Shown here: in pieces, positions 1-64,000 of the stretch
Numbering within the stretch: position 1 is the stretch's first letter
Layout of the letters: each line of letters opens with the position of its first letter
Source of the DNA: Agarophyton chilense
Taxonomy: Eukaryota; Rhodophyta; Florideophyceae; Gracilariales; Gracilariaceae
NCBI GenBank assembly: GCA_030374765.1
Contig: JARGXX010000071.1
Location: 806,001-870,000 of the forward strand
Direction: 5' to 3'
DNA: 64,000 bases
Notes under the pieces: generated by a model
Database searches by the model: none
Told to the model about the DNA's origin: nothing
What the model saw: only the letters and a program-made list of their open reading frames with translations
Made by a program: the position numbers and the translations under genes

Positions 1-531
1 GCTCCGAGACGCATGTTGCTTTTTTTGTAGTGAACCGCTTCTCTGCGCTCTCGTCGCAACGCCGCTTTCAACTCTCGGTCCGTGCTTTCGTGTTCTCGCC
101 TCCGCCTTTGTGCGTGCGACTTGCGCTTCTCGCGCTTTGCTCTCGCGCGCGCGCGACCGCGCAGCCAGGCCGCACGCGCGCCGCCATCCCACCAACACGA
201 CCGTCCAAAATTTTGGCCGTTTTGGGCGCGCTCGCCCCCCTCCCCGTGCCACGCGTTTTTCAGCACTCACACCCCAAGTCATCATCGGCCGCGTCCCGTC
301 GCCCTGTTCCCGCTTGACGCCCCAGCCCCCCCCCATCAGCGCACAAGCACACCTTCTCTCAACCAAAACACCAGTGCCCTCCCCACCCCCCACCTTCCTC
401 AACCCCCACCTTCCTCAACCCCCACCCCCCTTCCCCCCTTCCCCACCTTCCCCACCTTCCCCCCCCTCCCGTCCTCTCCCCCCCACCCACACCACGCCCT
501 GGCGCCCGGTCGTCGCCCCCGTTCCAGGCCC
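1..531 (+). other. C-rich leader upstream of the RING-H2 gene
   Basis: This stretch is rich in C and T with almost no G on the plus strand, especially about 310-490. The frame of the downstream gene stays open through it but contains no ATG, only a GTG near position 82 and proline-rich low-complexity codons. I read it as promoter and 5' untranslated leader rather than coding sequence. Confidence 0.5.
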
Positions 532-1251
532 ATGCAGGTGCCGGCGCCCTTCCCCGCCGACCTATCCGACGACTGGCAGTGGGGCCCACCCGGTGAACTT
601 CCCCCCCGCCTCCCCTTCCAACCGCACCACCCCCCCCTGCTGCACCGTGCCGCCGCCGCCGCCGCCGCCGTAGCAGCCGACCCACCGCCAGCCCCCCGTC
701 GTCACCACCGTCTCCTCCCCCGCGCCCGCTCCCGCGTTCAAACACATATCCCCGAGCCATGGCTCGCCCGCGCCTGGGACTACAGCGCCCACAGAATGCC
801 CCTCATGTTCGACGAGCGCGCCGATTGGGAGCCCTTTGACCCCGCCCACTCCCAACTTCCTGCCCGTCGTCGCCTCGTCACCCGCCCCTACCGCCCTCAT
901 ACCATACGCCGAGTTCCGCGTCTCACCCACTTTTTGGGCTTTCGCATCTCGCGCAGACGCGCCCCCACGCCTAGGGACGACGATGACTCCCTCGGCCTCA
1001 CCTACGAGGAGTTGCTCGAGCTCGATGACGGCAACGTGCGTTGCGGCCTTTCCAAGCACGAGTTGGATCACCTTACCACCTTTGAGGCCACCAAGGACCA
1101 CATGACCATGGACTGTCACATTTGTCTCGACCGTTTTGACTACGCCGTTCCGCTCGTCATGCTTTCGTGCGACCACGTTTATCACAAGCATTGTATACAC
1201 ACATGGCTCAAGCAGAAGCGCTCCTGTCCCATCTGTCGTTGCGATCTGTAA
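532..1251 (+). CDS. RING-H2 finger protein, probable E3 ubiquitin ligase
   Basis: The 239-residue protein ends in a RING-H2 finger (about residues 195-239) with the ordered ligands CHIC, then C-D-H-V-Y-H-K-H-C, then CPIC. The finger lies at the extreme C-terminus, three residues before the stop. RING-H2 domains recruit an E2 enzyme and pass ubiquitin to a substrate. The rest is proline- and arginine-rich, with an alanine run near residues 41-47 and an acidic patch (DDDDS) before the finger. No membrane segment or signal peptide is visible, so it is probably soluble. The ATG at 532 is the first in frame; upstream codons are open but have only non-ATG starts. No intron is needed. The substrate cannot be inferred. 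The RING call is secure; the exact start is less so. Confidence 0.8.
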   Translation: MQVPAPFPADLSDDWQWGPPGELPPRLPFQPHHPPLLHRAAAAAAAVAADPPPAPRRHHRLLPRARSRVQTHIPEPWLARAWDYSAHRMPLMFDERADWEPFDPAHSQLPARRRLVTRPYRPHTIRRVPRLTHFLGFRISRRRAPTPRDDDDSLGLTYEELLELDDGNVRCGLSKHELDHLTTFEATKDHMTMDCHICLDRFDYAVPLVMLSCDHVYHKHCIHTWLKQKRSCPICRCDL

Positions 1252-1822
1252 CTCTTTTCATTTCTCCACGCATCCCGCCGCTGTTTACTTTGCGCTTGCG
1301 CTCCACCTCAATTTCAGTCCACACCCTCCTTGCTTCAAATCGTAACCACTTTCACTTCTTAAATCACTCCCCCTCGTCAATGCGCCTCTGCCCACCCGCC
1401 GCATCGTTGCATCCTCTCCCTCTTTCTCTACAACTCTACTACTCATCTACGTGATCTTGAGCATGTGCGCATCCTCGCCCTATTGTCACCCCGGAACACC
1501 TCTGCACATTACCAAAATCTCACCTCTTTCTCCTACCAAACGCGCGTGTACAGATAACGTCCCTCGTCGACTCTCGCTGCTGCCGATGCGTGTCTATTGT
1601 AATGCTTTCAGCACCTTTTTTTCCATCCACCTTCAAACCGTCCAACGCATCCTCTGTTTGTAAATGCCTCAGCTGTGCACCATATTCAACAGCGTGCCCA
1701 TCGCGCACGTCGCCGCACCCCATGCTCTTTTTTTGCCTACGCTTTTGTCTAGGCTGGAGCGCACTACGGAGCAACTGCACAAAATGTGCTAGAGCCGCGT
1801 GTCAGCGCTCGTCGCGAGAACC

Positions 1823-1852
1823 CTTTCTGCTTTCTGCTTTCTGCTTTCTGCT
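1823..1852. repeat. Tandem repeat, 7-bp unit CTTTCTG
   Basis: About four consecutive copies of CTTTCTG, seen directly. Confidence 0.8.
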
Positions 1853-2626
1853 TGTAATCAACAATCACTGTCACTGCGTTTCTACGAGCAGTGCGAGAGC
1901 CACAGAGCTGTTGGTCGACCCCTCTCCACCAACGACACACTCCGAACAGTGCGTTGCCAACGCAGCAACACACGCACTCTCACTCACACACACGCCGCCC
2001 CACGCTCTCTTCTCAACTGCGCGCATGGCGTAACGCTCTCCGCGACGGTGTCGAGACCTGCTATCTTTTTTTTTTCGGCGTATGCCGGGCGCCGTGCAAT
2101 GCCACGTAGCCCGTGAAAAGGCGCGCACTCGTGTGTGTGCCGACCTTGCGCAGTTGCCACAGAAATGAAATCACCTCACTGTATCCCTCCCTCCCCCCCT
2201 AATGGAGCAAACTTTCCTCAGTAGATACGTCTACGTAACTATATTTACCGCCTCATACACACTGATTGGCTTTGAGGCAGCTGGCCGATCTCTAGAGAGC
2301 TAAACAGTACAAGCCATCCGTCCCTCGCATAGCTTTGGGTCTGGCTTTGGTGCCGCTCCCTACCGTTTTCCAGCTCTCGAGAGCTCTTGGCAGTACCATC
2401 GAGACTCCTTCAGCTTCTCGTTCCGGACTCAACGCCACCAGCGTGCGTTCCGTCGCCCATCACCCTGCGTCGAGATCAGCACCGCGTTGTGCACTTCATG
2501 TCGTCCACCGCTACCTTAGCAGCAGCCCCTCCTACTCGTCCACACCTACATTCTACCGTGTCTGCACTTTCCTGTGCAGCCGCGACGGGAAGATATCCGG
2601 CCCGCCCTATAGTAATGCCGAGATAA

Positions 2627-2652
2627 CGTGTGTGTGTGTGTGTGTGTGTGTG
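2627..2652. repeat. (GT)n microsatellite
   Basis: About 12-13 uninterrupted GT units in non-coding sequence. Confidence 0.9.
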
Positions 2653-5049
2653 ACGGACAAAAGCTCGACTCGAAACGTGCCATATGTAGCACAGCGTTTT
2701 ACATAGCTCGTGGTGGAGAAGCGTCCACGCCATACCCGTCGAAAGGACCACCCCGCCCCCCCCCACCCCGTTCCAACAGCCCTGTTTTTGACTTACACAG
2801 TTCCGTGTCATGGGCCATACACAGGTCTGCTTCAGAGAAACCTTTTTTTTCGTCCAGGATATAAACCAGGCTGTAACAACAGTCAGCATGGCCAATTGTC
2901 ACCGATTGAACCACCATAGTTCGTTTGTGTCATCTTTCTTGGCCCATTGGTTCCGCAAGTGATAGAGGCCGTGAAGGAGGCTCTCCAGATGGCTTAGGCT
3001 GGTCCGACCAAGGCGTCTGAACCGCCGGCCCACCAAATATTTATGCCTGCTGTCGAAATCCAACCGTTTGTTACTTTTGGGCGTTCAGGCAGTCACCGCA
3101 AGATATGCAGCACATCGTTTGATGAAGACATACATGTACCAAACTCAAATGAATTTACAGTGGGGGAGCGCAGAGCCATGGGGCATTGATTCGCAGCTAC
3201 GTACTAGACTTGGGCAGATCTTGGAGCAATACCTGCATTCAAACTAACCAAACCTCCTCTGTACAATGTCTGAGGAGGATCCTCCCGACTCCCACAATAG
3301 TATTCCACTATGAACTGCTCACGGCCGTCAATGAACGCTCCAAATGTGGGGAATACCATCGGGGTCATAGATTCATTCCACATCCGCTCATTCCACATCC
3401 GCTGCCGAACGCAAAAGGATTTGAGATTCAAATGAATAGGACGAGTTTTGCAGACCTTTTTCACTGCGGAACAAAGCACTTTTGCGGTCTGCAAACGGAA
3501 GCCATGTGCCTATAGTTGCGCGTCTAGTCTCAGTCTGCAAAAGAACCTGAGACCGATTACACAAATTGTAGTCACGTTCACCTCACGCAACCAAACTCCT
3601 GCGCGGGTATGCCTCCTCTTATTCAAGAGCGCACTGATTCAGGCAGTCGTTCCATCGCTAAAGGAGTGCAACCTCGAACCGACAACACAATACCCATCTT
3701 GAATGACTAAATTTATTGCGCAGGTGTATTGCCAGATATGTTCCTCTCCACAAAAACGGTGGTGTCTCGGAATGCGATAGAAACTCTTTCTCTTCTTCTC
3801 CAAGTGACGAGCGATGTAAAATCCCACATTACAGTTGTCGTAAACTGCTTGTCACATTTCCGGAGGGGGGCTGTATCTTGCTAAGCCTATGAAGGTAGCT
3901 AGTGTCTAGACTCCCGCAAGAATGTATGAAATCCGTGAATACTATGATTCTAACAGGACAGTTTCTCCAAATTATTTGACTATCGACTCTATGAAAATAG
4001 ATGTATGTTGACCATTTGTCCTGCGACGAGATGTAATGCGAACAACATGAAATGATTCACAGGCGCTCGCAGAAAGCCCCACGTTCCAAGTCTTCTCCAG
4101 CTAGAATGGGTTTAATTCTGGGGGCAGCTTCTCGCTCAAGTTTTCGAAGCTCTCGTTTATTTTCTACCGTGGGTTTATGAGCCATACTATGCCTTGATTG
4201 TACCGGGTATTAGATTCATCTACTCACCAATGACAACAACCATTGTATCGCGTAGATATCATTTCTTTTCGGCGAAACAGCAACCTTGCGCCCTGATGGA
4301 AGAAATTTACCAATGTATGCTTTGCCATGGCAGTCACGATAGAAAAACTTTGGCATTGCTGCCACTCCCGAACAAGTGGGAATTGCGACGCTCATGGTTT
4401 ACATCGCGCTGATGAGAACGACATTCCACAAGATACACGCTTCTTCCACTGTGCGAATACAAAATCTTTTTCTGTCTGTCCGGGGGATTTCCGTAGAACC
4501 CCATAATCTTACATGCCTTTCCGCTCATTGAAGGTAAAGAGCTATCGGCTGATCGGAAGCTCCAAAACACTCCAGAGTACACGAGAAAGAAAAAGTAGAC
4601 TCAGTGGTGTTCTGATTCGAAGAAGCATTTCATCATCTTTACCTTTGTGCTCTCTCTCTCTCTCTTTTACGGGCGTGCTACGTTCTATCAATACGTAGCA
4701 AAGAACCTAACCTTTGGAAGAAACGTTCTCTCACTAAAAAGGCCAACACTCTATCTGGCCACTTGATGATAATTGCTTAAAGACCAAGACCTTGACGCTC
4801 GTGAAGAGGGGGAAAACACAACCTTCTCGACAGTGCCCGCTTTGGACACCTTAACATAGAGAGGTCTACAGAATTGAGAACATTCGATCTACAATTACAC
4901 ATCAACCGCTTCCCAGTCATCACTGATCCAAATGGGTGTAATGATAACATGTGTCCAACATAAAGTCGTGAAAACGCAACTTCTCCCTGTCGTTAAGTCA
5001 GCGATTTGTTGAACTTGTCAGGAACCGATACCAGTAAAAACTTTCAACC

Positions 5050-5439
5050 TGTGCCGCCTCGTGGGTTAGGTGCGCTTGCTCGCGTGCGTCGGGTCGATCC
5101 CGATGCGAAAAGGAAAAACGTTGATGCTCGCGTGCGTGCGAGAATTACGTCAGCTGGAGAAGAGAGTCAGATGGCAAGTTGCAGTACGTCAGTCCGTTTC
5201 TTCGACTGAGTAAGTTGCCTTTCATAAAATTGACCTACCGTCTATCTGCGTCCCTTCACCGTCCTCTCGACAGATCACTGGGCGACAGAGTCGACGGGGG
5301 TCGACTCGTTTTTGTGAGCCAAGATAGTGTCGCTTTGTTCACGACCTTTCCCAACGGGAACACCATCTCGATACAGATTTGATTCTGACCGTTTGAGATC
5401 CGGCTTGGCGATTTGTTCCAAAGCCAGTCAGGCACAACA
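5050..5439 (-). repeat. LTR of family C, inverted orientation
   Basis: A 390-bp copy of the family C LTR (TGTTGTGCC...GGCGGCACA) on the minus strand. It faces the 5' LTR of element C across a 197-bp spacer (5440-5636), making a large inverted repeat. Its own flanks (AACC left, GATG right) do not match each other. Each matches a flank of another C-family LTR instead, as discussed under findings. By eye it is closer to the LTR at 5637 than to the one at 36218 over most of its length. Confidence 0.85.
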
Positions 5440-5636
5440 GATGTCCCGCTACGTCTCGGTCCTAATCTAAGAGCACCCACGACTATCTACTGTTAACTTG
5501 TTCGTCTCGGTTTGCTACAGTAAACCATCTGGTATTCCTTCTGTTACTGTTCTTACTTTCAATTGTAAGGCGATCGAATGAAGTGCAATATTTCAGTAAA
5601 AAGACAGTTGTAGGCTACTGAAAGTATCAAGTGGTT

Positions 5637-5919
5637 TGTTGTGCCTGACTGGCTTTAGCACAAATCGCCAAGCCGTATCTCAAACGGTCAGAATCAAATC
5701 TGTATCGAGATGGTGTTCCCGTTGCGGAAGGTCGTGAACAAAGCGACACTATCTTGGCTCACAAAAACGAGTCGACCCCCGTCGACTCTGTCGCCCAGTG
5801 ATCTGTCGAGAGGACGGTGAAGGGACGCAGATAGACGGTAGGTCAATTTTATTAAAGGCAACATACTCAGTCGAAGAAACGGACTGACGTACTGCAACTT
5901 GCCATCTGACTCTCTTCTC
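5637..5919 (+). repeat. Element C 5' LTR, left part
   Basis: First 283 bp of the 5' LTR, ending in the TTCTC duplication at the point where the family A solo LTR was inserted. Confidence 0.9.
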
Positions 5920-5964
5920 TGTAGAGCAACGCCAAGTTAGGGGATACTTGAAGATGCAACTCAT

Positions 5965-6843
5965 TGTAGGACAATGCCCCCAAGGGGGAAAACCTACGAA
6001 GACGTCCGGATCTTCCTCTCACGAGGTAACCGGCGCGGTAGAGCCCTCCCAGGGATCGACGCGCAATGCCGGGTGTAAGCCGGAGCCGAACCGTCGCGAC
6101 GGGCGCAGGGAGGCTGAAAGAAGCCGAGAATATCCGCCGAAGCGGTGCTTGCGTATCCTCTGAGGAGGCAAACCCCACGAGAGTGGCGAGCACGACAGGT
6201 GTCAGTGCGAGCCGCAAGAGCGGGAATTGCCCAATGAAGGGGAGGAAAAAGGAAGGAAAATAGGAACGGAGGCAAGAGGGCGAGGTTGACCACGAGTCGC
6301 AAGAGGGGACTCGGGAATAGCCGGCACTGCCGGGTGTAGCAAACCGTATACACGGGCGGAACCACGAAAGTGGGAATAGATACCCAACACACGAAGGCTG
6401 CTTGAACGTCCAAGGGGGTTGGGAAGCCGTGCACCACGGGATATCCCTCCGTAAGGAGTTGTATATCCGCGCAGGCGGTTCGACCCAGAGCCAAGATCTG
6501 GAAGACCAAGATCTGGAAGACCAAGATCACCCTTGTTGGGGAGACTTTACTGGACCGGCAGCCGCGAGGCCGGCGGCCTAAGTACTGTAGTCACCGTAGA
6601 ATACAATAAATAAAGTCTATCCTAAATAGCTAAATGTCCGTCTAACAAAAGGGGCCAATCTGGCGGCCACGTGTCGCGCGGGCGCTGCGGCCACGTGTAT
6701 GGCACCCGGTCCCGCCGGTGCATCACCGGCGTTCCGGTCATCGCCGTGAAACGGATTACTCCTACTCATAACGAGGTTGCACGCCGGAGGCTCCGGAAAA
6801 AATTTAAATCCCCAAAAACCTCCCTGGAGGACGTTGCTCTTCA
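5965..6843 (+). mobile_element. Solo LTR of a fourth family (D)
   Basis: An 879-bp insertion that starts TGTAGGACAATGCC and ends GTTGCTCTTCA, flanked by a CTCAT duplication at 5960-5964 and 6844-6848. TG...CA ends, a 5-bp duplication, the size and the absence of coding sequence fit a solo LTR. Its ends resemble family A distantly, but its body differs. It contains a short tandem array at about 6490-6530. The orientation is assumed from the similarity of its start to the family A start. Confidence 0.75.
6490..6530. repeat. Tandem repeat inside the D solo LTR
   Basis: About 2.5 copies of a 16-bp unit built on CCAAGATCTGGAAGA. Confidence 0.75.
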
Positions 6844-7395
6844 CTCATAGAATGAGGATTGAACCCTCCGAGGGTTACGACTATGATCCTCTCTAAGGTG
6901 TGCTGAGGTGGCACTGTTTTCTGGTTAGAGTTCGCCTATGAAGTGAAAATTCGGATGGCCCATGGTTGGATTGGCCCCGTGATACACGTGGCTTAATTTT
7001 GACACCGATTTTCGGATATTTGTTAGAACGTTGGACTTTTGGGCCCTGACAGTTGGATCTCCACGTGTATAGCCCTGAGCAGGTGTGCACTACTGTAGAG
7101 TTTAGTTAGTGGGCCCTACTTAGGGACATGAGATCTGACAGTCCGAAGCTCAGAGTAAATGGTAACCAAGGTTGGTCTTCGATAACTGTAGAGGTTCTTC
7201 GTCGCCATCGTTTCGGCCTTACAACCCGGAACGGGCTCTGGTTAGCAACGCCTGCGTAGGGACACGACTCCACTTGGAGAGTGCCCACGTTTGGGTTCCG
7301 TCCAACCACCCCCTTGGGACCGCTCAGACGACCTGCGTGCACGATACCCCGTGGGGGTTCTGCTTACTTGTTGCGTGCTTTTTGTGTTTCCTTTC

Positions 7396-8189
7396 TGAAG
7401 TGCAACCCTCGTGAGGGCCGTTTTCCAGGACTTGGTTGTTTTTCCGCCTCGGGCGATACTTGTGAGATCTATGAGTAAAACCGCTACTAGCGGGCTGGCG
7501 TAGCCAGGTGTATACGCGTTGTACGCCAAGTGCACCGGCGGCCGTGCGCCGTGGCCCCGATTCGGGTGTGACTTACCCACGTGTACCACGGGTGGCCCAG
7601 GACAGGTTGGCACAGCATAGCTGGATATTTCTCTATTTATTTAGCTTTATTACACTAGGTTAGGGAGCTCTCTACAGTAGTCTACACTATATAGTGCCAG
7701 GGCGATCTCGCCCTGACACTCAGTAAACCTCCCCAACCAGGGTTCTTGGCTCTAAGTCTTTTTCCGCTTTCGCGAGTCTTCCACACTTTACGGAGGTGAA
7801 GCCGCGTTACTAACGGTAGACTTATCCACCCTGCGTCAACAGGAGACTCACCGCTGTTAGCGTGTATATCTTTCATACCACTGCCGTGTTCTCGCCCCAG
7901 TATTGGGTCTGCTACATATTTCTTTTGGCTCTCGTGGCCCATGCCCCCGATCGCCCCCACTGGGTGGTCCCCCCTTTATCACTTTCCCACTCCCGTGGAA
8001 TACAGCTCATACCTGGTCTGCTCCCTTCTAGCATCCCGCACTCTCCCCGCTTGGCGTGCCGGTGAACCTCGGCCTTACACCCCGACTTAGTCGTGTTCAC
8101 TCCGGAGAGGCTCCGTCGCCGTGCTACCCTCCTTGGAGGAAGACTCGGACATCTTCGTGTGTTTCCGCCGCCCTTGGCGTTGCACTACA
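7396..8189 (+). repeat. Element B 5' LTR
   Basis: 794 bp, TG...CA, preceded by target duplication CTTTC and followed three bases later by the primer-binding site. Confidence 0.93.
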
Positions 8190-8192
8190 AAC

Positions 8193-8208
8193 TGGTCTCC
8201 CGACTTAG
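8193..8208 (+). promoter_or_regulatory. Primer-binding site of element B
   Basis: TGGTCTCCCGACTTAG begins three bases after the LTR and starts with TGG, the complement of a tRNA CCA end. Element A has the same 16 bases at the same place. I could not name the tRNA. Confidence 0.7.
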
Positions 8209-8349
8209 AAGGCTAAGCGGACCTGGTTTGGTTGTTTTTCACATTGCTGTGCTGTCTTCTCTCGTCGAGATCTGCTTTCCAATTTCTTGTTTTGGACCCA
8301 CTTGGTGGACGCTTTTGTTGTCCTATTCTTAGTGGTCAACGCTACAACC

Positions 8350-10479
8350 ATGTCACGACTACCGACGGAAGCGGAACCCGCGATCACGCGGAGCCGTTCC
8401 GTCAATGACGTGGCGCCTGTGGACCCTGGAAGGGTTCCCCCGCCGTTACCTCAAGCCGCTCCGAAAGGCAAGAGTAAGGGGTCGAACTCCTCCAAGAACA
8501 ACAAGCTACCGCCTAAGGCGTCGAAGAATGGACCCAATTCTGGTGCTGGACCGGCCCCTGCCGTGGATGACCCGGCTCCTGCCGACGAAAAGGCCCAGAA
8601 AAACGAGTTCCACATCGACATAAACTCAAGTGTGAGGCAGCAGATCCGCGTAATGCGGCAAGCGCACAATGCCTTCGTGGAAGAGTTCGAAGCCCTGCGT
8701 TCAAGGTGTGATGGCTCTTCCATGAAGGAAGTGGTTGACGACCTCCGCGTGTTGCGGGCGGACGTCAACACCCTGTTGGAATGTTTTGGTGGTCCTGCCG
8801 CTTACGTGGAAGGTGTCGAGACCCGATTCAATCGTGTTAGCGCCCGTCTCCAGACGTTAGAGCAAACCATCTTGATGGAAGACGTCCCGGAGAAGCCGGT
8901 TGCTGTGTCGCACCAAGCGAAACACGAGAGGAAAAGGGACGATACCCGCCGTCGGCGTGGAAAGCATGACAGCGATGACTCGGACTCGTCGAACTCCTCA
9001 CGGTCGTCGCGTGGCCCTCACCATTCAAATGGGTCGGACTCGTCAGATTCGTCTTCTGACGATGGCCATCGCAGGCGTTCATCCCGTTCTAAACGGTCGT
9101 CTGCCATCCAAGGTGTGATCCGCGCCCGCGAGAAGGGAAGGAAACACTCCGGGTTGAAGGAGCTGAAATGCACCAACCCCCTGTACAAGAAGTTGGTTTC
9201 TTACCGATACTATCGGCTAGAGAACTCCTCTTTGGATCGCACGCCCCGTGGCACGGGTAGAGTGAAGGATTGCATAAATCGTATGCAACTGTCCCTCAGG
9301 AACCAGAACTTTTCTGGAGAAGACCCCATTTTGGTGTTGGATTTCCTTGCGAGGTTCGTCGCCGAAGCGGATATTCTCGGTATGACCGAAGGACAGGCGT
9401 TTATTGCATTCCCGTACTTTATGAAAGGCCTCGCCGAGGATCAATACAACTCTGTAAGAGGTTCGTCTAGAGCCTCCGAAGGAGGGGTAACCTGCTGGCC
9501 AGAAGCAGTACAATACCTCTTGAGGTCCTACGCCACTAATCACGCGATTCAGTCGGCCATTCTCGCTCTTCGCGATACGCGCCAGAAGTCTAGAGAAACG
9601 GAAACCGAATTCTCGGTGCCCCTGAACAAGGCTTTCCACCGTAGTGGGAACGTACACTCCGCCGGAGAGCGCTGCCCCATGTTCATCGATGGACTGAACC
9701 CCGCTATCCGAACACTCGTGGCCCGTTACCGGGAAGACCGAAGGAAAACCACGTATCTGGAGTTGGTCCAACACGCGCAAGCGGAAGGTGACGCTTTAAG
9801 AGCTCGTGCCCCCGGACACAGGTCGCGAACCGCCAAGGCGTTGGTGATGGAAACGAAGTCGCCATCCCTATCGCTGATTGCGAGTGAGCGCCCCCAACAG
9901 GAGTACGACAACGTACACTTCGCCCGAAGCGATATCCATTCGGTCCCGACAACCGAACTACCGTCTACGACGGACGACTCATATGACACGGCCCAGGATG
10001 GACCCCTGCTGTACGCAGACTCTCCCCGTGTTCACGGACCTCGCATCCCGTATTCAAACGGTGCGCTCCGACAGAGTTGCCCTGGATGGAAGGATACCCG
10101 CCAAGCGGTGAAGTTCACGGATACTCGCTCCGGTTTGCAGCCCTCTCGCCCGGGACTCATATGCCACATATGCTACGAACACGGTCACATTTCACCGGAC
10201 TGTATCCTCACCATGAAGGAAGTAGCCCGATTAATCGGTAATTATGAGGCGTTGAGCCCAGTGGAAAAGCGGATTGTTCCGATGACGTCGTATCTTCGAG
10301 CGAAGATCGATTTTCCACGGAGTATTCCGGAGGCGAAACCGCGCAATGCGTTACTTTACCCTGCCGAGCAGGCTTCCGACCACCGCTCCGTTCCTTCAAA
10401 CCCCGCCGCTGGCGCCCCATTGCTAGTGGTTCAGGATTCTGAGGCCCCGCCCCAGGCGGATGGGACTCAGGAAAACTGA
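8350..10479 (+). CDS. Element B gag
   Basis: A 709-codon open frame starting at the ATG at 8350. A charged N-terminal half includes a serine/aspartate-rich stretch and a basic patch. The middle has a retrotransposon gag/capsid-type region, and near the C-terminus is a canonical CCHC zinc knuckle (C-x2-C-x4-H-x4-C, around 10160-10203, residues beginning CHICYEHGH). Gag packages element RNA into a virus-like particle. It resembles the element A gag throughout, for example LVSYRYYRL and SVRGSSRASEGG. It looks whole. Pol follows in another frame, as is usual for Gypsy elements that use frameshifting or re-initiation. Confidence 0.85.
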   Translation: MSRLPTEAEPAITRSRSVNDVAPVDPGRVPPPLPQAAPKGKSKGSNSSKNNKLPPKASKNGPNSGAGPAPAVDDPAPADEKAQKNEFHIDINSSVRQQIRVMRQAHNAFVEEFEALRSRCDGSSMKEVVDDLRVLRADVNTLLECFGGPAAYVEGVETRFNRVSARLQTLEQTILMEDVPEKPVAVSHQAKHERKRDDTRRRRGKHDSDDSDSSNSSRSSRGPHHSNGSDSSDSSSDDGHRRRSSRSKRSSAIQGVIRAREKGRKHSGLKELKCTNPLYKKLVSYRYYRLENSSLDRTPRGTGRVKDCINRMQLSLRNQNFSGEDPILVLDFLARFVAEADILGMTEGQAFIAFPYFMKGLAEDQYNSVRGSSRASEGGVTCWPEAVQYLLRSYATNHAIQSAILALRDTRQKSRETETEFSVPLNKAFHRSGNVHSAGERCPMFIDGLNPAIRTLVARYREDRRKTTYLELVQHAQAEGDALRARAPGHRSRTAKALVMETKSPSLSLIASERPQQEYDNVHFARSDIHSVPTTELPSTTDDSYDTAQDGPLLYADSPRVHGPRIPYSNGALRQSCPGWKDTRQAVKFTDTRSGLQPSRPGLICHICYEHGHISPDCILTMKEVARLIGNYEALSPVEKRIVPMTSYLRAKIDFPRSIPEAKPRNALLYPAEQASDHRSVPSNPAAGAPLLVVQDSEAPPQADGTQEN

Positions 10480-10517
10480 TTTCGGGAGTCTCCCCTTCGG
10501 GAGAGGCGTCCCCAACA

Positions 10518-13500
10518 GTGATGTTGACGACGCCCGAGGCGTCTCCGCCTCGCTCCCCGGTCACAATCCTCACGAGGAAACAGGCCGTCTCAGACGTGGA
10601 CTCTGAACAGTTTGGTGTTCTACGTCGACCGTGGAAACGTGTTCTTAACCGCCGGTTCCTGGATAGAGTCTTAGTAATGGCCAAGCGCAATTACAAGGTG
10701 TATGCCGACCTTGGCCTTTCTACCCAGTTTATGGTTCGAGTCCTTACTGTTTTGGACACAGGTGCTGGTCCGAATTTCATCGTGGAGTCGCTGCTGCCCC
10801 CGCCCTTGCGGTCTCAGATCCGCCTTGGCGTGGCGCCCGACGTCGCGGACGCGAATAACAACCCGTTGTCAACGGTTGGAACCGTCGCTCTCGTCGTTCG
10901 CTTGGGCTCCTTCGTGGTGAAACTCGACTTTATTGTATGCCGGAAATTGGCTGCCCCCATCATCTTGGGATGTGACTTCTGTGACAGATTCGTTGACGCC
11001 ATAAGGCCCCGCTCAAAGCGTGTTGAGATGGAAGACGGCTCGTCGGTCCCGATTGTCCGTCGTCCGCTGCGGCGTGCCTCCAAGAAGCACGTACCGCTCC
11101 CTGCCGCGCAGGAACCTCCACCCGCTTCTCGGGAGTCTACCAAGCTCCGCGGGGCTGCGTCTGTCCGAATCCCGCCAGAGTCCCAAGTATGGGTGCGTGT
11201 CACTTCCCGTCAACACGGGTTACGAGTCATTCAGCCTCTCTCATCTCTGTACGATGGATATCAACTCGCCGTGGCGAATGGAGTCGCGCAGATTGTCCCA
11301 GACAAGCCGTTCACCGTGTTCGTTGCCAATCTGGGCTCAACCCCACAGTCACTGGTGAAAAACCAAGTTATTGGATCGGTAATGCCTCACCCCACCGCGA
11401 TGGTCCCCACTAGGCTGACCGCTGCCGAAGTCCTCGGTCTCGTTCACTCTAAGGAGGGGGAGGAAGCTGCCGTCCAATCACCGAATGATTCGGAATCGCA
11501 ACCTGCCGACACAGAAAAGAAGCCCGTTCCGACGAGTTACGACCGGGTAGACCCCGTGAAGGAACTCGAGGAACTCGACATCGGTCATGTACCGGAGTCA
11601 CACCGTGAAAGTCTGCGTGAGATGTTACGGGAGTTTACCACAATGTGGGATGGCTCTCTTGGTGAGATAAATACAACGGAACACCGGATAGATTTATTCC
11701 CGAACACCCGACCGGTGGCTCAACACCCTTACAGGGCAGGCCCCAAGGCTCGAGAAGAGGAACAGTTCCAAGTGGACAAAATGCTCCGAGCTGGAGTGAT
11801 CGAACCGGCTCAGTCGCCGTGGGCATCCCCAGTGGTACTGGCTACGAAACCCGATGGGTCCTGGCGCTTTTGCATCGACTACCGTCGCTTGAATGATGTT
11901 ACCGTCAAGGACGTGTATCCGATCCCACGAATGGATGAGTACATTGACTCTCTCGGCACTGCTACTGTGTTCACGGCTTTGGACGCCAATTGGGGATATT
12001 GGCAGGTTCCCGTTAGGGAGGAGGACCAAGATAAGACTGCGTTTGTCTGTCACTCGGGACTCTACCGTTTCAAACGGATGCCTTTTGGTCTAACCAATGC
12101 TCCCGCTACCTTTCAGCGTGCTATCGACATTTTGTTGGCCCGCTTTAAGTGGCGTACTTGCCTCGTCTATTTGGACGATATCATTGTATTCTCAGACAAT
12201 CTGGATGACCATCTCACCCAAGTCAGGGACATAATGACCACGCTACGTGACGCTGGAATAACTCTCAAACTGAGGAAATGGGAGTTCTTTACCGATACTG
12301 TGAAGTATCTCGGGCACATTATCCGTCCTGGACGTGTAATGATCGAGGAAGCTCGAGTGAGGTCCCTTCGCAAGGCGAAAGAACCCGCTACCCAGACGGA
12401 ACTGCGCTCCTTTCTAGGATTGGTCAACGTCTACCGACGGTTTATCCCTAACTTCGCTGACATCGCGGCCCCCTTGAACGCGCTTCTGCGGAAAGGTCAA
12501 CCACCTAAACTGGACCCCTTTACGTCCGCCCAGACGGATGCTTTTAACTCCCTTAGGGAGGCTGTCACATAAGCACCGATTCTATCGCTACCGAAACCCG
12601 GACTACCGTTTTCCGTGGACACGGACTCTAGCGACTACCAGGTAGGCTGTGCGCTCTTTCAAACTACTCCCGAAGGAGAACGCACACCCATTGGGTACTG
12701 GTCAGGCTCGCTCAATGTCCACGAGCGGAACTACTCCGTGTCGGAGAAAGAGTGCCTCGCAGTTGTGTGGGCCCTCTCTACACTCCGCCCCTACCTCATG
12801 GGTGTGCACTTTACGGTTTACACGGATCACTCGTCCCTACGATGGCTCATGACCATCTCGGAGCCGTCAGGCCGCTTAATGCGTTGGAGACTCCGCCTCG
12901 CGGAATATGACTTTGAAGTGATCTACAAGAAGGGCACTCAGAACGCGCAAGCGGACGCGCTCTCGCGTTTACCCACGAATGGGGAAGCTCTAGCCGTCGA
13001 TGACGAGGATATACCTTGCTTCGTCGTAGACGATGGAACACCGGGAAACCCGGATTGGTTACACGAGAAATGGAACGAAAGCCCGGAATCGGACGATGAT
13101 ATTGACGCATTGCTCGTCTCGGACGATTCAAAGAAACCCCCGCCGGGTGATTTTGTGCCGATACCCCCGGAGGAGATGGTCAGATAACAGCAGGGTGACC
13201 CCTTCTGTACGAAGATTCGCGCCTGGCTTAATGGCGGTGCACAACTCCCTTTCGAGGTGAACGATCTTGGATACCTCGTCACGACGGTTCAGTCATCAAC
13301 ACAAGTCGTGGTGCCGCCTACTCTACAGTCTAGAGTTTTGCATCTATCGCACTGTGCGAAACTTGGTGGACACGCCGGTGGACGGAAACTCTACCTCACT
13401 TTGCGAAGGAACTTCTACTGGCCCGCCCTGGCGGTGGATTGCTACGCAACGGTGCGGTTTTGTACCGAATGTGCTAAGAATCGTGTGAAACTTCGCAAGT

Positions 13501-13650
13501 ACTCAACGAAGTTGAAACTATTCCCGGCATGGGCTCCTCTCGAGTTTGTCGCCATTGACATCCTCGGCGAGCTTCTCACCACACGACGTGGGCATAAGTT
13601 TTTACTCGTTATCACGGATCGTTTCTCAAAACTGGTTCGGACCGTACCTT
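10518..13650 (+). other. Element B pol region, part left of the element A insertion
   Basis: Domains in order: a retropepsin-type aspartic protease (LDTGAGPNF near 10755-10780), Gypsy reverse transcriptase (FCIDYRRLN, ALDANWGYWQ, catalytic YLDD near 12170), RNase H (DTDSSDYQVGCALF near 12617) and the start of integrase with its HHCC zinc region. The family polymerises cDNA from its RNA and inserts it into the host genome. The region is broken, and element A interrupts it at 13651. Confidence 0.85.
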
Positions 13651-14563
13651 TGTGGAGCAAAACCCGGCGACGGGAAGTGCTCTCAAGGTGTTCGAAGCCT
13701 TGCTCCCTGGGGGAGGCAGACTCAGAGACAGAGCCCTCCGTTCCGCCCGTAGTGTGGGGTGTAACTCCCACGGGGGATTCCGGCAGTACCGACGGAGGTG
13801 AGGGGTAGAAACCGTGGATCGGAAATGGGTATGGGTATCCCAAAGAATGGGGGAAAATCCGGCGAAGAGGAAAAACGGGGCGAGGGTCGGGCACAAACAG
13901 GCACCGGACCCGAGAACCAGAAAAGGGGCGAAACAACAAAAGAAACCCAATACAGGGGCGAAAACCTGTCCTCGAAAGGAAACACAAAAAGCACGCAACA
14001 AGTAAGCAGAACCCCCACGGGGTATCGTGCACGCAGGTCGTCTGAGCGGTCCCAAGGGGGTGGTTGCACGGAACCCAAACGTGGGCACTCTCCAAGTGGA
14101 GTCGTGTCCCTACGCAGGCGTTGCTAACCAGAGCCCGTTCCGGGTTGTAAGGCCGAAACGATGGCGACGAAGAACCTCTAAAGGTATCGAAGACCAACCT
14201 TGGTTCTCATTTACTCTGAGCTCGGACTGTCAGATCTCGCCTCCCTAAGTAGGGCCCACTAACTAAACTCTACAGTAGTGCACACCTGCTCAGGGCCATA
14301 CACGTGGAGATCCCACTGCCAGGGCCCAAAAATCCAACGTTCTAACAAATATCCGAAATTCGGTGCCAAAATTAAGCCACGTGTATCACGGGGCCAATCC
14401 AACCATGGGCCATCCGAATTTTCACTTATAGGCGAAATATAACCAGAAAACAGTGCCACCTCATCACACCATAGAGGGGATCATAATCATAACCCTCGGA
14501 GGGTTCAATCCTCATTCTATGAGTTGCATCTTCAATTATCCCCTAACTGGGCGTTGCTCTACA
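13651..14563 (-). repeat. Element A 3' LTR
   Basis: 913 bp. On the minus strand it reads TGTAGAGCAACGCC...TTTTGCTCCACA. Nearly identical to 24492-25404. Short open frames inside it are by-products of its composition. Confidence 0.93.
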
Positions 14564-14573
14564 TCTCCCCTCC
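14564..14573 (-). promoter_or_regulatory. Polypurine tract of element A
   Basis: GGAGGGGAGA on the minus strand, directly next to the 3' LTR. The family uses such a tract to prime plus-strand cDNA. Element B has a similar run at 30121-30132. Confidence 0.75.
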
Positions 14574-14643
14574 TTAAGACGAGGAAGAACATTCCGAGCC
14601 GCGGGTGTCTAACTTTCCGATCACTATACATACTAATCTCCCA

Positions 14644-16500
14644 ATGGGGTCCTTCACCACTTCTGAGGATCGCCACAAAACCGGCACATCGGTACAACTT
14701 TCTTCTACTCTTCCGACTTTCGGCGATACGCAACTTCTCGCAGCAGCGGTTTCGACTAGCCCTCTCAAGGGAATGAACCCATACGTCATCAACCCACACT
14801 CGGGGCCATCGGCCTCCGCGCCGGCGGACAACGAAGCTCCCCAGCAGGGTGGATATTTCTCCGGTTTGGATGCGGCTCCGTCAGGTACCGAACCTTCCGC
14901 CTCGGCGGGCAACCGACATCCTCAAGAGGATTTGGACATTAACGCGGTGGCGTGGAACTCCGCTCATGCGATGCCCTTGGTAGCAAACTCCAGAGGTTGG
15001 ATCTCAAACGAATCCTTTCGAAGGTGGAGTCCCCTTACCGATCCGGTGATATATTCCCGCGCTCCGTGGTTCCATCCGACAGCTGTTCGCGACGATGAGC
15101 TCATCGACTCCTACGTAGAGGACGGCTTATTGCCGGGTGGCCTACCTGTCGAGGTTGTACGTTCTCCCGATTGGAGGGCGCGGGTAGCCATAGAGCCTCA
15201 GTATCTATACCGCGGTCGCGGGGAGTCCCTGGACAAGGCGCGCGCAGCGATGGAGGCTCTGGCCTACCAGCGATTGGAGAGGCCACGCTTTGACCATCTG
15301 GTTCCCCCGGAGTACGGGTTCGATGTCGCCTATTACCGCACGTACGGTGAGGTCTCCTACGGAGACAACTGGGCAGCCTTTCCCGAAGCCGAGTTCCGCG
15401 GACCAGGTTTTCCTCTCCGAGAAGATATACTCCAATGGAGTCGTCCCATCATTCGGGCTGAATTCAGGTACCTTCAGCGGCAGTTTACCCAATATGGGTT
15501 CGATCGACGCGTGCGCTTCGAGCGCCGCTCGCGCTCCCGTTTCGGGTTCCTTGTCCCGTATCCTCACGTGGAACTGGAGCGTATCCGTAACACGGCGAAG
15601 GTTGGGCGACTCGTGCCCCTTCCAGCTTGGTGGAGTAAGGTCGAGGTCCCCCGAGGGTGCTTTGCTGAACTGCCCCCGTGCATCTACTATATCGGGTCTC
15701 GTTTGATGCACGACTCGAACTCGGGAAACTGGGCCCTCGTTGCAGCCGAGTGGGCAGCCCGCGTAGCGGCGCACCTCCTCTGGGATGCTCATGACCATTT
15801 CCGTATCTGGTATATTCCTCCGATGCTACGGACCATCATGCGTCAGATCGACCTTGTCCCAGCGTTGGGTTCGGTCAGCAACGTGCAGGACCTGTATCCA
15901 ATCTTGGACGTGATCGACAACACCCAATGGGATCGAGTTCCAGTGGAAAATCAGCCCGCAGGGAAAGGATCCGCGCGAGACAAGTCTCCTGGCCGGTACG
16001 ATCCGGGCTCCGGTAACTGGGTCTATTACAATCCCTTCGAAGGGGTTCGCATCAGCACGGCGCAAGCACGGGCGCTGATGGACTCGCCTCGACCGATGCC
16101 GGTGGGACACCCGACGGGGTTCATTTATACCGACGATTACGAGTACAAGCCTCCAGTAGACCTGGATGATCCAGCGTTGGATAACGACATGCCAGCTCCT
16201 AGTGGAGTACTCCCTGTAGAGCCATCTGCACCCTTTCAACCAGTGGGAGCGACCTCAGCTGCGGCGGCGAATGCATCCGGTGGCCGTCCATCTGCTCCCC
16301 CCGGGTGGGGTGTGAACACCCTTGCGCAGGCGCCGGTTGCCACTCCGCAAGCGGATAGTGTGCGACAAGGCCTCGTGAACGCGGGCATTCCGATTCCCCC
16401 GGGTATGACGGATGTGAGCCAGATGTTGGCTTTCGCCTCGGCGTACCATCAGGGTCAGATTCCCAACGGTGGGGCGGGTCCCTCCTCGGGCTTTCCGTAG
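14644..16500 (+). CDS. Element A antisense open frame, unknown protein (618 aa)
   Basis: An uninterrupted frame from the first ATG, transcribed against gag-pol and lying between the chromodomain and the 3' LTR. The protein has a low-complexity N-terminus and a central block (about residues 138-400) rich in W, Y, R and aromatic pairs. Landmarks are APWFHP (140-145), RPIIRAEFRY (267-276) and RSRFGFLVPY. The tail is rich in proline, alanine and glycine. Element B encodes a related protein in the same place. No signal peptide, membrane segment, zinc motif or catalytic signature is evident, so it does not look like an envelope protein. Antisense frames downstream of pol are known in some plant Gypsy elements; I see no basis for homology to those. 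Function unknown. Confidence 0.75.
   Translation: MGSFTTSEDRHKTGTSVQLSSTLPTFGDTQLLAAAVSTSPLKGMNPYVINPHSGPSASAPADNEAPQQGGYFSGLDAAPSGTEPSASAGNRHPQEDLDINAVAWNSAHAMPLVANSRGWISNESFRRWSPLTDPVIYSRAPWFHPTAVRDDELIDSYVEDGLLPGGLPVEVVRSPDWRARVAIEPQYLYRGRGESLDKARAAMEALAYQRLERPRFDHLVPPEYGFDVAYYRTYGEVSYGDNWAAFPEAEFRGPGFPLREDILQWSRPIIRAEFRYLQRQFTQYGFDRRVRFERRSRSRFGFLVPYPHVELERIRNTAKVGRLVPLPAWWSKVEVPRGCFAELPPCIYYIGSRLMHDSNSGNWALVAAEWAARVAAHLLWDAHDHFRIWYIPPMLRTIMRQIDLVPALGSVSNVQDLYPILDVIDNTQWDRVPVENQPAGKGSARDKSPGRYDPGSGNWVYYNPFEGVRISTAQARALMDSPRPMPVGHPTGFIYTDDYEYKPPVDLDDPALDNDMPAPSGVLPVEPSAPFQPVGATSAAAANASGGRPSAPPGWGVNTLAQAPVATPQADSVRQGLVNAGIPIPPGMTDVSQMLAFASAYHQGQIPNGGAGPSSGFP
16329..16356 (+). repeat. 28-bp direct repeat within element A, copy 1
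   Basis: Begins GGCGCCGGTTGCCACTCC. Identical 28 bases recur at 17555-17582 in the same orientation. Confidence 0.85.
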
Positions 16501-16559
16501 TTCCGCCTTCGGGCAATTGTGGAGTCCATAGCTTGGCGACAATAGTAAACTTCTGATAT

Positions 16560-16725
16560 TTGCATAACTTCCTTTCTTCTTCCTTCCTAGGATCTTAACT
16601 TCTACTTCTCTTCTTCTTCCTTCTTAGGATCTTCTTCATCTTCTTCTTCATCTTCTTCCCTTCTTAGGGTCCAATCTTCTTCTTAATCTTCTTCTCCACT
16701 TCGTGGGTCTTCTTTTCCTTTTTCA
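16560..16725. repeat. Polypyrimidine CTT-rich tract in element A
   Basis: About 165 bp made mostly of CTTCTT and TTCCTT units (purine-rich on the element's sense strand), between the 3' end of the antisense frame and the chromodomain end of pol. It separates two convergent coding regions. Element B has a shorter purine-rich stretch at 27994-28015 in the same position. Confidence 0.8.
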
Positions 16726-16899
16726 TCATAAACTGTCCCGATAACCAGTGCTGTGTTCCCCGGTTAACGGCGCTAGGCCGAGGACCAGTAGATATTCCCT
16801 CTCAATACGTGTTCTTCGGGATACTCTCCTCAATTCCTCTTCAGAGGTCCAACATCTTCCTCACTTCGAGGTCCCATCCACACCAGTTCCCGTGGTGGG

Positions 16900-19800
16900 T
16901 TACCCGACTTGGGCACGATCCAGATTTGGAGGCAAGGTTACCCGAGCGCGTCGGTGATAGGATAAAACCTTAGACCTCGGAAGGAGCTCAATGGGTTCCA
17001 CTGTATCCTCATCAGGCGAGAATCCGTACCATCGGACTTGGTAGCGGACTTCTCCCTCGCGGGTGTAGATGTGACGCACGATGCGATCGATAACGAATTC
17101 CTGCGGGTACACTTTTCCCTGTTCGGGCTTCTCTTCCATCTTGGAACGCTCTAGTTCCCTTGAAGGTGTCAACGTAGGGTTTACACACACCCCGGTGGGT
17201 TCTTTTCCGTGTTGCGAGCGGGTCTCAGCACTTCGTCCAAACGGCACCGAGTGGCCTGTGGGCTACGTTGTAACTTCCGTCTACGGAGTGAAAACGGCCC
17301 CGTTTTGGGTTCTTCTTAAAGCTGAGATCTTCCCGATAACAACGGTGTTCTTAGATTCCGTGACGGTTGAGAAACCGCGACGCGGTAGAGTCTCCAATCT
17401 CAGGGGGATAAGACTTCAACGTCAACCCGAGCTACGGGGACGAATGTTGCTCTGGTGCAACGCGCCGTGCGACGGAGGCGGTTTGCGCGACGGTTGGTTG
17501 TCAGAGCCTTTTGATTGGCTCGGTGCCATTCGACGTGTGCCACATAAATGCGCGGGCGCCGGTTGCCACTCCGCAAGCGGATGTGAGGTGGCGCTTTCGG
17601 CACGCGCTAGCACTCTCCTGAGCTGTCCCCGACGGGTCTCACTTATTTCTTTCCCATTCCTGAGGGTTCCAGTGTCTCCATAGGAGTTCCTATTCTCATT
17701 CCATAACGGAGAGCCAAATTTGGTCAACCTCGTCGTCGAGATCTTCCCCGTGCGGGTCCGCTGACACAGCTCGTTCCCGAGAAAGCGGGGTTTGGGTGTG
17801 CGACACCTCAGTGTCTCGTCCGCGGCGGCGGGTGATCGTCGGCTCTGTAGGCGTTCCGGGTGCGGAGTTCTCCAAACGACTCTCCCTAGGCGGGTTTTCG
17901 TCATCTTTTCTTACGTCGTGCTCGGCTGGGTCGGCGGTGATGTCGCTACCCATACGCTGGGGTTGTGACTTCTCTGTCGCCGGCTCGGTCGGGCTCGCCG
18001 TCTCACTGTGAGAACTAGATTCCCTGTTAGGGCGACTGGCTGACGCCGAAACATCGTCCTGCGAAGGAACTAAGTCCTCCTCCCCCTCCTTAGGCGGAGA
18101 GCCAGGAGGCTTGATTACCTCCGGTGGGGGAGTAACTCTGTAAGAGTTCGTTGACTGGGCCCTTGAGGGAGCGGGCCCAGGTTCGGGAGTATCCGAAGTT
18201 TCCGGTGGGTCGGTTAAACCACGTTCCGGGTGCGGAAGTATAACGGGGCGGGTGTTCGAATCTCCGCCTGACGGGTTAACTTCCGTTGAATCATCCCCTG
18301 TGGAGGGCGTTGGTGCCGACACCACTTCCACATTTGGGTTGGGCGCTCGTGTGATGCGGTCCCTGGAGATCCGTTCGTGGCGGTTAGCGATATCCAATAC
18401 CACCGTGTCCGGGTCTACAGAAACCACACGATAGGGTCCGTCCACAATTGGCGAAAGCTTGTGCCTACGTTCCTTTTCAGGATTGTAGTATTCCTTTCGA
18501 AGGAAGACGAAGTCGTCGGGCTCCACCTGAGGTAGAGGTTTGCGAACCCGATTGTCAAAGTCCTTCTTGTAGGCGCGTTGAGCTTTGTCCATTGCTTTCC
18601 GGGCTATCGGCACCATCTTCGTAAGCCACTCCTTCCAGGCTTCTCGGTACAATCCCGGTGACGGGTACGTCGACAGCGTCGGTTGAGCCTCGATGGCGAC
18701 CGGCGGCGGTGTCCTCGACAGTACCAGTTCGAATGGGGATAAAGATGTAACCCGATGTACCTGGGCGTTGTATGCATACGTGATAGCATCTGTGTACAAG
18801 TCCCAATTTTTGGGGTGATCCGCAACATACGATCTCAAAGCGTTGAGTATCGTGCGGTTAAACCTCTCCACCTGGCCATTCCCCTGAGGGTGGTACGTAG
18901 TAACAAATAAAATCCTTACATCAAGGATTCGACATACATCCTGAAAGAACTTTGATGCGAATTGCCCTCCGTTGTCGGATAACAACTGCACCGGCTGTCC
19001 ATATACGAACACCCAATGGGTCACGAACGCTTGCGCGACGGTAGCGGCGGTGATCCGCTTCAGCGGCACAGTTCTCGTTAACTTAGAGAATCTGTCAGAA
19101 ATGACAAGCAGATACCGATGACCTCGGGGCGTTCTGATAAACTCCCCTAGGATGTCTATGGCCACTAATTCGAGTGGAGCCCGTGCTGGGAACAGCGTCA
19201 ACTTCTTAGAGTGCTTCCGAAGTTTGACGTCATTCTTGACGCAATTGGCGTAGGCCCGTCTGACGGCGTAACAATCGAATACCATTGCCGGCCAGTAAAA
19301 GTCCCTTCTCAACGTGAGGTACAGTTTTCTTCCCCCGGGGTGGGCGCCAACCTTCAAATAGTGAGTGAGGTGTAATACCCTCTGTTGTAGGGTGTGCGGC
19401 ACCACTATCCTCGGGCGAGGTCCAACGATCCTGATTAGGTAACCCTGATCGTCGTCCTCCAAAGGTAACTGAAATCCTCCGTTGAGGCGAGCCCGAATCC
19501 GTGTACAGAATGGGTCGAGCTGTTGCTCGCGTATCATCTCCTCTGGAGAGATAGGTATAAAAGAGCCGGTCGGCGAATCCAGACTCTCGTTGACGAGTAT
19601 ATCGTCACAAACATCATCCGTCAGCGGTTGAGCTCCTCCCTCGAGGTCCGATACCATAAAACATGGGATGTCATCGTCCTCGTAGGGTTCCGTTTCCGCT
19701 GTGGTTCCCAAGCGGGATAGTGCATCAGCATGAGTGTTCAGCTTCCCTTTCTTGTACAGGATATCAAAGTCGAATTCTGACAGTCGGAGACGCCAGCGCA

Positions 19801-22231
19801 TAAGGCGGCCCGAGGGTTCGGAGATCTCCAGGAGCTAAAGCAAGCATGCGTGGTCCGTATGGACTTTGAAACGAGTACCCATCAGATAGGGGCGAAGTGT
19901 AGCTAAGGCCCACACAACGGCTAAACATTCTTTCTCGGAGACCGAGTAGTTCCTTTCATGGACATTCAGGGAACGTGACCAGTACCCAATAGGGTGACGT
20001 TCACCATCCTCAGAGGATTGGAACAGTGCACACCGTACTTGGTTTGCACTAGCATCGGTGTCCACTTCGTAAGGGAGCCCAGGATTGGGTAGAGCCAAGA
20101 TTGGCGGTGATGTTACGGCATTCACCAGTGCCGTGAAGGCAGACGCTTCCGCGTCGCCAAAAGGTTCCAGTTCAACTGGTTGTCCCTTCGTCAGGAGCCT
20201 GTTGAGGGGGGTGGCAATATCCGCAAAGTTCGGGACGAATCGGCGGTACACGTTACAGAGACCTAAGAAGGATCGCAACTCCGTTTGAGTTTTCGGGTGT
20301 TTTGCTTCCTTCAAGGATTTCACTCGTACTTCATCGATTGAAAGCTGTCCGGGACGGATGATATGACCCAGATATTTAACCTAATCGGTGAAAAACTCGC
20401 ACTTCTTGAGTTTCAAGGTGATTCCCGCGTCGCGGAGTATCTTCATTACGTCCCTGACGTGTTCGAGGTGATTACCCAGGTTGTTGGAGAAGACAATAAT
20501 GTCGTCTAAATACACTAGACACGTCCTCCACTTGAAGGGAGCCAACAGCATGTCTATCGCCCGTTGAAACGTTGCGGGGGCATTTGTCAACCCAAAAGGC
20601 ATCTTCCGGAATCGGAAAAGTCCTTGATGACACACGAACGCCGTTTTGTCTCGATCTTCCTCCCTAATAGGGACTTGCCAGTAGCCCGAATTGGCGTCGA
20701 GGGTAGAGAAAACAGTAGCGCTCCCAAGGGAGTCGATGTATTCGTCCATCCGAGGGATCGGGTACACATCCTTAATGGTTACCTCGTTCAGGCGTCTGTA
20801 ATGGATGCAGAAACGCCACGATCCATCCGGTTTCGGAACTAACACCACTGGTGAGGCCCAAGCGGACTGGGCAGGTTCAATTACGCCCGCTTTAAGCACC
20901 TTCTCCACCTGAGATTTCTCCTCTTCCCGAGCTTTCGGTCCAGCCCTGTAAGGGTGTTGGGCAATAGGCCGAGTGTTCGGTAACAAGTCGATGCGGTGTT
21001 CTGTAATCCCAATAGTTCCAAGGGAACCATCCCACATGGGGGTAAATTCACGAAGCATGTGCCTCAGCTTCTCCCGATGAGATGCGGGTACATGGTTGAG
21101 ATCCCATTTTCCCAATTCCTGAACAGGATCCGTCTGGTCTGCTCCTGTGATAGGGGCCGTAACCTCCTGAGGTTTAAAGTGTTCAGCGTGTGGAGCTGCA
21201 GTCGTATGCTCACCGTCTTCCGCGATTTCGGCAGTTTCGGCAGTGTCCTCCCCCTCCTTAGGGTCCGCCACACCAAGGACCTCTGCGATAGAGATCTTTG
21301 TAGGTACGACCGCATGCGGGTGTGGAAGAACAGAACTCAGGATCTGGTGTTTGACCAAATGCTGCGTTGTCTTTCCAAAGTTGGCTACCAAAACCTTGAA
21401 AGGTTTATCCGGTTCCACGGAGACAACCCCATTCGCAAGGGCGAGTTGACGCCGCGTATACAGAGACGGGTTCGTTTGTACCACATGCACACCAATTTGC
21501 TTGGTAACAACTGTGACCCAAACCTGGGTTTCTGGCGGGATAGCCACTGACTTCGCAGCCTTTACCCGTGTAGACACCGGGTCCTTCTTCACAGATTCCT
21601 GCGTGACGGGGAGAGGAACGCGTGTTCGCGCTGCTCCCTGTAAGGGTTTACGAACGATTGGGATCGTAGACCCGTCTTCGAGTTCCACAGTTCTATTCCG
21701 AGGACGGATGGCTTCCACGAAGCGGTCGCAAAAGTCACAACCCAGTATGACTGGTGCTGCAAGTGACTTGCATACAATAAACTCTAGCTGAACGAGATAG
21801 GAGCCTAACCTCACCATGAGGGAAATTGTACCCAGTGTCCGTAGCGGGTTGTTGTTCGCATCGGCGATATCCAAACGTGGACCGGTCCGAACTTGAACCC
21901 GGAGCAGCGGGGGTAACAATTCAACATGAATTAAGTTAGGAGCGGCTCCTGTATCCAGGACAGATATTTGACGAACCATAAACTGGTTGGACAGGCCGAA
22001 GTCGGCGAATACCTTATAATTCCGCTTGGCCATTACCATAACTCGATCCGGAATACGGAGATTACGGGACCGTATCCACGGGCGACGGAGGACACTAAAG
22101 TATCCCGAGTTAACGTCGGTGTCAGCCGTTTTCCTTGAAAGGATAGTCACAGCTGGGGAGCGAAGCTGGAGCGCCTCGGGCGTCTTCAACTCCGGCTTAG
22201 AAGACGCCCCTCCCGCAGGGGAGACTCCCAA
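16900..22231 (-). other. Element A pol region
   Basis: In minus-strand order: aspartic protease (LDTGAAPNL), Gypsy reverse transcriptase (FCIHYRRLN, TLDANSGYWQ, catalytic YLDD near 20510), RNase H (DTDASANQVRCALF), integrase with a zinc-binding HHCC region and catalytic core (DNGGQFAS, WVFVYGQPVQ), a proline-rich linker and a C-terminal chromodomain near 16960-17130 (YQVRWYGFSPDEDTVEP). Chromodomains in such integrases are known to steer insertion to particular chromatin. It sits next to gag in a different frame. The region is broken, with about three breaks. Confidence 0.88.
17555..17582 (+). repeat. 28-bp direct repeat within element A, copy 2
   Basis: Identical to 16329-16356. This copy lies between the integrase core and the chromodomain. 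Confidence 0.85.
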
Positions 22232-22233
22232 GT

Positions 22234-24264
22234 TTAGTTTTTCGAAGCGGACCCCACCGAATTCGGTGCAGCTGCCTCGAAGGGGACCGGTTGTTCCCTG
22301 TTCGCGGGTACAAGTTCTGTATCCCTGTCAGCAAGGTGAGCTCGGAGTATCCTTTGTTCCTCATAGGACCTACTCGGGACTCGAGCTTTCTCCTCAGGGG
22401 TCAGAGCCTCGTACTGAGCGATTATTCGTGAACCCTCCCGCAGGGGAAATGTGCAGTCTGGTGCTTTGTGACCACGGAGGTAACACAAATAGCAAATCAG
22501 CTCTGCCGGGTTCGGTTGTGGACGTGAATCCACGCGACGTGGTGCTGTATCCCTCCATCCGGGGCGAGAGAACCGAGCAGCGGTATTCGCAAAAGGTAGC
22601 GATGCGGCTGGCACCCTCCGTCCGTGGGTATAGAGCGCAGGGTCTTCATCCGTAGTCGGAGCGGATGTCGACGGCAACTCAGACGTTCCCATAGATTCGG
22701 GGTTACTTCCCATGAAGTAAATGTTATCATTGACCCCCACAGGGGCCGGGCCTCCTGCGAGTGACAAAGACGAGTTACCTCCATCGGCGAGGAGTGCACT
22801 TGTCGGCCGACTCTTTCGGTTCTGCCGGGCACGGAGAGTATCCCCCTCAGCCTGGGCGTACTGAACCAATTCCAAGTAGGGCAGCTTGCGCTTCTCTTCC
22901 CGATGTCGGGCAACCAATGCCCTTATCGAGGGGTCCAAACCATCCACAAACATGGAGCATCTCTCGTAGGCGGGGAATACATTCCCGCATCGGTGAAACG
23001 CTTTATTCAAGCGAGTTGAATACACCGTTTCGGTTTCCATCGGCTTCTGCCGCGTATCCCTTAATGCAAGGATTGCTTCCTGCATCGCATTTCCAGTAGC
23101 GTATGACCTCAAGAGGTACTGCACCGCTTCGGGCCAGCACGTGACTCCCCCTTCCGAGGCTCGGGATGATCCACGGACGGAGTTGAACTGGTCTTCAGCC
23201 ATACCCCTTAAGAAATAAGGTAATGCAAGATACGCTTGCGCTTCACTCATACCGAGGATGTCAGCCTCCTGGACGAACCTCGCAAGGAAATCGAGCACCA
23301 GAATTGGGTCTGTTCCTGTGAACTCCCTCTTCTGTAGGGTGATGCTCAGCCTTTTGATGTAGTCCTTGACCTTACCCGTTCCGCGGGATGTTCGATCTCC
23401 CGAAAGGTTATCCAACCGGTAATAGCGGTACGATAGCAGCTTCCGATAGAGAGGATTCGTCGGTTTCAGCTCCCTTAATCCAAGGTGTTTCCTACCCTTC
23501 TTCCGGGTACGGATTACACCTTGAGAGGTGTAAGTAGCCTTCGACCGAGTCGCCCGGGATGACCGGCGTCCATCTTCACTATCCGAAGATTCGGAGGACG
23601 AACTCGATGACGAGCGATTGGAATCGGAATCCGATAAATCCTCTTGGAGGTGAACCCTCTTCTTTGACTTGCGGCGGTCCCGTTTAGCGGAGCGGTGTTC
23701 TTCGTCTTCCGAAACGTCGGGTTTATCCTTCGAGGCTTCTGCGTCTCCGTCCATACGGATAATGGCCTCGAGGGTGTCCAGCCGAGCTCGGAAGCGTTCC
23801 GCTTGCACGCGGTGTTCTTCCACGAGGCTCCGGTACTCCTGGAAAAAAACCCCAGGGGTACCAAAGCTTTCCAAAAGGGAGTTCAAATCCCTCCTCAGGG
23901 TACGAAGGTCATCGGCGACTCCCCGCACCTGGGCGTCCTCCACCTTGAGGCGGAGGGTAGTATCCTCCTGAAGGAGCTCGATATGAGCCGCGTTGGCGAT
24001 ATCAATTCGAGTCTCCAGGCGCTGTAATTCAGGGTCGGCCCGACTTCGGGGTGCTGCTGAGGGGGTCTCCACCACTGGAGCTGGGCCCACAGCCACGACC
24101 TCTCGAGGACCTGAAACCACTGAGGGTGCTCTCCGAGTGTCCGGATCGATACCGGAATCGTTCCGATCTTCGGGAATTGAGCTCCTCGACCTAGGCGGGG
24201 CCGGGGGCACTGAAGCCGCTTGACGGTTCGATCCAGTCCTGGAACCACGGGTAGGCGGCGTCAT
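22234..24264 (-). CDS. Element A gag
   Basis: 676 codons from the ATG at 24264. An acidic, proline-rich N-terminus is followed by a serine/aspartate run, a basic KRDRRKSKKR patch, a capsid-type middle and a CCHC zinc knuckle (CYLCYLRGHKAPDC, C-x2-C-x4-H-x4-C, near 22470-22510). The start lies about 230 bp inside the 5' LTR boundary. It is collinear with the element B gag, with shared blocks such as SVRGSSRASEGGVTCWPEA. It looks whole. Confidence 0.87.
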   Translation of the reverse strand: MTPPTRGSRTGSNRQAASVPPAPPRSRSSIPEDRNDSGIDPDTRRAPSVVSGPREVVAVGPAPVVETPSAAPRSRADPELQRLETRIDIANAAHIELLQEDTTLRLKVEDAQVRGVADDLRTLRRDLNSLLESFGTPGVFFQEYRSLVEEHRVQAERFRARLDTLEAIIRMDGDAEASKDKPDVSEDEEHRSAKRDRRKSKKRVHLQEDLSDSDSNRSSSSSSSESSDSEDGRRSSRATRSKATYTSQGVIRTRKKGRKHLGLRELKPTNPLYRKLLSYRYYRLDNLSGDRTSRGTGKVKDYIKRLSITLQKREFTGTDPILVLDFLARFVQEADILGMSEAQAYLALPYFLRGMAEDQFNSVRGSSRASEGGVTCWPEAVQYLLRSYATGNAMQEAILALRDTRQKPMETETVYSTRLNKAFHRCGNVFPAYERCSMFVDGLDPSIRALVARHREEKRKLPYLELVQYAQAEGDTLRARQNRKSRPTSALLADGGNSSLSLAGGPAPVGVNDNIYFMGSNPESMGTSELPSTSAPTTDEDPALYTHGRRVPAASLPFANTAARFSRPGWRDTAPRRVDSRPQPNPAELICYLCYLRGHKAPDCTFPLREGSRIIAQYEALTPEEKARVPSRSYEEQRILRAHLADRDTELVPANREQPVPFEAAAPNSVGSASKN

Positions 24265-24473
24265 GCTGCAGACACGACACCGACGATTCGGGGTAACGAT
24301 GAAATTCGATCACGAGATTCCCGGAGAACGGATGACGTAACACAAAACAAAAATAAAAACCAATTCCACCCTTCCCAAAGGGGACCACTACAACAAATCT
24401 TCACGACGGTGCTTCCTCTTCCAAGAGATATTCCAACACGTGGATGACCAACCCAAAAGTCCGAGAACGGCTT

Positions 24474-24489
24474 CTAAGTCGGGAGACCA
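24474..24489 (-). promoter_or_regulatory. Primer-binding site of element A
   Basis: TGGTCTCCCGACTTAG on the minus strand, two bases inside the 5' LTR. Same 16 bases as in element B. Confidence 0.7.
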
Positions 24490-24491
24490 CT

Positions 24492-25404
24492 TGTGGAGCA
24501 AAACCCGGCGACGGGAAGTGCTCTCAAGGTGTTCGAAGCCTTGCTCCCTGGGGGAGGCAGACTCAGAGACAGAGCCCTCCGTTCCGCCCGTAGTGTGGGG
24601 TGTAACTCCCACGGGGGATTCCGGCAGTACCGACGGAGGTGAGGGGTAGAAACCGTGGATCGGAAATGGGTATGGGTATCCCAAAGAATGGGGGAAAATC
24701 CGGCGAAGAGGAAAAACGGGGCGAGGGTCGGGCACAAACAGGCACCGGACCCGAGAACCAGAAAAGGGGCGAAACAACAAAAGAAACCCAATACAGGGGC
24801 GAAAACCTGTCCTCGAAAGGAAACACAAAAAGCACGCAACAAGTAAGCAGAACCCCCACGGGGTATCGTGCACGCAGGTCGTCTGAGCGGTCCCAAGGGG
24901 GTGGTTGCACGGAACCCAAACGTGGGCACTCTCCAAGTGGAGTCGTGTCCCTACGCAGGCGTTGCTAACCAGAGCCCGTTCCGGGTTGTAAGGCCGAAAC
25001 GATGGCGACGAAGAACCTCTAAAGGTATCGAAGACCAACCTTGGTTCTCATTTACTCTGAGCTCGGACTGTCAGATCTCGCCTCCCTAAGTAGGGCCCAC
25101 TAACTAAACTCTACAGTAGTGCACACCTGCTCAGGGCCATACACGTGGAGATCCCACTGCCAGGGCCCAAAAATCCAACGTTCTAACAAATATCCGAAAT
25201 TCGGTGCCAAAATTAAGCCACGTGTATCACGGGGCCAATCCAACCATGGGCCATCCGAATTTTCCCTTATAGGCGAAATATAACCAGAAAACAGTGCCAC
25301 CTCAGCACACCATAGAGGGGATCATAATCATAACCCTCGGAGGGTTCAATCCTCATTCTATGAGTTGCATCTTCAAGTATCCCCTAACTGGGCGTTGCTC
25401 TACA
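24492..25404 (-). repeat. Element A 5' LTR
   Basis: 913 bp, TG...CA on the minus strand, followed on the plus strand by the ACCTT duplication. It should hold the promoter for the element's sense transcript. Confidence 0.93.
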
Positions 25405-27981
25405 ACCTTTACGGAAGATATCCGCTTTCACGGTTGCACAAGCATTTGTAACCCATTGGGTATTCGTCTACGGCCCGCCGGTTAATCTTCTATCCGATAT
25501 CGGAAAACAGTTCGCATCGCGATTCTTCGAGGACGTGTGCAGGATTCTTGACATCAAGAACCTGTTCACAACGACCTATCACCCCCAGTGTAATGGGCAA
25601 GTGGAGCGGTTTAACCGAACGCTATTAGAGTCTCTCCGTTCTTACGTTGCCGACCACCCAAAGACATGGGATTTATATACCGACGCCTTGACGTTCGCGT
25701 ACAATACGCAGGTACACCGTACTACGGGCTTGACTCCATTCGAACTGGTCTTGTCCCGCCCTCCGCCCGCTGTCGCGTTAGAATCCCAGCCCACGCTGGA
25801 TGCGTTCCCTTCCGTGAAGGATTATCGCCACAGGTGGAAAGAGTGGCTTACGAAGCTGATCCCGGTCGCCCGAAGCTCGATGGCTCGTGCCCAAGCCGCT
25901 TACAAGCGTGATTTCGACTCTCGCGTACGCGGTAAGGCCCCGGCAATCAAAGCCGGTGACTTCGTGTTCGTCCGTAAGGAGTACTGGAACACTGAAAAGG
26001 AAAAGAAGCACAAGCTTTATTCCGTCGCGGACGGTCCTTACAAGGTCATTTCGGTGAAAGACGACACCATCGTGGTGGAAATTGTCGACGCTCATGAGCG
26101 GATCTCCCGCGACCGCGTTGTACTCGCCCCTCCACCGACGTTGGAAGTAACCGAAATGGGTCAACAATCCCTCTCTGAGGATGATGGTGCTCGGCACACA
26201 ACGGTGGCTCAGCCCACTGCCGTGGTTTCCAGACCTTCTGCGTTACCACACCCTACCCGGGGACTCTCTGACTTGCCGATCTTATCGGACCAAGGCCAGA
26301 ATGGCCTCTCTTCTCTCACGCCACGGCGCGGTGTCTACCCCCGCCCGTTGGGCGTTTCAACCACTCCCCATGCCGCTCTGTCTCAGGAGGGGGAGGAGGC
26401 TCATAACTCTCGTCGAGAGACGGAAACCGCTTCGTCGCGTCATGACAACCGTGGTGCACGAACTTTTGGACACACCAGCAAGAACAACGGTGATCCGGAC
26501 GTCCCGTCTACCGACGTGCCATCTCCACATCTGCGCGCTACAGCCGTTGCTGAACCCTCTATGGGAAGCGCCACCGCATCTGCGTCTGATCGCACTCCCC
26601 ACGGGGACTCTACTCGACAGGACGCACCACGTAGTGGAAACCCCCTCGCCGAAGCGAAACCGAAATCGTCGCAGGATGCTGTTCGCCCTCACGATACTGG
26701 ACCGGCTAGGCCGTCGAGCGTTGACCCGCAGCCCGTGGGTCACGGTTCGTCGACACCAGCTACGCTGGAAAACTTAGAGAACGCCCTCGCAGGCCCCTCT
26801 AGGCCGAATCGATCGGAAGTGGTCCCTCGTACTGTACGGCAGGACACACCGGCTAAGCCGGGCAAGCACACCGTAGCAGACGGAAGATTCACACCCAGCA
26901 CGCTTGATGCTGGTTCAGAACCCGCGCGAAGTGGCGGACGCACTCCGAGTGTCTCGGTTGACCCCGACAGCGTTGTCGAAGGCGCACCGGTCACCCCGGA
27001 GAATGTGCCCGTCAAGGACGGAAGCACCTCGTCGCCGAGTGAAGTTGAACCCTCGAAAGGGATAGTTGAGGACGAACTCGCTCCCCGCAGGGGTCCTCGC
27101 GGCGCACTTCGCCGCCCGTTGGTGAGGAAGGCACGGTTGACCCGGAGTTGCACGCCCGTCGCGGTACTGTGTCGCTTAAGCGAGCAGACAAACCGGCAGC
27201 GCCGTTGCACACGCCCTCACGTGAGGAGGCGGAACGCAGCACTGCGCGGAGTACTCCCAGCCATCAGCCGGACGTGTCACGTGACCAGAAGACACCCGGC
27301 TCGGGAGATACGCCAATCAACGCCCAAGGCGGCTCACCCGGCAAGGCACGACGCCTCGTGATGAAACCGCCTCCCGCGTCAAGTTCAGCACCGTCGCGAC
27401 GGATTTCACCCCGAAGAATCGCGGAACGCGACCGCAAAACCCAGCCTTGGGATGAGTCCGCGTTCCCCCGAAGGGTAGCCTCTGCACGAGAACTCTCGGA
27501 AAGCATTTCGACCCAAAAACTGGGAGAATTGCCCCACGGGAAGGCCTCCGGCCGAAGCCGTCGAACTGACGCTCTTCGTCATGACGCCTTGGCGGAAGCA
27601 ACCCGCCAAGCGGCCAAGGCAACCCGGAACCCGGTTCGTTCCCCTACCCAGGGCATGGAAAGGCAACGCCAACCCATGGACCCCTCGGGGGAAGGGCACA
27701 GTAGCCCACACGCACCTGCGGACGTACACCGGTTTGGTTCGGTGACGAGTACACCGCAAGGGCGGGAAGTCTACGAGAAGGAGTTCGTGGTCGACCACAT
27801 AGTGGAGCACTCATACCATCCGGATGGTTATATTCAATACCTCGTCCGTTGGTACGGTTTAGGGCCCGAATGGGATTCGGATGAGCCGATGGAACATCTC
27901 CCACGTTCGAAGGTGGTGTCATATCACCGCAGAACGCGGACGGGAATCCCGGCATCGGTTGTTAAAGCCCAGGTGGGATAA
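25405..27981 (+). other. Element B pol region, part right of the element A insertion
   Basis: The remainder of the integrase core (NGQVERFNRTLLESL near 25590, KTWDLYTDALTFAYN), a long linker rich in proline, serine, threonine and arginine, and a chromodomain (QYLVRWYGLGPEWDSDEP near 27835-27890). The linker is much longer than in most Gypsy integrases. The region is broken and separated from the left part by element A. Confidence 0.85.
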
Positions 27982-28159
27982 CACCCACCTCGAGGGAAGA
28001 GAAAAGAGAAGTAGGTTTGCTTGAGAACAGGTTAGTGAAGGAAGGTTTTGGGTTACACAAGTCACTTGGTTTTTATTCGAAGCTATCGATGGAAAATTGA
28101 GCACTCGGGATACTACTCTAAGTCACAAGGGAAACTCCCCATCGGGATCGCGTGCCCCG

Positions 28160-30097
28160 TCACGGGTTCGGCTCACCGCCCCCGGGTTGGTTACCTCCCT
28201 GGAGGCGGGTGATCAAGGCCTCGCGCATCGCGGCAACATCGCCACTCGCTGCGTCGGTCCCCAGCCCCACCTGTCGCAGGAACTGGGAGATCACGGCCGC
28301 TTGACCCGCCAGAGCGGAGCTCGCATCGCCTGGGGCGGACGCCCCACCACTTGGGAGATTCACCGGTGGAACCGGAGGTGGTCCAGCTACCGCGTACTCC
28401 GACCCAGCCCCCGCGGGGTTATCCAAACCCGCGTAAGGCGTGGCTGGCGTCCCCGCGTTAGAGGGACCTTCCGCTTCGGATCCCTCGACCTCCGCCTCGG
28501 CGTACGCTTCCCCGTCGTCGGGTTCGTTGTCCACCCTTGGATCGTCGCCGTCGTAGACGTGGTAATATTCATCCGCGTCCACGAAACCGATGGGATGCCC
28601 GTCGGGGATATGGCGTGGTGCAAACCGGAGTTCGTTGGCTTCCTCCGCGGAGATTTCGTGCCCTTCCCAGGGGTCAAAGTATACGAAATCACCTCCCAAG
28701 GGAGTACGCCTTCCTGGTGACAGGTCCTGACCCCGGCTACCCACGGTGCACCCGCTTTGTTCAATCGGAACGGCGGTCCAGTCCAACTGGTCGATGTAAT
28801 CGAGAAGACCCGCCACTTCCCCGGCGTTGGTTACTCCACCAAGTGGGATGCTCAGGTCCAGGCTGCGAATCGCGGACCTCAACCGGAACGGGAGGAACCA
28901 CAGTCTGTACTGGTCATACACCTTCCAGAGGAGGAACACCGCCGCGCGGACTGCCCATTCGGTAATCACCACGGACCACAGTCCGGACTCGGGATCCTCG
29001 ATGAGGTACGAACCGTAATACGTGATGGCGGGTGGCAGCTCGATGTAACAGCCCCGGCAGGCCTCGAAGTTCGACCACCACAGTGGAATGAGGACATAGC
29101 GACCCCGTCGGTCGGCCACGCGAAGGCGTTCGATCTCCACGTTCTGATACGGGACCAAATACCCGAATCGGGATCGTGCTCGACGCTCGAAGCGGATCAG
29201 GGCGAGGAAGTTGGCCCGCGCAAGTCGACGCATGTAGCGGAATTCTGCCCGGATAATCGGTCGCGTCCAGCACATGGCCTTTTGCCGTGCTATCGGGATG
29301 ACCCTCCACGAGAGTGTTTCCAAACCCGCCAAGCGGTCGACGTAACCAATCTCACCTTGAGTGCGGTAAAGCCGAATGTCGGTGCCGAGACCATCGGGGA
29401 TGGGATATTCGAAAGGAGCCCGGCGAAGCCGTTGATGGCCAAGAAGGACGAAGGCCGCATGAGCGGAAGCCGAGGTTTCCCTACCCCGGCGCGCCACAGC
29501 GTGGACCGGAACCGCTACGCGGCGTCGCCAATCGAACGAAGTTGTCGCCACGGCCGGAATATCGCCCGGAAGCATCCCGTTGCCATCGGTGTACATCGCT
29601 ATGAGCGCTTCTTTTAACACCGCAATCGGGTGGAACCACGGCGCAAGCCGGAGAACGGACGCATGATGCCCAGGATGGCGCCCGACAAGCATGTCGTATG
29701 GCGGCCACCCTCTCGGGGGGAACATTCCGTACGGAGCAGCAGCCGCGTTCGCGATAGGAATCTGCGGCGCAGCCGATGACGCGCTTTGCCGAAGCAGAAC
29801 GGACCGGAAGCCGGAGAAGTACCCCGCAGGGAGACGGTTGGGTTGATTGTTTTGGTTGCTCATCGGTGAGCGAAGAGGCCGGATGACCGGAAGAGGAGAC
29901 CGGCGAAGCGGGAGACGATGCCGAGGATTCGGAGGACTGGCACGCAAGGATGCAGATTCGGTTGAGATGGAACGTTGAGAACGGTTGTTGCCAGGAGACT
30001 GGAGTTTTGCCGCACTGCGTTTCTTGACACCGGATGAAGTGGATCCCAGCGAGCTGGTTGCACTCTTGTGCATTCGTCTCGGCGCGTCGCCCACCAT
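28160..30097 (-). CDS. Element B antisense open frame, unknown protein (645 aa)
   Basis: An uninterrupted frame from the ATG at 30097, transcribed against gag-pol and ending about 180 bp from the chromodomain end. It is related to the element A antisense protein along the central block. Matches include GYFSG (about residue 92), APWFHP (152-157), YRTQGEIGY, RPIIRAEFRY (279-288) and RSRFGYLVPY (308-317). An N-terminal part of about 80 residues rich in serine and arginine has no counterpart in A. The tail is acidic, then rich in proline and glycine. No transmembrane or signal region is evident. Conservation of the protein, while surrounding DNA and LTRs differ, argues that it is translated in the family. 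Function unknown. Confidence 0.75.
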   Translation of the reverse strand: MVGDAPRRMHKSATSSLGSTSSGVKKRSAAKLQSPGNNRSQRSISTESASLRASPPNPRHRLPLRRSPLPVIRPLRSPMSNQNNQPNRLPAGYFSGFRSVLLRQSASSAAPQIPIANAAAAPYGMFPPRGWPPYDMLVGRHPGHHASVLRLAPWFHPIAVLKEALIAMYTDGNGMLPGDIPAVATTSFDWRRRVAVPVHAVARRGRETSASAHAAFVLLGHQRLRRAPFEYPIPDGLGTDIRLYRTQGEIGYVDRLAGLETLSWRVIPIARQKAMCWTRPIIRAEFRYMRRLARANFLALIRFERRARSRFGYLVPYQNVEIERLRVADRRGRYVLIPLWWSNFEACRGCYIELPPAITYYGSYLIEDPESGLWSVVITEWAVRAAVFLLWKVYDQYRLWFLPFRLRSAIRSLDLSIPLGGVTNAGEVAGLLDYIDQLDWTAVPIEQSGCTVGSRGQDLSPGRRTPLGGDFVYFDPWEGHEISAEEANELRFAPRHIPDGHPIGFVDADEYYHVYDGDDPRVDNEPDDGEAYAEAEVEGSEAEGPSNAGTPATPYAGLDNPAGAGSEYAVAGPPPVPPVNLPSGGASAPGDASSALAGQAAVISQFLRQVGLGTDAASGDVAAMREALITRLQGGNQPGGGEPNP

Positions 30098-30120
30098 CGC
30101 GGATGTCGTACTCGCGCCTC

Positions 30121-30132
30121 AGGAGGGGGAAA
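30121..30132 (+). promoter_or_regulatory. Polypurine tract of element B
   Basis: AGGAGGGGGAAA directly before the 3' LTR. Confidence 0.75.
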
Positions 30133-30926
30133 TGAAGTGCAACCCTCGTGAGGGCCGTTTTCCAGGACTTGGTTGTTTTTCCGCCTCGGGCGATACTTGT
30201 GAGATCTATGAGTAATACCGCTACTAGCGGGATGGCGTAGCCAGGTGTATACGCGTTGTATGCGAAGTGCACCGGCGGCCGTGCGCCGTGGCCCCGATTC
30301 GGGTGTGACTTACCCACGTGTACCACGGGTGGCCCAGGACAGGTTGGCACAGCATAGCTGGATATTTCTCTATTTATTTAGCTTTCTTACACTAGGTTAG
30401 GGAGCTCTCTACAGTAGTCTACACTATATAGTGCCAGGGCGATCTCGCTCTGACACTCAGTAAACCTCCCCAACCAGGGTTCTTGGCTCTAAGTCTTTTT
30501 CCGCTTTCGCGAGTCTTCCACACTCTACGGAGGTGAAGCCGCGTTACTAACGGTAGACTTATCCACCCTGCGTCAACAGGAGACTCACCGCTGTTAGCGT
30601 GTATATCTTTCATACCACTTCCGTGTTCTCGCCCCAGTATTGGGTCTGCTACATATTTCTTTTGGCTCTCGTGGCCCATGCCCCCGATCGCCCCCACTGG
30701 GTGGTCCCCCCTTTATCACTTGCCCACTCCCGTGGAATACAGCTCATACCTGGTCTGCTCCCTTCTAGCATCCCGCACTCTCCCCGCTTGGCGTGCCGGT
30801 GAACCTCGGCCTTACACCCCGACTTAGTCGTGTTCACTCCGGAGAGGCTCCGTCGCCGTGCTACCCTCCTTGGAGGAAGACTCGGACATCTTCGTGTGTT
30901 TCCGCCGCCCTTGGCGTTGCACTACA
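30133..30926 (+). repeat. Element B 3' LTR
   Basis: 794 bp, same length as the 5' LTR with about nine differences. Followed by the CTTTC duplication at 30927-30931. Confidence 0.93.
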
Positions 30927-31255
30927 CTTTCGAGGACAGGTTTTCGCCCCTGTATTGGGTTTCTTTTGTTGTTTCGCCCCTTTTCTGGTTCTCGGGTCCG
31001 GTGCCTGTTAGTGCCCGACCCTCGCCCGGTTTTTCCTCTTCGCCGGATTTTCCCCCATTCTTTGGGATACCCATACCCATTCCCGATCCAACGGTTTCTA
31101 CCCCTCACCTCCGTCGGTACTGCCGGAATCCCCCGTGGGAGTTACACCCCACACTACGGGTGGAACGGAGGGCTCTGTCTCTGAGTCTGCCTCCCCCAGG
31201 GAGCAAGGCTTCGAACACCTTGAGAGCACTTCCCGTCGCCGGGTTTTGCTCCACA

Positions 31256-31367
31256 TTCTCCAGCTGACGTAATTCTCGCACGAACGCGAGCATCAACGTT
31301 TTTCCTTTTCGCATCGGGATCGACCCGACGCAAGCGAGCAAGCACACCTAACCCACGAGGTGGCACG
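31256..31367 (+). repeat. Element C 5' LTR, right part
   Basis: Starts with the second TTCTC copy and continues the C LTR (CAGCTGACGTAATTC...) to its 3' end, 64 bp before the gag start. Confidence 0.88.
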
Positions 31368-31430
31368 GTAATTACTTTTTCGCGTTTAACATTTCTAAGT
31401 TTCTTGTGTTTGTTTGTTTGCTAAGCATGT

Positions 31431-32735
31431 ATGTCTGATCGAACAGGCAAAGATACCGGGGCTGACTCTGAGATCGTCAGACAGACCATTGTGGTCGGTC
31501 TGGAGGCTCCCCGACTGAAGAGCATAGACATTCCGTCTATCGCTAAGTTTTTCAAGAAGCGTGAGCTTTATGAGGCTCAGGTTGAAGAGAAGAAGTCGCA
31601 TGGCGACGAGTCGCTGAAGCCGATCTCTCTGAAGAGCCCGATCGAGCTGCTCGTTCAGAGGATGCTTTGGCGCGGTAAGTTCCTGGAGGCTACGTCGCTG
31701 GCTGAGGTTACTGAGGAGAAGCTGCGGGCCTGTCTTGAGGCCCGCACAGAGGTTGCGTTCAATGATCTCCGCAAGGAGGACTGGGAGCGCATCGTTAAGA
31801 ACGTCAAGATGGACATGACGATCCGTGATGCTCGTGGCCGAATCAGGCAGTTGGTCCTCGATTATGAGGAGGCGCTGGAGGCTGAGGGGTATAAGAATGT
31901 GTTGGACAAGTGTCCCGAGGTGGCCATCTCTCACCTGAGGACCAGGACCAAGCCGGCGCTGCTGAAGACGCACATGAAAGACCTTATTGAGATGAGAAGC
32001 AAGGAGCAAATTCACAAGACGGATTTCTTCAAGTACGTTGAGATCATGGTGGAGGAAGCGACCATTGTCGAGAAGGTGGAGCGCATGGACGTGCGCCATC
32101 GTCCGGGCAAGGACGATGACAAGCCCTCCTGGCAGAGAAAGAACCAGAAGAATGGTCGTGCATCTGGCTCGTCGGTTATTGACAATATGAACCGTAACAA
32201 GCCCGGCACCAATAAGCGCAAGTTTGAGATGCCGACTTGTTTGAACCCGAGGTGCCACGAGCACAACTTTCTACGTGATTGTAAGAACACTTCGGATGCG
32301 CGTAAGAAAGAGCTGATTGAGAAGTATCGCGCTAACCGCCCGAAAGAAGTCAAGTTTGACACCAAGGGTGGAAGGAGTGATGGAGCTGTTAGCCGCGTTG
32401 GTGCTGCGGCCATCGACAGTCATTCGACGTGGTTCAGCGCGACGCTTGGGGCTGGAGCGATTGAGATCGTGGTGATGGCGGACCAAGGGTCGGACATCAA
32501 TGTCCTTCCCAAAAATATCGCCGAGGAGCTGAACCAAAATGGGTTTATTTTAAATAAGGTGTCTTTGAATAACACCAAGTCTTTCGACACCGTCCTCGAG
32601 GGTGAAGCAAAGTTGACTTCGTCGGAGAAGGTGCAGCTGGATGTGACTCTACGCATTCGTCATGGCTCGAAGATTTTGCTCCGCAAGATGTGGTGGAAAG
32701 TGGTCGACCAGCCGATTGCGTGCGTGCTGATTTGA
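31431..32735 (+). CDS. Element C gag and protease frame
   Basis: A 434-codon open frame. A helical N-terminal half rich in lysine and glutamate (capsid-like, by position) precedes a short cysteine/histidine motif (CLNPRCHEHNFLRDC, not the canonical spacing). Near codon 346 is MADQGSDIN, which fits the active-site loop of a retropepsin-like protease with DQG in place of DTG. This gag is unrelated in detail to those of A and B. Identification rests on its position before RT and on the protease motif. Confidence 0.7.
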   Translation: MSDRTGKDTGADSEIVRQTIVVGLEAPRLKSIDIPSIAKFFKKRELYEAQVEEKKSHGDESLKPISLKSPIELLVQRMLWRGKFLEATSLAEVTEEKLRACLEARTEVAFNDLRKEDWERIVKNVKMDMTIRDARGRIRQLVLDYEEALEAEGYKNVLDKCPEVAISHLRTRTKPALLKTHMKDLIEMRSKEQIHKTDFFKYVEIMVEEATIVEKVERMDVRHRPGKDDDKPSWQRKNQKNGRASGSSVIDNMNRNKPGTNKRKFEMPTCLNPRCHEHNFLRDCKNTSDARKKELIEKYRANRPKEVKFDTKGGRSDGAVSRVGAAAIDSHSTWFSATLGAGAIEIVVMADQGSDINVLPKNIAEELNQNGFILNKVSLNNTKSFDTVLEGEAKLTSSEKVQLDVTLRIRHGSKILLRKMWWKVVDQPIACVLI

Positions 32736-32759
32736 AGAGAGGACCTCGCTGCGCTGGGG

Positions 32760-35700
32760 TTGGACAATAAGATCTTGCTGCAGGCAGCCGCAGAGCGTCT
32801 AGATGGAGTGGCGGACATGCCGTCGCTGCTGGAGGAACACGCGTGCAAGCAGAACGAGCTTGCCATGCGCAATGCCGTGCGCGTTAACGACGAGGACCCG
32901 CCGAGTCTGATCGCGGCACTCTGGGATGATGGAATTTTTCACTCCGAAGGGGGAGCTGAAAAGGATTGCCTGGAGGAGACTGACGTTTATGTCGACCTCG
33001 GCGAGGATGACCCTGACGAGCTTACAGAGGCTTTGCATGCCGGCGTGGTCGCCGCCCAAGAAGCTGGCTTGAGCGAGGCTGGGGCGCAGAGGCTTGCCGA
33101 CCTACACGAAAGGTATCGGCAGGTTTTCGACTTAGGCTGGGCAAATCCCCCCCAGCCAATGTCAGACTTTTAAGGGTTGCAACCCTGCCAGGGAAAAAGC
33201 CCGTCATGGTGAAGGCGCGGCGGTATCCCGCTGCGCAGAGGGCGTACCTTAAACGGTACGTGGACCAGTTGGTCAAGATGGAATTTTTTTGTTCCAAACC
33301 CCGATGCCGAATGGCAAGCCGCACGGCTCCTAGTACCGAAGCTGGGATCGCGGGCGCAGTTCCGCATGGCCATCGACCTCCGGCCGGTCAATGCTGCTAC
33401 GGTCAAGCAAGCTTGGCCCATGCCGCACGTCGAGTCAGAACTATATGACTTTGCTGGAAGTAAGTGCTTCGCGGTGTTGGACTTCGTTAGCGGCCACTGG
33501 CAACTCCCGCTCCACCCCGACAGCTTTGGGAAGTGTGGGGTGGTAACCCCGCAGGGTACTTACACCTCTACGAGGACTCTGCCTGGGCTAACTAACGCTA
33601 CGGCTCACTTCCACAGCACGATCGAGCCTTTATTTTCTGAGCTATGGAGCAAGCTTAAGGCTTGGTTGGACGATTTTATCCTCCATACCAAGGAGGAGGG
33701 AGAGCTACTTGATGGATTAGAAACTTCCTTTGGCATATGCGAGGAGGTTGGGCTATACCTCTCCGCTAAGAAGTGCAAATTCCTCGAACGCTCCATCAAG
33801 TGGTGTGGCAGAATAGTCAGCGGTGAAAGGTACAAGATGGACCCCGCCAAGGTGGAGAGGCTCCGAAACATGCACTCTCCCATAACGGCCGGGGAGTTGT
33901 GCTCATTTGTGCACTGTTGCCGTTGGATGCAGAACGCAATACCAGACTTTGCGCGCAATGTCGCCCCGCTAACGGCCGTGCTCGAGAGGGCTTATAAGCT
34001 AAAGAGCCGAAAGACTAAGAGGTCTATCAAGGATATGCCGTTGCGCAGTTTGGCTTGGGGCGCTGAGCACGAACAGGCCTTTCAAGCCTTGCAAGACAAT
34101 CTTCGCAACGCGGTTGAGCTGGCATATTCGAAAGAAGGGTACATTCTATACGTCTACACTGATGCGTCGGAATATTTCTGGTCCGGCGTGGTGACACAGA
34201 CCAAGCTAGACCAGCTCGCTCTACCAATCGAGGAGCAACGCCATGAGCCCCTCGCTTTCCTCGGCGCCGAGTTCAAGAAGGCCGAGCGGAATTGGAGTAT
34301 GTTCGAGAAGGAAGGGTTTGCTATTATGCAAGTGTTCGACAAAATGGACTACTTCTTCTTCGACGAGCAACTAGCGCACGTCCACACAGACCACTGCAAT
34401 ATCCTCTTCGTCTTTGCCCCGCTCGCTTTCGAGCCGGCACTCGGCCGCCATATTGTGAGTAAGGTGCAACGCTGGGCATTATTTTTATCTCGGTTTGACT
34501 ACATACTTGAGCACATCGAGGGCGACAAGAACGTCTGCGCAGATATGCTCACAAGATGGTGCAAAGGTTACCGCGTTGAGCAGCATCACCCAATGCGCAC
34601 TATCTGCTCTCTATTAGAGACTACAGCACAAATGATGCCAGCTGCTGATGATATAGAATGGCCAAGTATATCCTCGCTTCGTGACGCGCAGGAAAGATCA
34701 AGCTCACCGAAAGCTGGACTGGCACTCGATCCGAATGATCGGCTCTGAAAGAAAGGGAGTCGCATCTGGGTGCATGAGGATGATGCGGAGCTACAGCTCC
34801 GAGTGCTGATAGTGTCACATGGTGGCACGATGGGCCACCGGGGCCAGGACGGGACCGAAAGCACAATACGCGAGAGTTTCTACTGGTCGACGCTCAAGCA
34901 GGATGTCGCCACTTTTGTGCGTCGCTGCTACCACTGTTTGGTGACACGCACGGGTGAGGTCATACCTCGCCCACTAGGGCAGGCGCTGCACGGGTCCAGG
35001 GTGAATGAGGTCCTTCATGTGGATTTTCTTTACATGGGCTCAAGTAATGCAAAGATGAAGTATCTACTGCTGATGCGCGATGATCTCTCTGGGTACGTAT
35101 GGCTCTGGCCCGCTGAGGCCGCTACTAGCCTGGTAGCCGCTGAGGCTTTAACTATGTGGATAGCTTCGTTTGGGGGGTTCGAGTGGCTCGTGAGCGACCA
35201 GGGCACACACTTTAAGAACCAACTCCTGCACGACCTGACGGCTGAGCTTAAGGTGAAACATAATTTTGCGACCGCCTACTCGCCCTGGGCTAATGGGACA
35301 GTAGAGCGTGTCTGCCGGGAGGTGCTCCGCACGTGCCACGCACTACTGGCTGAATGGAAAATGTCCCCGCGCGAGTGGCCGGCGGTGTCTGAATGCATAC
35401 AAAGCGTTCTTAATCACGCACCGTCGCGCCAGATCGGCGCTCGGGACGCTGAGGAGCCGCGCATCTACCGCACGCCGCTGGAGGTCTTTACAGGACATCG
35501 ACCTATCAGGCCTTTGCTGCGCGCGCTTCCGGTCGAGCACTATAGGACAGCTACGCTGGCATCTGAGGTTGAAGCGCAGAAGCTGCTGAACATCAACGAT
35601 CTACAGGGCGCCCTGCGGGATGTGCACCGCAACGTTTCTGGAAGGGTTGGCGTTGCGCGACCAAAGTGCATTGATCGCCATAATAGGCTCACCCAGATTG

Positions 35701-36170
35701 CAGCTCAATCATTCAGTGTTGGCGACTTTGTGCTCGTACGAAGAGCACAGAAGAAGGGACACAAGCTGCAGTTCCTGTGGAAGGGATCGCGCAGGGTAGT
35801 GACGACAAAGTCACCCTGGGTGTACGAGGTGGAAGACCTCGTACGCAATAAGCGTGAAACAATTCACACGCGTCGGCTGTTGCTCTACCGCGAGGACATG
35901 CTGGGAAAGGAATTGGAACCGGCGCTGATATCTACAGCTACCTATTCTGAAACGGTGATCGAAAGTGCTCGCGAGATACGAGACATTCGCGAGCGCGAGG
36001 GCGCGCTTGAGCTCAATATTGAGTGGGAGGGTTTACCAGATGAGATCGATCGGACTTGGGAACCTCTCGTTAGCGCCTCTACCGATCTTCCTGGCATGCT
36101 TGAGGACTTTCTGGCGACATCGGGGAAGCGGGATCTCAAGCAGACGGCAATCCGACCTTGCTCATTCTGA
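32760..36170 (+). other. Element C pol region
   Basis: RT motifs (FRMAIDLRPVNAAT, AVLDFVSGHWQLPL, LTNATAHFHSTIE, and LDDF at the catalytic site) lie at about 33360-33680. RNase H begins at YVYTDASEYFWSG (about 34150). Integrase (about 34790-35900) has an HHCC zinc region, a core with HVDFLYMG and SDQGTHFKN, and the glutamate in NGTVERV. A chromodomain ends it (NIEWEGLPDEIDRTWEPL, about 36015-36070). RT, RNase H, integrase order fits Ty3/Gypsy. The region is broken, with about three or four breaks. Confidence 0.82.
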
Positions 36171-36217
36171 TGCTCCCGAAGACTTGCCTATTGCAAGCTT
36201 CAGGTGCTTGGGGGCGC

Positions 36218-36608
36218 TGTTGTGCCTGACTGTCTTTGGCACGAATCGCCAAGCCGGATTTCAAACGGTCAGAATCAAATCTGTATCGAGATGGTGTTCC
36301 CGTTGGGAAAGGTCGTGAACAAAGCGACACTATCTTGGCTCACAAAAAACGAGTCGACCCCCGTTAACTCTGTCGCCTAGTGATCTGTCGAGAGGACGGT
36401 GAGGGGACGCAGATAGACGGTAGGTCAATTTTATTAAAGGCAACATACTCATTCGAAGAAACGGACTGACGTACTGCAACTTGCCATCTGACTCTCTTCT
36501 CCAGCTGACGTAATTCTCGCACGCACGCGAGCATCAACGTTTTTCCTTTTCGCATCGGGATCGACCCGACGCACGCCAGCAAGCGCACCTAACTCACGAG
36601 GCGGCACA
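36218..36608 (+). repeat. Family C LTR at the right edge of the block
   Basis: 391 bp, TGTTGTGCC...GGCGGCACA, in the position of the element C 3' LTR. The right flank reads CATCG and does not match the left flank of the 5' LTR (TGGTT). It carries several bases not shared by the other two C LTRs. Confidence 0.88.
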
Positions 36609-37104
36609 CATCGAATACCTTATAAGTAGAACGGAGCTGCGGTAGAACGGTCAAGATACGGGCTAACAAACCATCATGCAGTATCGATATCTCTAACCAA
36701 AGGACTCATAGCCATCACAACATAGAAGCGATAGGATCCACCGCAGCATTCGATACCCCCAAGTAGAGGACCAGATTTAGGCAACGATACCAGAACACAC
36801 AGACACAGTTCATACTTACGCCAAGATATATATCTAGCTGTACAAGGAGGTTCGCTAGTGTTACGCTAGCCTCCTGAGAACCGAAGACCAATCCCATACT
36901 ACACGCCAAAAGACGTCCTACTATCAGGGAAACTACCGGGAATGAAACTTTTTTATGCGGCGTGCTGAATAGTAGGCGCAAAGCAAGAGAAAACGGGACG
37001 AAGAACCTCTGTCTGAAGTCTCGATCTTTTCTCTCCCCTTGTTCTATTTTATTCCACAAACTCTTGCCTCTTGCCCGGTGCCTAATTCAGAGCGGATAGC
37101 GCTT

Positions 37105-37142
37105 TCCACTGTTCTTCCACTGTTCTTCCACTGTTCTTCCAC
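37105..37142. repeat. Tandem repeat, 11-bp unit TTCTTCCACTG
   Basis: About 3.5 copies in non-coding sequence. Confidence 0.8.
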
Positions 37143-38318
37143 AACGTGCTGCTGTTGAATTTCATGGCGTTCCTTTGGGCAATATCGCGCTACATTGCAG
37201 GGTAAAACATCTCTCACAGTTATGAGAACCTGTTTCAAGGCCGGTTGATTAAATACAGAGACAGTTCACAAATTCCCAAGGTACTCTGAAGATATTGAAG
37301 GCGCCTTTCTTGGTAAGACTTTAATCAAGAATACCATTTTATTTCGAGCTAAGTACCCAGAAGGGGAAGAGGTCAAATCGGAAATGTCTGGCCTCTCGTA
37401 GACAAGCACAAAAGGCTCAATGATTGCATACTTACCTCTTTACTGTGCGCTCTTGCCTCTCATCCTGGGGCGGCAGCAGACCTACAGTATGTCTCTACAG
37501 TCAGTTCTCGTTCTTTGAGAAGGCCATTTTTTTGTCCTCTCTAGAAACCACAGTTGCATACTCGTTTCCATCATCCCCCCTACCTGTTCCCTTGCTTGAT
37601 GTGGAGTGGCGGAGACAGGCACAACGCGAGAAGGCTTGTAGCTTGTGCCCAATGTTAATGATATTGTTAGAAAACTCCCAAAGAGAATGCCAATATTATT
37701 AGAAAAGGTATTATTTCTTTGAGGGATAATGCTCCAAATTCGGCCAGAATTGAAAGGAATGCGCATGTAAAAGAGAGATAAATAAGCATACCTCAGCCCG
37801 ATAAAACAAATGTACATATGATCTTTATAGCAGGGCCTTTCCAGCTTTTGCCATTGTTTTAAACTACTGGATTTCACAAAAAGCTGCTTCAGGTGTCCTT
37901 TCTGCATGGTCTTTGGTTTCAGAGTATCCGAATGCTTTCCAGAATAAGTTAGAAGTAAATAACGTCTTCATTGCTAGCTAGTAGCGGAGCTTTTCAGCAG
38001 TTGTTTTCCACGTCGAAGCCAGAGAACAACGTAAATTCTTTTTAAAATGCGATTTTATACCTACAATCCCTTGCAAGTATCTCGCAGCACCGAAACGGAT
38101 GATCACCATAACTTCTTCATTAGATTCGGTATCATCGTCTTTAGAGCATGGCGTTCTACGACCAGCCGAAAAGTTCAAAAGTGTTTTAAGACATAAACAC
38201 ATCAAAAACACAAGCCCTCAATGTTTTATATGCTTCACGCATTTGCTACTTCCTCCGTTCGCTGTGGATCATAATTTTTTATTTCAAATCTGGAGAACTC
38301 TCCGGGACGATTTCTCCT

Positions 38319-38690
38319 TCAGAACGGACTAAGAACTTGCTGGATTTGTGTCGCATTTTCTTTTGTAAAACGTGAATGTTGAAGACGAATAAAACCTCCG
38401 ATATCTTTTTTGTCAATCCGCGGGAAACACTGAGGAAGAATTTCTCTGATTTTGTTTTTCGAAGATGGCAGAAGTTTCCCCTCTATTATCACGGTGCTAC
38501 GTTCAATCTCAACGAAAGGAACAGCAAAGCTGTTTGAAAAGATATTGAGCCATCGTCTCTGAACAGTTTCCGACAATATAAACAAAAGATCTTCTTCTTT
38601 TTTAATATAGACGCTGTCTTCTAATTCCAGGCCCAACAGAGATCTACGTTCTACAAATATTTCATTGGATGGTGTCGCAAACAGCGGTGA
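38319..38690 (-). pseudogene. Coding-like open stretch without a start codon, host exon or relic
   Basis: About 124 codons remain open, with a balanced, protein-like composition (VEIERSTVIIEGKLLPS, RIDKKDIGGFIRLQ) but no ATG. On the minus strand it is preceded by TAGCAG, which could be a 3' splice site, so it may be the last exon of a gene or a decayed copy. I recognise no family and find no convincing upstream exon. Confidence 0.3.
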
Positions 38691-39536
38691 CTGCTATACA
38701 GAAGGAGTACGTTTCTTAGCCTTACCCGAGCTCAAATAGATTCTTAGAAACCCTCAAAACCTCATACTGTTTGTAAGAAAGAATCGATGGTGGTCAACTA
38801 TCTATATTTGGATTAGGGCCATCCAAAACGAGAAATAATAGTAATCTGATAGAGCGGACTGATAGAAAAGCTGCGGATGTCCGCACAATGCACAAGCTGT
38901 TTAAGAAAATGCGTGGGAGTAAAAGTCCTTGTGCCAGGCTCCACGTCCACAGTTTTTCCAACATTTAAAAGTGGAATTTCCCGAAAAGATCCTTACTTGC
39001 TCAATAATCTCGCGAAGAACAACAGCCGCCGACGTCTTCAAAAAGTTGGCTCTAGAAATCAGGGGTCATGGGATGGACTTCCTTTATAGTCCTGGTGGTG
39101 TTGGTGCTTCAAACAGAAGACTGGTAAATGGATAGTACTTATCTACTGTACTACGTTTGTGTCTCTTCAAGCTTCCAAAATAATCTCTTGAATTCACAGG
39201 ATTGAGGAGCGAATTGACTATCGATAGTTTCCAGAATTGAAAGTTCTTTGTATTAATTGGAGATGCCTATGAAATTGAAGGGCTAGTACAACGGTAGAAA
39301 GGCCCGTTTGTTGGAATGATTCCTCCATGGCACGGCACATTTACCGTCAACCAGGTATTGGACAATTCTGTCCTCGGTTTTGATCGATCCCACCGCTATA
39401 GACTTCTCCAGCACTGACTGCGACCTCGCACTACAGCCTTCACTTTGCTCAACATTCAGAATCCTTGTTGTAAATGCTCTGCTTTTAATCCTTCGCTCTT
39501 TCGAATCTAACTATTCAATTGCCGGTGCACCCGACA

Positions 39537-41978
39537 ATGTACAAACTCAGAGCAGAGCTTCGTATTCATAGTGCAGACGTCAGAGACGTCGCCACATCTT
39601 CCGCTGGCTTGATTGCCACTGCCAGCAGAGATTATTCCGTCGCGCTATGGAATTTGGAAGAACTCGCACCACAAAAAGTCCTAAAAGGTCATACCCATTT
39701 TGTAAACTCCATTGCGTTTGTGGGCGTCAATCGCTTGGTTAGTGCCTCGGCAGACAAGACTTTGCGGGTATGGAACACTGAAACAGGAGAATGCATTCAT
39801 GTTTTACAGGGACATTCTGCTTCTGTTTGTTCCGTTACCTCAGTGGCAGAACCAAGCACCGTTGTTTCGGCATCATGGGACATGACAGCTCGGGTGTGGA
39901 GTGTTGATTCTGGAGAATGCATGCGAGTGTTGAGGGGTCATGAGGCAGCCGTTTGGGCAGCCACTCAAACTCCTCGGGGTACTTTTGTCACCGTTGGCGC
40001 TGATAAGACTGTGAGATTGTGGCCGGGTCAGACGAAGAGCGAAACAGGCGTTCTGTTGCAAATGGCTCACTCTGATGTCGTGAGAGATATCGTAACAGGC
40101 CCTAACGCGGGTTTCGTTACTGTCGCTAATGATTCTGCGCTTGTTTATTGGCGAGAGACGCACGATTCCTATCTTCCGCTGAAAAAGATATCCAATCTTC
40201 ATAACGGCAGCTATTGTTACTCAGTTGACAGTTTTGCCGATGGGCTTGGAAAATGGCTGTTTGCAACCGGAGGTGAGGATAATGCCGTGAGGGTCTCGGA
40301 ATGCGATGAGAGCTCCATGCATGAAATTACTCCAAAGCAAACCATAATGCATCCTGGCACCGTATGGTCGGTTTGTTTTTGCCCGAATGGAGATGTTGTT
40401 TCAGCTTGTAGTGATGGCGTCGCTCGTGTCTTTACGACTGAAAAAGCCAAAATCGCCGATCAAGACGTTCTAGCCTCTTTTGAGAAGGCCGTATCAGAAA
40501 GACAAATCAATACAAAGGTTATTGGAGGGGTTGATGTTAACAAACTCCCATCCATGGAAGCTGCTCTTGCCGTTCCTGGAAAAAAAGATGGAGAGAATAA
40601 AATCGTCAAAACTACAAACGGAGGTGCAGAAGTATACATGTGGTCAGCCGCAGATAAAAAGTGGACAAAAGTTGGTGATGTTGTAGACGAGCCCAATGGC
40701 GGCGGGGTAACTAGTGGCGGTGAAGTGAAGGGCAAGAAATATGACTTTGTTTTTGAAGTCGAGATTGGTGAAGGGGGAAAGAAAGAGAAGCTGGGTTTCA
40801 ACAAGGGGGAGAATCCGTATCTTGCTGCACAGAGGTTTATTGATGAAAACGAGATAAGCCAGGAGTTCTTAGACCAGATTGCACACTTCATTGAACAGCA
40901 AGTCCCCTCAGAAGCCTTGCAACCCACTGGTCCACAAGCTTCTGATCCTTTCACAGGGAAGTCAAGATACGTTCCAGGCGGCGCAAGCGCGTCAACCACG
41001 GCTAACAGCGATCCGTTTACAGGGGGGTCCAGATATATACCGGCTAACAATGGAATGAAAACTTCTGGAGCGAGCGATCCTTTGACAGGGAATTCACGCT
41101 ATGTACCGGGAGGATCCAGCATGGGGAACAGTGACATAAACAAACTACCACCGCCACGGAAGTTGATCCCCCACAAGAGCGGCATGGTACTATACAAGAA
41201 CATCGATCAAATTGAAAAGATTCAACAAAAGCTCAGCCTTTTCAACGCGGAGTTTGCGAAGGCCGGAACGGGACAGGAGCTGAACCAGGAGGAAGCAACC
41301 GTGTTTGGTTCGTCTTTAATGCCGAAATTGAAATCTAGGAAGGAGGTGGTCGTATTAGACAACACAGACTGTGCTGTGGTAGAAAAGCTGTTGAAATGGC
41401 CTACAAGTCACAGCTTTCCCGTTCTTGATGTCGCAAGAATCGCTATATCTGTGCCTTCTGGGGTCTCATATTTCTTTGGAAATCGGAATGGAGAGGTTCT
41501 TTCTGATGTACTCGCACATTTGTCATCGGAACAAGCCAACGGTGCGGTGTACATCATGGGATGTAGGTTTTTGTGCAATATGTTTGGAAATCGTGTGGCT
41601 GGTGCTGTCGCAAAGTCTGAGAGCTCTAAAATTCTTGAAGCGGCTGCAAATGCTGCGAAGAGCGGCAACAAGCGCGCTCGAGAGACTTTTGCTTCTCTTC
41701 TGGTCAATTACGCGGTAATGCTACATGACAGCGAAGCTCCTGCCCACGAACGCTCTCCAGTGATGCAACGCGCGCTAGGGATCATTGAACTAGGTGAAAA
41801 GCATGAAGAAGTGGTGTACAGGGTGATGATCGCAGTTGGGACTTTGATATGCGACGACATTGAGTCAGCTGCTATGGGAGTCGAAATGGGGGTTGCCAAT
41901 GCAGCCGCAGATGTAGCACCAATTTCTCCTCGTGTTCAGGAAGTAGCCCTGGAGATCGCCACCATCATCGCTCGCTGA
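39537..41978 (+). CDS. PLAA: PLAA/DOA1 (Ufd3) ubiquitin-binding Cdc48 cofactor
   Basis: The 813-residue protein has the full DOA1/PLAA order. A seven-bladed WD40 propeller covers about residues 5-300 (for example SADKTLRVWNTETGE and SWDMTARVWSVDSGE). A PFU ubiquitin-binding domain covers about 362-455. Three DPFTG-x-SRY-x-PG repeats (about 469, 490, 515) are followed by a C-terminal PUL domain (about 537-813). The family binds ubiquitin and Cdc48/p97 and acts in ubiquitin recycling, ER and mitochondrial degradation, and endosomal sorting. The ATG at 39537 gives MYKLRAELRIHSADVRDV, matching the family N-terminus; upstream codons offer only TTG. The gene is a single exon. It lies 594 bp upstream of kinesin-5 on the same strand. 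Confidence 0.93.
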   Translation: MYKLRAELRIHSADVRDVATSSAGLIATASRDYSVALWNLEELAPQKVLKGHTHFVNSIAFVGVNRLVSASADKTLRVWNTETGECIHVLQGHSASVCSVTSVAEPSTVVSASWDMTARVWSVDSGECMRVLRGHEAAVWAATQTPRGTFVTVGADKTVRLWPGQTKSETGVLLQMAHSDVVRDIVTGPNAGFVTVANDSALVYWRETHDSYLPLKKISNLHNGSYCYSVDSFADGLGKWLFATGGEDNAVRVSECDESSMHEITPKQTIMHPGTVWSVCFCPNGDVVSACSDGVARVFTTEKAKIADQDVLASFEKAVSERQINTKVIGGVDVNKLPSMEAALAVPGKKDGENKIVKTTNGGAEVYMWSAADKKWTKVGDVVDEPNGGGVTSGGEVKGKKYDFVFEVEIGEGGKKEKLGFNKGENPYLAAQRFIDENEISQEFLDQIAHFIEQQVPSEALQPTGPQASDPFTGKSRYVPGGASASTTANSDPFTGGSRYIPANNGMKTSGASDPLTGNSRYVPGGSSMGNSDINKLPPPRKLIPHKSGMVLYKNIDQIEKIQQKLSLFNAEFAKAGTGQELNQEEATVFGSSLMPKLKSRKEVVVLDNTDCAVVEKLLKWPTSHSFPVLDVARIAISVPSGVSYFFGNRNGEVLSDVLAHLSSEQANGAVYIMGCRFLCNMFGNRVAGAVAKSESSKILEAAANAAKSGNKRARETFASLLVNYAVMLHDSEAPAHERSPVMQRALGIIELGEKHEEVVYRVMIAVGTLICDDIESAAMGVEMGVANAAADVAPISPRVQEVALEIATIIAR

Positions 41979-42572
41979 GCACAAGTTAGTCAAACTTGCG
42001 ATGAATTATCACATTGCCATTCGTAGTATGCGAGTGATTCTAAGACTTGCGCACTTGCCAAGACGGGTTGGATTGGAATCGCCAGCGAATGGGTCTCCTA
42101 AAAGGCCACGGGAAGAAGCGAATCTCTTCTGGCTTTACTCGTTAACCTCTGGCAAACTCTTGTAGTCGACATCTTACTTCACGACTTCCATGGCCCTATC
42201 TTTCTGCATGCGTAAGCAATCGAAGCATGCTTCGTTGACATGCAGTTGTGGTGTCCGGCACATGCACATTTCCTTTCGATGATGCATGAACTAGCGGTGG
42301 TTCAAATCCGCTAATTTGGTCGTTTAAAATTTTAAATTTGGCGGGAATTGAAACCAATGCTATGAGGGCTTAGGCTGCATGTGGACGTTTCAAGTAAAAA
42401 CCCGCTTCCAATCCTCGCACTTCGTGCCACGACTACTTCGGTCCCCTTGCGCTCAAACTGTTCGATTGTCGACATAGGTCTTACCGCGTAACGTCAGCGT
42501 GAAGCTGATTCGTCTCCCTATTACGAAGTCAAACCGTTCCGAGCTTCAGAGCTTGGGGTTTCTTGCGCTCTC
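41979..42572 (+). promoter_or_regulatory. Region between PLAA and kinesin-5, promoter with E2F-like site
   Basis: 594 bp with no gene. TTTGGCGGGAA at 42337-42347 fits the E2F consensus TTTSSCGC/GGCGGGAA and lies 226 bp before the kinesin-5 ATG, next to an AT-rich stretch (TTTAAAATTTTAAA). Function is inferred from the match alone. Confidence 0.45.
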
Positions 42573-45500
42573 ATGGCATCAACTCTTTCTCCCGGCGGCT
42601 ATGTCCGCCAGGGTCAGCGGGGCTCCCAGCCTGCTCGTTCGGTTAATGTTCAAGTTGCTGTGCGCTGTCGCCCCTTGAACGAACGAGAAAAAGGACATGG
42701 CGAACGCTCGGTTCTTGTGGTGGATTCCCAACGCAAGGAAGTGGTTCTTACCGCAGCGACGGTGCAGCGAAAGGGAACTGCGGTGCCAGGCATTTCTTCG
42801 GGCAAGAAAACCTATACATACGATCATGTTTATGGTATCTCCGCAACACAGGCTGAAGTTTACGAGGGTGTTGTCGAGCCCATTGTAGACGAAGTCTTGG
42901 AGGGGTATAATTGCACTGTCTTCGCATATGGCCAAACTGGAACGGGAAAGACGCATACTATGGAAGGACGCCGGGATGATGATATGACGGAAGTGTATCA
43001 ACGACGTATGGCTGAAAACGCCGGTATCATCCCTCGCGCTGTCAAGCAAATCTTCGATCACTTGCGAAGCTTGACGGATGAACATTCAGTTCGAGTGAGC
43101 CATTTGGAATTGTACAATGAACAACTCACTGATCTTTTAGGTCCAGAACACGATACTGTGGTGGATTCGCTTCGTGTATACGAAGATCCGCAGAAAGGAA
43201 CCTTTGTGCAAGGGCTAGAAGATGTTGTCGTTCGCAGTGAAGATGAAATTTTCGCGGTGCTGGACCGCTCCGCAATGAAGCGAAAGACTGCAGAGACGTT
43301 GATGAACAAGTACTCCTCCCGTTCACACTCAGTCTTTTCTATTACAATTCATATCAAGCAGTCAACACCTGATGGAGCCGACCTTCTCAAAGTTGGGAAG
43401 CTGAATCTCGTTGATCTGGCTGGTTCGGAAAATATTGGGAGAAGCGGCGCTGTGAAAGGCAGAGCTCGGGAAGCTGGAAACATCAATCAAAGTCTTCTCA
43501 CCCTCGGACGTGTGATCACCGCTCTCGTTGATCGACACCCTCACATTCCTTATCGGGATTCCAAGCTAACGAGGCTTTTGCAGGAATCGTTGGGAGGTCG
43601 TAATAAGACATGCGTAATTGCAACGGTCACACCTGGGTCGTCGAGTTTAGAGGAAACCGCATCGACCCTCGATTATGCTTATCGTGCCAAGAGCATTAAG
43701 AACAGACCAACTGTCAATCAGATGATTGCCAAACATGTTCTTCTCAAGGAATACACTGAGGAGATATCTCGACTGAAAAGGGAGCTTGATGCGACGCGGG
43801 AAAAGAATGGGGTTTATTTACCACCTGACGAGTTCGAGCGATTGCAAGCTATGTCTTGTCAGCAAAGAGATGCAATCAACAATTTAGAAACTCAGACCGA
43901 AGAGAATGAACAAAAAATGGAGACGTTAAAGCAGAAGTTGACCCAGACACAGACTGCCCTATGCAGGGACCAAGAACTATTGAAAGAAACCCGTCACATT
44001 CTTCTCGAAACATCCAACGAGCTTACTCAAACGAAGGAAACGTTGGCGACTACCAAACAGCAGAGAGATGAGTACAACTTTCTCACCAAGACACATGTTG
44101 CCACTGAATCTCGCTTATACCAACAAGGATCTCAATTACAAGATGACCTGTCCAGCTGTGTTTTCGAAGCACAGGCCTTGCACGACAGGCTTGAAGTGGC
44201 TACTAATCTTGAGAAGGAGAACACAGATAATTTGTCGAATCTGAAGCAATCTATTGCATTGAGTACGGCGGAGATATCGAGTATTCTCGACCGCCATACG
44301 AAACGTCAGATTGAATCCGTGCGAGAATCTCGAACAAATATGGAGAAAGTTTCTGATATTCTGAAAGACAAGTTGACCGCTGTTGACGAGGAAATGAAGA
44401 AGCTCAGTGTTGAATTGAAAGCTCATAACGAAGAATATGACGAATACGCCCGCTCAAACGAAGAAAGCCTTGGTGACAATTGCCAGACTTATACGGTGCT
44501 GGTAAGGGATGCGCTTTCAACACATTCTTCTGGCTTTGCTGCCAAGAAAACACTCATCGATGCTACATGTGAAAAGATATCAAACGCGATCTGTACTACC
44601 CAAGCTGCTGTATCGGATATGAAGCAGTGCGTTATCAAGCACTCTTCTGCCCAAGTCGCAGAACTGGGCCGTTTGGCGAAAGACCAGTCTTTGGCTCTTG
44701 AATATCTGAAGTCAAAGGTTACCAACTCTCTCGATGGTCAATCACAAGCTATAGAAGAGCTCCGGACTTCGCATGCGGCCGAACTTGACGAGGAAAGTAA
44801 TGCACTGGCTGCGTTCAAGACTGAGCTTATGGCTAAACTGAGTGCCACGGCAGACACACTTATTTCGGAAACCTGCGGAAGGATAAAGGAACGACGAGCG
44901 ACATTTGATGCGATCACTGGAACTATTTGTAATGCTGGTGACTCTGTGAGAAACACCATGGGCGAGATGCAAGCCACACATACACGACGACTTGGTGACA
45001 CGCAGGAAGAAATGAAATTGATGATGCACAAGGCTGAAAGTGAGATTGAAAAGCTCAGCTTGGATCATAATTGCTCTACGCAAGCAATATCGGTATCTGT
45101 TTCGAGCATTTTGGAAGACACCACAGGAATCTCTGAATCTCTTCACGCTTGCATGGAATCATCAAAGCGTCAGTTAGGAAACGTTGATGAGTCGATTGTC
45201 AGATTCCGCGAGAAGAGTGTAGAGGAAAGGGAACGAAGGTCGATTTCTTGCGGTTCGGTGGTTCAAAAGAATCGAGAAACGACTTTGGTGATGAATAAGG
45301 AAGTTTCCGACGAGACTAAAGCAACTGTTGATGACCTGGTATCGCTGGCAACTTGCATGGAAGAAGACTTCACACAAACAGAATCGAACCTGAAGCAGAA
45401 GTTGACGTCTGATGTTAAAAACCGTGTCCAATCTCAAGAAATAATATGCGACAAAGAGTTGGACAAGGCACCCAAGAGAAGGCAATGGATCAAACCCGCG

Positions 45501-45983
45501 CCTTTAGTATACACACGGAACCATTTTGAACTCCTGAGCGGGATTCGAAAAGCTACAGGCGCGCCAGAGGTGCCAATAGACGATTTAGGCCACATCGCTG
45601 CCGTCGAGGAGGTGCAGGCGTCTGAAACCCCTGATTCGGAGGCGGACGACGGTGAGCTTGAAAGCGGCGCGAGCACCAGCAGGCGCTCATCAGCGTCATC
45701 TCTCGCGACCAGGTCCATGCTCGAGGACGGCAGCTCCTCCGAAGACAAGAGTGTCGGATTGAGCATTGACGCCGGCTCTGAAGGGTCAAGCCGAAAAGAA
45801 GGCGGTGGCACGGGGTCAGACATCGTTGATGAAGACGCTGACGGATCCGTTTTAATAGACGCTACGAACAGAAGGGCATTCCGAAAGACCAAGCGGAAAA
45901 CCGAGCGTCCGGCTGGTCGCAAAAAACCGACCGGTATCCCGCTGCCGAGGGGAAGAAGACTCGCTCGAAAGGTAGCAAAATAA
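42573..45983 (+). CDS. Kinesin-5 (BimC/Eg5 family) mitotic motor
   Basis: A 1,136-residue single-exon protein. The N-terminal motor domain (about 24-380) has P-loop GQTGTGKT (120-127), switch I NKYSSRSH (245-252), switch II DLAGSE (281-286) followed by NIGRSGA, and HIPYRDSKLTRLLQESLGG (324-342). Those last two are kinesin-5 signatures. A long coiled-coil region follows (about 385-530 and later segments), then an acidic serine-rich stretch (about 1010-1080) and a strongly basic C-terminus. Kinesin-5 forms bipolar tetramers that slide spindle microtubules apart at mitosis. The length is normal for the family. The ATG at 42573 is the first in frame. An E2F-like site upstream suggests cell-cycle regulation. 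Confidence 0.93.
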   Translation: MASTLSPGGYVRQGQRGSQPARSVNVQVAVRCRPLNEREKGHGERSVLVVDSQRKEVVLTAATVQRKGTAVPGISSGKKTYTYDHVYGISATQAEVYEGVVEPIVDEVLEGYNCTVFAYGQTGTGKTHTMEGRRDDDMTEVYQRRMAENAGIIPRAVKQIFDHLRSLTDEHSVRVSHLELYNEQLTDLLGPEHDTVVDSLRVYEDPQKGTFVQGLEDVVVRSEDEIFAVLDRSAMKRKTAETLMNKYSSRSHSVFSITIHIKQSTPDGADLLKVGKLNLVDLAGSENIGRSGAVKGRAREAGNINQSLLTLGRVITALVDRHPHIPYRDSKLTRLLQESLGGRNKTCVIATVTPGSSSLEETASTLDYAYRAKSIKNRPTVNQMIAKHVLLKEYTEEISRLKRELDATREKNGVYLPPDEFERLQAMSCQQRDAINNLETQTEENEQKMETLKQKLTQTQTALCRDQELLKETRHILLETSNELTQTKETLATTKQQRDEYNFLTKTHVATESRLYQQGSQLQDDLSSCVFEAQALHDRLEVATNLEKENTDNLSNLKQSIALSTAEISSILDRHTKRQIESVRESRTNMEKVSDILKDKLTAVDEEMKKLSVELKAHNEEYDEYARSNEESLGDNCQTYTVLVRDALSTHSSGFAAKKTLIDATCEKISNAICTTQAAVSDMKQCVIKHSSAQVAELGRLAKDQSLALEYLKSKVTNSLDGQSQAIEELRTSHAAELDEESNALAAFKTELMAKLSATADTLISETCGRIKERRATFDAITGTICNAGDSVRNTMGEMQATHTRRLGDTQEEMKLMMHKAESEIEKLSLDHNCSTQAISVSVSSILEDTTGISESLHACMESSKRQLGNVDESIVRFREKSVEERERRSISCGSVVQKNRETTLVMNKEVSDETKATVDDLVSLATCMEEDFTQTESNLKQKLTSDVKNRVQSQEIICDKELDKAPKRRQWIKPAPLVYTRNHFELLSGIRKATGAPEVPIDDLGHIAAVEEVQASETPDSEADDGELESGASTSRRSSASSLATRSMLEDGSSSEDKSVGLSIDAGSEGSSRKEGGGTGSDIVDEDADGSVLIDATNRRAFRKTKRKTERPAGRKKPTGIPLPRGRRLARKVAK

Positions 45984-46695
45984 ACAGAGCTGTTTAGGTT
46001 TTCGTGTCTTGTTTGACTTGGCCCGCAAGGACTAGTAGGTGTCCAAGATAGCTCCTTTTCGCCACGCGTGGTTCGGACTGGAGAGGTACGGCAGTTGTGT
46101 CATATCTCACCCCAGTAGAAGCGCTCAATAATGGAAGCGACTAAAGAAAAGTGCTGGACTCTGGGCAACAAGGTGAGAGTCGTCTGCGGTAAACACACTG
46201 TGAAACTGTGAAAAGGTGCAACACATTGCCCCGCCCGTTGAAGAGAAGAGAAAAAAAGTATTCAACAGCTCTCAACGATGGCTGACAAGCGGAGACAATT
46301 CAAAAGAGTTTCGCGAGCAAACTGGTAAAATCAACAATGTAGCAGACACGAGTGTGCCAGTGGCACATCTCACAGCAGCTTTTCGGTTGCGACCATGAGG
46401 TACAGTGCACACGTCACTCGAAGACGCAAAGCGGGTAAACGCACATTAAAGCACGACTACGAGCTTTGAGAACAGCAAGAACGGAGACAGAGGTGGCAAG
46501 AGGAATGGCGAGATGTATGTGTATCAGTAATAGACAAGAGTAAGATCACTTTACAAACCGTACGAACACAGGCTGAAGAAAGAGAAAGGTAGTGTTTCCT
46601 TGCCGGTTACACGAAAAGGATCGAAATCGACATGTGAAGAAAAGACAAGAGACAGACGAAACGCAGAAGCAGAAAATAGGCTCAAAGCGAAGCAC
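45984..46695. other. Intergenic region, no gene seen
   Basis: About 0.7 kb between the convergent kinesin-5 and beta-like genes. Only short, composition-biased open frames occur. It should contain both 3' untranslated regions. Confidence 0.5.
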
Positions 46696-47053
46696 TTATT
46701 CGTCTTCATTTTCGAAGTCGACACCGAGGTCATCGGTTCCGGGGATGACATACTGCAGAGAGGGAGGGATGCAAACGGAGGCGGAGGCGAGGACGGAACA
46801 CAGGTTAGCACAGACGGTTGTGGCGGATTCGAAGCAGAAGAGGGGGAATGAAACTTACGTAGTCTCCTTTGTTGCGAATGGTCTGAGCAATGACGAGGAG
46901 AACGGCGAAAAAGCCGGCCAGGATGGCGTAGAGGACGCAGAGTGCTACGGTGGACTTGACCCACTCACCCGGGGTAAGTCCAATGATCTCCTTCTGGCCA
47001 GTACCCTCGCGGGTGGTGATAATAGTGGGCAGCTTGAGTTTCGGCAACTTCAT
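46696..47053 (-). CDS. Small single-pass membrane protein resembling the N-terminus of Na,K-ATPase beta
   Basis: Two exons: 47053-46859 and 46752-46696, joined across a 106-bp intron (46858-46753) with GTAAGT donor and CTCTGCAG acceptor. The product is about 83 residues: a basic N-terminus (MKLPKLKLP), the motif LTPGEWVKS, one membrane segment (about 36-57, LYAILAGFFAVLLVIAQTI) and a short acidic tail (YVIPGTDDLGVDFENEDE). The W...Y.ilyg-LAGff pattern and a PG after the helix recall the cytosolic and membrane part of P-type ATPase beta subunits. The large extracellular domain of true beta subunits is absent. It could be a partner of a P-type pump or an unrelated small protein. The splice sites and reading frame are well supported; the family is tentative. 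Confidence 0.6.
46753..46858 (-). other. Intron of the beta-like gene
   Basis: 106 bp, GTAAGT...CTCTGCAG on the minus strand. Removing it joins TAC to TAT in phase 0 and ends in a TAA after 18 further codons. Confidence 0.75.
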
Positions 47054-48032
47054 GGCGACAAAGACAAACAAAAAAGAAACAACCACACGAGGGAAACAGT
47101 CAAAGAACACAAAAAGCACACACCCACCCGCGTCTTGAACAAGCCGCGAGGGACGGAGGAATGTAGAAGCAGGGAAGCGCGCGCTTTTGAGAACGAGCGG
47201 CAGCACACGCGGTGCAGCACAGTAGCCGCAGACGCGCGCCAGAGAAGCGACCGTTGAGCCAACGGCTGAGCGTGTGCCGTGTGGCGAAAGGCGCACGGCG
47301 CACGGCGCGCGCGCACGTGTGGCGTCAATCTGGCGGCGTCGGAGCTGTTTTTCGACGGGAGGAGCACGGAGGCGATGGAGCGGAGCGAATGTGTGGCGCG
47401 GCGGCGGCGAAGACGACGACGAAGACGGCAGTGGTGGTCGGCACCGATGCGTCCTCATGCACGCGCGCGCGCGCGCGCGCAAGAGCGCTCTGTGGCTGTC
47501 GCGCAGCCGCGCTCTCGTCGCCCCCCCCTTGTGCGCGCGTTGGCCACCGTCATCGCGCGCACTTGTCGGTGGAAACACGTCCTCACTGAGGACAGACACA
47601 CTCGCCCAACTCTCTCTAACGTTACTGCTCCATCTTCACAAATCAGCTCGCTTGGTTTATTCCACTTTCCAGCCCCTTCTTCCTCACTACACGCTCGTCC
47701 CTCTCGCCTACTTTCCACTCTTCCACCCCTACTTCACCAAGTTAATACTGTCAAATAATTCCAGTCAGTCACACATACCCCACCCCCGTCACCTCACATT
47801 GCGAGTTCGTACCCCCCGCTAGCTCTCATCCCCACCTTGCTGCCCCAAATCAAACCACTCAAAACTCCAGCCCCCCACAGCTCACTAGTAGTTCATCCCC
47901 ACCTTGCCTGCCAATCTTCGCGAAGTGCACACGTGCCATCCGACCCTTCACCACAGCTCGCAGCTCGCAGCTCGCAGCTCGCAGCTCCACTGTAGTCACG
48001 CCATCCAGCACAACCACATCACTTGTCTACCC
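47054..48032. other. GC-rich upstream region with simple repeats, no gene seen
   Basis: Contains the 5' region of the beta-like gene (minus), a run of CG dinucleotides at about 47459-47480 (alternating purine-pyrimidine, possible Z-DNA), C/T-rich sequence, and a 7-bp tandem repeat CAGCTCG (about 4.5 copies, 47954-47987). Open frames here are rich in arginine, serine and alanine and look like by-products of composition. Confidence 0.5.
47954..47987. repeat. Tandem repeat, 7-bp unit CAGCTCG
   Basis: Four to five copies, 46-79 bp beyond the stop codon of the TPR-Tic22 gene. Confidence 0.85.
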
Positions 48033-50147
48033 TTATGCCTTCAGTCCTTGCACTTTAGCCTTCGTAGCCTTCGCACTCCTCTTCCCCATTGCCGTCCCCG
48101 CCCCCACGGCCCCCGCCCCGCCTGTCCGACGAGCTTGTTCAATTTGGGCGATAATCTCAGCCATGCGCTGCCGTTCCGCATGTTTCTCCAAGTCCTCCCG
48201 GATCGCAGCCCGGATTTCATCCTTACTTCCCCCCCTCTCAGCAATCTGCCGCGCTTTCGAAAAGCCTGCTTTCCTCACCTGTTTCTTTGCAATACCGCCT
48301 GCTTTCAACGGAGGAGCCAGTTCGTCCAACGGGAACCTCACGTTGATTGCCTTCATTGACTCCCTCGACGGCACAAAGAAAACAGACTCGAATTCATCCG
48401 TCTTGCTTTCCGACATACGTCTCAGCACGTCTTCCAGCGTCCCTACCTCTATTTCACAATCTCCAGAGACATCAATGCTGTTCGAGTCCTTCAGTTGTTT
48501 CCAAGCAGCCTCTAGATCCCACTTCGAGAAGAACAACGGGATCAACTGCTTGTTCTTCTGAAGCAAAGTCAACCCCTTTGCTTGAAACACCGGAATGCCG
48601 TTAAAATTGTCAACTGTAAGTTCCTCATCATCCTCATCTACGTTACCAGCGCTCTCCGACTTATTTGCAGCTTCTGCTTTCGTCGAATCCTCTTGGGCGC
48701 CAAAATTTTCTCCGTCCTTCACGATTTCTCCGCCCTCCACTATTTCTCCGCCTTCGTCACTCTTGTTTGCTTCTCCTGTTACTTTCTTGCCCGCTTCAGC
48801 AGCTCTCGCTTCTGCTTTTGCCTTCCTCACGGATGGCGGGTCTCGCAGGATGGGTCGCACAGGTGGGTTCGGGTTTTTGTTCAGCAGCTCTACAGCCACC
48901 TCAACTTGCCTCAGTTCTGGTCTGAACTGGAACGACAGTGGGGCATTGTCGTCAATGACAATATCATCCATTATCTTCTCCTCGCCTTTCTTCGTGCTAC
49001 CATCACCTCCTTCCGTGTTATCCTCGCCTCCTTTCGTGCTATCCTCGCCCTTCTCCTTGGCCTTTTCGGTATCCTCCGTCTTTTCGATTCCATTGGTCGC
49101 CACAATAACTTCAGCGCGATTTTCCTTTGCATCTTCGTTTGCAACACCTTTTGTGTTAGTATTGCCTTCGTCCTTTTGCACTTCACCATCCGGCGCTTTG
49201 GAATCGGGGCTTCCAGAAAGAGGCTCGTTGCTATCGACCTCTTCCCCCCCCTCATCCTTTTCGATTTCGTTGTCCACGTCCGTGTCTCCACTTTCCCAGT
49301 CCTCTGCTTCTTTCTCAGCCCCGTCCTTTGACGTATCAGCGTCATCAACATCTTTCTGGGTCTCAGGCTCAGGTTTCTGGGATGGCATTTTGACCTGCTT
49401 TGCATTCTCGGCAGCAGCCGCAGCCGCGGCTCGGTCTTCCTCGGCAGCAGCGCGAGTTGTTTCCTCGTAGTACTGTTTCTGAGTTTCTTGAGCGAGATTG
49501 AAAGCTTGATACAAAGTGATGTGAATGACGCGCGCAGTATCACCCAGATCAGGATTCTCACTCTTGATCCAGTCTAACGTAGCTTTTGCATCCTCCTGAT
49601 CAAAGTAGAAGGTGCAAACTTGCTGACCATCGTCATAAGTTACAAAGAAGGGCTGGCCAGCGTTATCAGTGACAATAAAAACGGGAACACTCTCAAGGCG
49701 TTGCATCATATGTGGCTCAGGCAATATGTACAGATTCTGAGCTTGTTCCTGGCACGCACGAGCGAATTCTAGATTCTTCTCCATCTCTGCATTCTTTCCA
49801 ACAATTTTAAGTCCCTCTTCAAGGGACTCAATTGCCTCTTCATAGCGCTGCATGTGAATGAGAGCCAAACCTTTGCGCTTGTACGCCTTCCACCATACGC
49901 TATCACACAGAATTGAACTTTCTGCGTCCTCCAGAGACTCGGAGAACTGGCGTATGTTGAAGTGGGCAGCGCTTCGATTGCTGTAGAGAATTGCGTTTCC
50001 TGGGTCAAGTTCGAGCGCTTTGGTGTAAAGACGAATGGCTTTCTGAAAAGAGCCTGACTGCATGGCCTTATTCCCAGTACCCTTGTATTCGCGGATGGCC
50101 TTGGAATTCTTTCCGGCTCGTCCTGAAACACCCTGTTTGCGCATCAT
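48033..50147 (-). CDS. TPR-Tic22 fusion protein
   Basis: The 704-residue protein joins two families. Residues about 17-130 are three TPR repeats of the co-chaperone type (AIRLYTKALELDPGNAILYSNRSAAH and RYEEAIESLEEGL). The first half of a Tic22 fold spans about 141-225 (SVPVFIVTDNAGQPF, YFDQEDAKATLDWI). A long lysine/glutamate- and serine/threonine-rich linker follows (about 226-510). The second Tic22 half is at about 517-597 (GIPVFQAKGLTLLQK, PLFFSKWDLEAAW, VFFVPSRES), and the C-terminus is basic. Tic22 is an intermembrane-space factor in plastid and apicoplast protein import. No transit or signal peptide is evident, so this protein may work in the cytosol or nucleus, with the TPRs docking a chaperone. 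The start has tandem ATGs at 50147 and 50144. Domain identity is fairly secure; its role is inferred. Confidence 0.82.
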   Translation of the reverse strand: MMRKQGVSGRAGKNSKAIREYKGTGNKAMQSGSFQKAIRLYTKALELDPGNAILYSNRSAAHFNIRQFSESLEDAESSILCDSVWWKAYKRKGLALIHMQRYEEAIESLEEGLKIVGKNAEMEKNLEFARACQEQAQNLYILPEPHMMQRLESVPVFIVTDNAGQPFFVTYDDGQQVCTFYFDQEDAKATLDWIKSENPDLGDTARVIHITLYQAFNLAQETQKQYYEETTRAAAEEDRAAAAAAAENAKQVKMPSQKPEPETQKDVDDADTSKDGAEKEAEDWESGDTDVDNEIEKDEGGEEVDSNEPLSGSPDSKAPDGEVQKDEGNTNTKGVANEDAKENRAEVIVATNGIEKTEDTEKAKEKGEDSTKGGEDNTEGGDGSTKKGEEKIMDDIVIDDNAPLSFQFRPELRQVEVAVELLNKNPNPPVRPILRDPPSVRKAKAEARAAEAGKKVTGEANKSDEGGEIVEGGEIVKDGENFGAQEDSTKAEAANKSESAGNVDEDDEELTVDNFNGIPVFQAKGLTLLQKNKQLIPLFFSKWDLEAAWKQLKDSNSIDVSGDCEIEVGTLEDVLRRMSESKTDEFESVFFVPSRESMKAINVRFPLDELAPPLKAGGIAKKQVRKAGFSKARQIAERGGSKDEIRAAIREDLEKHAERQRMAEIIAQIEQARRTGGAGAVGAGTAMGKRSAKATKAKVQGLKA

Positions 50148-52807
50148 ATTAATTGGCGATTGATTGTGAATATGTTAGAGATGCAGACGTGGACGATGAG
50201 AAGGAAAGCACACAATTTAACAGACGCCGACAACTTACCACCATATTGGACTGACAAGAATTGAGACACACGCTGGCGCGCACACAATAGTCAAACGGAA
50301 AAGCAGCCAATTGAGTAGGTGCAAAGAAAACACAACACCACAGCCACCAGCTCGGCAGCGGCAGACAAGGAGGGAGCGGATAAGAAAAGGGTGGAACAGC
50401 GAAAAGGGGGGGAAGGGAATGGGGCGTAACCGCGCTGAGAGCGTGAATCAACACCAGAGAGCTGTGCGCTATGCGGCGAAAGACGAGGTCAGTAGCGGCG
50501 CGTGTGCAGCTTTTTGAGAGCAATCTCCACCAGGCGCTCAACGAGCTCGGGCGCAGCACATGTTTTGAAGCAAGCGGTTTTGAAGGCGGGCGTTGAGATC
50601 GTGCCGGCGCGGACGACGACAGCTTGCGTAGCTGGCGCGTTCAATTCCAGCTGTGATTGGCTGCAAGTCAGCGCCGCCTCGTGTCCATGCCTTTGGGCGT
50701 GCGCCGCAGGGAAATTCTGATGGCAGAGTCTGTGGTGGTGTCCACAACAGCGGTAGCTGTCTGCGGCGCTGCTGAAACTGACGTTACGACGGTGGGAGCT
50801 CTTGACCTTGGCCGTCGCTTCCAGCTTGGAGGCTGCGGTGAGGTGGAGCCAGTTTTAGGGCGGCGGTTTGTGGAGGCCACTTGCGCCTCTAGTGACAGGT
50901 TGTCGAAGCAGTTGTTACCGAAGTGTTGGTAGGTTTCTCTTTTACATAAAAATGTGAAAACTGTAGCAAAAGAGTGAACACCAGTAGTATTGGACTTGTT
51001 CATTTCCAAGATGATGCGCTTTCGGAGTAATCTAGAAAGATCAACTCAAGCAGCGAAGTTACGTCATATATTTTCTACGAACACCCTGTTGACAAGTCTC
51101 TCCAACATCTACGACCTTCAAAACGTGTCCCATACCTCTCGTTCTTGTCTTTCCCACATTCTTCCAGCCGATCAATACAGAACCAGTCAAGAACCTGGAA
51201 GAGCAATGAGGATATTAACAAGTTCTTGAGTGCTTGTAGACGCATCACAAGGCAACAGAAAGTCAAAGTCAAAAGCCACAAATATGTTGCACTTACACAT
51301 TGTCATCTACGACCAATGAGCCAAATACAAAAAGTTCAACCCGCATGGACTTGTTTCTGTTGAACTCAAAAAGCAATCCGTTGACTTTCTAGTTAAACAT
51401 GAATTAAATTCCATATAGTGGAGCGGATGCAGATGTGGATTGACATCAACGATGTTGAAACCGTGCTAAAGCAAAACGCAAAGTGCAAAGACTTATTCAA
51501 AAATAGACGCCGAAGAGGTCGGGGAGAAAGCGGAAGCAAGTAAGGCAGATGTCTTGGCTCAATTTGCTGGAAGTAAATTTCTTCTCTGCATCCTGTGGGC
51601 CATGTATGAGAAAGAAAACCTTTTAGTGCGAATGTGGAACAGCGGAGAAAACGGTGAAGGACGCGATTGGTTTCGATACTCGAAGACTAATTGCATAAGA
51701 GGCAAAGAGCTAGCAGCTCCCAATGCGCGAACAAACAAATTGCTTGTAGAAATGATGAAGACATGGCCGCTGAGTTTCAAGCCTTCCTTAGAAACAGACA
51801 ATATGTCTGATACATATGCTCACGTTTCGAAATCAGTAGCGGCAGATTGAAAAAAAGAAGCATTTCCTTTTCATGACCCACATAGACAAGGCTGCCACAA
51901 TTTTCTTTCGTTTGGTTGGCGCACGGGCGCACAATTTGCTTTGAGGGACAACCTATCACCTGGCCACCATGGAGCGTAGTTCACAGGTTGCGAAAAATTC
52001 AGCTGCAATAGGACTAGTACCTACTTCTACCACTGAAGCTACAAGAATGATGAAATTTCTCCCAGCGTGGAGAGGGGTGGCGTTGCCTACAATCCACCAT
52101 GTTGCCAATATGGTCTCGCGATTGTACAAAGAGCAGATACGCCGACCTTAAGAGGCCGTTGTCATTGAACAAGAGAAATCGACCGTTCATCGTAAAGACG
52201 AACCTGCCATACGGTTCCTCGTTCCCAGTTTGAGAAGAACCCCACTTTGCTCACCACTGGTTCGTGAACAGGACGTTGTACTTCCAGGGGTATGCTATCA
52301 CACAAAACGACCACAGTCTCAAGCTCCCCATGGAGAAGTGCGCAGCTGCGATTGAGCCACTGCACCCACGCCTCAGCAAGACGACTGGCGCAATGCGAAG
52401 GAATAATGCTTTCCCGTTTTGAGATGGCATCCGCAACTACGAAGATATATAGCATCTAGCTAGCAGTTTGAGTTGGTATGTAGATATCATATAGTGTGAG
52501 GTGGCCATTCTGATTGAGCGCTCCATAGTGTTGTCCGTAACCTACATCGGCGACGCCGTGTGTTTTTTTGGCTCTCTTTTTCTAGAAACCTCCAGTAAAT
52601 TCCCTGACAATGAGCAGACTGTAGTGACAATTGTTATCTATAACCGTTTACCTTCTTCATGCCATTTCCACTCCATTAGAAACATATCCTTGGCATTTAT
52701 GCTCTTCTCGCCCCACCCGTTGCAGTGAGCGTTAGTAGGCCACGACTCGCATATCTGGCTGCGAGCTCGCACCCGAACAGCCCCATTCGTCCCTTAAAAC
52801 CCTCGAA
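50148..52807. other. Intergenic region, no confident gene
   Basis: About 2.7 kb. The first part is the TPR-Tic22 promoter (ATTGGCG close to the start). Open frames at 50311-50932 are composition-biased. An ATG-less open stretch at about 51476-51850 (plus) and a 60-codon frame from the ATG at 51969 read as protein-like (FAGSKFLLCILWAMYEKEN; MMKFLPAWRGVALPTIHH) but match no family I know. They may be remnants of a decayed gene. The last 60 bp lead into FHIT. Confidence 0.4.
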
Positions 52808-53403
52808 ATGACGTCAAGTTTTTACTTTGGTCCTTGGCGCTGTGCTTGGAGCGAAGCGTTCTATCTGTCCCCGTTATCACTGGCAATGGTGAATACCAAG
52901 CCTGTTGTACCTGGTAAGCTTTTCGTCCGAAATAAACCGAAAGCACACATGGTGCAACCAAGCAACCTTACGCAGCCTTTTAACGAATTTCTAACAATTT
53001 GTTCCATTCATCAGGCCACTGTCTCATAGTGACTCGTCGTGTAGTTCCTCGTGTCGCCGATCTAACTTCTGAGGAACTGGCAGATTTATGGAAAGTGGCA
53101 TGTCACATTTCAAAACCTCTTGAACGATTTTTCGAAGCTGAGGCTTTGACGTTCACACTTCAAGATGGCCCTGTTGCAGGCCAGACTGTTCCTCATGTGC
53201 ACATCCATATTCTGCCACGCCGAATCGGGGATTTTGAAATCAACAATCAAGTCTATCGTGAGATTGAAAAGACTGATCTGTCGCGGACTGTAAGAGTTGA
53301 CGCTGAAGAACATCGGAAGGCACGGACACTCGACGAAATGGCTAAGGAAGCTCGCACTTTGCGAACCTTGTTTACAGATTCACTTCCCATTCCTACAGAA
53401 TGA
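52808..53403 (+). CDS. FHIT: FHIT-type HIT-family dinucleoside polyphosphate hydrolase
   Basis: Two exons: 52808-52913 and 53015-53403, with a 101-bp intron (GTAAGC...TCAG) in phase 1 that restores PG-HCLIVTRR. The product is 164 residues. Landmarks are FYFGPW near the N-terminus, LSLAMVNTKPVVPG (24-36), TFTLQDGPVAGQTV (81-94) and the catalytic histidine triad HVHIHILPRR (96-105). FHIT enzymes cleave Ap3A and similar nucleotides to AMP plus ADP through a covalent histidine-AMP intermediate. The length matches the family (about 150). The intron falls inside the first conserved block. It converges with the gene at 53603. The family call is secure. Confidence 0.92.
52914..53014 (+). other. Intron of the FHIT gene
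   Basis: 101 bp, GTAAGC donor and TCAG acceptor. Without its removal the conserved PVVPG and GHCLIV blocks lie in different frames. Confidence 0.85.
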
Positions 53404-53602
53404 CCGGGCTGTTTGATCGCTCATAGTGGTTGACGGTTGGTAAAGACACTGGGGGCGAACAACAGATACATATGTACCTATGGAGTACGTTGATTGAGAC
53501 AGTGAGTGACTCATTCTTGGGCTCGTAAATCTCTCAGAGAGAGATGACATCTATAACAGCAGGTTTGGATGAAAAATTAATTGACCAAAGACAAGTTCTA
53601 CA

Positions 53603-54238
53603 CTAAAGCTCCATTTTGTCAAAGTCTTCAACAGAAACGGCGCTTTTGACCATTGAAGAAAAGTTGCAAGAGCTAAAGACACAGTTTCCATTGGAGAAGG
53701 GCGCTTTCCTGTGCGACACATATTGCCGGTTGATATCCTCAATTCCACCCACACCAACGTGAGATAGCACCCATCCGACAAAAAGGAGACCAAAGAGAAT
53801 GAAACACAACATCATGCAATTCATCTCAGGATAGCTGGCCACGGCTTCTTCGTCCCACAACTTTTCTCTGGACCTCGACCTTGGGGATAGAATATTTCTC
53901 GTCAATACATTGCTTTTGTCATACTGCTTCTTCCGATCATAAAACTTGACCAGCGCCGTTTCATACAATGCAATGTCGCTTTCATTCTCTTTCCTGACGA
54001 TTTTAATCGCGTTTCGAACAAGGCTGACTCGCTCTTTGTCCTCCCATTTCGTAATTTCTTCCAGTGCGTCCGCACAAGCATTTCGAAAATTTTGGACAGC
54101 CACCCTAGCCTTCTTCTCTTTCATTTTCTCAACAGGATACACTATGAATTCTTCCGCGATTGAGTCCATAAAATCGCGAACAGAAAGATGAATAGGTTCC
54201 ACGGCCTTGTCAACCTTCCTGAGTTCTTCGCTGTCCAT
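53603..54238 (-). CDS. Unrecognised protein with coiled-coil region and one membrane segment
   Basis: 211 residues from the ATG at 54238. Residues 5-110 are charged and helical, probably coiled coil (FMDSIAEEFIVYPVEKMKEKKARV, ADALEEITKWEDKERV). A hydrophobic segment at about 140-162 (CMMLCFILFGLLFVGWVLSH) should span a membrane. A short tail of about 48 residues follows. No family is recognised. The helical N-terminus with a late membrane anchor loosely recalls tail-anchored proteins such as SNAREs, but no SNARE heptad register with a central polar residue is clear. The reading frame continues 11 codons upstream to a TTG, so an unseen 5' exon is possible. Confidence 0.6.
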   Translation of the reverse strand: MDSEELRKVDKAVEPIHLSVRDFMDSIAEEFIVYPVEKMKEKKARVAVQNFRNACADALEEITKWEDKERVSLVRNAIKIVRKENESDIALYETALVKFYDRKKQYDKSNVLTRNILSPRSRSREKLWDEEAVASYPEMNCMMLCFILFGLLFVGWVLSHVGVGGIEDINRQYVSHRKAPFSNGNCVFSSCNFSSMVKSAVSVEDFDKMEL

Positions 54239-55062
54239 TGCGTAAAAGACTTCAGTATCGCTCAACTTCAAGGAGAAAAAAGCGCACCTCTCAGAGCTTT
54301 TTAAGTGATGTCGGGCAGACGTGAGATTGGGCTTGTTGCTTAGCTCAGTTGCGCAGTCTACCAGGCGGCGAGGGACTCAAAGCTCTTATAGTGAAGTGAG
54401 AGCTCATCACCGGATCATCACTTCTGGTTCATCGGAAACGTGTCTTGACCACGATGTATCCTATGCTACCTCATAGTTGAGCTAAACATGAGAAACATAA
54501 ACGAATGAATTGAATGACGTGCGTCCGAGTCAAATCACGAATTGCATCTTGCAACACAGAAGGAAGTTCCGTCTTTCGAAGAGTTCGGTTTCGTTAATGG
54601 TAAGGCTCAGGACGGTTTCGGTGGGTGTGGGGAGCGGTTGAATTTGATTTGAGCAGATTGGGGGTTCATTTATGGATTTGACTTTGCCCAAAGAAGGACG
54701 GTGTACACAACTACGGAAACCATGCCGCTTTGCAAACCAGCACGGTTGCAATTGCACACTCTGGTATCTTTACCTTTATAGACGTACAGTGCATATCTAC
54801 CAGTGGTGAAAGGAGAGGCAAATAGACACACCGCAACCATACATGTAGAACACGTGGCATCCAACGAAGATCAACCAGATACATTGTCTCGGAGAGAAGC
54901 TCTCTCCGTCAGTCGTTGGCAATCTAAAGAGTTTCGTTGCACCAGCTCAACCTGCTGGCGTTTTTGGATGAACTAGTAGTGTAGCTGAGTTACGAAGGCA
55001 ACGCGTTCACAAGTTTCGATCACTCGCTTACCCTCGCAATCCTAGGCTCGAATTCGGTGAAA
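54239..55062. other. Divergent promoter region, no gene seen
   Basis: About 0.8 kb between the minus-strand membrane protein and HCF101 on the plus strand. No ATG-initiated frame looks coding. It must hold both promoters. Confidence 0.5.
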
Positions 55063-56637
55063 ATGGCCTTCGTGGCGCCAACCTTTCTTCAACGAAAGTT
55101 CTTCGCAGGCTCTGCTCTACTTCATAGCATTCACCCCGGCTCTCGGCCTGCCGGCGCCTTTCAAAAGCGGTATCGGTGTCGTACTATTCCCACCGCCTGT
55201 CTCCCGAGCACCGACACTGACCGTAAACAAGCTTTGTTGGACGTACTGTCTCAAATAATTGACCCCGACTTGCATCAAAACATCGTCTCCCTCGGGTTCA
55301 TCAAGGATATAGCGCTGCAACAAGTGAAGGGCATGCCGGGAATTTTCGACGTTTCATTCAGTGTCGAGCTCACCACGCCGGCATGTCCGATAAAGGACGC
55401 ATTCCAATCTGATTGCAAACGCCTTGCGGAAAGCTTAGATTGGGTTGGTCGTTCTATCGTCTCAATGACTGCCTCTGAACCCTCTCAGCAATCTCACCAA
55501 GGGACTGGTGTGTTAGACTACGTAAACGCGATTGTGGCTGTTGCGAGCTGTAAGGGTGGCGTGGGGAAGAGTACCACTGCTGTGAATCTTGCCTTTGCAC
55601 TTTCTCGTCAAGGTGCTCGTGTCGGTATCATGGATGCTGATATTTATGGCCCAAGTCTTCCGACACTGGTAGAGCCAGAAGACAGAGCCGTACAGTTTGC
55701 CGATGGACGGATTCAACCGCTCACGTGTGAGGGAGTGAAGCTCATGTCGTTTGGATACGTTAATCCGGATTCGGCGATAATGAGAGGCCCTATGATTGCT
55801 AATGTACTCAACCAACTTCTCACTACCACACAATGGGGCGCCCTAGACTATCTCATCATCGACATGCCGCCCGGTACCGGCGATATCCAACTGACGCTCA
55901 GCCAAATAGTTAACATAACCGCTGCGGTTATCGTTACAACACCTCAACGGCTATCGTTTGTTGATGTCGTAAAGGGCATCGACATGTTTGACAAGGTCAG
56001 TGTTCCGAGCGTTGCTGTCGTAGAAAATATGGCATACTTTGTCGCTCCCGATACAAACAAACAACACTACATATTTGGGAAAGGACATAAGGATCGTCTT
56101 GTTGAGCAATACGGGTTGGTAAACTCCTTCTCCATGCCGATTGACGCAGAACTGTCAGAGAAGAGTGATAGTGGAGTTCCGTACGTCCTTGCCAATTCTG
56201 ATTCGCTAATCGCAGAAGAATACGGGAAAATGGCATCCGCCATCGTGAGAGAAGTGGCGAAAATTAAATTCGGAGGGTCAAGGATCCCTGAAATATCTTT
56301 CGATGAAGAGTCTGGGTTTATTGTCGTCAGAAGACCAAAGTCCGAACACGAGCAGCGCGTGTGGCCTGCCGCTCTTCGTCGACAGTGTCGATGTGCGCTT
56401 TGTGTTGATGAGATGACGGGTCGAGTACGGTTGAAAGCAGAAGACGTCTCGGAGACTGTGAAACCGAATAATTTGAATCCTGTTGGGAACTATGCACTTT
56501 CTGTTACTTGGAGCGATGGCCATCCCAGCCTGTACCCATATTCTAGATTTGTTGAAGACTGGGAGGGTTTCGGAGATGGAAAAAGCTCAAAAATTGAAAA
56601 GGAAAGCGCTCATGTAGTGGCTTCGATAGGATCATGA
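55063..56637 (+). CDS. HCF101: HCF101, plastid Mrp-type Fe-S cluster transfer protein
   Basis: 524 residues with the complete HCF101 order. An N-terminal basic, serine/arginine-rich extension (about 1-48, MAFVAPTFLQRKFF...) looks like a plastid transit peptide. A MIP18/DUF59 domain covers about 56-135 (LSQIIDPDLHQNIVSLGFI). The Mrp P-loop NTPase (about 156-395) has the deviant Walker [10 protein letters not shown] (163-171) and DADIYGPSLP. A C-terminal DUF971 domain covers about 405-490 (RRQCRCALCVDEMTG). HCF101 assembles [4Fe-4S] clusters and hands them to photosystem I and related targets in the stroma. The ATG at 55063 is the first in frame. Single exon. It converges with the kinesin-6-like gene, 175 bp apart. 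Its presence supports a plastid-bearing host. Confidence 0.92.
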   Translation: MAFVAPTFLQRKFFAGSALLHSIHPGSRPAGAFQKRYRCRTIPTACLPSTDTDRKQALLDVLSQIIDPDLHQNIVSLGFIKDIALQQVKGMPGIFDVSFSVELTTPACPIKDAFQSDCKRLAESLDWVGRSIVSMTASEPSQQSHQGTGVLDYVNAIVAVASCKGGVGKSTTAVNLAFALSRQGARVGIMDADIYGPSLPTLVEPEDRAVQFADGRIQPLTCEGVKLMSFGYVNPDSAIMRGPMIANVLNQLLTTTQWGALDYLIIDMPPGTGDIQLTLSQIVNITAAVIVTTPQRLSFVDVVKGIDMFDKVSVPSVAVVENMAYFVAPDTNKQHYIFGKGHKDRLVEQYGLVNSFSMPIDAELSEKSDSGVPYVLANSDSLIAEEYGKMASAIVREVAKIKFGGSRIPEISFDEESGFIVVRRPKSEHEQRVWPAALRRQCRCALCVDEMTGRVRLKAEDVSETVKPNNLNPVGNYALSVTWSDGHPSLYPYSRFVEDWEGFGDGKSSKIEKESAHVVASIGS

Positions 56638-56812
56638 AGCATTCCGCAAGAAACAAAATAAACCTGTGGATATCGTTTTCAAACACTCGCAATGACCGAC
56701 GGACGCTCTGTGCTGGATACAAGAAGACCAAAGGCTCATTTTCCTCGCTGCTATAGCCTTGTCAATTCCTTAACGGAGCATTTAAAAGGAAACGATCTAC
56801 GCTCGCTCATTG

Positions 56813-59059
56813 TCACTCATCCTCACACGGCTCGTGAAAGTCCTCATCCTCATCCTCCTCCCCAAAATCTTCGCTTTCCAAATATTCACTATCGACATCA
56901 TACTCAGAGAGCTCTTGGGTCCCGTCACGGTCGTCTTCATGACTGCTCTCAAAGTTTAGTGCAATTCCATCAAACGCAGCAAGGGATGCGCGAGCCAGTC
57001 GCCGCGTCACTTCAGCGACTCGTCTGCGATTTTCTTGCTCCATCGAAACCTCGCGATGTCGATCTTCTTGGACGCGAAGTCTTCTTTCGCATTGCTCTTG
57101 AACGTCCTTTATAATTTTCTCGGCTTCCGTCGCAATTTCATCTCTCATTTCTGCTTCTGCCATGCGAAATCTAGTTTCGGCATCTACGAGGCGCTCCTTC
57201 AGTTTAAGATTTTCTTCGAAGAGAGCGTCCGCTTCTTTACGATCCGACTCTGCCTCAAGAACTGCCTCCTCCAATTCCCCTTGGAGAATTCTTTTTTCCT
57301 TCTCCAACTCCTTCACCTTAGAGCACATATGACCGAGCTCTTCTTTTAAGCTTTCCTGTGACGTAATGTAGTCGGCCTTTAGCACGTACTGCTCCGAATA
57401 TTTTAATCTTCTCTTGATTTCTGCTGCCTTTGGCGTCTCTCGACTTTTCCCCAACACACGCTTGGATCTCCCGATAGTAGAATGGCCATTGACGGTAAGG
57501 TTATTTCTTGGCGGCTTGTGAGGATTGCCGTTAGCTGCTGATTGAGTTTGCATTATGTTTGTTCGATCTGTTAAAACCGACCTTTTTCTTGAGGCCGGTA
57601 CTGTTAGTTGCCGAGCAATGCTGGCAGAGCGAAGAGCTTGAATCGTTTCATCCGCATCGCGCAGAACAGGTGAGACGTTCACAATCATCGCAGCCCTTCC
57701 TGATGTCAAGCTGCCTTGTAGGAGCCGCGTAAGACAGCTCCATCTGAACGGCACTGGTTTCGGCCGCGATTTGGGATCCTGTTTTGCTCGGATCTGATTG
57801 TTTCGAAGTTCGGTGAGACATCGGCCAAGGGTCATCAGCGAAGTATTGATATGCTTCGCTTCCTTGACCCGACTGGCGCTGTTGTTGGTCCGCGAGGTTC
57901 TCTCGCTTCCAGCCAGGTCCACAATTTGCAGCTTGGAGGTCGTGACCAAGGTTTTGAATCCCGGCGCTCCATCGCACGATACTTGCTTGCTTTGTTTAAG
58001 AGTTATCATAAAGATGGCGTGACTGCGCGAACTGTGCTCGTTGGCATTGGTGTGGGCCACCGTTCGGTTTTGCTGCCCAAACTCCAGAAGGCGGTTGATG
58101 TCGGCGCGGGAGTTGATCTGAACCTCTTTCTGACCTTCTGCGTGCACTTCTCCGTTGCAGTCACCCTTCAGCTTCAGCGACTCTCTTTGCGATGGCTGGC
58201 GATTCCAACCATTGCCAAATCCATCCGGCGCAGAGGGATTGGAGAGCAGCGAAGCCTCGTGTTTCATTTGCGAGTTAGAGTCGTCCGCTCCTCCCGAGCG
58301 GTGGTTAAACAAGTCATAGCATTTCTCCTGATACACTTCGATATAGGAGGCGAAAATCTGGTAGTCACAATGCGGGTCGATCGGAACGTAATTAGAGTCG
58401 TGAACCTTGTCCTCGGGGACAGACTTGACTCGTCGTCGCCTGCGCCTGAAATTGCGCTCGGTGAGAAGGGCGACGTCGCGACTGACCTGGGCGTCCTGCA
58501 TGAGCCCTTTGCCCTTGGCCATGGAGATGGAGTTGACAATGACATCGAGTGCGCGCGGGAGGATTCCAGGGTGGGCATTATCGCCTTGTATGGTCCATGT
58601 CTTGCCGCTGCAAGTAACGCCGTACGCAAGCACGACGGCGTTTTCGCCGCAAAAGAGGTGCGTGACCAACGGCAACGCAGTGGTCTCGAAGACGTGCTCC
58701 TGTGGACAGGCGGGGTCAAAGACGTGGGTGAAGCGAAAGGCGGCATAGCCGGCGTTCTTGACGGAGGGCTGATGGTTGGCAGGCACGTTTGGTCGAATGC
58801 GCAGGACATTCCTGCCGGGCTTAGAGGGCAAAATGCAGGTGGGCTCGTTTTTCTCAGACGGTCTGAGCGGTCTGATCCTGAGCATGACGCTGATCTCGGA
58901 GGGCTGCGCGCGCTCGGGGTCAGCCTCGGGATGTAGGTCAGCGTTGGGGACGGCATCCTGCAGCACGACGGTACGTTGAGGCGGGGGGCGGATGGGCGCC
59001 GGCGTGGGCGCGAAGCTCAAGCTGCGCACAACGTGCGCAAGGCGGGGGTCGGACACCAT
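56813..59059 (-). CDS. Kinesin-6-like (KIF20/MKLP type) motor
   Basis: 748 residues from the ATG at 59059. The motor (about 55-490) has P-loop GVTCSGKT (147-154) followed by WTIQG, switch I NEHSSRSH (340-347) and switch II DLAGSER (381-387). The GVT-x-SGKT-x-TIQG form and a long insertion (about 180-300) in the motor point to kinesin-6, which bundles the central spindle for cytokinesis. A coiled coil (about 565-690) and a very acidic tail follow. The motor is followed by RKRS and a serine/asparagine-rich neck. At 748 residues it is slightly shorter than animal kinesin-6 proteins. Cysteine at the third variable P-loop position is unusual. It is head-to-head with UBE2C. Motor identity is secure; subfamily is likely. 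Confidence 0.85.
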   Translation of the reverse strand: MVSDPRLAHVVRSLSFAPTPAPIRPPPQRTVVLQDAVPNADLHPEADPERAQPSEISVMLRIRPLRPSEKNEPTCILPSKPGRNVLRIRPNVPANHQPSVKNAGYAAFRFTHVFDPACPQEHVFETTALPLVTHLFCGENAVVLAYGVTCSGKTWTIQGDNAHPGILPRALDVIVNSISMAKGKGLMQDAQVSRDVALLTERNFRRRRRRVKSVPEDKVHDSNYVPIDPHCDYQIFASYIEVYQEKCYDLFNHRSGGADDSNSQMKHEASLLSNPSAPDGFGNGWNRQPSQRESLKLKGDCNGEVHAEGQKEVQINSRADINRLLEFGQQNRTVAHTNANEHSSRSHAIFMITLKQSKQVSCDGAPGFKTLVTTSKLQIVDLAGSERTSRTNNSASRVKEAKHINTSLMTLGRCLTELRNNQIRAKQDPKSRPKPVPFRWSCLTRLLQGSLTSGRAAMIVNVSPVLRDADETIQALRSASIARQLTVPASRKRSVLTDRTNIMQTQSAANGNPHKPPRNNLTVNGHSTIGRSKRVLGKSRETPKAAEIKRRLKYSEQYVLKADYITSQESLKEELGHMCSKVKELEKEKRILQGELEEAVLEAESDRKEADALFEENLKLKERLVDAETRFRMAEAEMRDEIATEAEKIIKDVQEQCERRLRVQEDRHREVSMEQENRRRVAEVTRRLARASLAAFDGIALNFESSHEDDRDGTQELSEYDVDSEYLESEDFGEEDEDEDFHEPCEDE

Positions 59060-59530
59060 TGGCGCAGGGACGTCGCAGAAGCTGAAGGCGGCTGTCGGAA
59101 GCACGACGGCGTCCTGCGCGCGGCGTCAACGCGGCGCGCGTCATGTTCAAAGTTGTTCGATCGGCTCGCCGGGGCGGACGCGCGTGCGTTTCGCTTGGGC
59201 TTCACTAGAAACGAAACGGTCGGCAGCCAAAAGCAGCGTAACGGCCACGTCAGCAGCGCCAATGGGCGGACGCCGCGTCGCACACGTACTCCACCTGTCA
59301 CCATTTGATCTGCGCATGCCAGCAGCGGTTGGCTCGAGCGCGTGTAACGGCCGTGAGAGCGCGACGGTTGCATCACTCTCGTTACGGCGCGCCCCTCTGC
59401 TACAAAGCGCCTGCGCACGCCGCCACTTGATCTTCTGCTTCGTTCGTGTGTGCTGTCTCGGCTGGGCTCCATCTCCTCCCCCTCTCCACCCTTCTGCGTC
59501 TCCCACCTTTCCCCCCCCCCCCCCCTCACA
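59060..59530. promoter_or_regulatory. Shared promoter of the kinesin-6-like gene and UBE2C
   Basis: A 471-bp gap between two divergent starts. CAGCGCCAATGGGCGG at about 59254-59269 contains a CCAAT box overlapping an E2F-like GCGCCAA core. The UBE2C leader ends in a C-run (about 59510-59525). Co-regulation is inferred from arrangement and the known cell-cycle roles of both products. Confidence 0.45.
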
Positions 59531-59989
59531 ATGGCTGGCACCGCGCAGGTTACCAAGCGCCTACAAGCAGACTTGATGGAGCTCATGATGCACCCCATCC
59601 CCGGCATTTCTGCTTTCCCCCACGCTGATAGCCTCCTGCAGTGGAAGGGCACCATCGACCCGTCCGACTCAAGTGTGTACGCTGGAATGCAGTTCAGGCT
59701 GGACCTCGCTTTTCCCGCAGCCTATCCGCTCACGGCACCCACCGTCAAGTTCGAAACGCCTATATTCCACCCCAACATCGATATGAGCGGCAACATCTGT
59801 TTAGACATTCTCAAGGACAAATGGAGTCCTACCTACAACGTTTCCACCCTGTTGCTCTCTATTCAGGGCTTGCTGGATACCCCCAACAACGACTCCCCCC
59901 TCAACAATCAGGCTGCCCAGCTCTGGAACGACCGTGAGAAATTCCTAAAACTCGCCAAGAGAAGATACGCAAACCTTCCGCTTTCTTGA
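59531..59989 (+). CDS. UBE2C: UBE2C-type ubiquitin-conjugating enzyme (APC/C partner)
   Basis: A 152-residue UBC fold. HPN at 80-82, active-site cysteine C90 in GNICLDILKDKWSP, and LLLSIQGLLDTPNNDSPLN (107-125) follow UBE2C/UbcH10 closely. UBE2C puts the first ubiquitins on securin and cyclin B for the anaphase-promoting complex. Animal UBE2C has an N-terminal extension of about 30 residues before the UBC core; here the core starts within about six residues of the ATG at 59531. Upstream in-frame codons are open but include no ATG. Single exon. It is divergent from the kinesin-6-like gene and convergent with NBP35. Confidence 0.93.
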   Translation: MAGTAQVTKRLQADLMELMMHPIPGISAFPHADSLLQWKGTIDPSDSSVYAGMQFRLDLAFPAAYPLTAPTVKFETPIFHPNIDMSGNICLDILKDKWSPTYNVSTLLLSIQGLLDTPNNDSPLNNQAAQLWNDREKFLKLAKRRYANLPLS

Positions 59990-60365
59990 CTCTCCATTGC
60001 CTCCTCTCGGCTCTTCATTATGTGTTATTCCCTGTAGTCTTGTGAATGAACCGCCGAAAGCTCCCGCCTAAGCACATTGTAATCAGCCTTCATTGCCCTA
60101 TGTTTCGACCAGATGGCACCAGTAAAATCGCCGACGCGCGGCGTGCGAGATACTGCAAATCTTCTACGTCTCAGGCCACAACAGCAACTCGAATTCGAAA
60201 ACTCGCCGTTGGCACTGGAGCTGTATTGTATGCCTCTTTCGTCTGTATAGGAGAGAACTGTTTGTTCCAAACTCATGACTGAGCGTGCAGCGTAAAACGT
60301 CTCCATTCGTTAGAGCTAGTTAAGCTAATAAAGAGTTAGTTGCTGTCTATCATGTTCCAACCTGC
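59990..60365. other. Short gap between convergent UBE2C and NBP35
   Basis: 376 bp, presumably two 3' untranslated regions. A 93-codon minus-strand frame (60306-60025) starts with ATG but lies wholly inside this gap, shows no domain and is probably chance. Confidence 0.5.
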
Positions 60366-61364
60366 TCACGAGGAGCCATTTTCTGCAACAGCGCCGCTGT
60401 CTCCATCGCCAACAGCTTGTCTCACCTTGTGAACCATGCACTTCAACGCCTGCACGCCCGCCGACCGCCCTTCTTCAAACACGCTTTTCCCCATCTCCGA
60501 CGCCTTCGACACGGTCGGGTCCAACGGGATTTTGCCCAAATAACGCACGTCCATTTCCTCGCACATCTTCAACGCGCCTCCACTGCTCGGGAAGAATATG
60601 TCGGTGCAGTGCGCACAGTTTTGACAGACAAAGCCGGCCATGTTTTCGACAACTCCAAGCACTGGAGTTTGACTCTTTTTACAAAAGTTAATTTCCTTTC
60701 GTACGTCAAGAAGTGACACTTCTTGAGGAGTTGTGACGATTATGGCGCCATCTACGTCACACTGCTTCATCATCTGAACCAAGGAGATGTGCTCATCACT
60801 GGTTCCAGGCGGTGAATCAATGACAAGATAGTCTAACTCGCCCCAATCCACATCTCTCAAGAACTGTTTTATCAAACCGGTCTTCCTAGGGCCCCTCCAT
60901 ATGACGGCGTCATCGCGATCAGCCAACATAAAGCCTATACTCATCAAAGCAAGATTCTCCTCGACATAAACGGGACTCCAGCCGGAGGCGCTCATGCGAA
61001 CCTCTTCGCCAGCAACACCAAGCATGTGAGGAATGCTGGGACCGCACACATCGACGTCCAAAAGGCCCACTTGCAAGCCCTGCGCAGCAAGACACAGCGC
61101 CAGTTGCGCCGATACCGTGCTCTTTCCCACGCCACCTTTGCCGGACAGCACGAGGATTTTGTGACGGACTGAATGTTTTAGACGGCGAGCTATGGATAGG
61201 GCATCTTGGTCGGCTTGCGTGGCGGCTGTGCCGGAGGCGCAGGCGGTTTGATTTGGACAGCCGGCGCAGGCGGATGACTTGCCTGCCGATTCGGACGAGG
61301 TGCCCGGACAGGCAGCTGGGGCGTTGGCGGGAACGTCCTCCTTGGGGGACTGCGTTGAAACCAT
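60366..61364 (-). CDS. NBP35: NBP35 (NUBP1), cytosolic Fe-S scaffold NTPase
   Basis: 332 residues from the ATG at 61364. The N-terminus has the diagnostic four-cysteine motif C19-x13-C33-x2-C36-x5-C42, which holds a stable [4Fe-4S] cluster in Nbp35. A Mrp/NBP35 P-loop domain follows with GKGGVGKST (75-83) and [14 protein letters not shown]. The CQNCAHC near residue 265 supplies the bridging-cluster cysteines. Nbp35 works with Cfd1 as the early scaffold of the cytosolic Fe-S assembly pathway, needed for DNA polymerases and ribosome recycling. Plants have only Nbp35 as a homodimer. The frame upstream of the ATG is open but starts only at a non-ATG codon. Single exon, convergent with UBE2C. Confidence 0.94.
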
Positions 61365-64000
61365 TTTGGTAGACAAACAGCGAAGAAGGTACAGTGTGAA
61401 GGAAAGTGAAATAAGTCTTTGGACGAAGGCAGAATTGAGGGGAAGGATCGTGGTGCCGGTGAATTGGCACGGTTGGAGGCTCGATAAAACGTATCGTACA
61501 GCGATGCGCGACAGGCTCAAAGAATAAATCCGGTTTTGATCCGAGCATCGGAGGTTTTGACTGCGAGACAACTTGGGCAGAGCTGGAAGCACACACGAGA
61601 GGCCTCAGTGCTCTACGCGGCGTGCCACGGTGCGCGCCCAGCAGAGTATATACCCTTCGGTACTTACATAGGTGACTCTTGCCACACACTTGCCGCTTGG
61701 CAAATGAGGAGGGAGAACATCATTATATCGGAGCCCTCGCGACTTTTTTCTTTCCTCGGGCTTTAATCTGCCCATCGCAGCGAGGCAATAATCCTTGTGA
61801 ATCATTCGCATTACACGATGTGGGCGCTGGCTTGGCGCCGCTGTGAACGTTTTCCACGTTTTGCCCTGGAAGCTCTTTGAGCTGTTTGAGTTGAAGTATA
61901 TGCATCGGAGGGCCAGAGATTTCCCTCCTCAACATCGCACGCGTCGCGCAGCATACCATGCGCAGCGTCGTCGCCGTCGCCGACACCAAAGCCTTACCCA
62001 TGGCAAAGTCGGTCGTGGGTCACCAACCACGCCGCCCATCGTTACAATGTCAACACCGCATGTCCCGTCAACGCCGCCATCCTTGGTAGTGTTCATATTT
62101 GCAAAAGACTCACACATTCTGCGGTTGTCGTTGTCCCTCATCATACTATAGGTTTTCCCCTTATTTCTCCTCTTTTCTGATTCAGGGGGTCGATTACTCT
62201 CTTCTAGATTCATTCGCAAGCGCATGTTTCTCTACTTCGTCTGAAGGGACGGAAAGAACCTTGTGACAATCAACAAACCGTCTATTGTATCGAATCTGAA
62301 GGTTTTCAACGAAACACTGCACAATGAACGATATAACAGTGTTGAAGTCAGTCTTGGAGAGAATGTTCCGTAGTTCAACGAGAATTTGGGTTGCCATGAA
62401 AAACAATAATTTTTTTCACGCCCAACCGATGAAACCGACGTGACCGACAGAGTACGATCAAGACGAACGATTCCAAAACATCACCTGTGGATCACCTCAC
62501 AGACTGAGAATGACGAGAAGAGTTACTCTCGAAAACCTTCTAGTGCCAAAAACCTAAGTGCATCTCAACCGGCATGACGATACGGCCAAAACGGCTTGCC
62601 AGCTTACCGGCATGCAAACGTTCATCTTCATCGGTAACGCCTGCGTAGAGTTTAGATACTGCCTATCTAATCGTTGATCCTCTATGATTGCTACCATGTT
62701 GCTAGACAATAGTAAACATGAGCATATCAATATCCTCCAAATTATATGCTCCAATACAGCAACACAAATTCACGTAGTATTGAATCCGAAGCGGGCAATG
62801 TCGAGAAGGTTGTGTTTTCCTTCTCTTCACGAGCGTCAAGGTGTTGGTCTTGAAGAAATCATCATCAAGTGGCCCGATAGAGGGTTGGTTTTTTTAGTGA
62901 GAGAACGTTTCTCCCAAAAGTAACGCTCTTTGCTACGTATTTTATGAACGTGGCATGCCCGTTAAAGAGAGAGAATGCAAAACTAGTTTAACACGAAGAT
63001 AACTCTGAAGCTACATACATTATAATTTTTTATTGTCTTTGCACCATTCCTTTGTTCAAACCCTTCAAAATGACTACCGACACATATTTCTCATCACCCT
63101 TGTCTTTGCTGCAGCTTTCACTACGACAGTCTATGCAATTATTGCACACCTCTTCATAATAAATCGAAAGAAAAAAAATTGGACGCTCAGTTTGTTCGTT
63201 TTGCCGGCAAATTGTTGTACTGACTGCCAGTGGAGATGCCCTAACAGATGTACCACAACTGGGGGACAATGATGCGAGGCGATCACGTTGAAGGTGAATG
63301 AGACGCAGGAAAGAGTGGAGCGTGTAGCGGACATGGGACCGAGAGGGAGAGCTCCGCGCTTGTCGCCGGGCGGGTAGCCGTGCCACTGCTGGAGGCGGGG
63401 TGATTTGTTCTGTCGGCTACTGCTAGAGTAGCCGCAGGAATACGTGCCCACGTTGCACGCCACACGCTGAGCGCATGGACTTCGGTTTGTGCCCTTGCCT
63501 CAGAGAGCAGTTCCTAAATCGTCCGTTATGTTTCGACCACAACGAGCGCCTCTCTCGCTCTACCGCAAAGTCATGATCAGGAGCGACGGGCATTAATGTT
63601 TTGTCTCGGTGTGGTTTGTACAGAGACCGTTGAGAGTTTGCCAAGATGTTTGAGTTTACTGTAACATTACGAAGGATATGGTTCGTACCCTTCATATTAT
63701 CCCTTCGTAACTTGTATTTTGGAGGTGTGATCGCTCATCACGGAAGGGCCACAGAGGCATGAGCTTAGCATGACAGTTGAAAAACGCGGCAACAAAACCA
63801 AGCTGCTAAGCTTTTGTCTCTTGTGCAGCTTAATCGGGACTGTAACGTCGACATATATCTACATTGCTCGGCGAAAGAGCGATACGTGATTTTTCGCTGC
63901 AGCAATGTATCGGGAGTGGGGGCGGAGGTGGAGGCGAAATGAAGAGTTTTATGGCGACCTAACTGGACGCTGATTGAGGTGGTTGTTGACATGAGCCGCA
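61365..64000. other. Terminal region, no confident gene
   Basis: About 2.6 kb. The first few hundred bases are the NBP35 promoter. Candidates considered are a 92-codon minus-strand frame from the ATG at 62001, a 67-codon minus-strand frame from the ATG at 62397 (MATQILVELRNILSKTDFN), and a 75-codon minus-strand frame from the ATG at 63992. Each looks only weakly protein-like and none shows a domain. Any could be a first exon of a gene whose other exons I cannot identify. Confidence 0.4.

Follow-up and report, generated by a model that had tools for sequence, protein, structure and literature searches.

The window analysed here is a stretch of 64,000 nucleotides from the red alga Agarophyton chilense (GenBank assembly GCA_030374765.1, contig JARGXX010000071.1, positions 806,001 to 870,000 of the forward strand). 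It holds two Gypsy elements, one nested in the other, each with a long open reading frame on the strand opposite to gag-pol. Self-comparison of the window places element A at 13651-25404, inserted in the pol gene of element B (7396-30926), which is thereby split. The gag-pol region of A lies on the minus strand, from 24264 to 17696, and that of B on the plus strand, from 8287, where it is broken by A. The features of the two elements, in window coordinates, are as follows.

Element A:
13651..14563, minus strand: 3' LTR, 99.67% identical to the 5' LTR; its edge is 80 nt from the start of the antisense frame
14564..14575, minus strand: polypurine tract AAGGAGGGGAGA, as read from the sequence, between the 3' LTR and the antisense frame
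14644..16500, plus strand: antisense frame, 618 codons; ATG at 14644, stop codon at 16498-16500, conserved core at residues 140-493
16900..17247, minus strand: chromodomain frame, downstream of the pol stop and in a different frame
17696..22231, minus strand: pol, with a protease-like segment, reverse transcriptase (RT) and integrase; three separate frames in this copy
22234..24264, minus strand: gag frame, 676 codons
24492..25404, minus strand: 5' LTR, the partner of 13651..14563

Element B:
7396..8189, plus strand: 5' LTR, 98.9% identical to its partner; target duplication CTTTC
8287..10479, plus strand: gag frame, with a Pfam gag match below its cut-off
10518..13650, plus strand: first part of pol, ending at the insertion of A
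25405..27361, plus strand: pol after the insertion of A, with the remainder of integrase
27148..27981, plus strand: frame ending in the chromodomain (Pfam match)
28160..30097, minus strand: antisense frame, 645 codons, homologous to that of A; ATG at 30097, stop codon at 28162-28160
30121..30132, plus strand: polypurine tract AGGAGGGGGAAA, as read from the sequence
30133..30926, plus strand: 3' LTR; its edge is 35 nt from the start of the antisense frame

Both elements have the LTRs, target duplications and polypurine tracts of Ty3/Gypsy LTR retrotransposons, and gag is followed by pol with RT before integrase, which is the Ty3/Gypsy order. The target duplication of A is ACCTT, at 13646-13650 and 25405-25409. 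A CCHC-like knuckle can be read near the end of the A gag frame, and the Pfam matches in A pol run from RVT_1 to H2C2 and rve, the protease match staying below its cut-off. No blastn match was obtained between the LTRs of A and those of B, which had been described as different in the initial annotation of this DNA. The region 16560-16720, in the gap where the antisense and chromodomain frames of A converge, is pyrimidine-rich on the plus strand and partly repeated.

The host site of element B is an A-type LTR (6843-7395 and 30927-31255). It forms part of a larger nest (5637-5919, 6843-7395 and 30927-36608), in which the 5' LTR of a third element, C, is seemingly broken by a stretch containing the A-type LTR, within it B and within B element A. 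Element C encodes RT, RNase H and integrase and has a chromodomain match below the cut-off; its RT is 30% identical to that of A over 139 residues. No antisense frame is present in C, where only about 46 nt separate the integrase stop from the repeat read as the 3' LTR. Host genes recognised by Pfam (a PLAA-like WD40-PFU-PUL protein, two kinesins, a TPR-Tic22 protein and two NUBPL/ParA-type ATPases) occupy 39519-41978, 42573-45983, 48033-50147, 55057-56637, 56813-59104 and 60366-61592.

The chromodomain match (PF00385) scores 34.2 bits in A, against a cut-off of 25.1, and 24.9 bits, just under it, in B. In both elements the domain is found about 400-600 nt past the point where the integrase frame stops, and it is read in a different frame. 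A chromodomain frame is present in all 14 copies searched (L001-L014; split in L007 and with one stop in L005), and the A integrase matches listed all end at the same residue. Splicing may link the chromodomain to integrase, or the domain may be made separately.

The positions of the antisense frames given in the initial annotation, between the chromodomain and the 3' LTR of both A and B, were reproduced, and all five of the shared motifs it named (GYFSG, APWFHP, YRT-x-GE, RPIIRAEFRY and RSRFGxLVPY) occur in both proteins. Each chromodomain-to-LTR region was subjected to 500 dinucleotide shuffles; the longest frame obtained had 343 codons for A (observed, 640) and 493 codons for B (observed, 652), so that both antisense frames are longer than any obtained by shuffling. 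Of 41 A copies that were aligned, 38 retain the ATG at 14644 and 39 an inner ATG, which leaves the start codon uncertain. Nine of the 41 copies (L067, L070, L073, L074, L078, L080, L081, L082 and L084) lack the same 2 nt a few bases before the presumed ATG; this deletion marks a subfamily and agrees with a start at 14644 or later. Frame-shifting indels among the copies are seen near the start only, a pattern that may reflect the way in which the copies were found.

The window belongs to a genome of 79.8 Mb. Among the A-type places listed, 43 of 70 are free of stops and 27 have at least one; the corresponding counts for the B-type places listed are 25 (one of them frame-shifted) and 43 of 68. 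A listed antisense frame lies within 15 kb of 23 of the 66 listed gag matches, and one of these pairs was judged to be a mis-pairing with a neighbouring element. In all 22 plausible listed pairs the frame is on the strand opposite to gag. The distance between the two is 5.7-5.9 kb in 16 pairs, 4.41-4.46 kb in three and 1.72-1.77 kb in three. In the six short-spaced pairs, all A-type, gag and the frame are thus closer together by about 1.3 or 4 kb, judged from coordinates alone; the spacing suggests internal deletions in pol that left both gag and the antisense frame in place. Likewise, a listed frame is found within 3 kb of 24 of the 64 listed integrase matches, on the opposite strand in all 24 cases and 1149-1293 bases away. 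The frame has the same place and orientation in A, B and the listed pairs and is copied with the element, its amino-acid sequence apparently kept by selection while the lineage was mobile.

An argument that had been made for expression, namely that the frames are whole where both pol regions are broken, holds for the two copies in the window, where pol is spread over several frames, but not for family A. Of the 64 listed A-type integrase matches, 22 are in an open frame of at least 1540 codons, 13 of these 22 being without a marked stop, and a stop-free frame of that length is long enough for a whole pol. Since long open frames for pol are frequent in A, the broken pols belong to the two window copies and the argument fails.

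The antisense proteins of A and B are 38% identical over 522 residues (36.7% over 592 codons), rising to 45% in a core of about 354 residues. Between the same two elements the identity is 66% for the RT-containing segment of pol, 59% for the integrase segment and 51% for gag. These values make A and B sister families, and they show the antisense protein to have evolved somewhat faster than gag. Both families do carry the frame, as had been pointed out, but as sisters they are not independent witnesses to its retention.

Searches of the protein database (about 8000 candidates scored per search) returned two homologues from outside, P0003 and P0004, and a profile search added no further one. P0003 is 51% identical to the A protein; P0004, the hypothetical protein BWQ96_10156 of Gracilariopsis chorda, is 39% identical to it. 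Both are members of the same protein family as the A protein, with a similar core length and an acidic tail, and their database records give no function. In the four proteins (A, B, P0003 and P0004) the arginine- and tryptophan-rich core has a nearly constant length of 353-358 residues with 45-56% identity, the C-terminal tail of 118-140 residues has a pI of 4.1 throughout, and the N-terminal tail is variable. A gag homologue, P0008, is 58% identical to the gag of A; because both P0003 and P0008 are given on a contig of 21947 bases, the antisense protein and a related gag most likely lie together in that source. No gag homologue is listed on the 70517-base contig of P0004 from G. chorda. A. 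chilense, like G. chorda a member of the Gracilariaceae, contributed nine of the 54 gag homologues, and no antisense homologue was found among its database proteins, again with about 8000 candidates scored per search.

The initial annotation recognised no homologue of this protein, and profile searches bore this out: there was no match in Pfam, NCBIfam or PHROGs (E up to 10) or in PADLOC (E up to 1), and the PDB yielded four chance matches only, with E values of 0.9 to 2.1. The Pfam result (E up to 10) holds for all four proteins and includes PF04195, the TRP28 domain of Retand. An AlphaFold model of the full-length protein had a mean pLDDT of 39, too poor for use. A search for membrane segments by hydropathy found none, the highest 19-residue mean being 0.93-1.54 in the four proteins. 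An Env-like third gene, which would have the sense orientation and a membrane segment, does not fit this result or the antisense orientation.

The main rival to a regulatory or helper protein is a structural component of the particle, a second capsid or a nucleocapsid-like protein, translated from an antisense mRNA. An arginine-rich core of such constant length followed by an acidic tail would suit a protein of this kind. So would the six of 22 listed pairs with shortened spacing (1.72-1.77 and 4.41-4.46 kb against about 5.7 kb), which, on coordinates alone, have apparently lost parts of pol and retained gag together with the frame. Against it, the antisense protein has no Pfam gag match and no profile similarity to the gag of its own element (hhalign probability 0.1%), the latter value also disposing of a duplicated or copied gag. 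We consider a particle component unlikely, although it is the best placed of the alternatives.

Variation among copies was analysed in sequences taken from the top of the protein-similarity lists, a choice that favours whole frames. The initial annotation had named a dN/dS near 1 among copies as grounds for abandoning its reading. The pooled values are 0.52 for A (19 of 21 copies, two of other length being omitted) and 0.68 for B (all 21 copies); in A, one stop-ridden frame on the other strand (minus frame 1) has a slightly lower value, 0.47; this frame and the antisense frame have their third positions in common. We then divided the variants of 41 A and 21 B copies into private ones and those shared by at least two copies. 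Private synonymous, replacement and stop changes number 131, 311 and 15 in A (neutral expectation 127, 310 and 20) and 94, 206 and 11 in B (90, 210 and 11). Shared changes number 48, 64 and 2 in A, where both of the shared stop changes were seen, and 21, 32 and 0 in B, and replacements among them are depleted, at 0.55 times the neutral level in A and 0.65 times in B. The contrast between private and shared variants is significant in A (Fisher's test, p 0.009) and in the pooled set (p 0.006), not in B alone (p 0.27). Shared A variants fall at codon positions 1, 2 and 3 in the numbers 41, 20 and 53 (p 0.0006), and private ones in the numbers 140, 158 and 159. Eleven A gag copies, of the 66 listed, gave private counts of 55, 101 and 1 (neutral 46, 105 and 6) and shared counts of 10, 13 and 0, small numbers all.

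The reduction in replacements is not confined to the antisense frame: the same ratio is 0.70 and 0.71 in two other frames of B, against 0.65, and 0.49, against 0.55, in the other-strand frame of A, which has about 21 stops per copy and shares its third positions with the antisense frame. The within-family test therefore picks out the antisense frame weakly, and it is the comparison of A with B that carries the weight. No internal stop is present in 21 of the 41 A copies and 10 of the 21 B copies, and private stops are about as many as decay after insertion predicts. Our reading is that the frame would be whole and under selection in copies that move and would decay freely once inserted, which makes it probable that selection acted on the protein during the mobile phase of the elements.

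This pattern bears on the idea that the frame began as a host or viral gene, was captured in reverse orientation and is retained as cargo because it benefits the host. Antisense placement, a narrow known distribution and the 43 of 70 listed A copies without a stop would all fit a capture. However, the private variants look neutral and give no sign that the host keeps single copies. At the sensitivity used, moreover, the protein database contains no homologue beyond red algae and the source of P0003, IMG/VR contains none, and a search of prokaryote contigs gave one locus only, a chance match in which a long bacterial frame has a similar DNWVYFDPFTGE stretch. A captured gene thus appears quite improbable.

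The comparison of A with B is more direct. Of 124 fourfold sites 85 differ, where saturation would give 74%; in the core, dS is about 2.7, near saturation, and dN is 0.58. The antisense frame has a mean BLOSUM score of 1.65, against 0.64 for the next best frame, which contains 22 and 17 stops, and all five other frames are less conserved. Had the antisense RNA been the functional product, by pairing with genomic RNA or as a source of small RNAs, the open frame would be incidental and no codon-wise conservation would be expected. The review PMC7264820, in the portion available, considers a regulatory role of antisense transcription in elements of this type, but the differences between A and B at codon positions 1, 2 and 3 (50, 45 and 66%) peak at the third position, the other frames are less conserved, and the shared A variants avoid positions 1 and 2. 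We give an RNA role very little credence.

Least probable of all is a chance open frame or the shadow of constraint on the sense strand, an origin of the conserved blocks that the initial annotation had allowed for. On the sense strand, frames of 197 codons in A and 286 codons in B do overlap the antisense frames, and minus frame 1 of A also has low ratios (0.47 and 0.49) since third positions coincide. Yet shuffling never reached the observed length, and across the alignment of A with B the sense-strand frames contain 6 to 22 stops and show weaker conservation, so that such constraint does not explain the conservation of the antisense frame.

It is thus very probable, judging from the sequences, that the antisense frame is coding and under selection. 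The broader proposal, that it is an accessory gene of one chromodomain-bearing Gypsy lineage, expressed from the LTR and acting as a helper or regulator, we regard as likely. The suggestion of a selected and hitherto undescribed accessory gene of algal retroelements is upheld by near-saturated synonymous sites beside a conserved protein, by the depletion of replacements among shared A variants, by the lack of a match to any family and by the red-algal homologue.

As to expression, the antisense mRNA would most likely begin inside the 3' LTR, because the ATG is only 80 nt (A) or 35 nt (B) away and the polypurine tract occupies part of the gap. At such a distance transcription would have to begin in the LTR, unless the transcript has an exon further upstream or arises by read-through from adjacent DNA. 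On balance we favour transcription from the 3' LTR. The LTR would then fire both ways: the 5' LTR would give the genomic RNA, and the 3' LTR a short mRNA in antisense. The product is predicted to be soluble, on the hydropathy result, with its arginine- and tryptophan-rich core and acidic C-terminal tail; more tentatively, it might act in trans on the cycle of the element itself, probably in the nucleus. By analogy with the antisense proteins of Grande (gene23) and Retand, a nuclear regulatory or helper role is possible, if somewhat doubtful. The protein may help the elements to spread. As both families are rich in similar copies, LTR-driven antisense expression and a role of the protein are open to experimental test.

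Similar arrangements are known from other elements. The antisense gene of HTLV is called HBZ. HTLV-type retroviruses resemble A and B in having an antisense gene at the 3' end (PMC7264820; PMC11963269, as far as the accessible text of each goes), and the HTLV antisense promoter is placed inside the 3' LTR (PMC7264820). The geometry of frame and LTR in A and B would suggest an LTR promoter of the same kind, a likeness of position.

The closest counterparts in layout are the aORF-3R genes of plant Gypsy elements, such as gene23 of maize Grande, rice RIRE2, ORF4 of Silene Retand and bean PvRetro13, according to the sections of PMC7264820 at hand. These too are long frames opposite to gag-pol, between pol and the 3' LTR, found in many copies and several families and with no clear homologue elsewhere (PMC7264820). 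The red-algal frames differ from them in the host group and, by Pfam scan, in having no match to PF04195, the TRP28 domain of the Retand protein. Retand, moreover, is assigned to a non-chromovirus lineage in the part of PMC11963269 available, whereas A and B have a chromodomain. Transcription and a nuclear location have been reported for Grande gene23 (PMC7264820), while the A and B frames are known from sequence alone. The function of retrotransposon antisense genes is described as unsettled in the same source. The initial annotation was right that antisense frames occur in plant Gypsy lineages, but they are found outside plants as well: the fungal element Boty of Botrytis cinerea has an antisense ORF in the same position and orientation (PMC7264820), which makes it comparable in placement.

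No such gene is reported for red algae in the literature searched on red algae or Gracilaria and antisense or extra frames, mainly non-subscription and in part-text form (including PMC12477816 and PMC8220671). Within that literature the architecture is already known from plants and a fungus, and the protein family and the red-algal setting are new. We consider it about an even chance that red-algal Gypsy elements gained an antisense gene independently of plants and fungi, with a bidirectional 3' LTR and a protein family without relatives elsewhere that aids or controls the cycle of the element. If so, LTR elements would have gained antisense accessory genes at their 3' end several times, with unrelated proteins, and a red-algal case whose protein is unrelated would suggest convergence.
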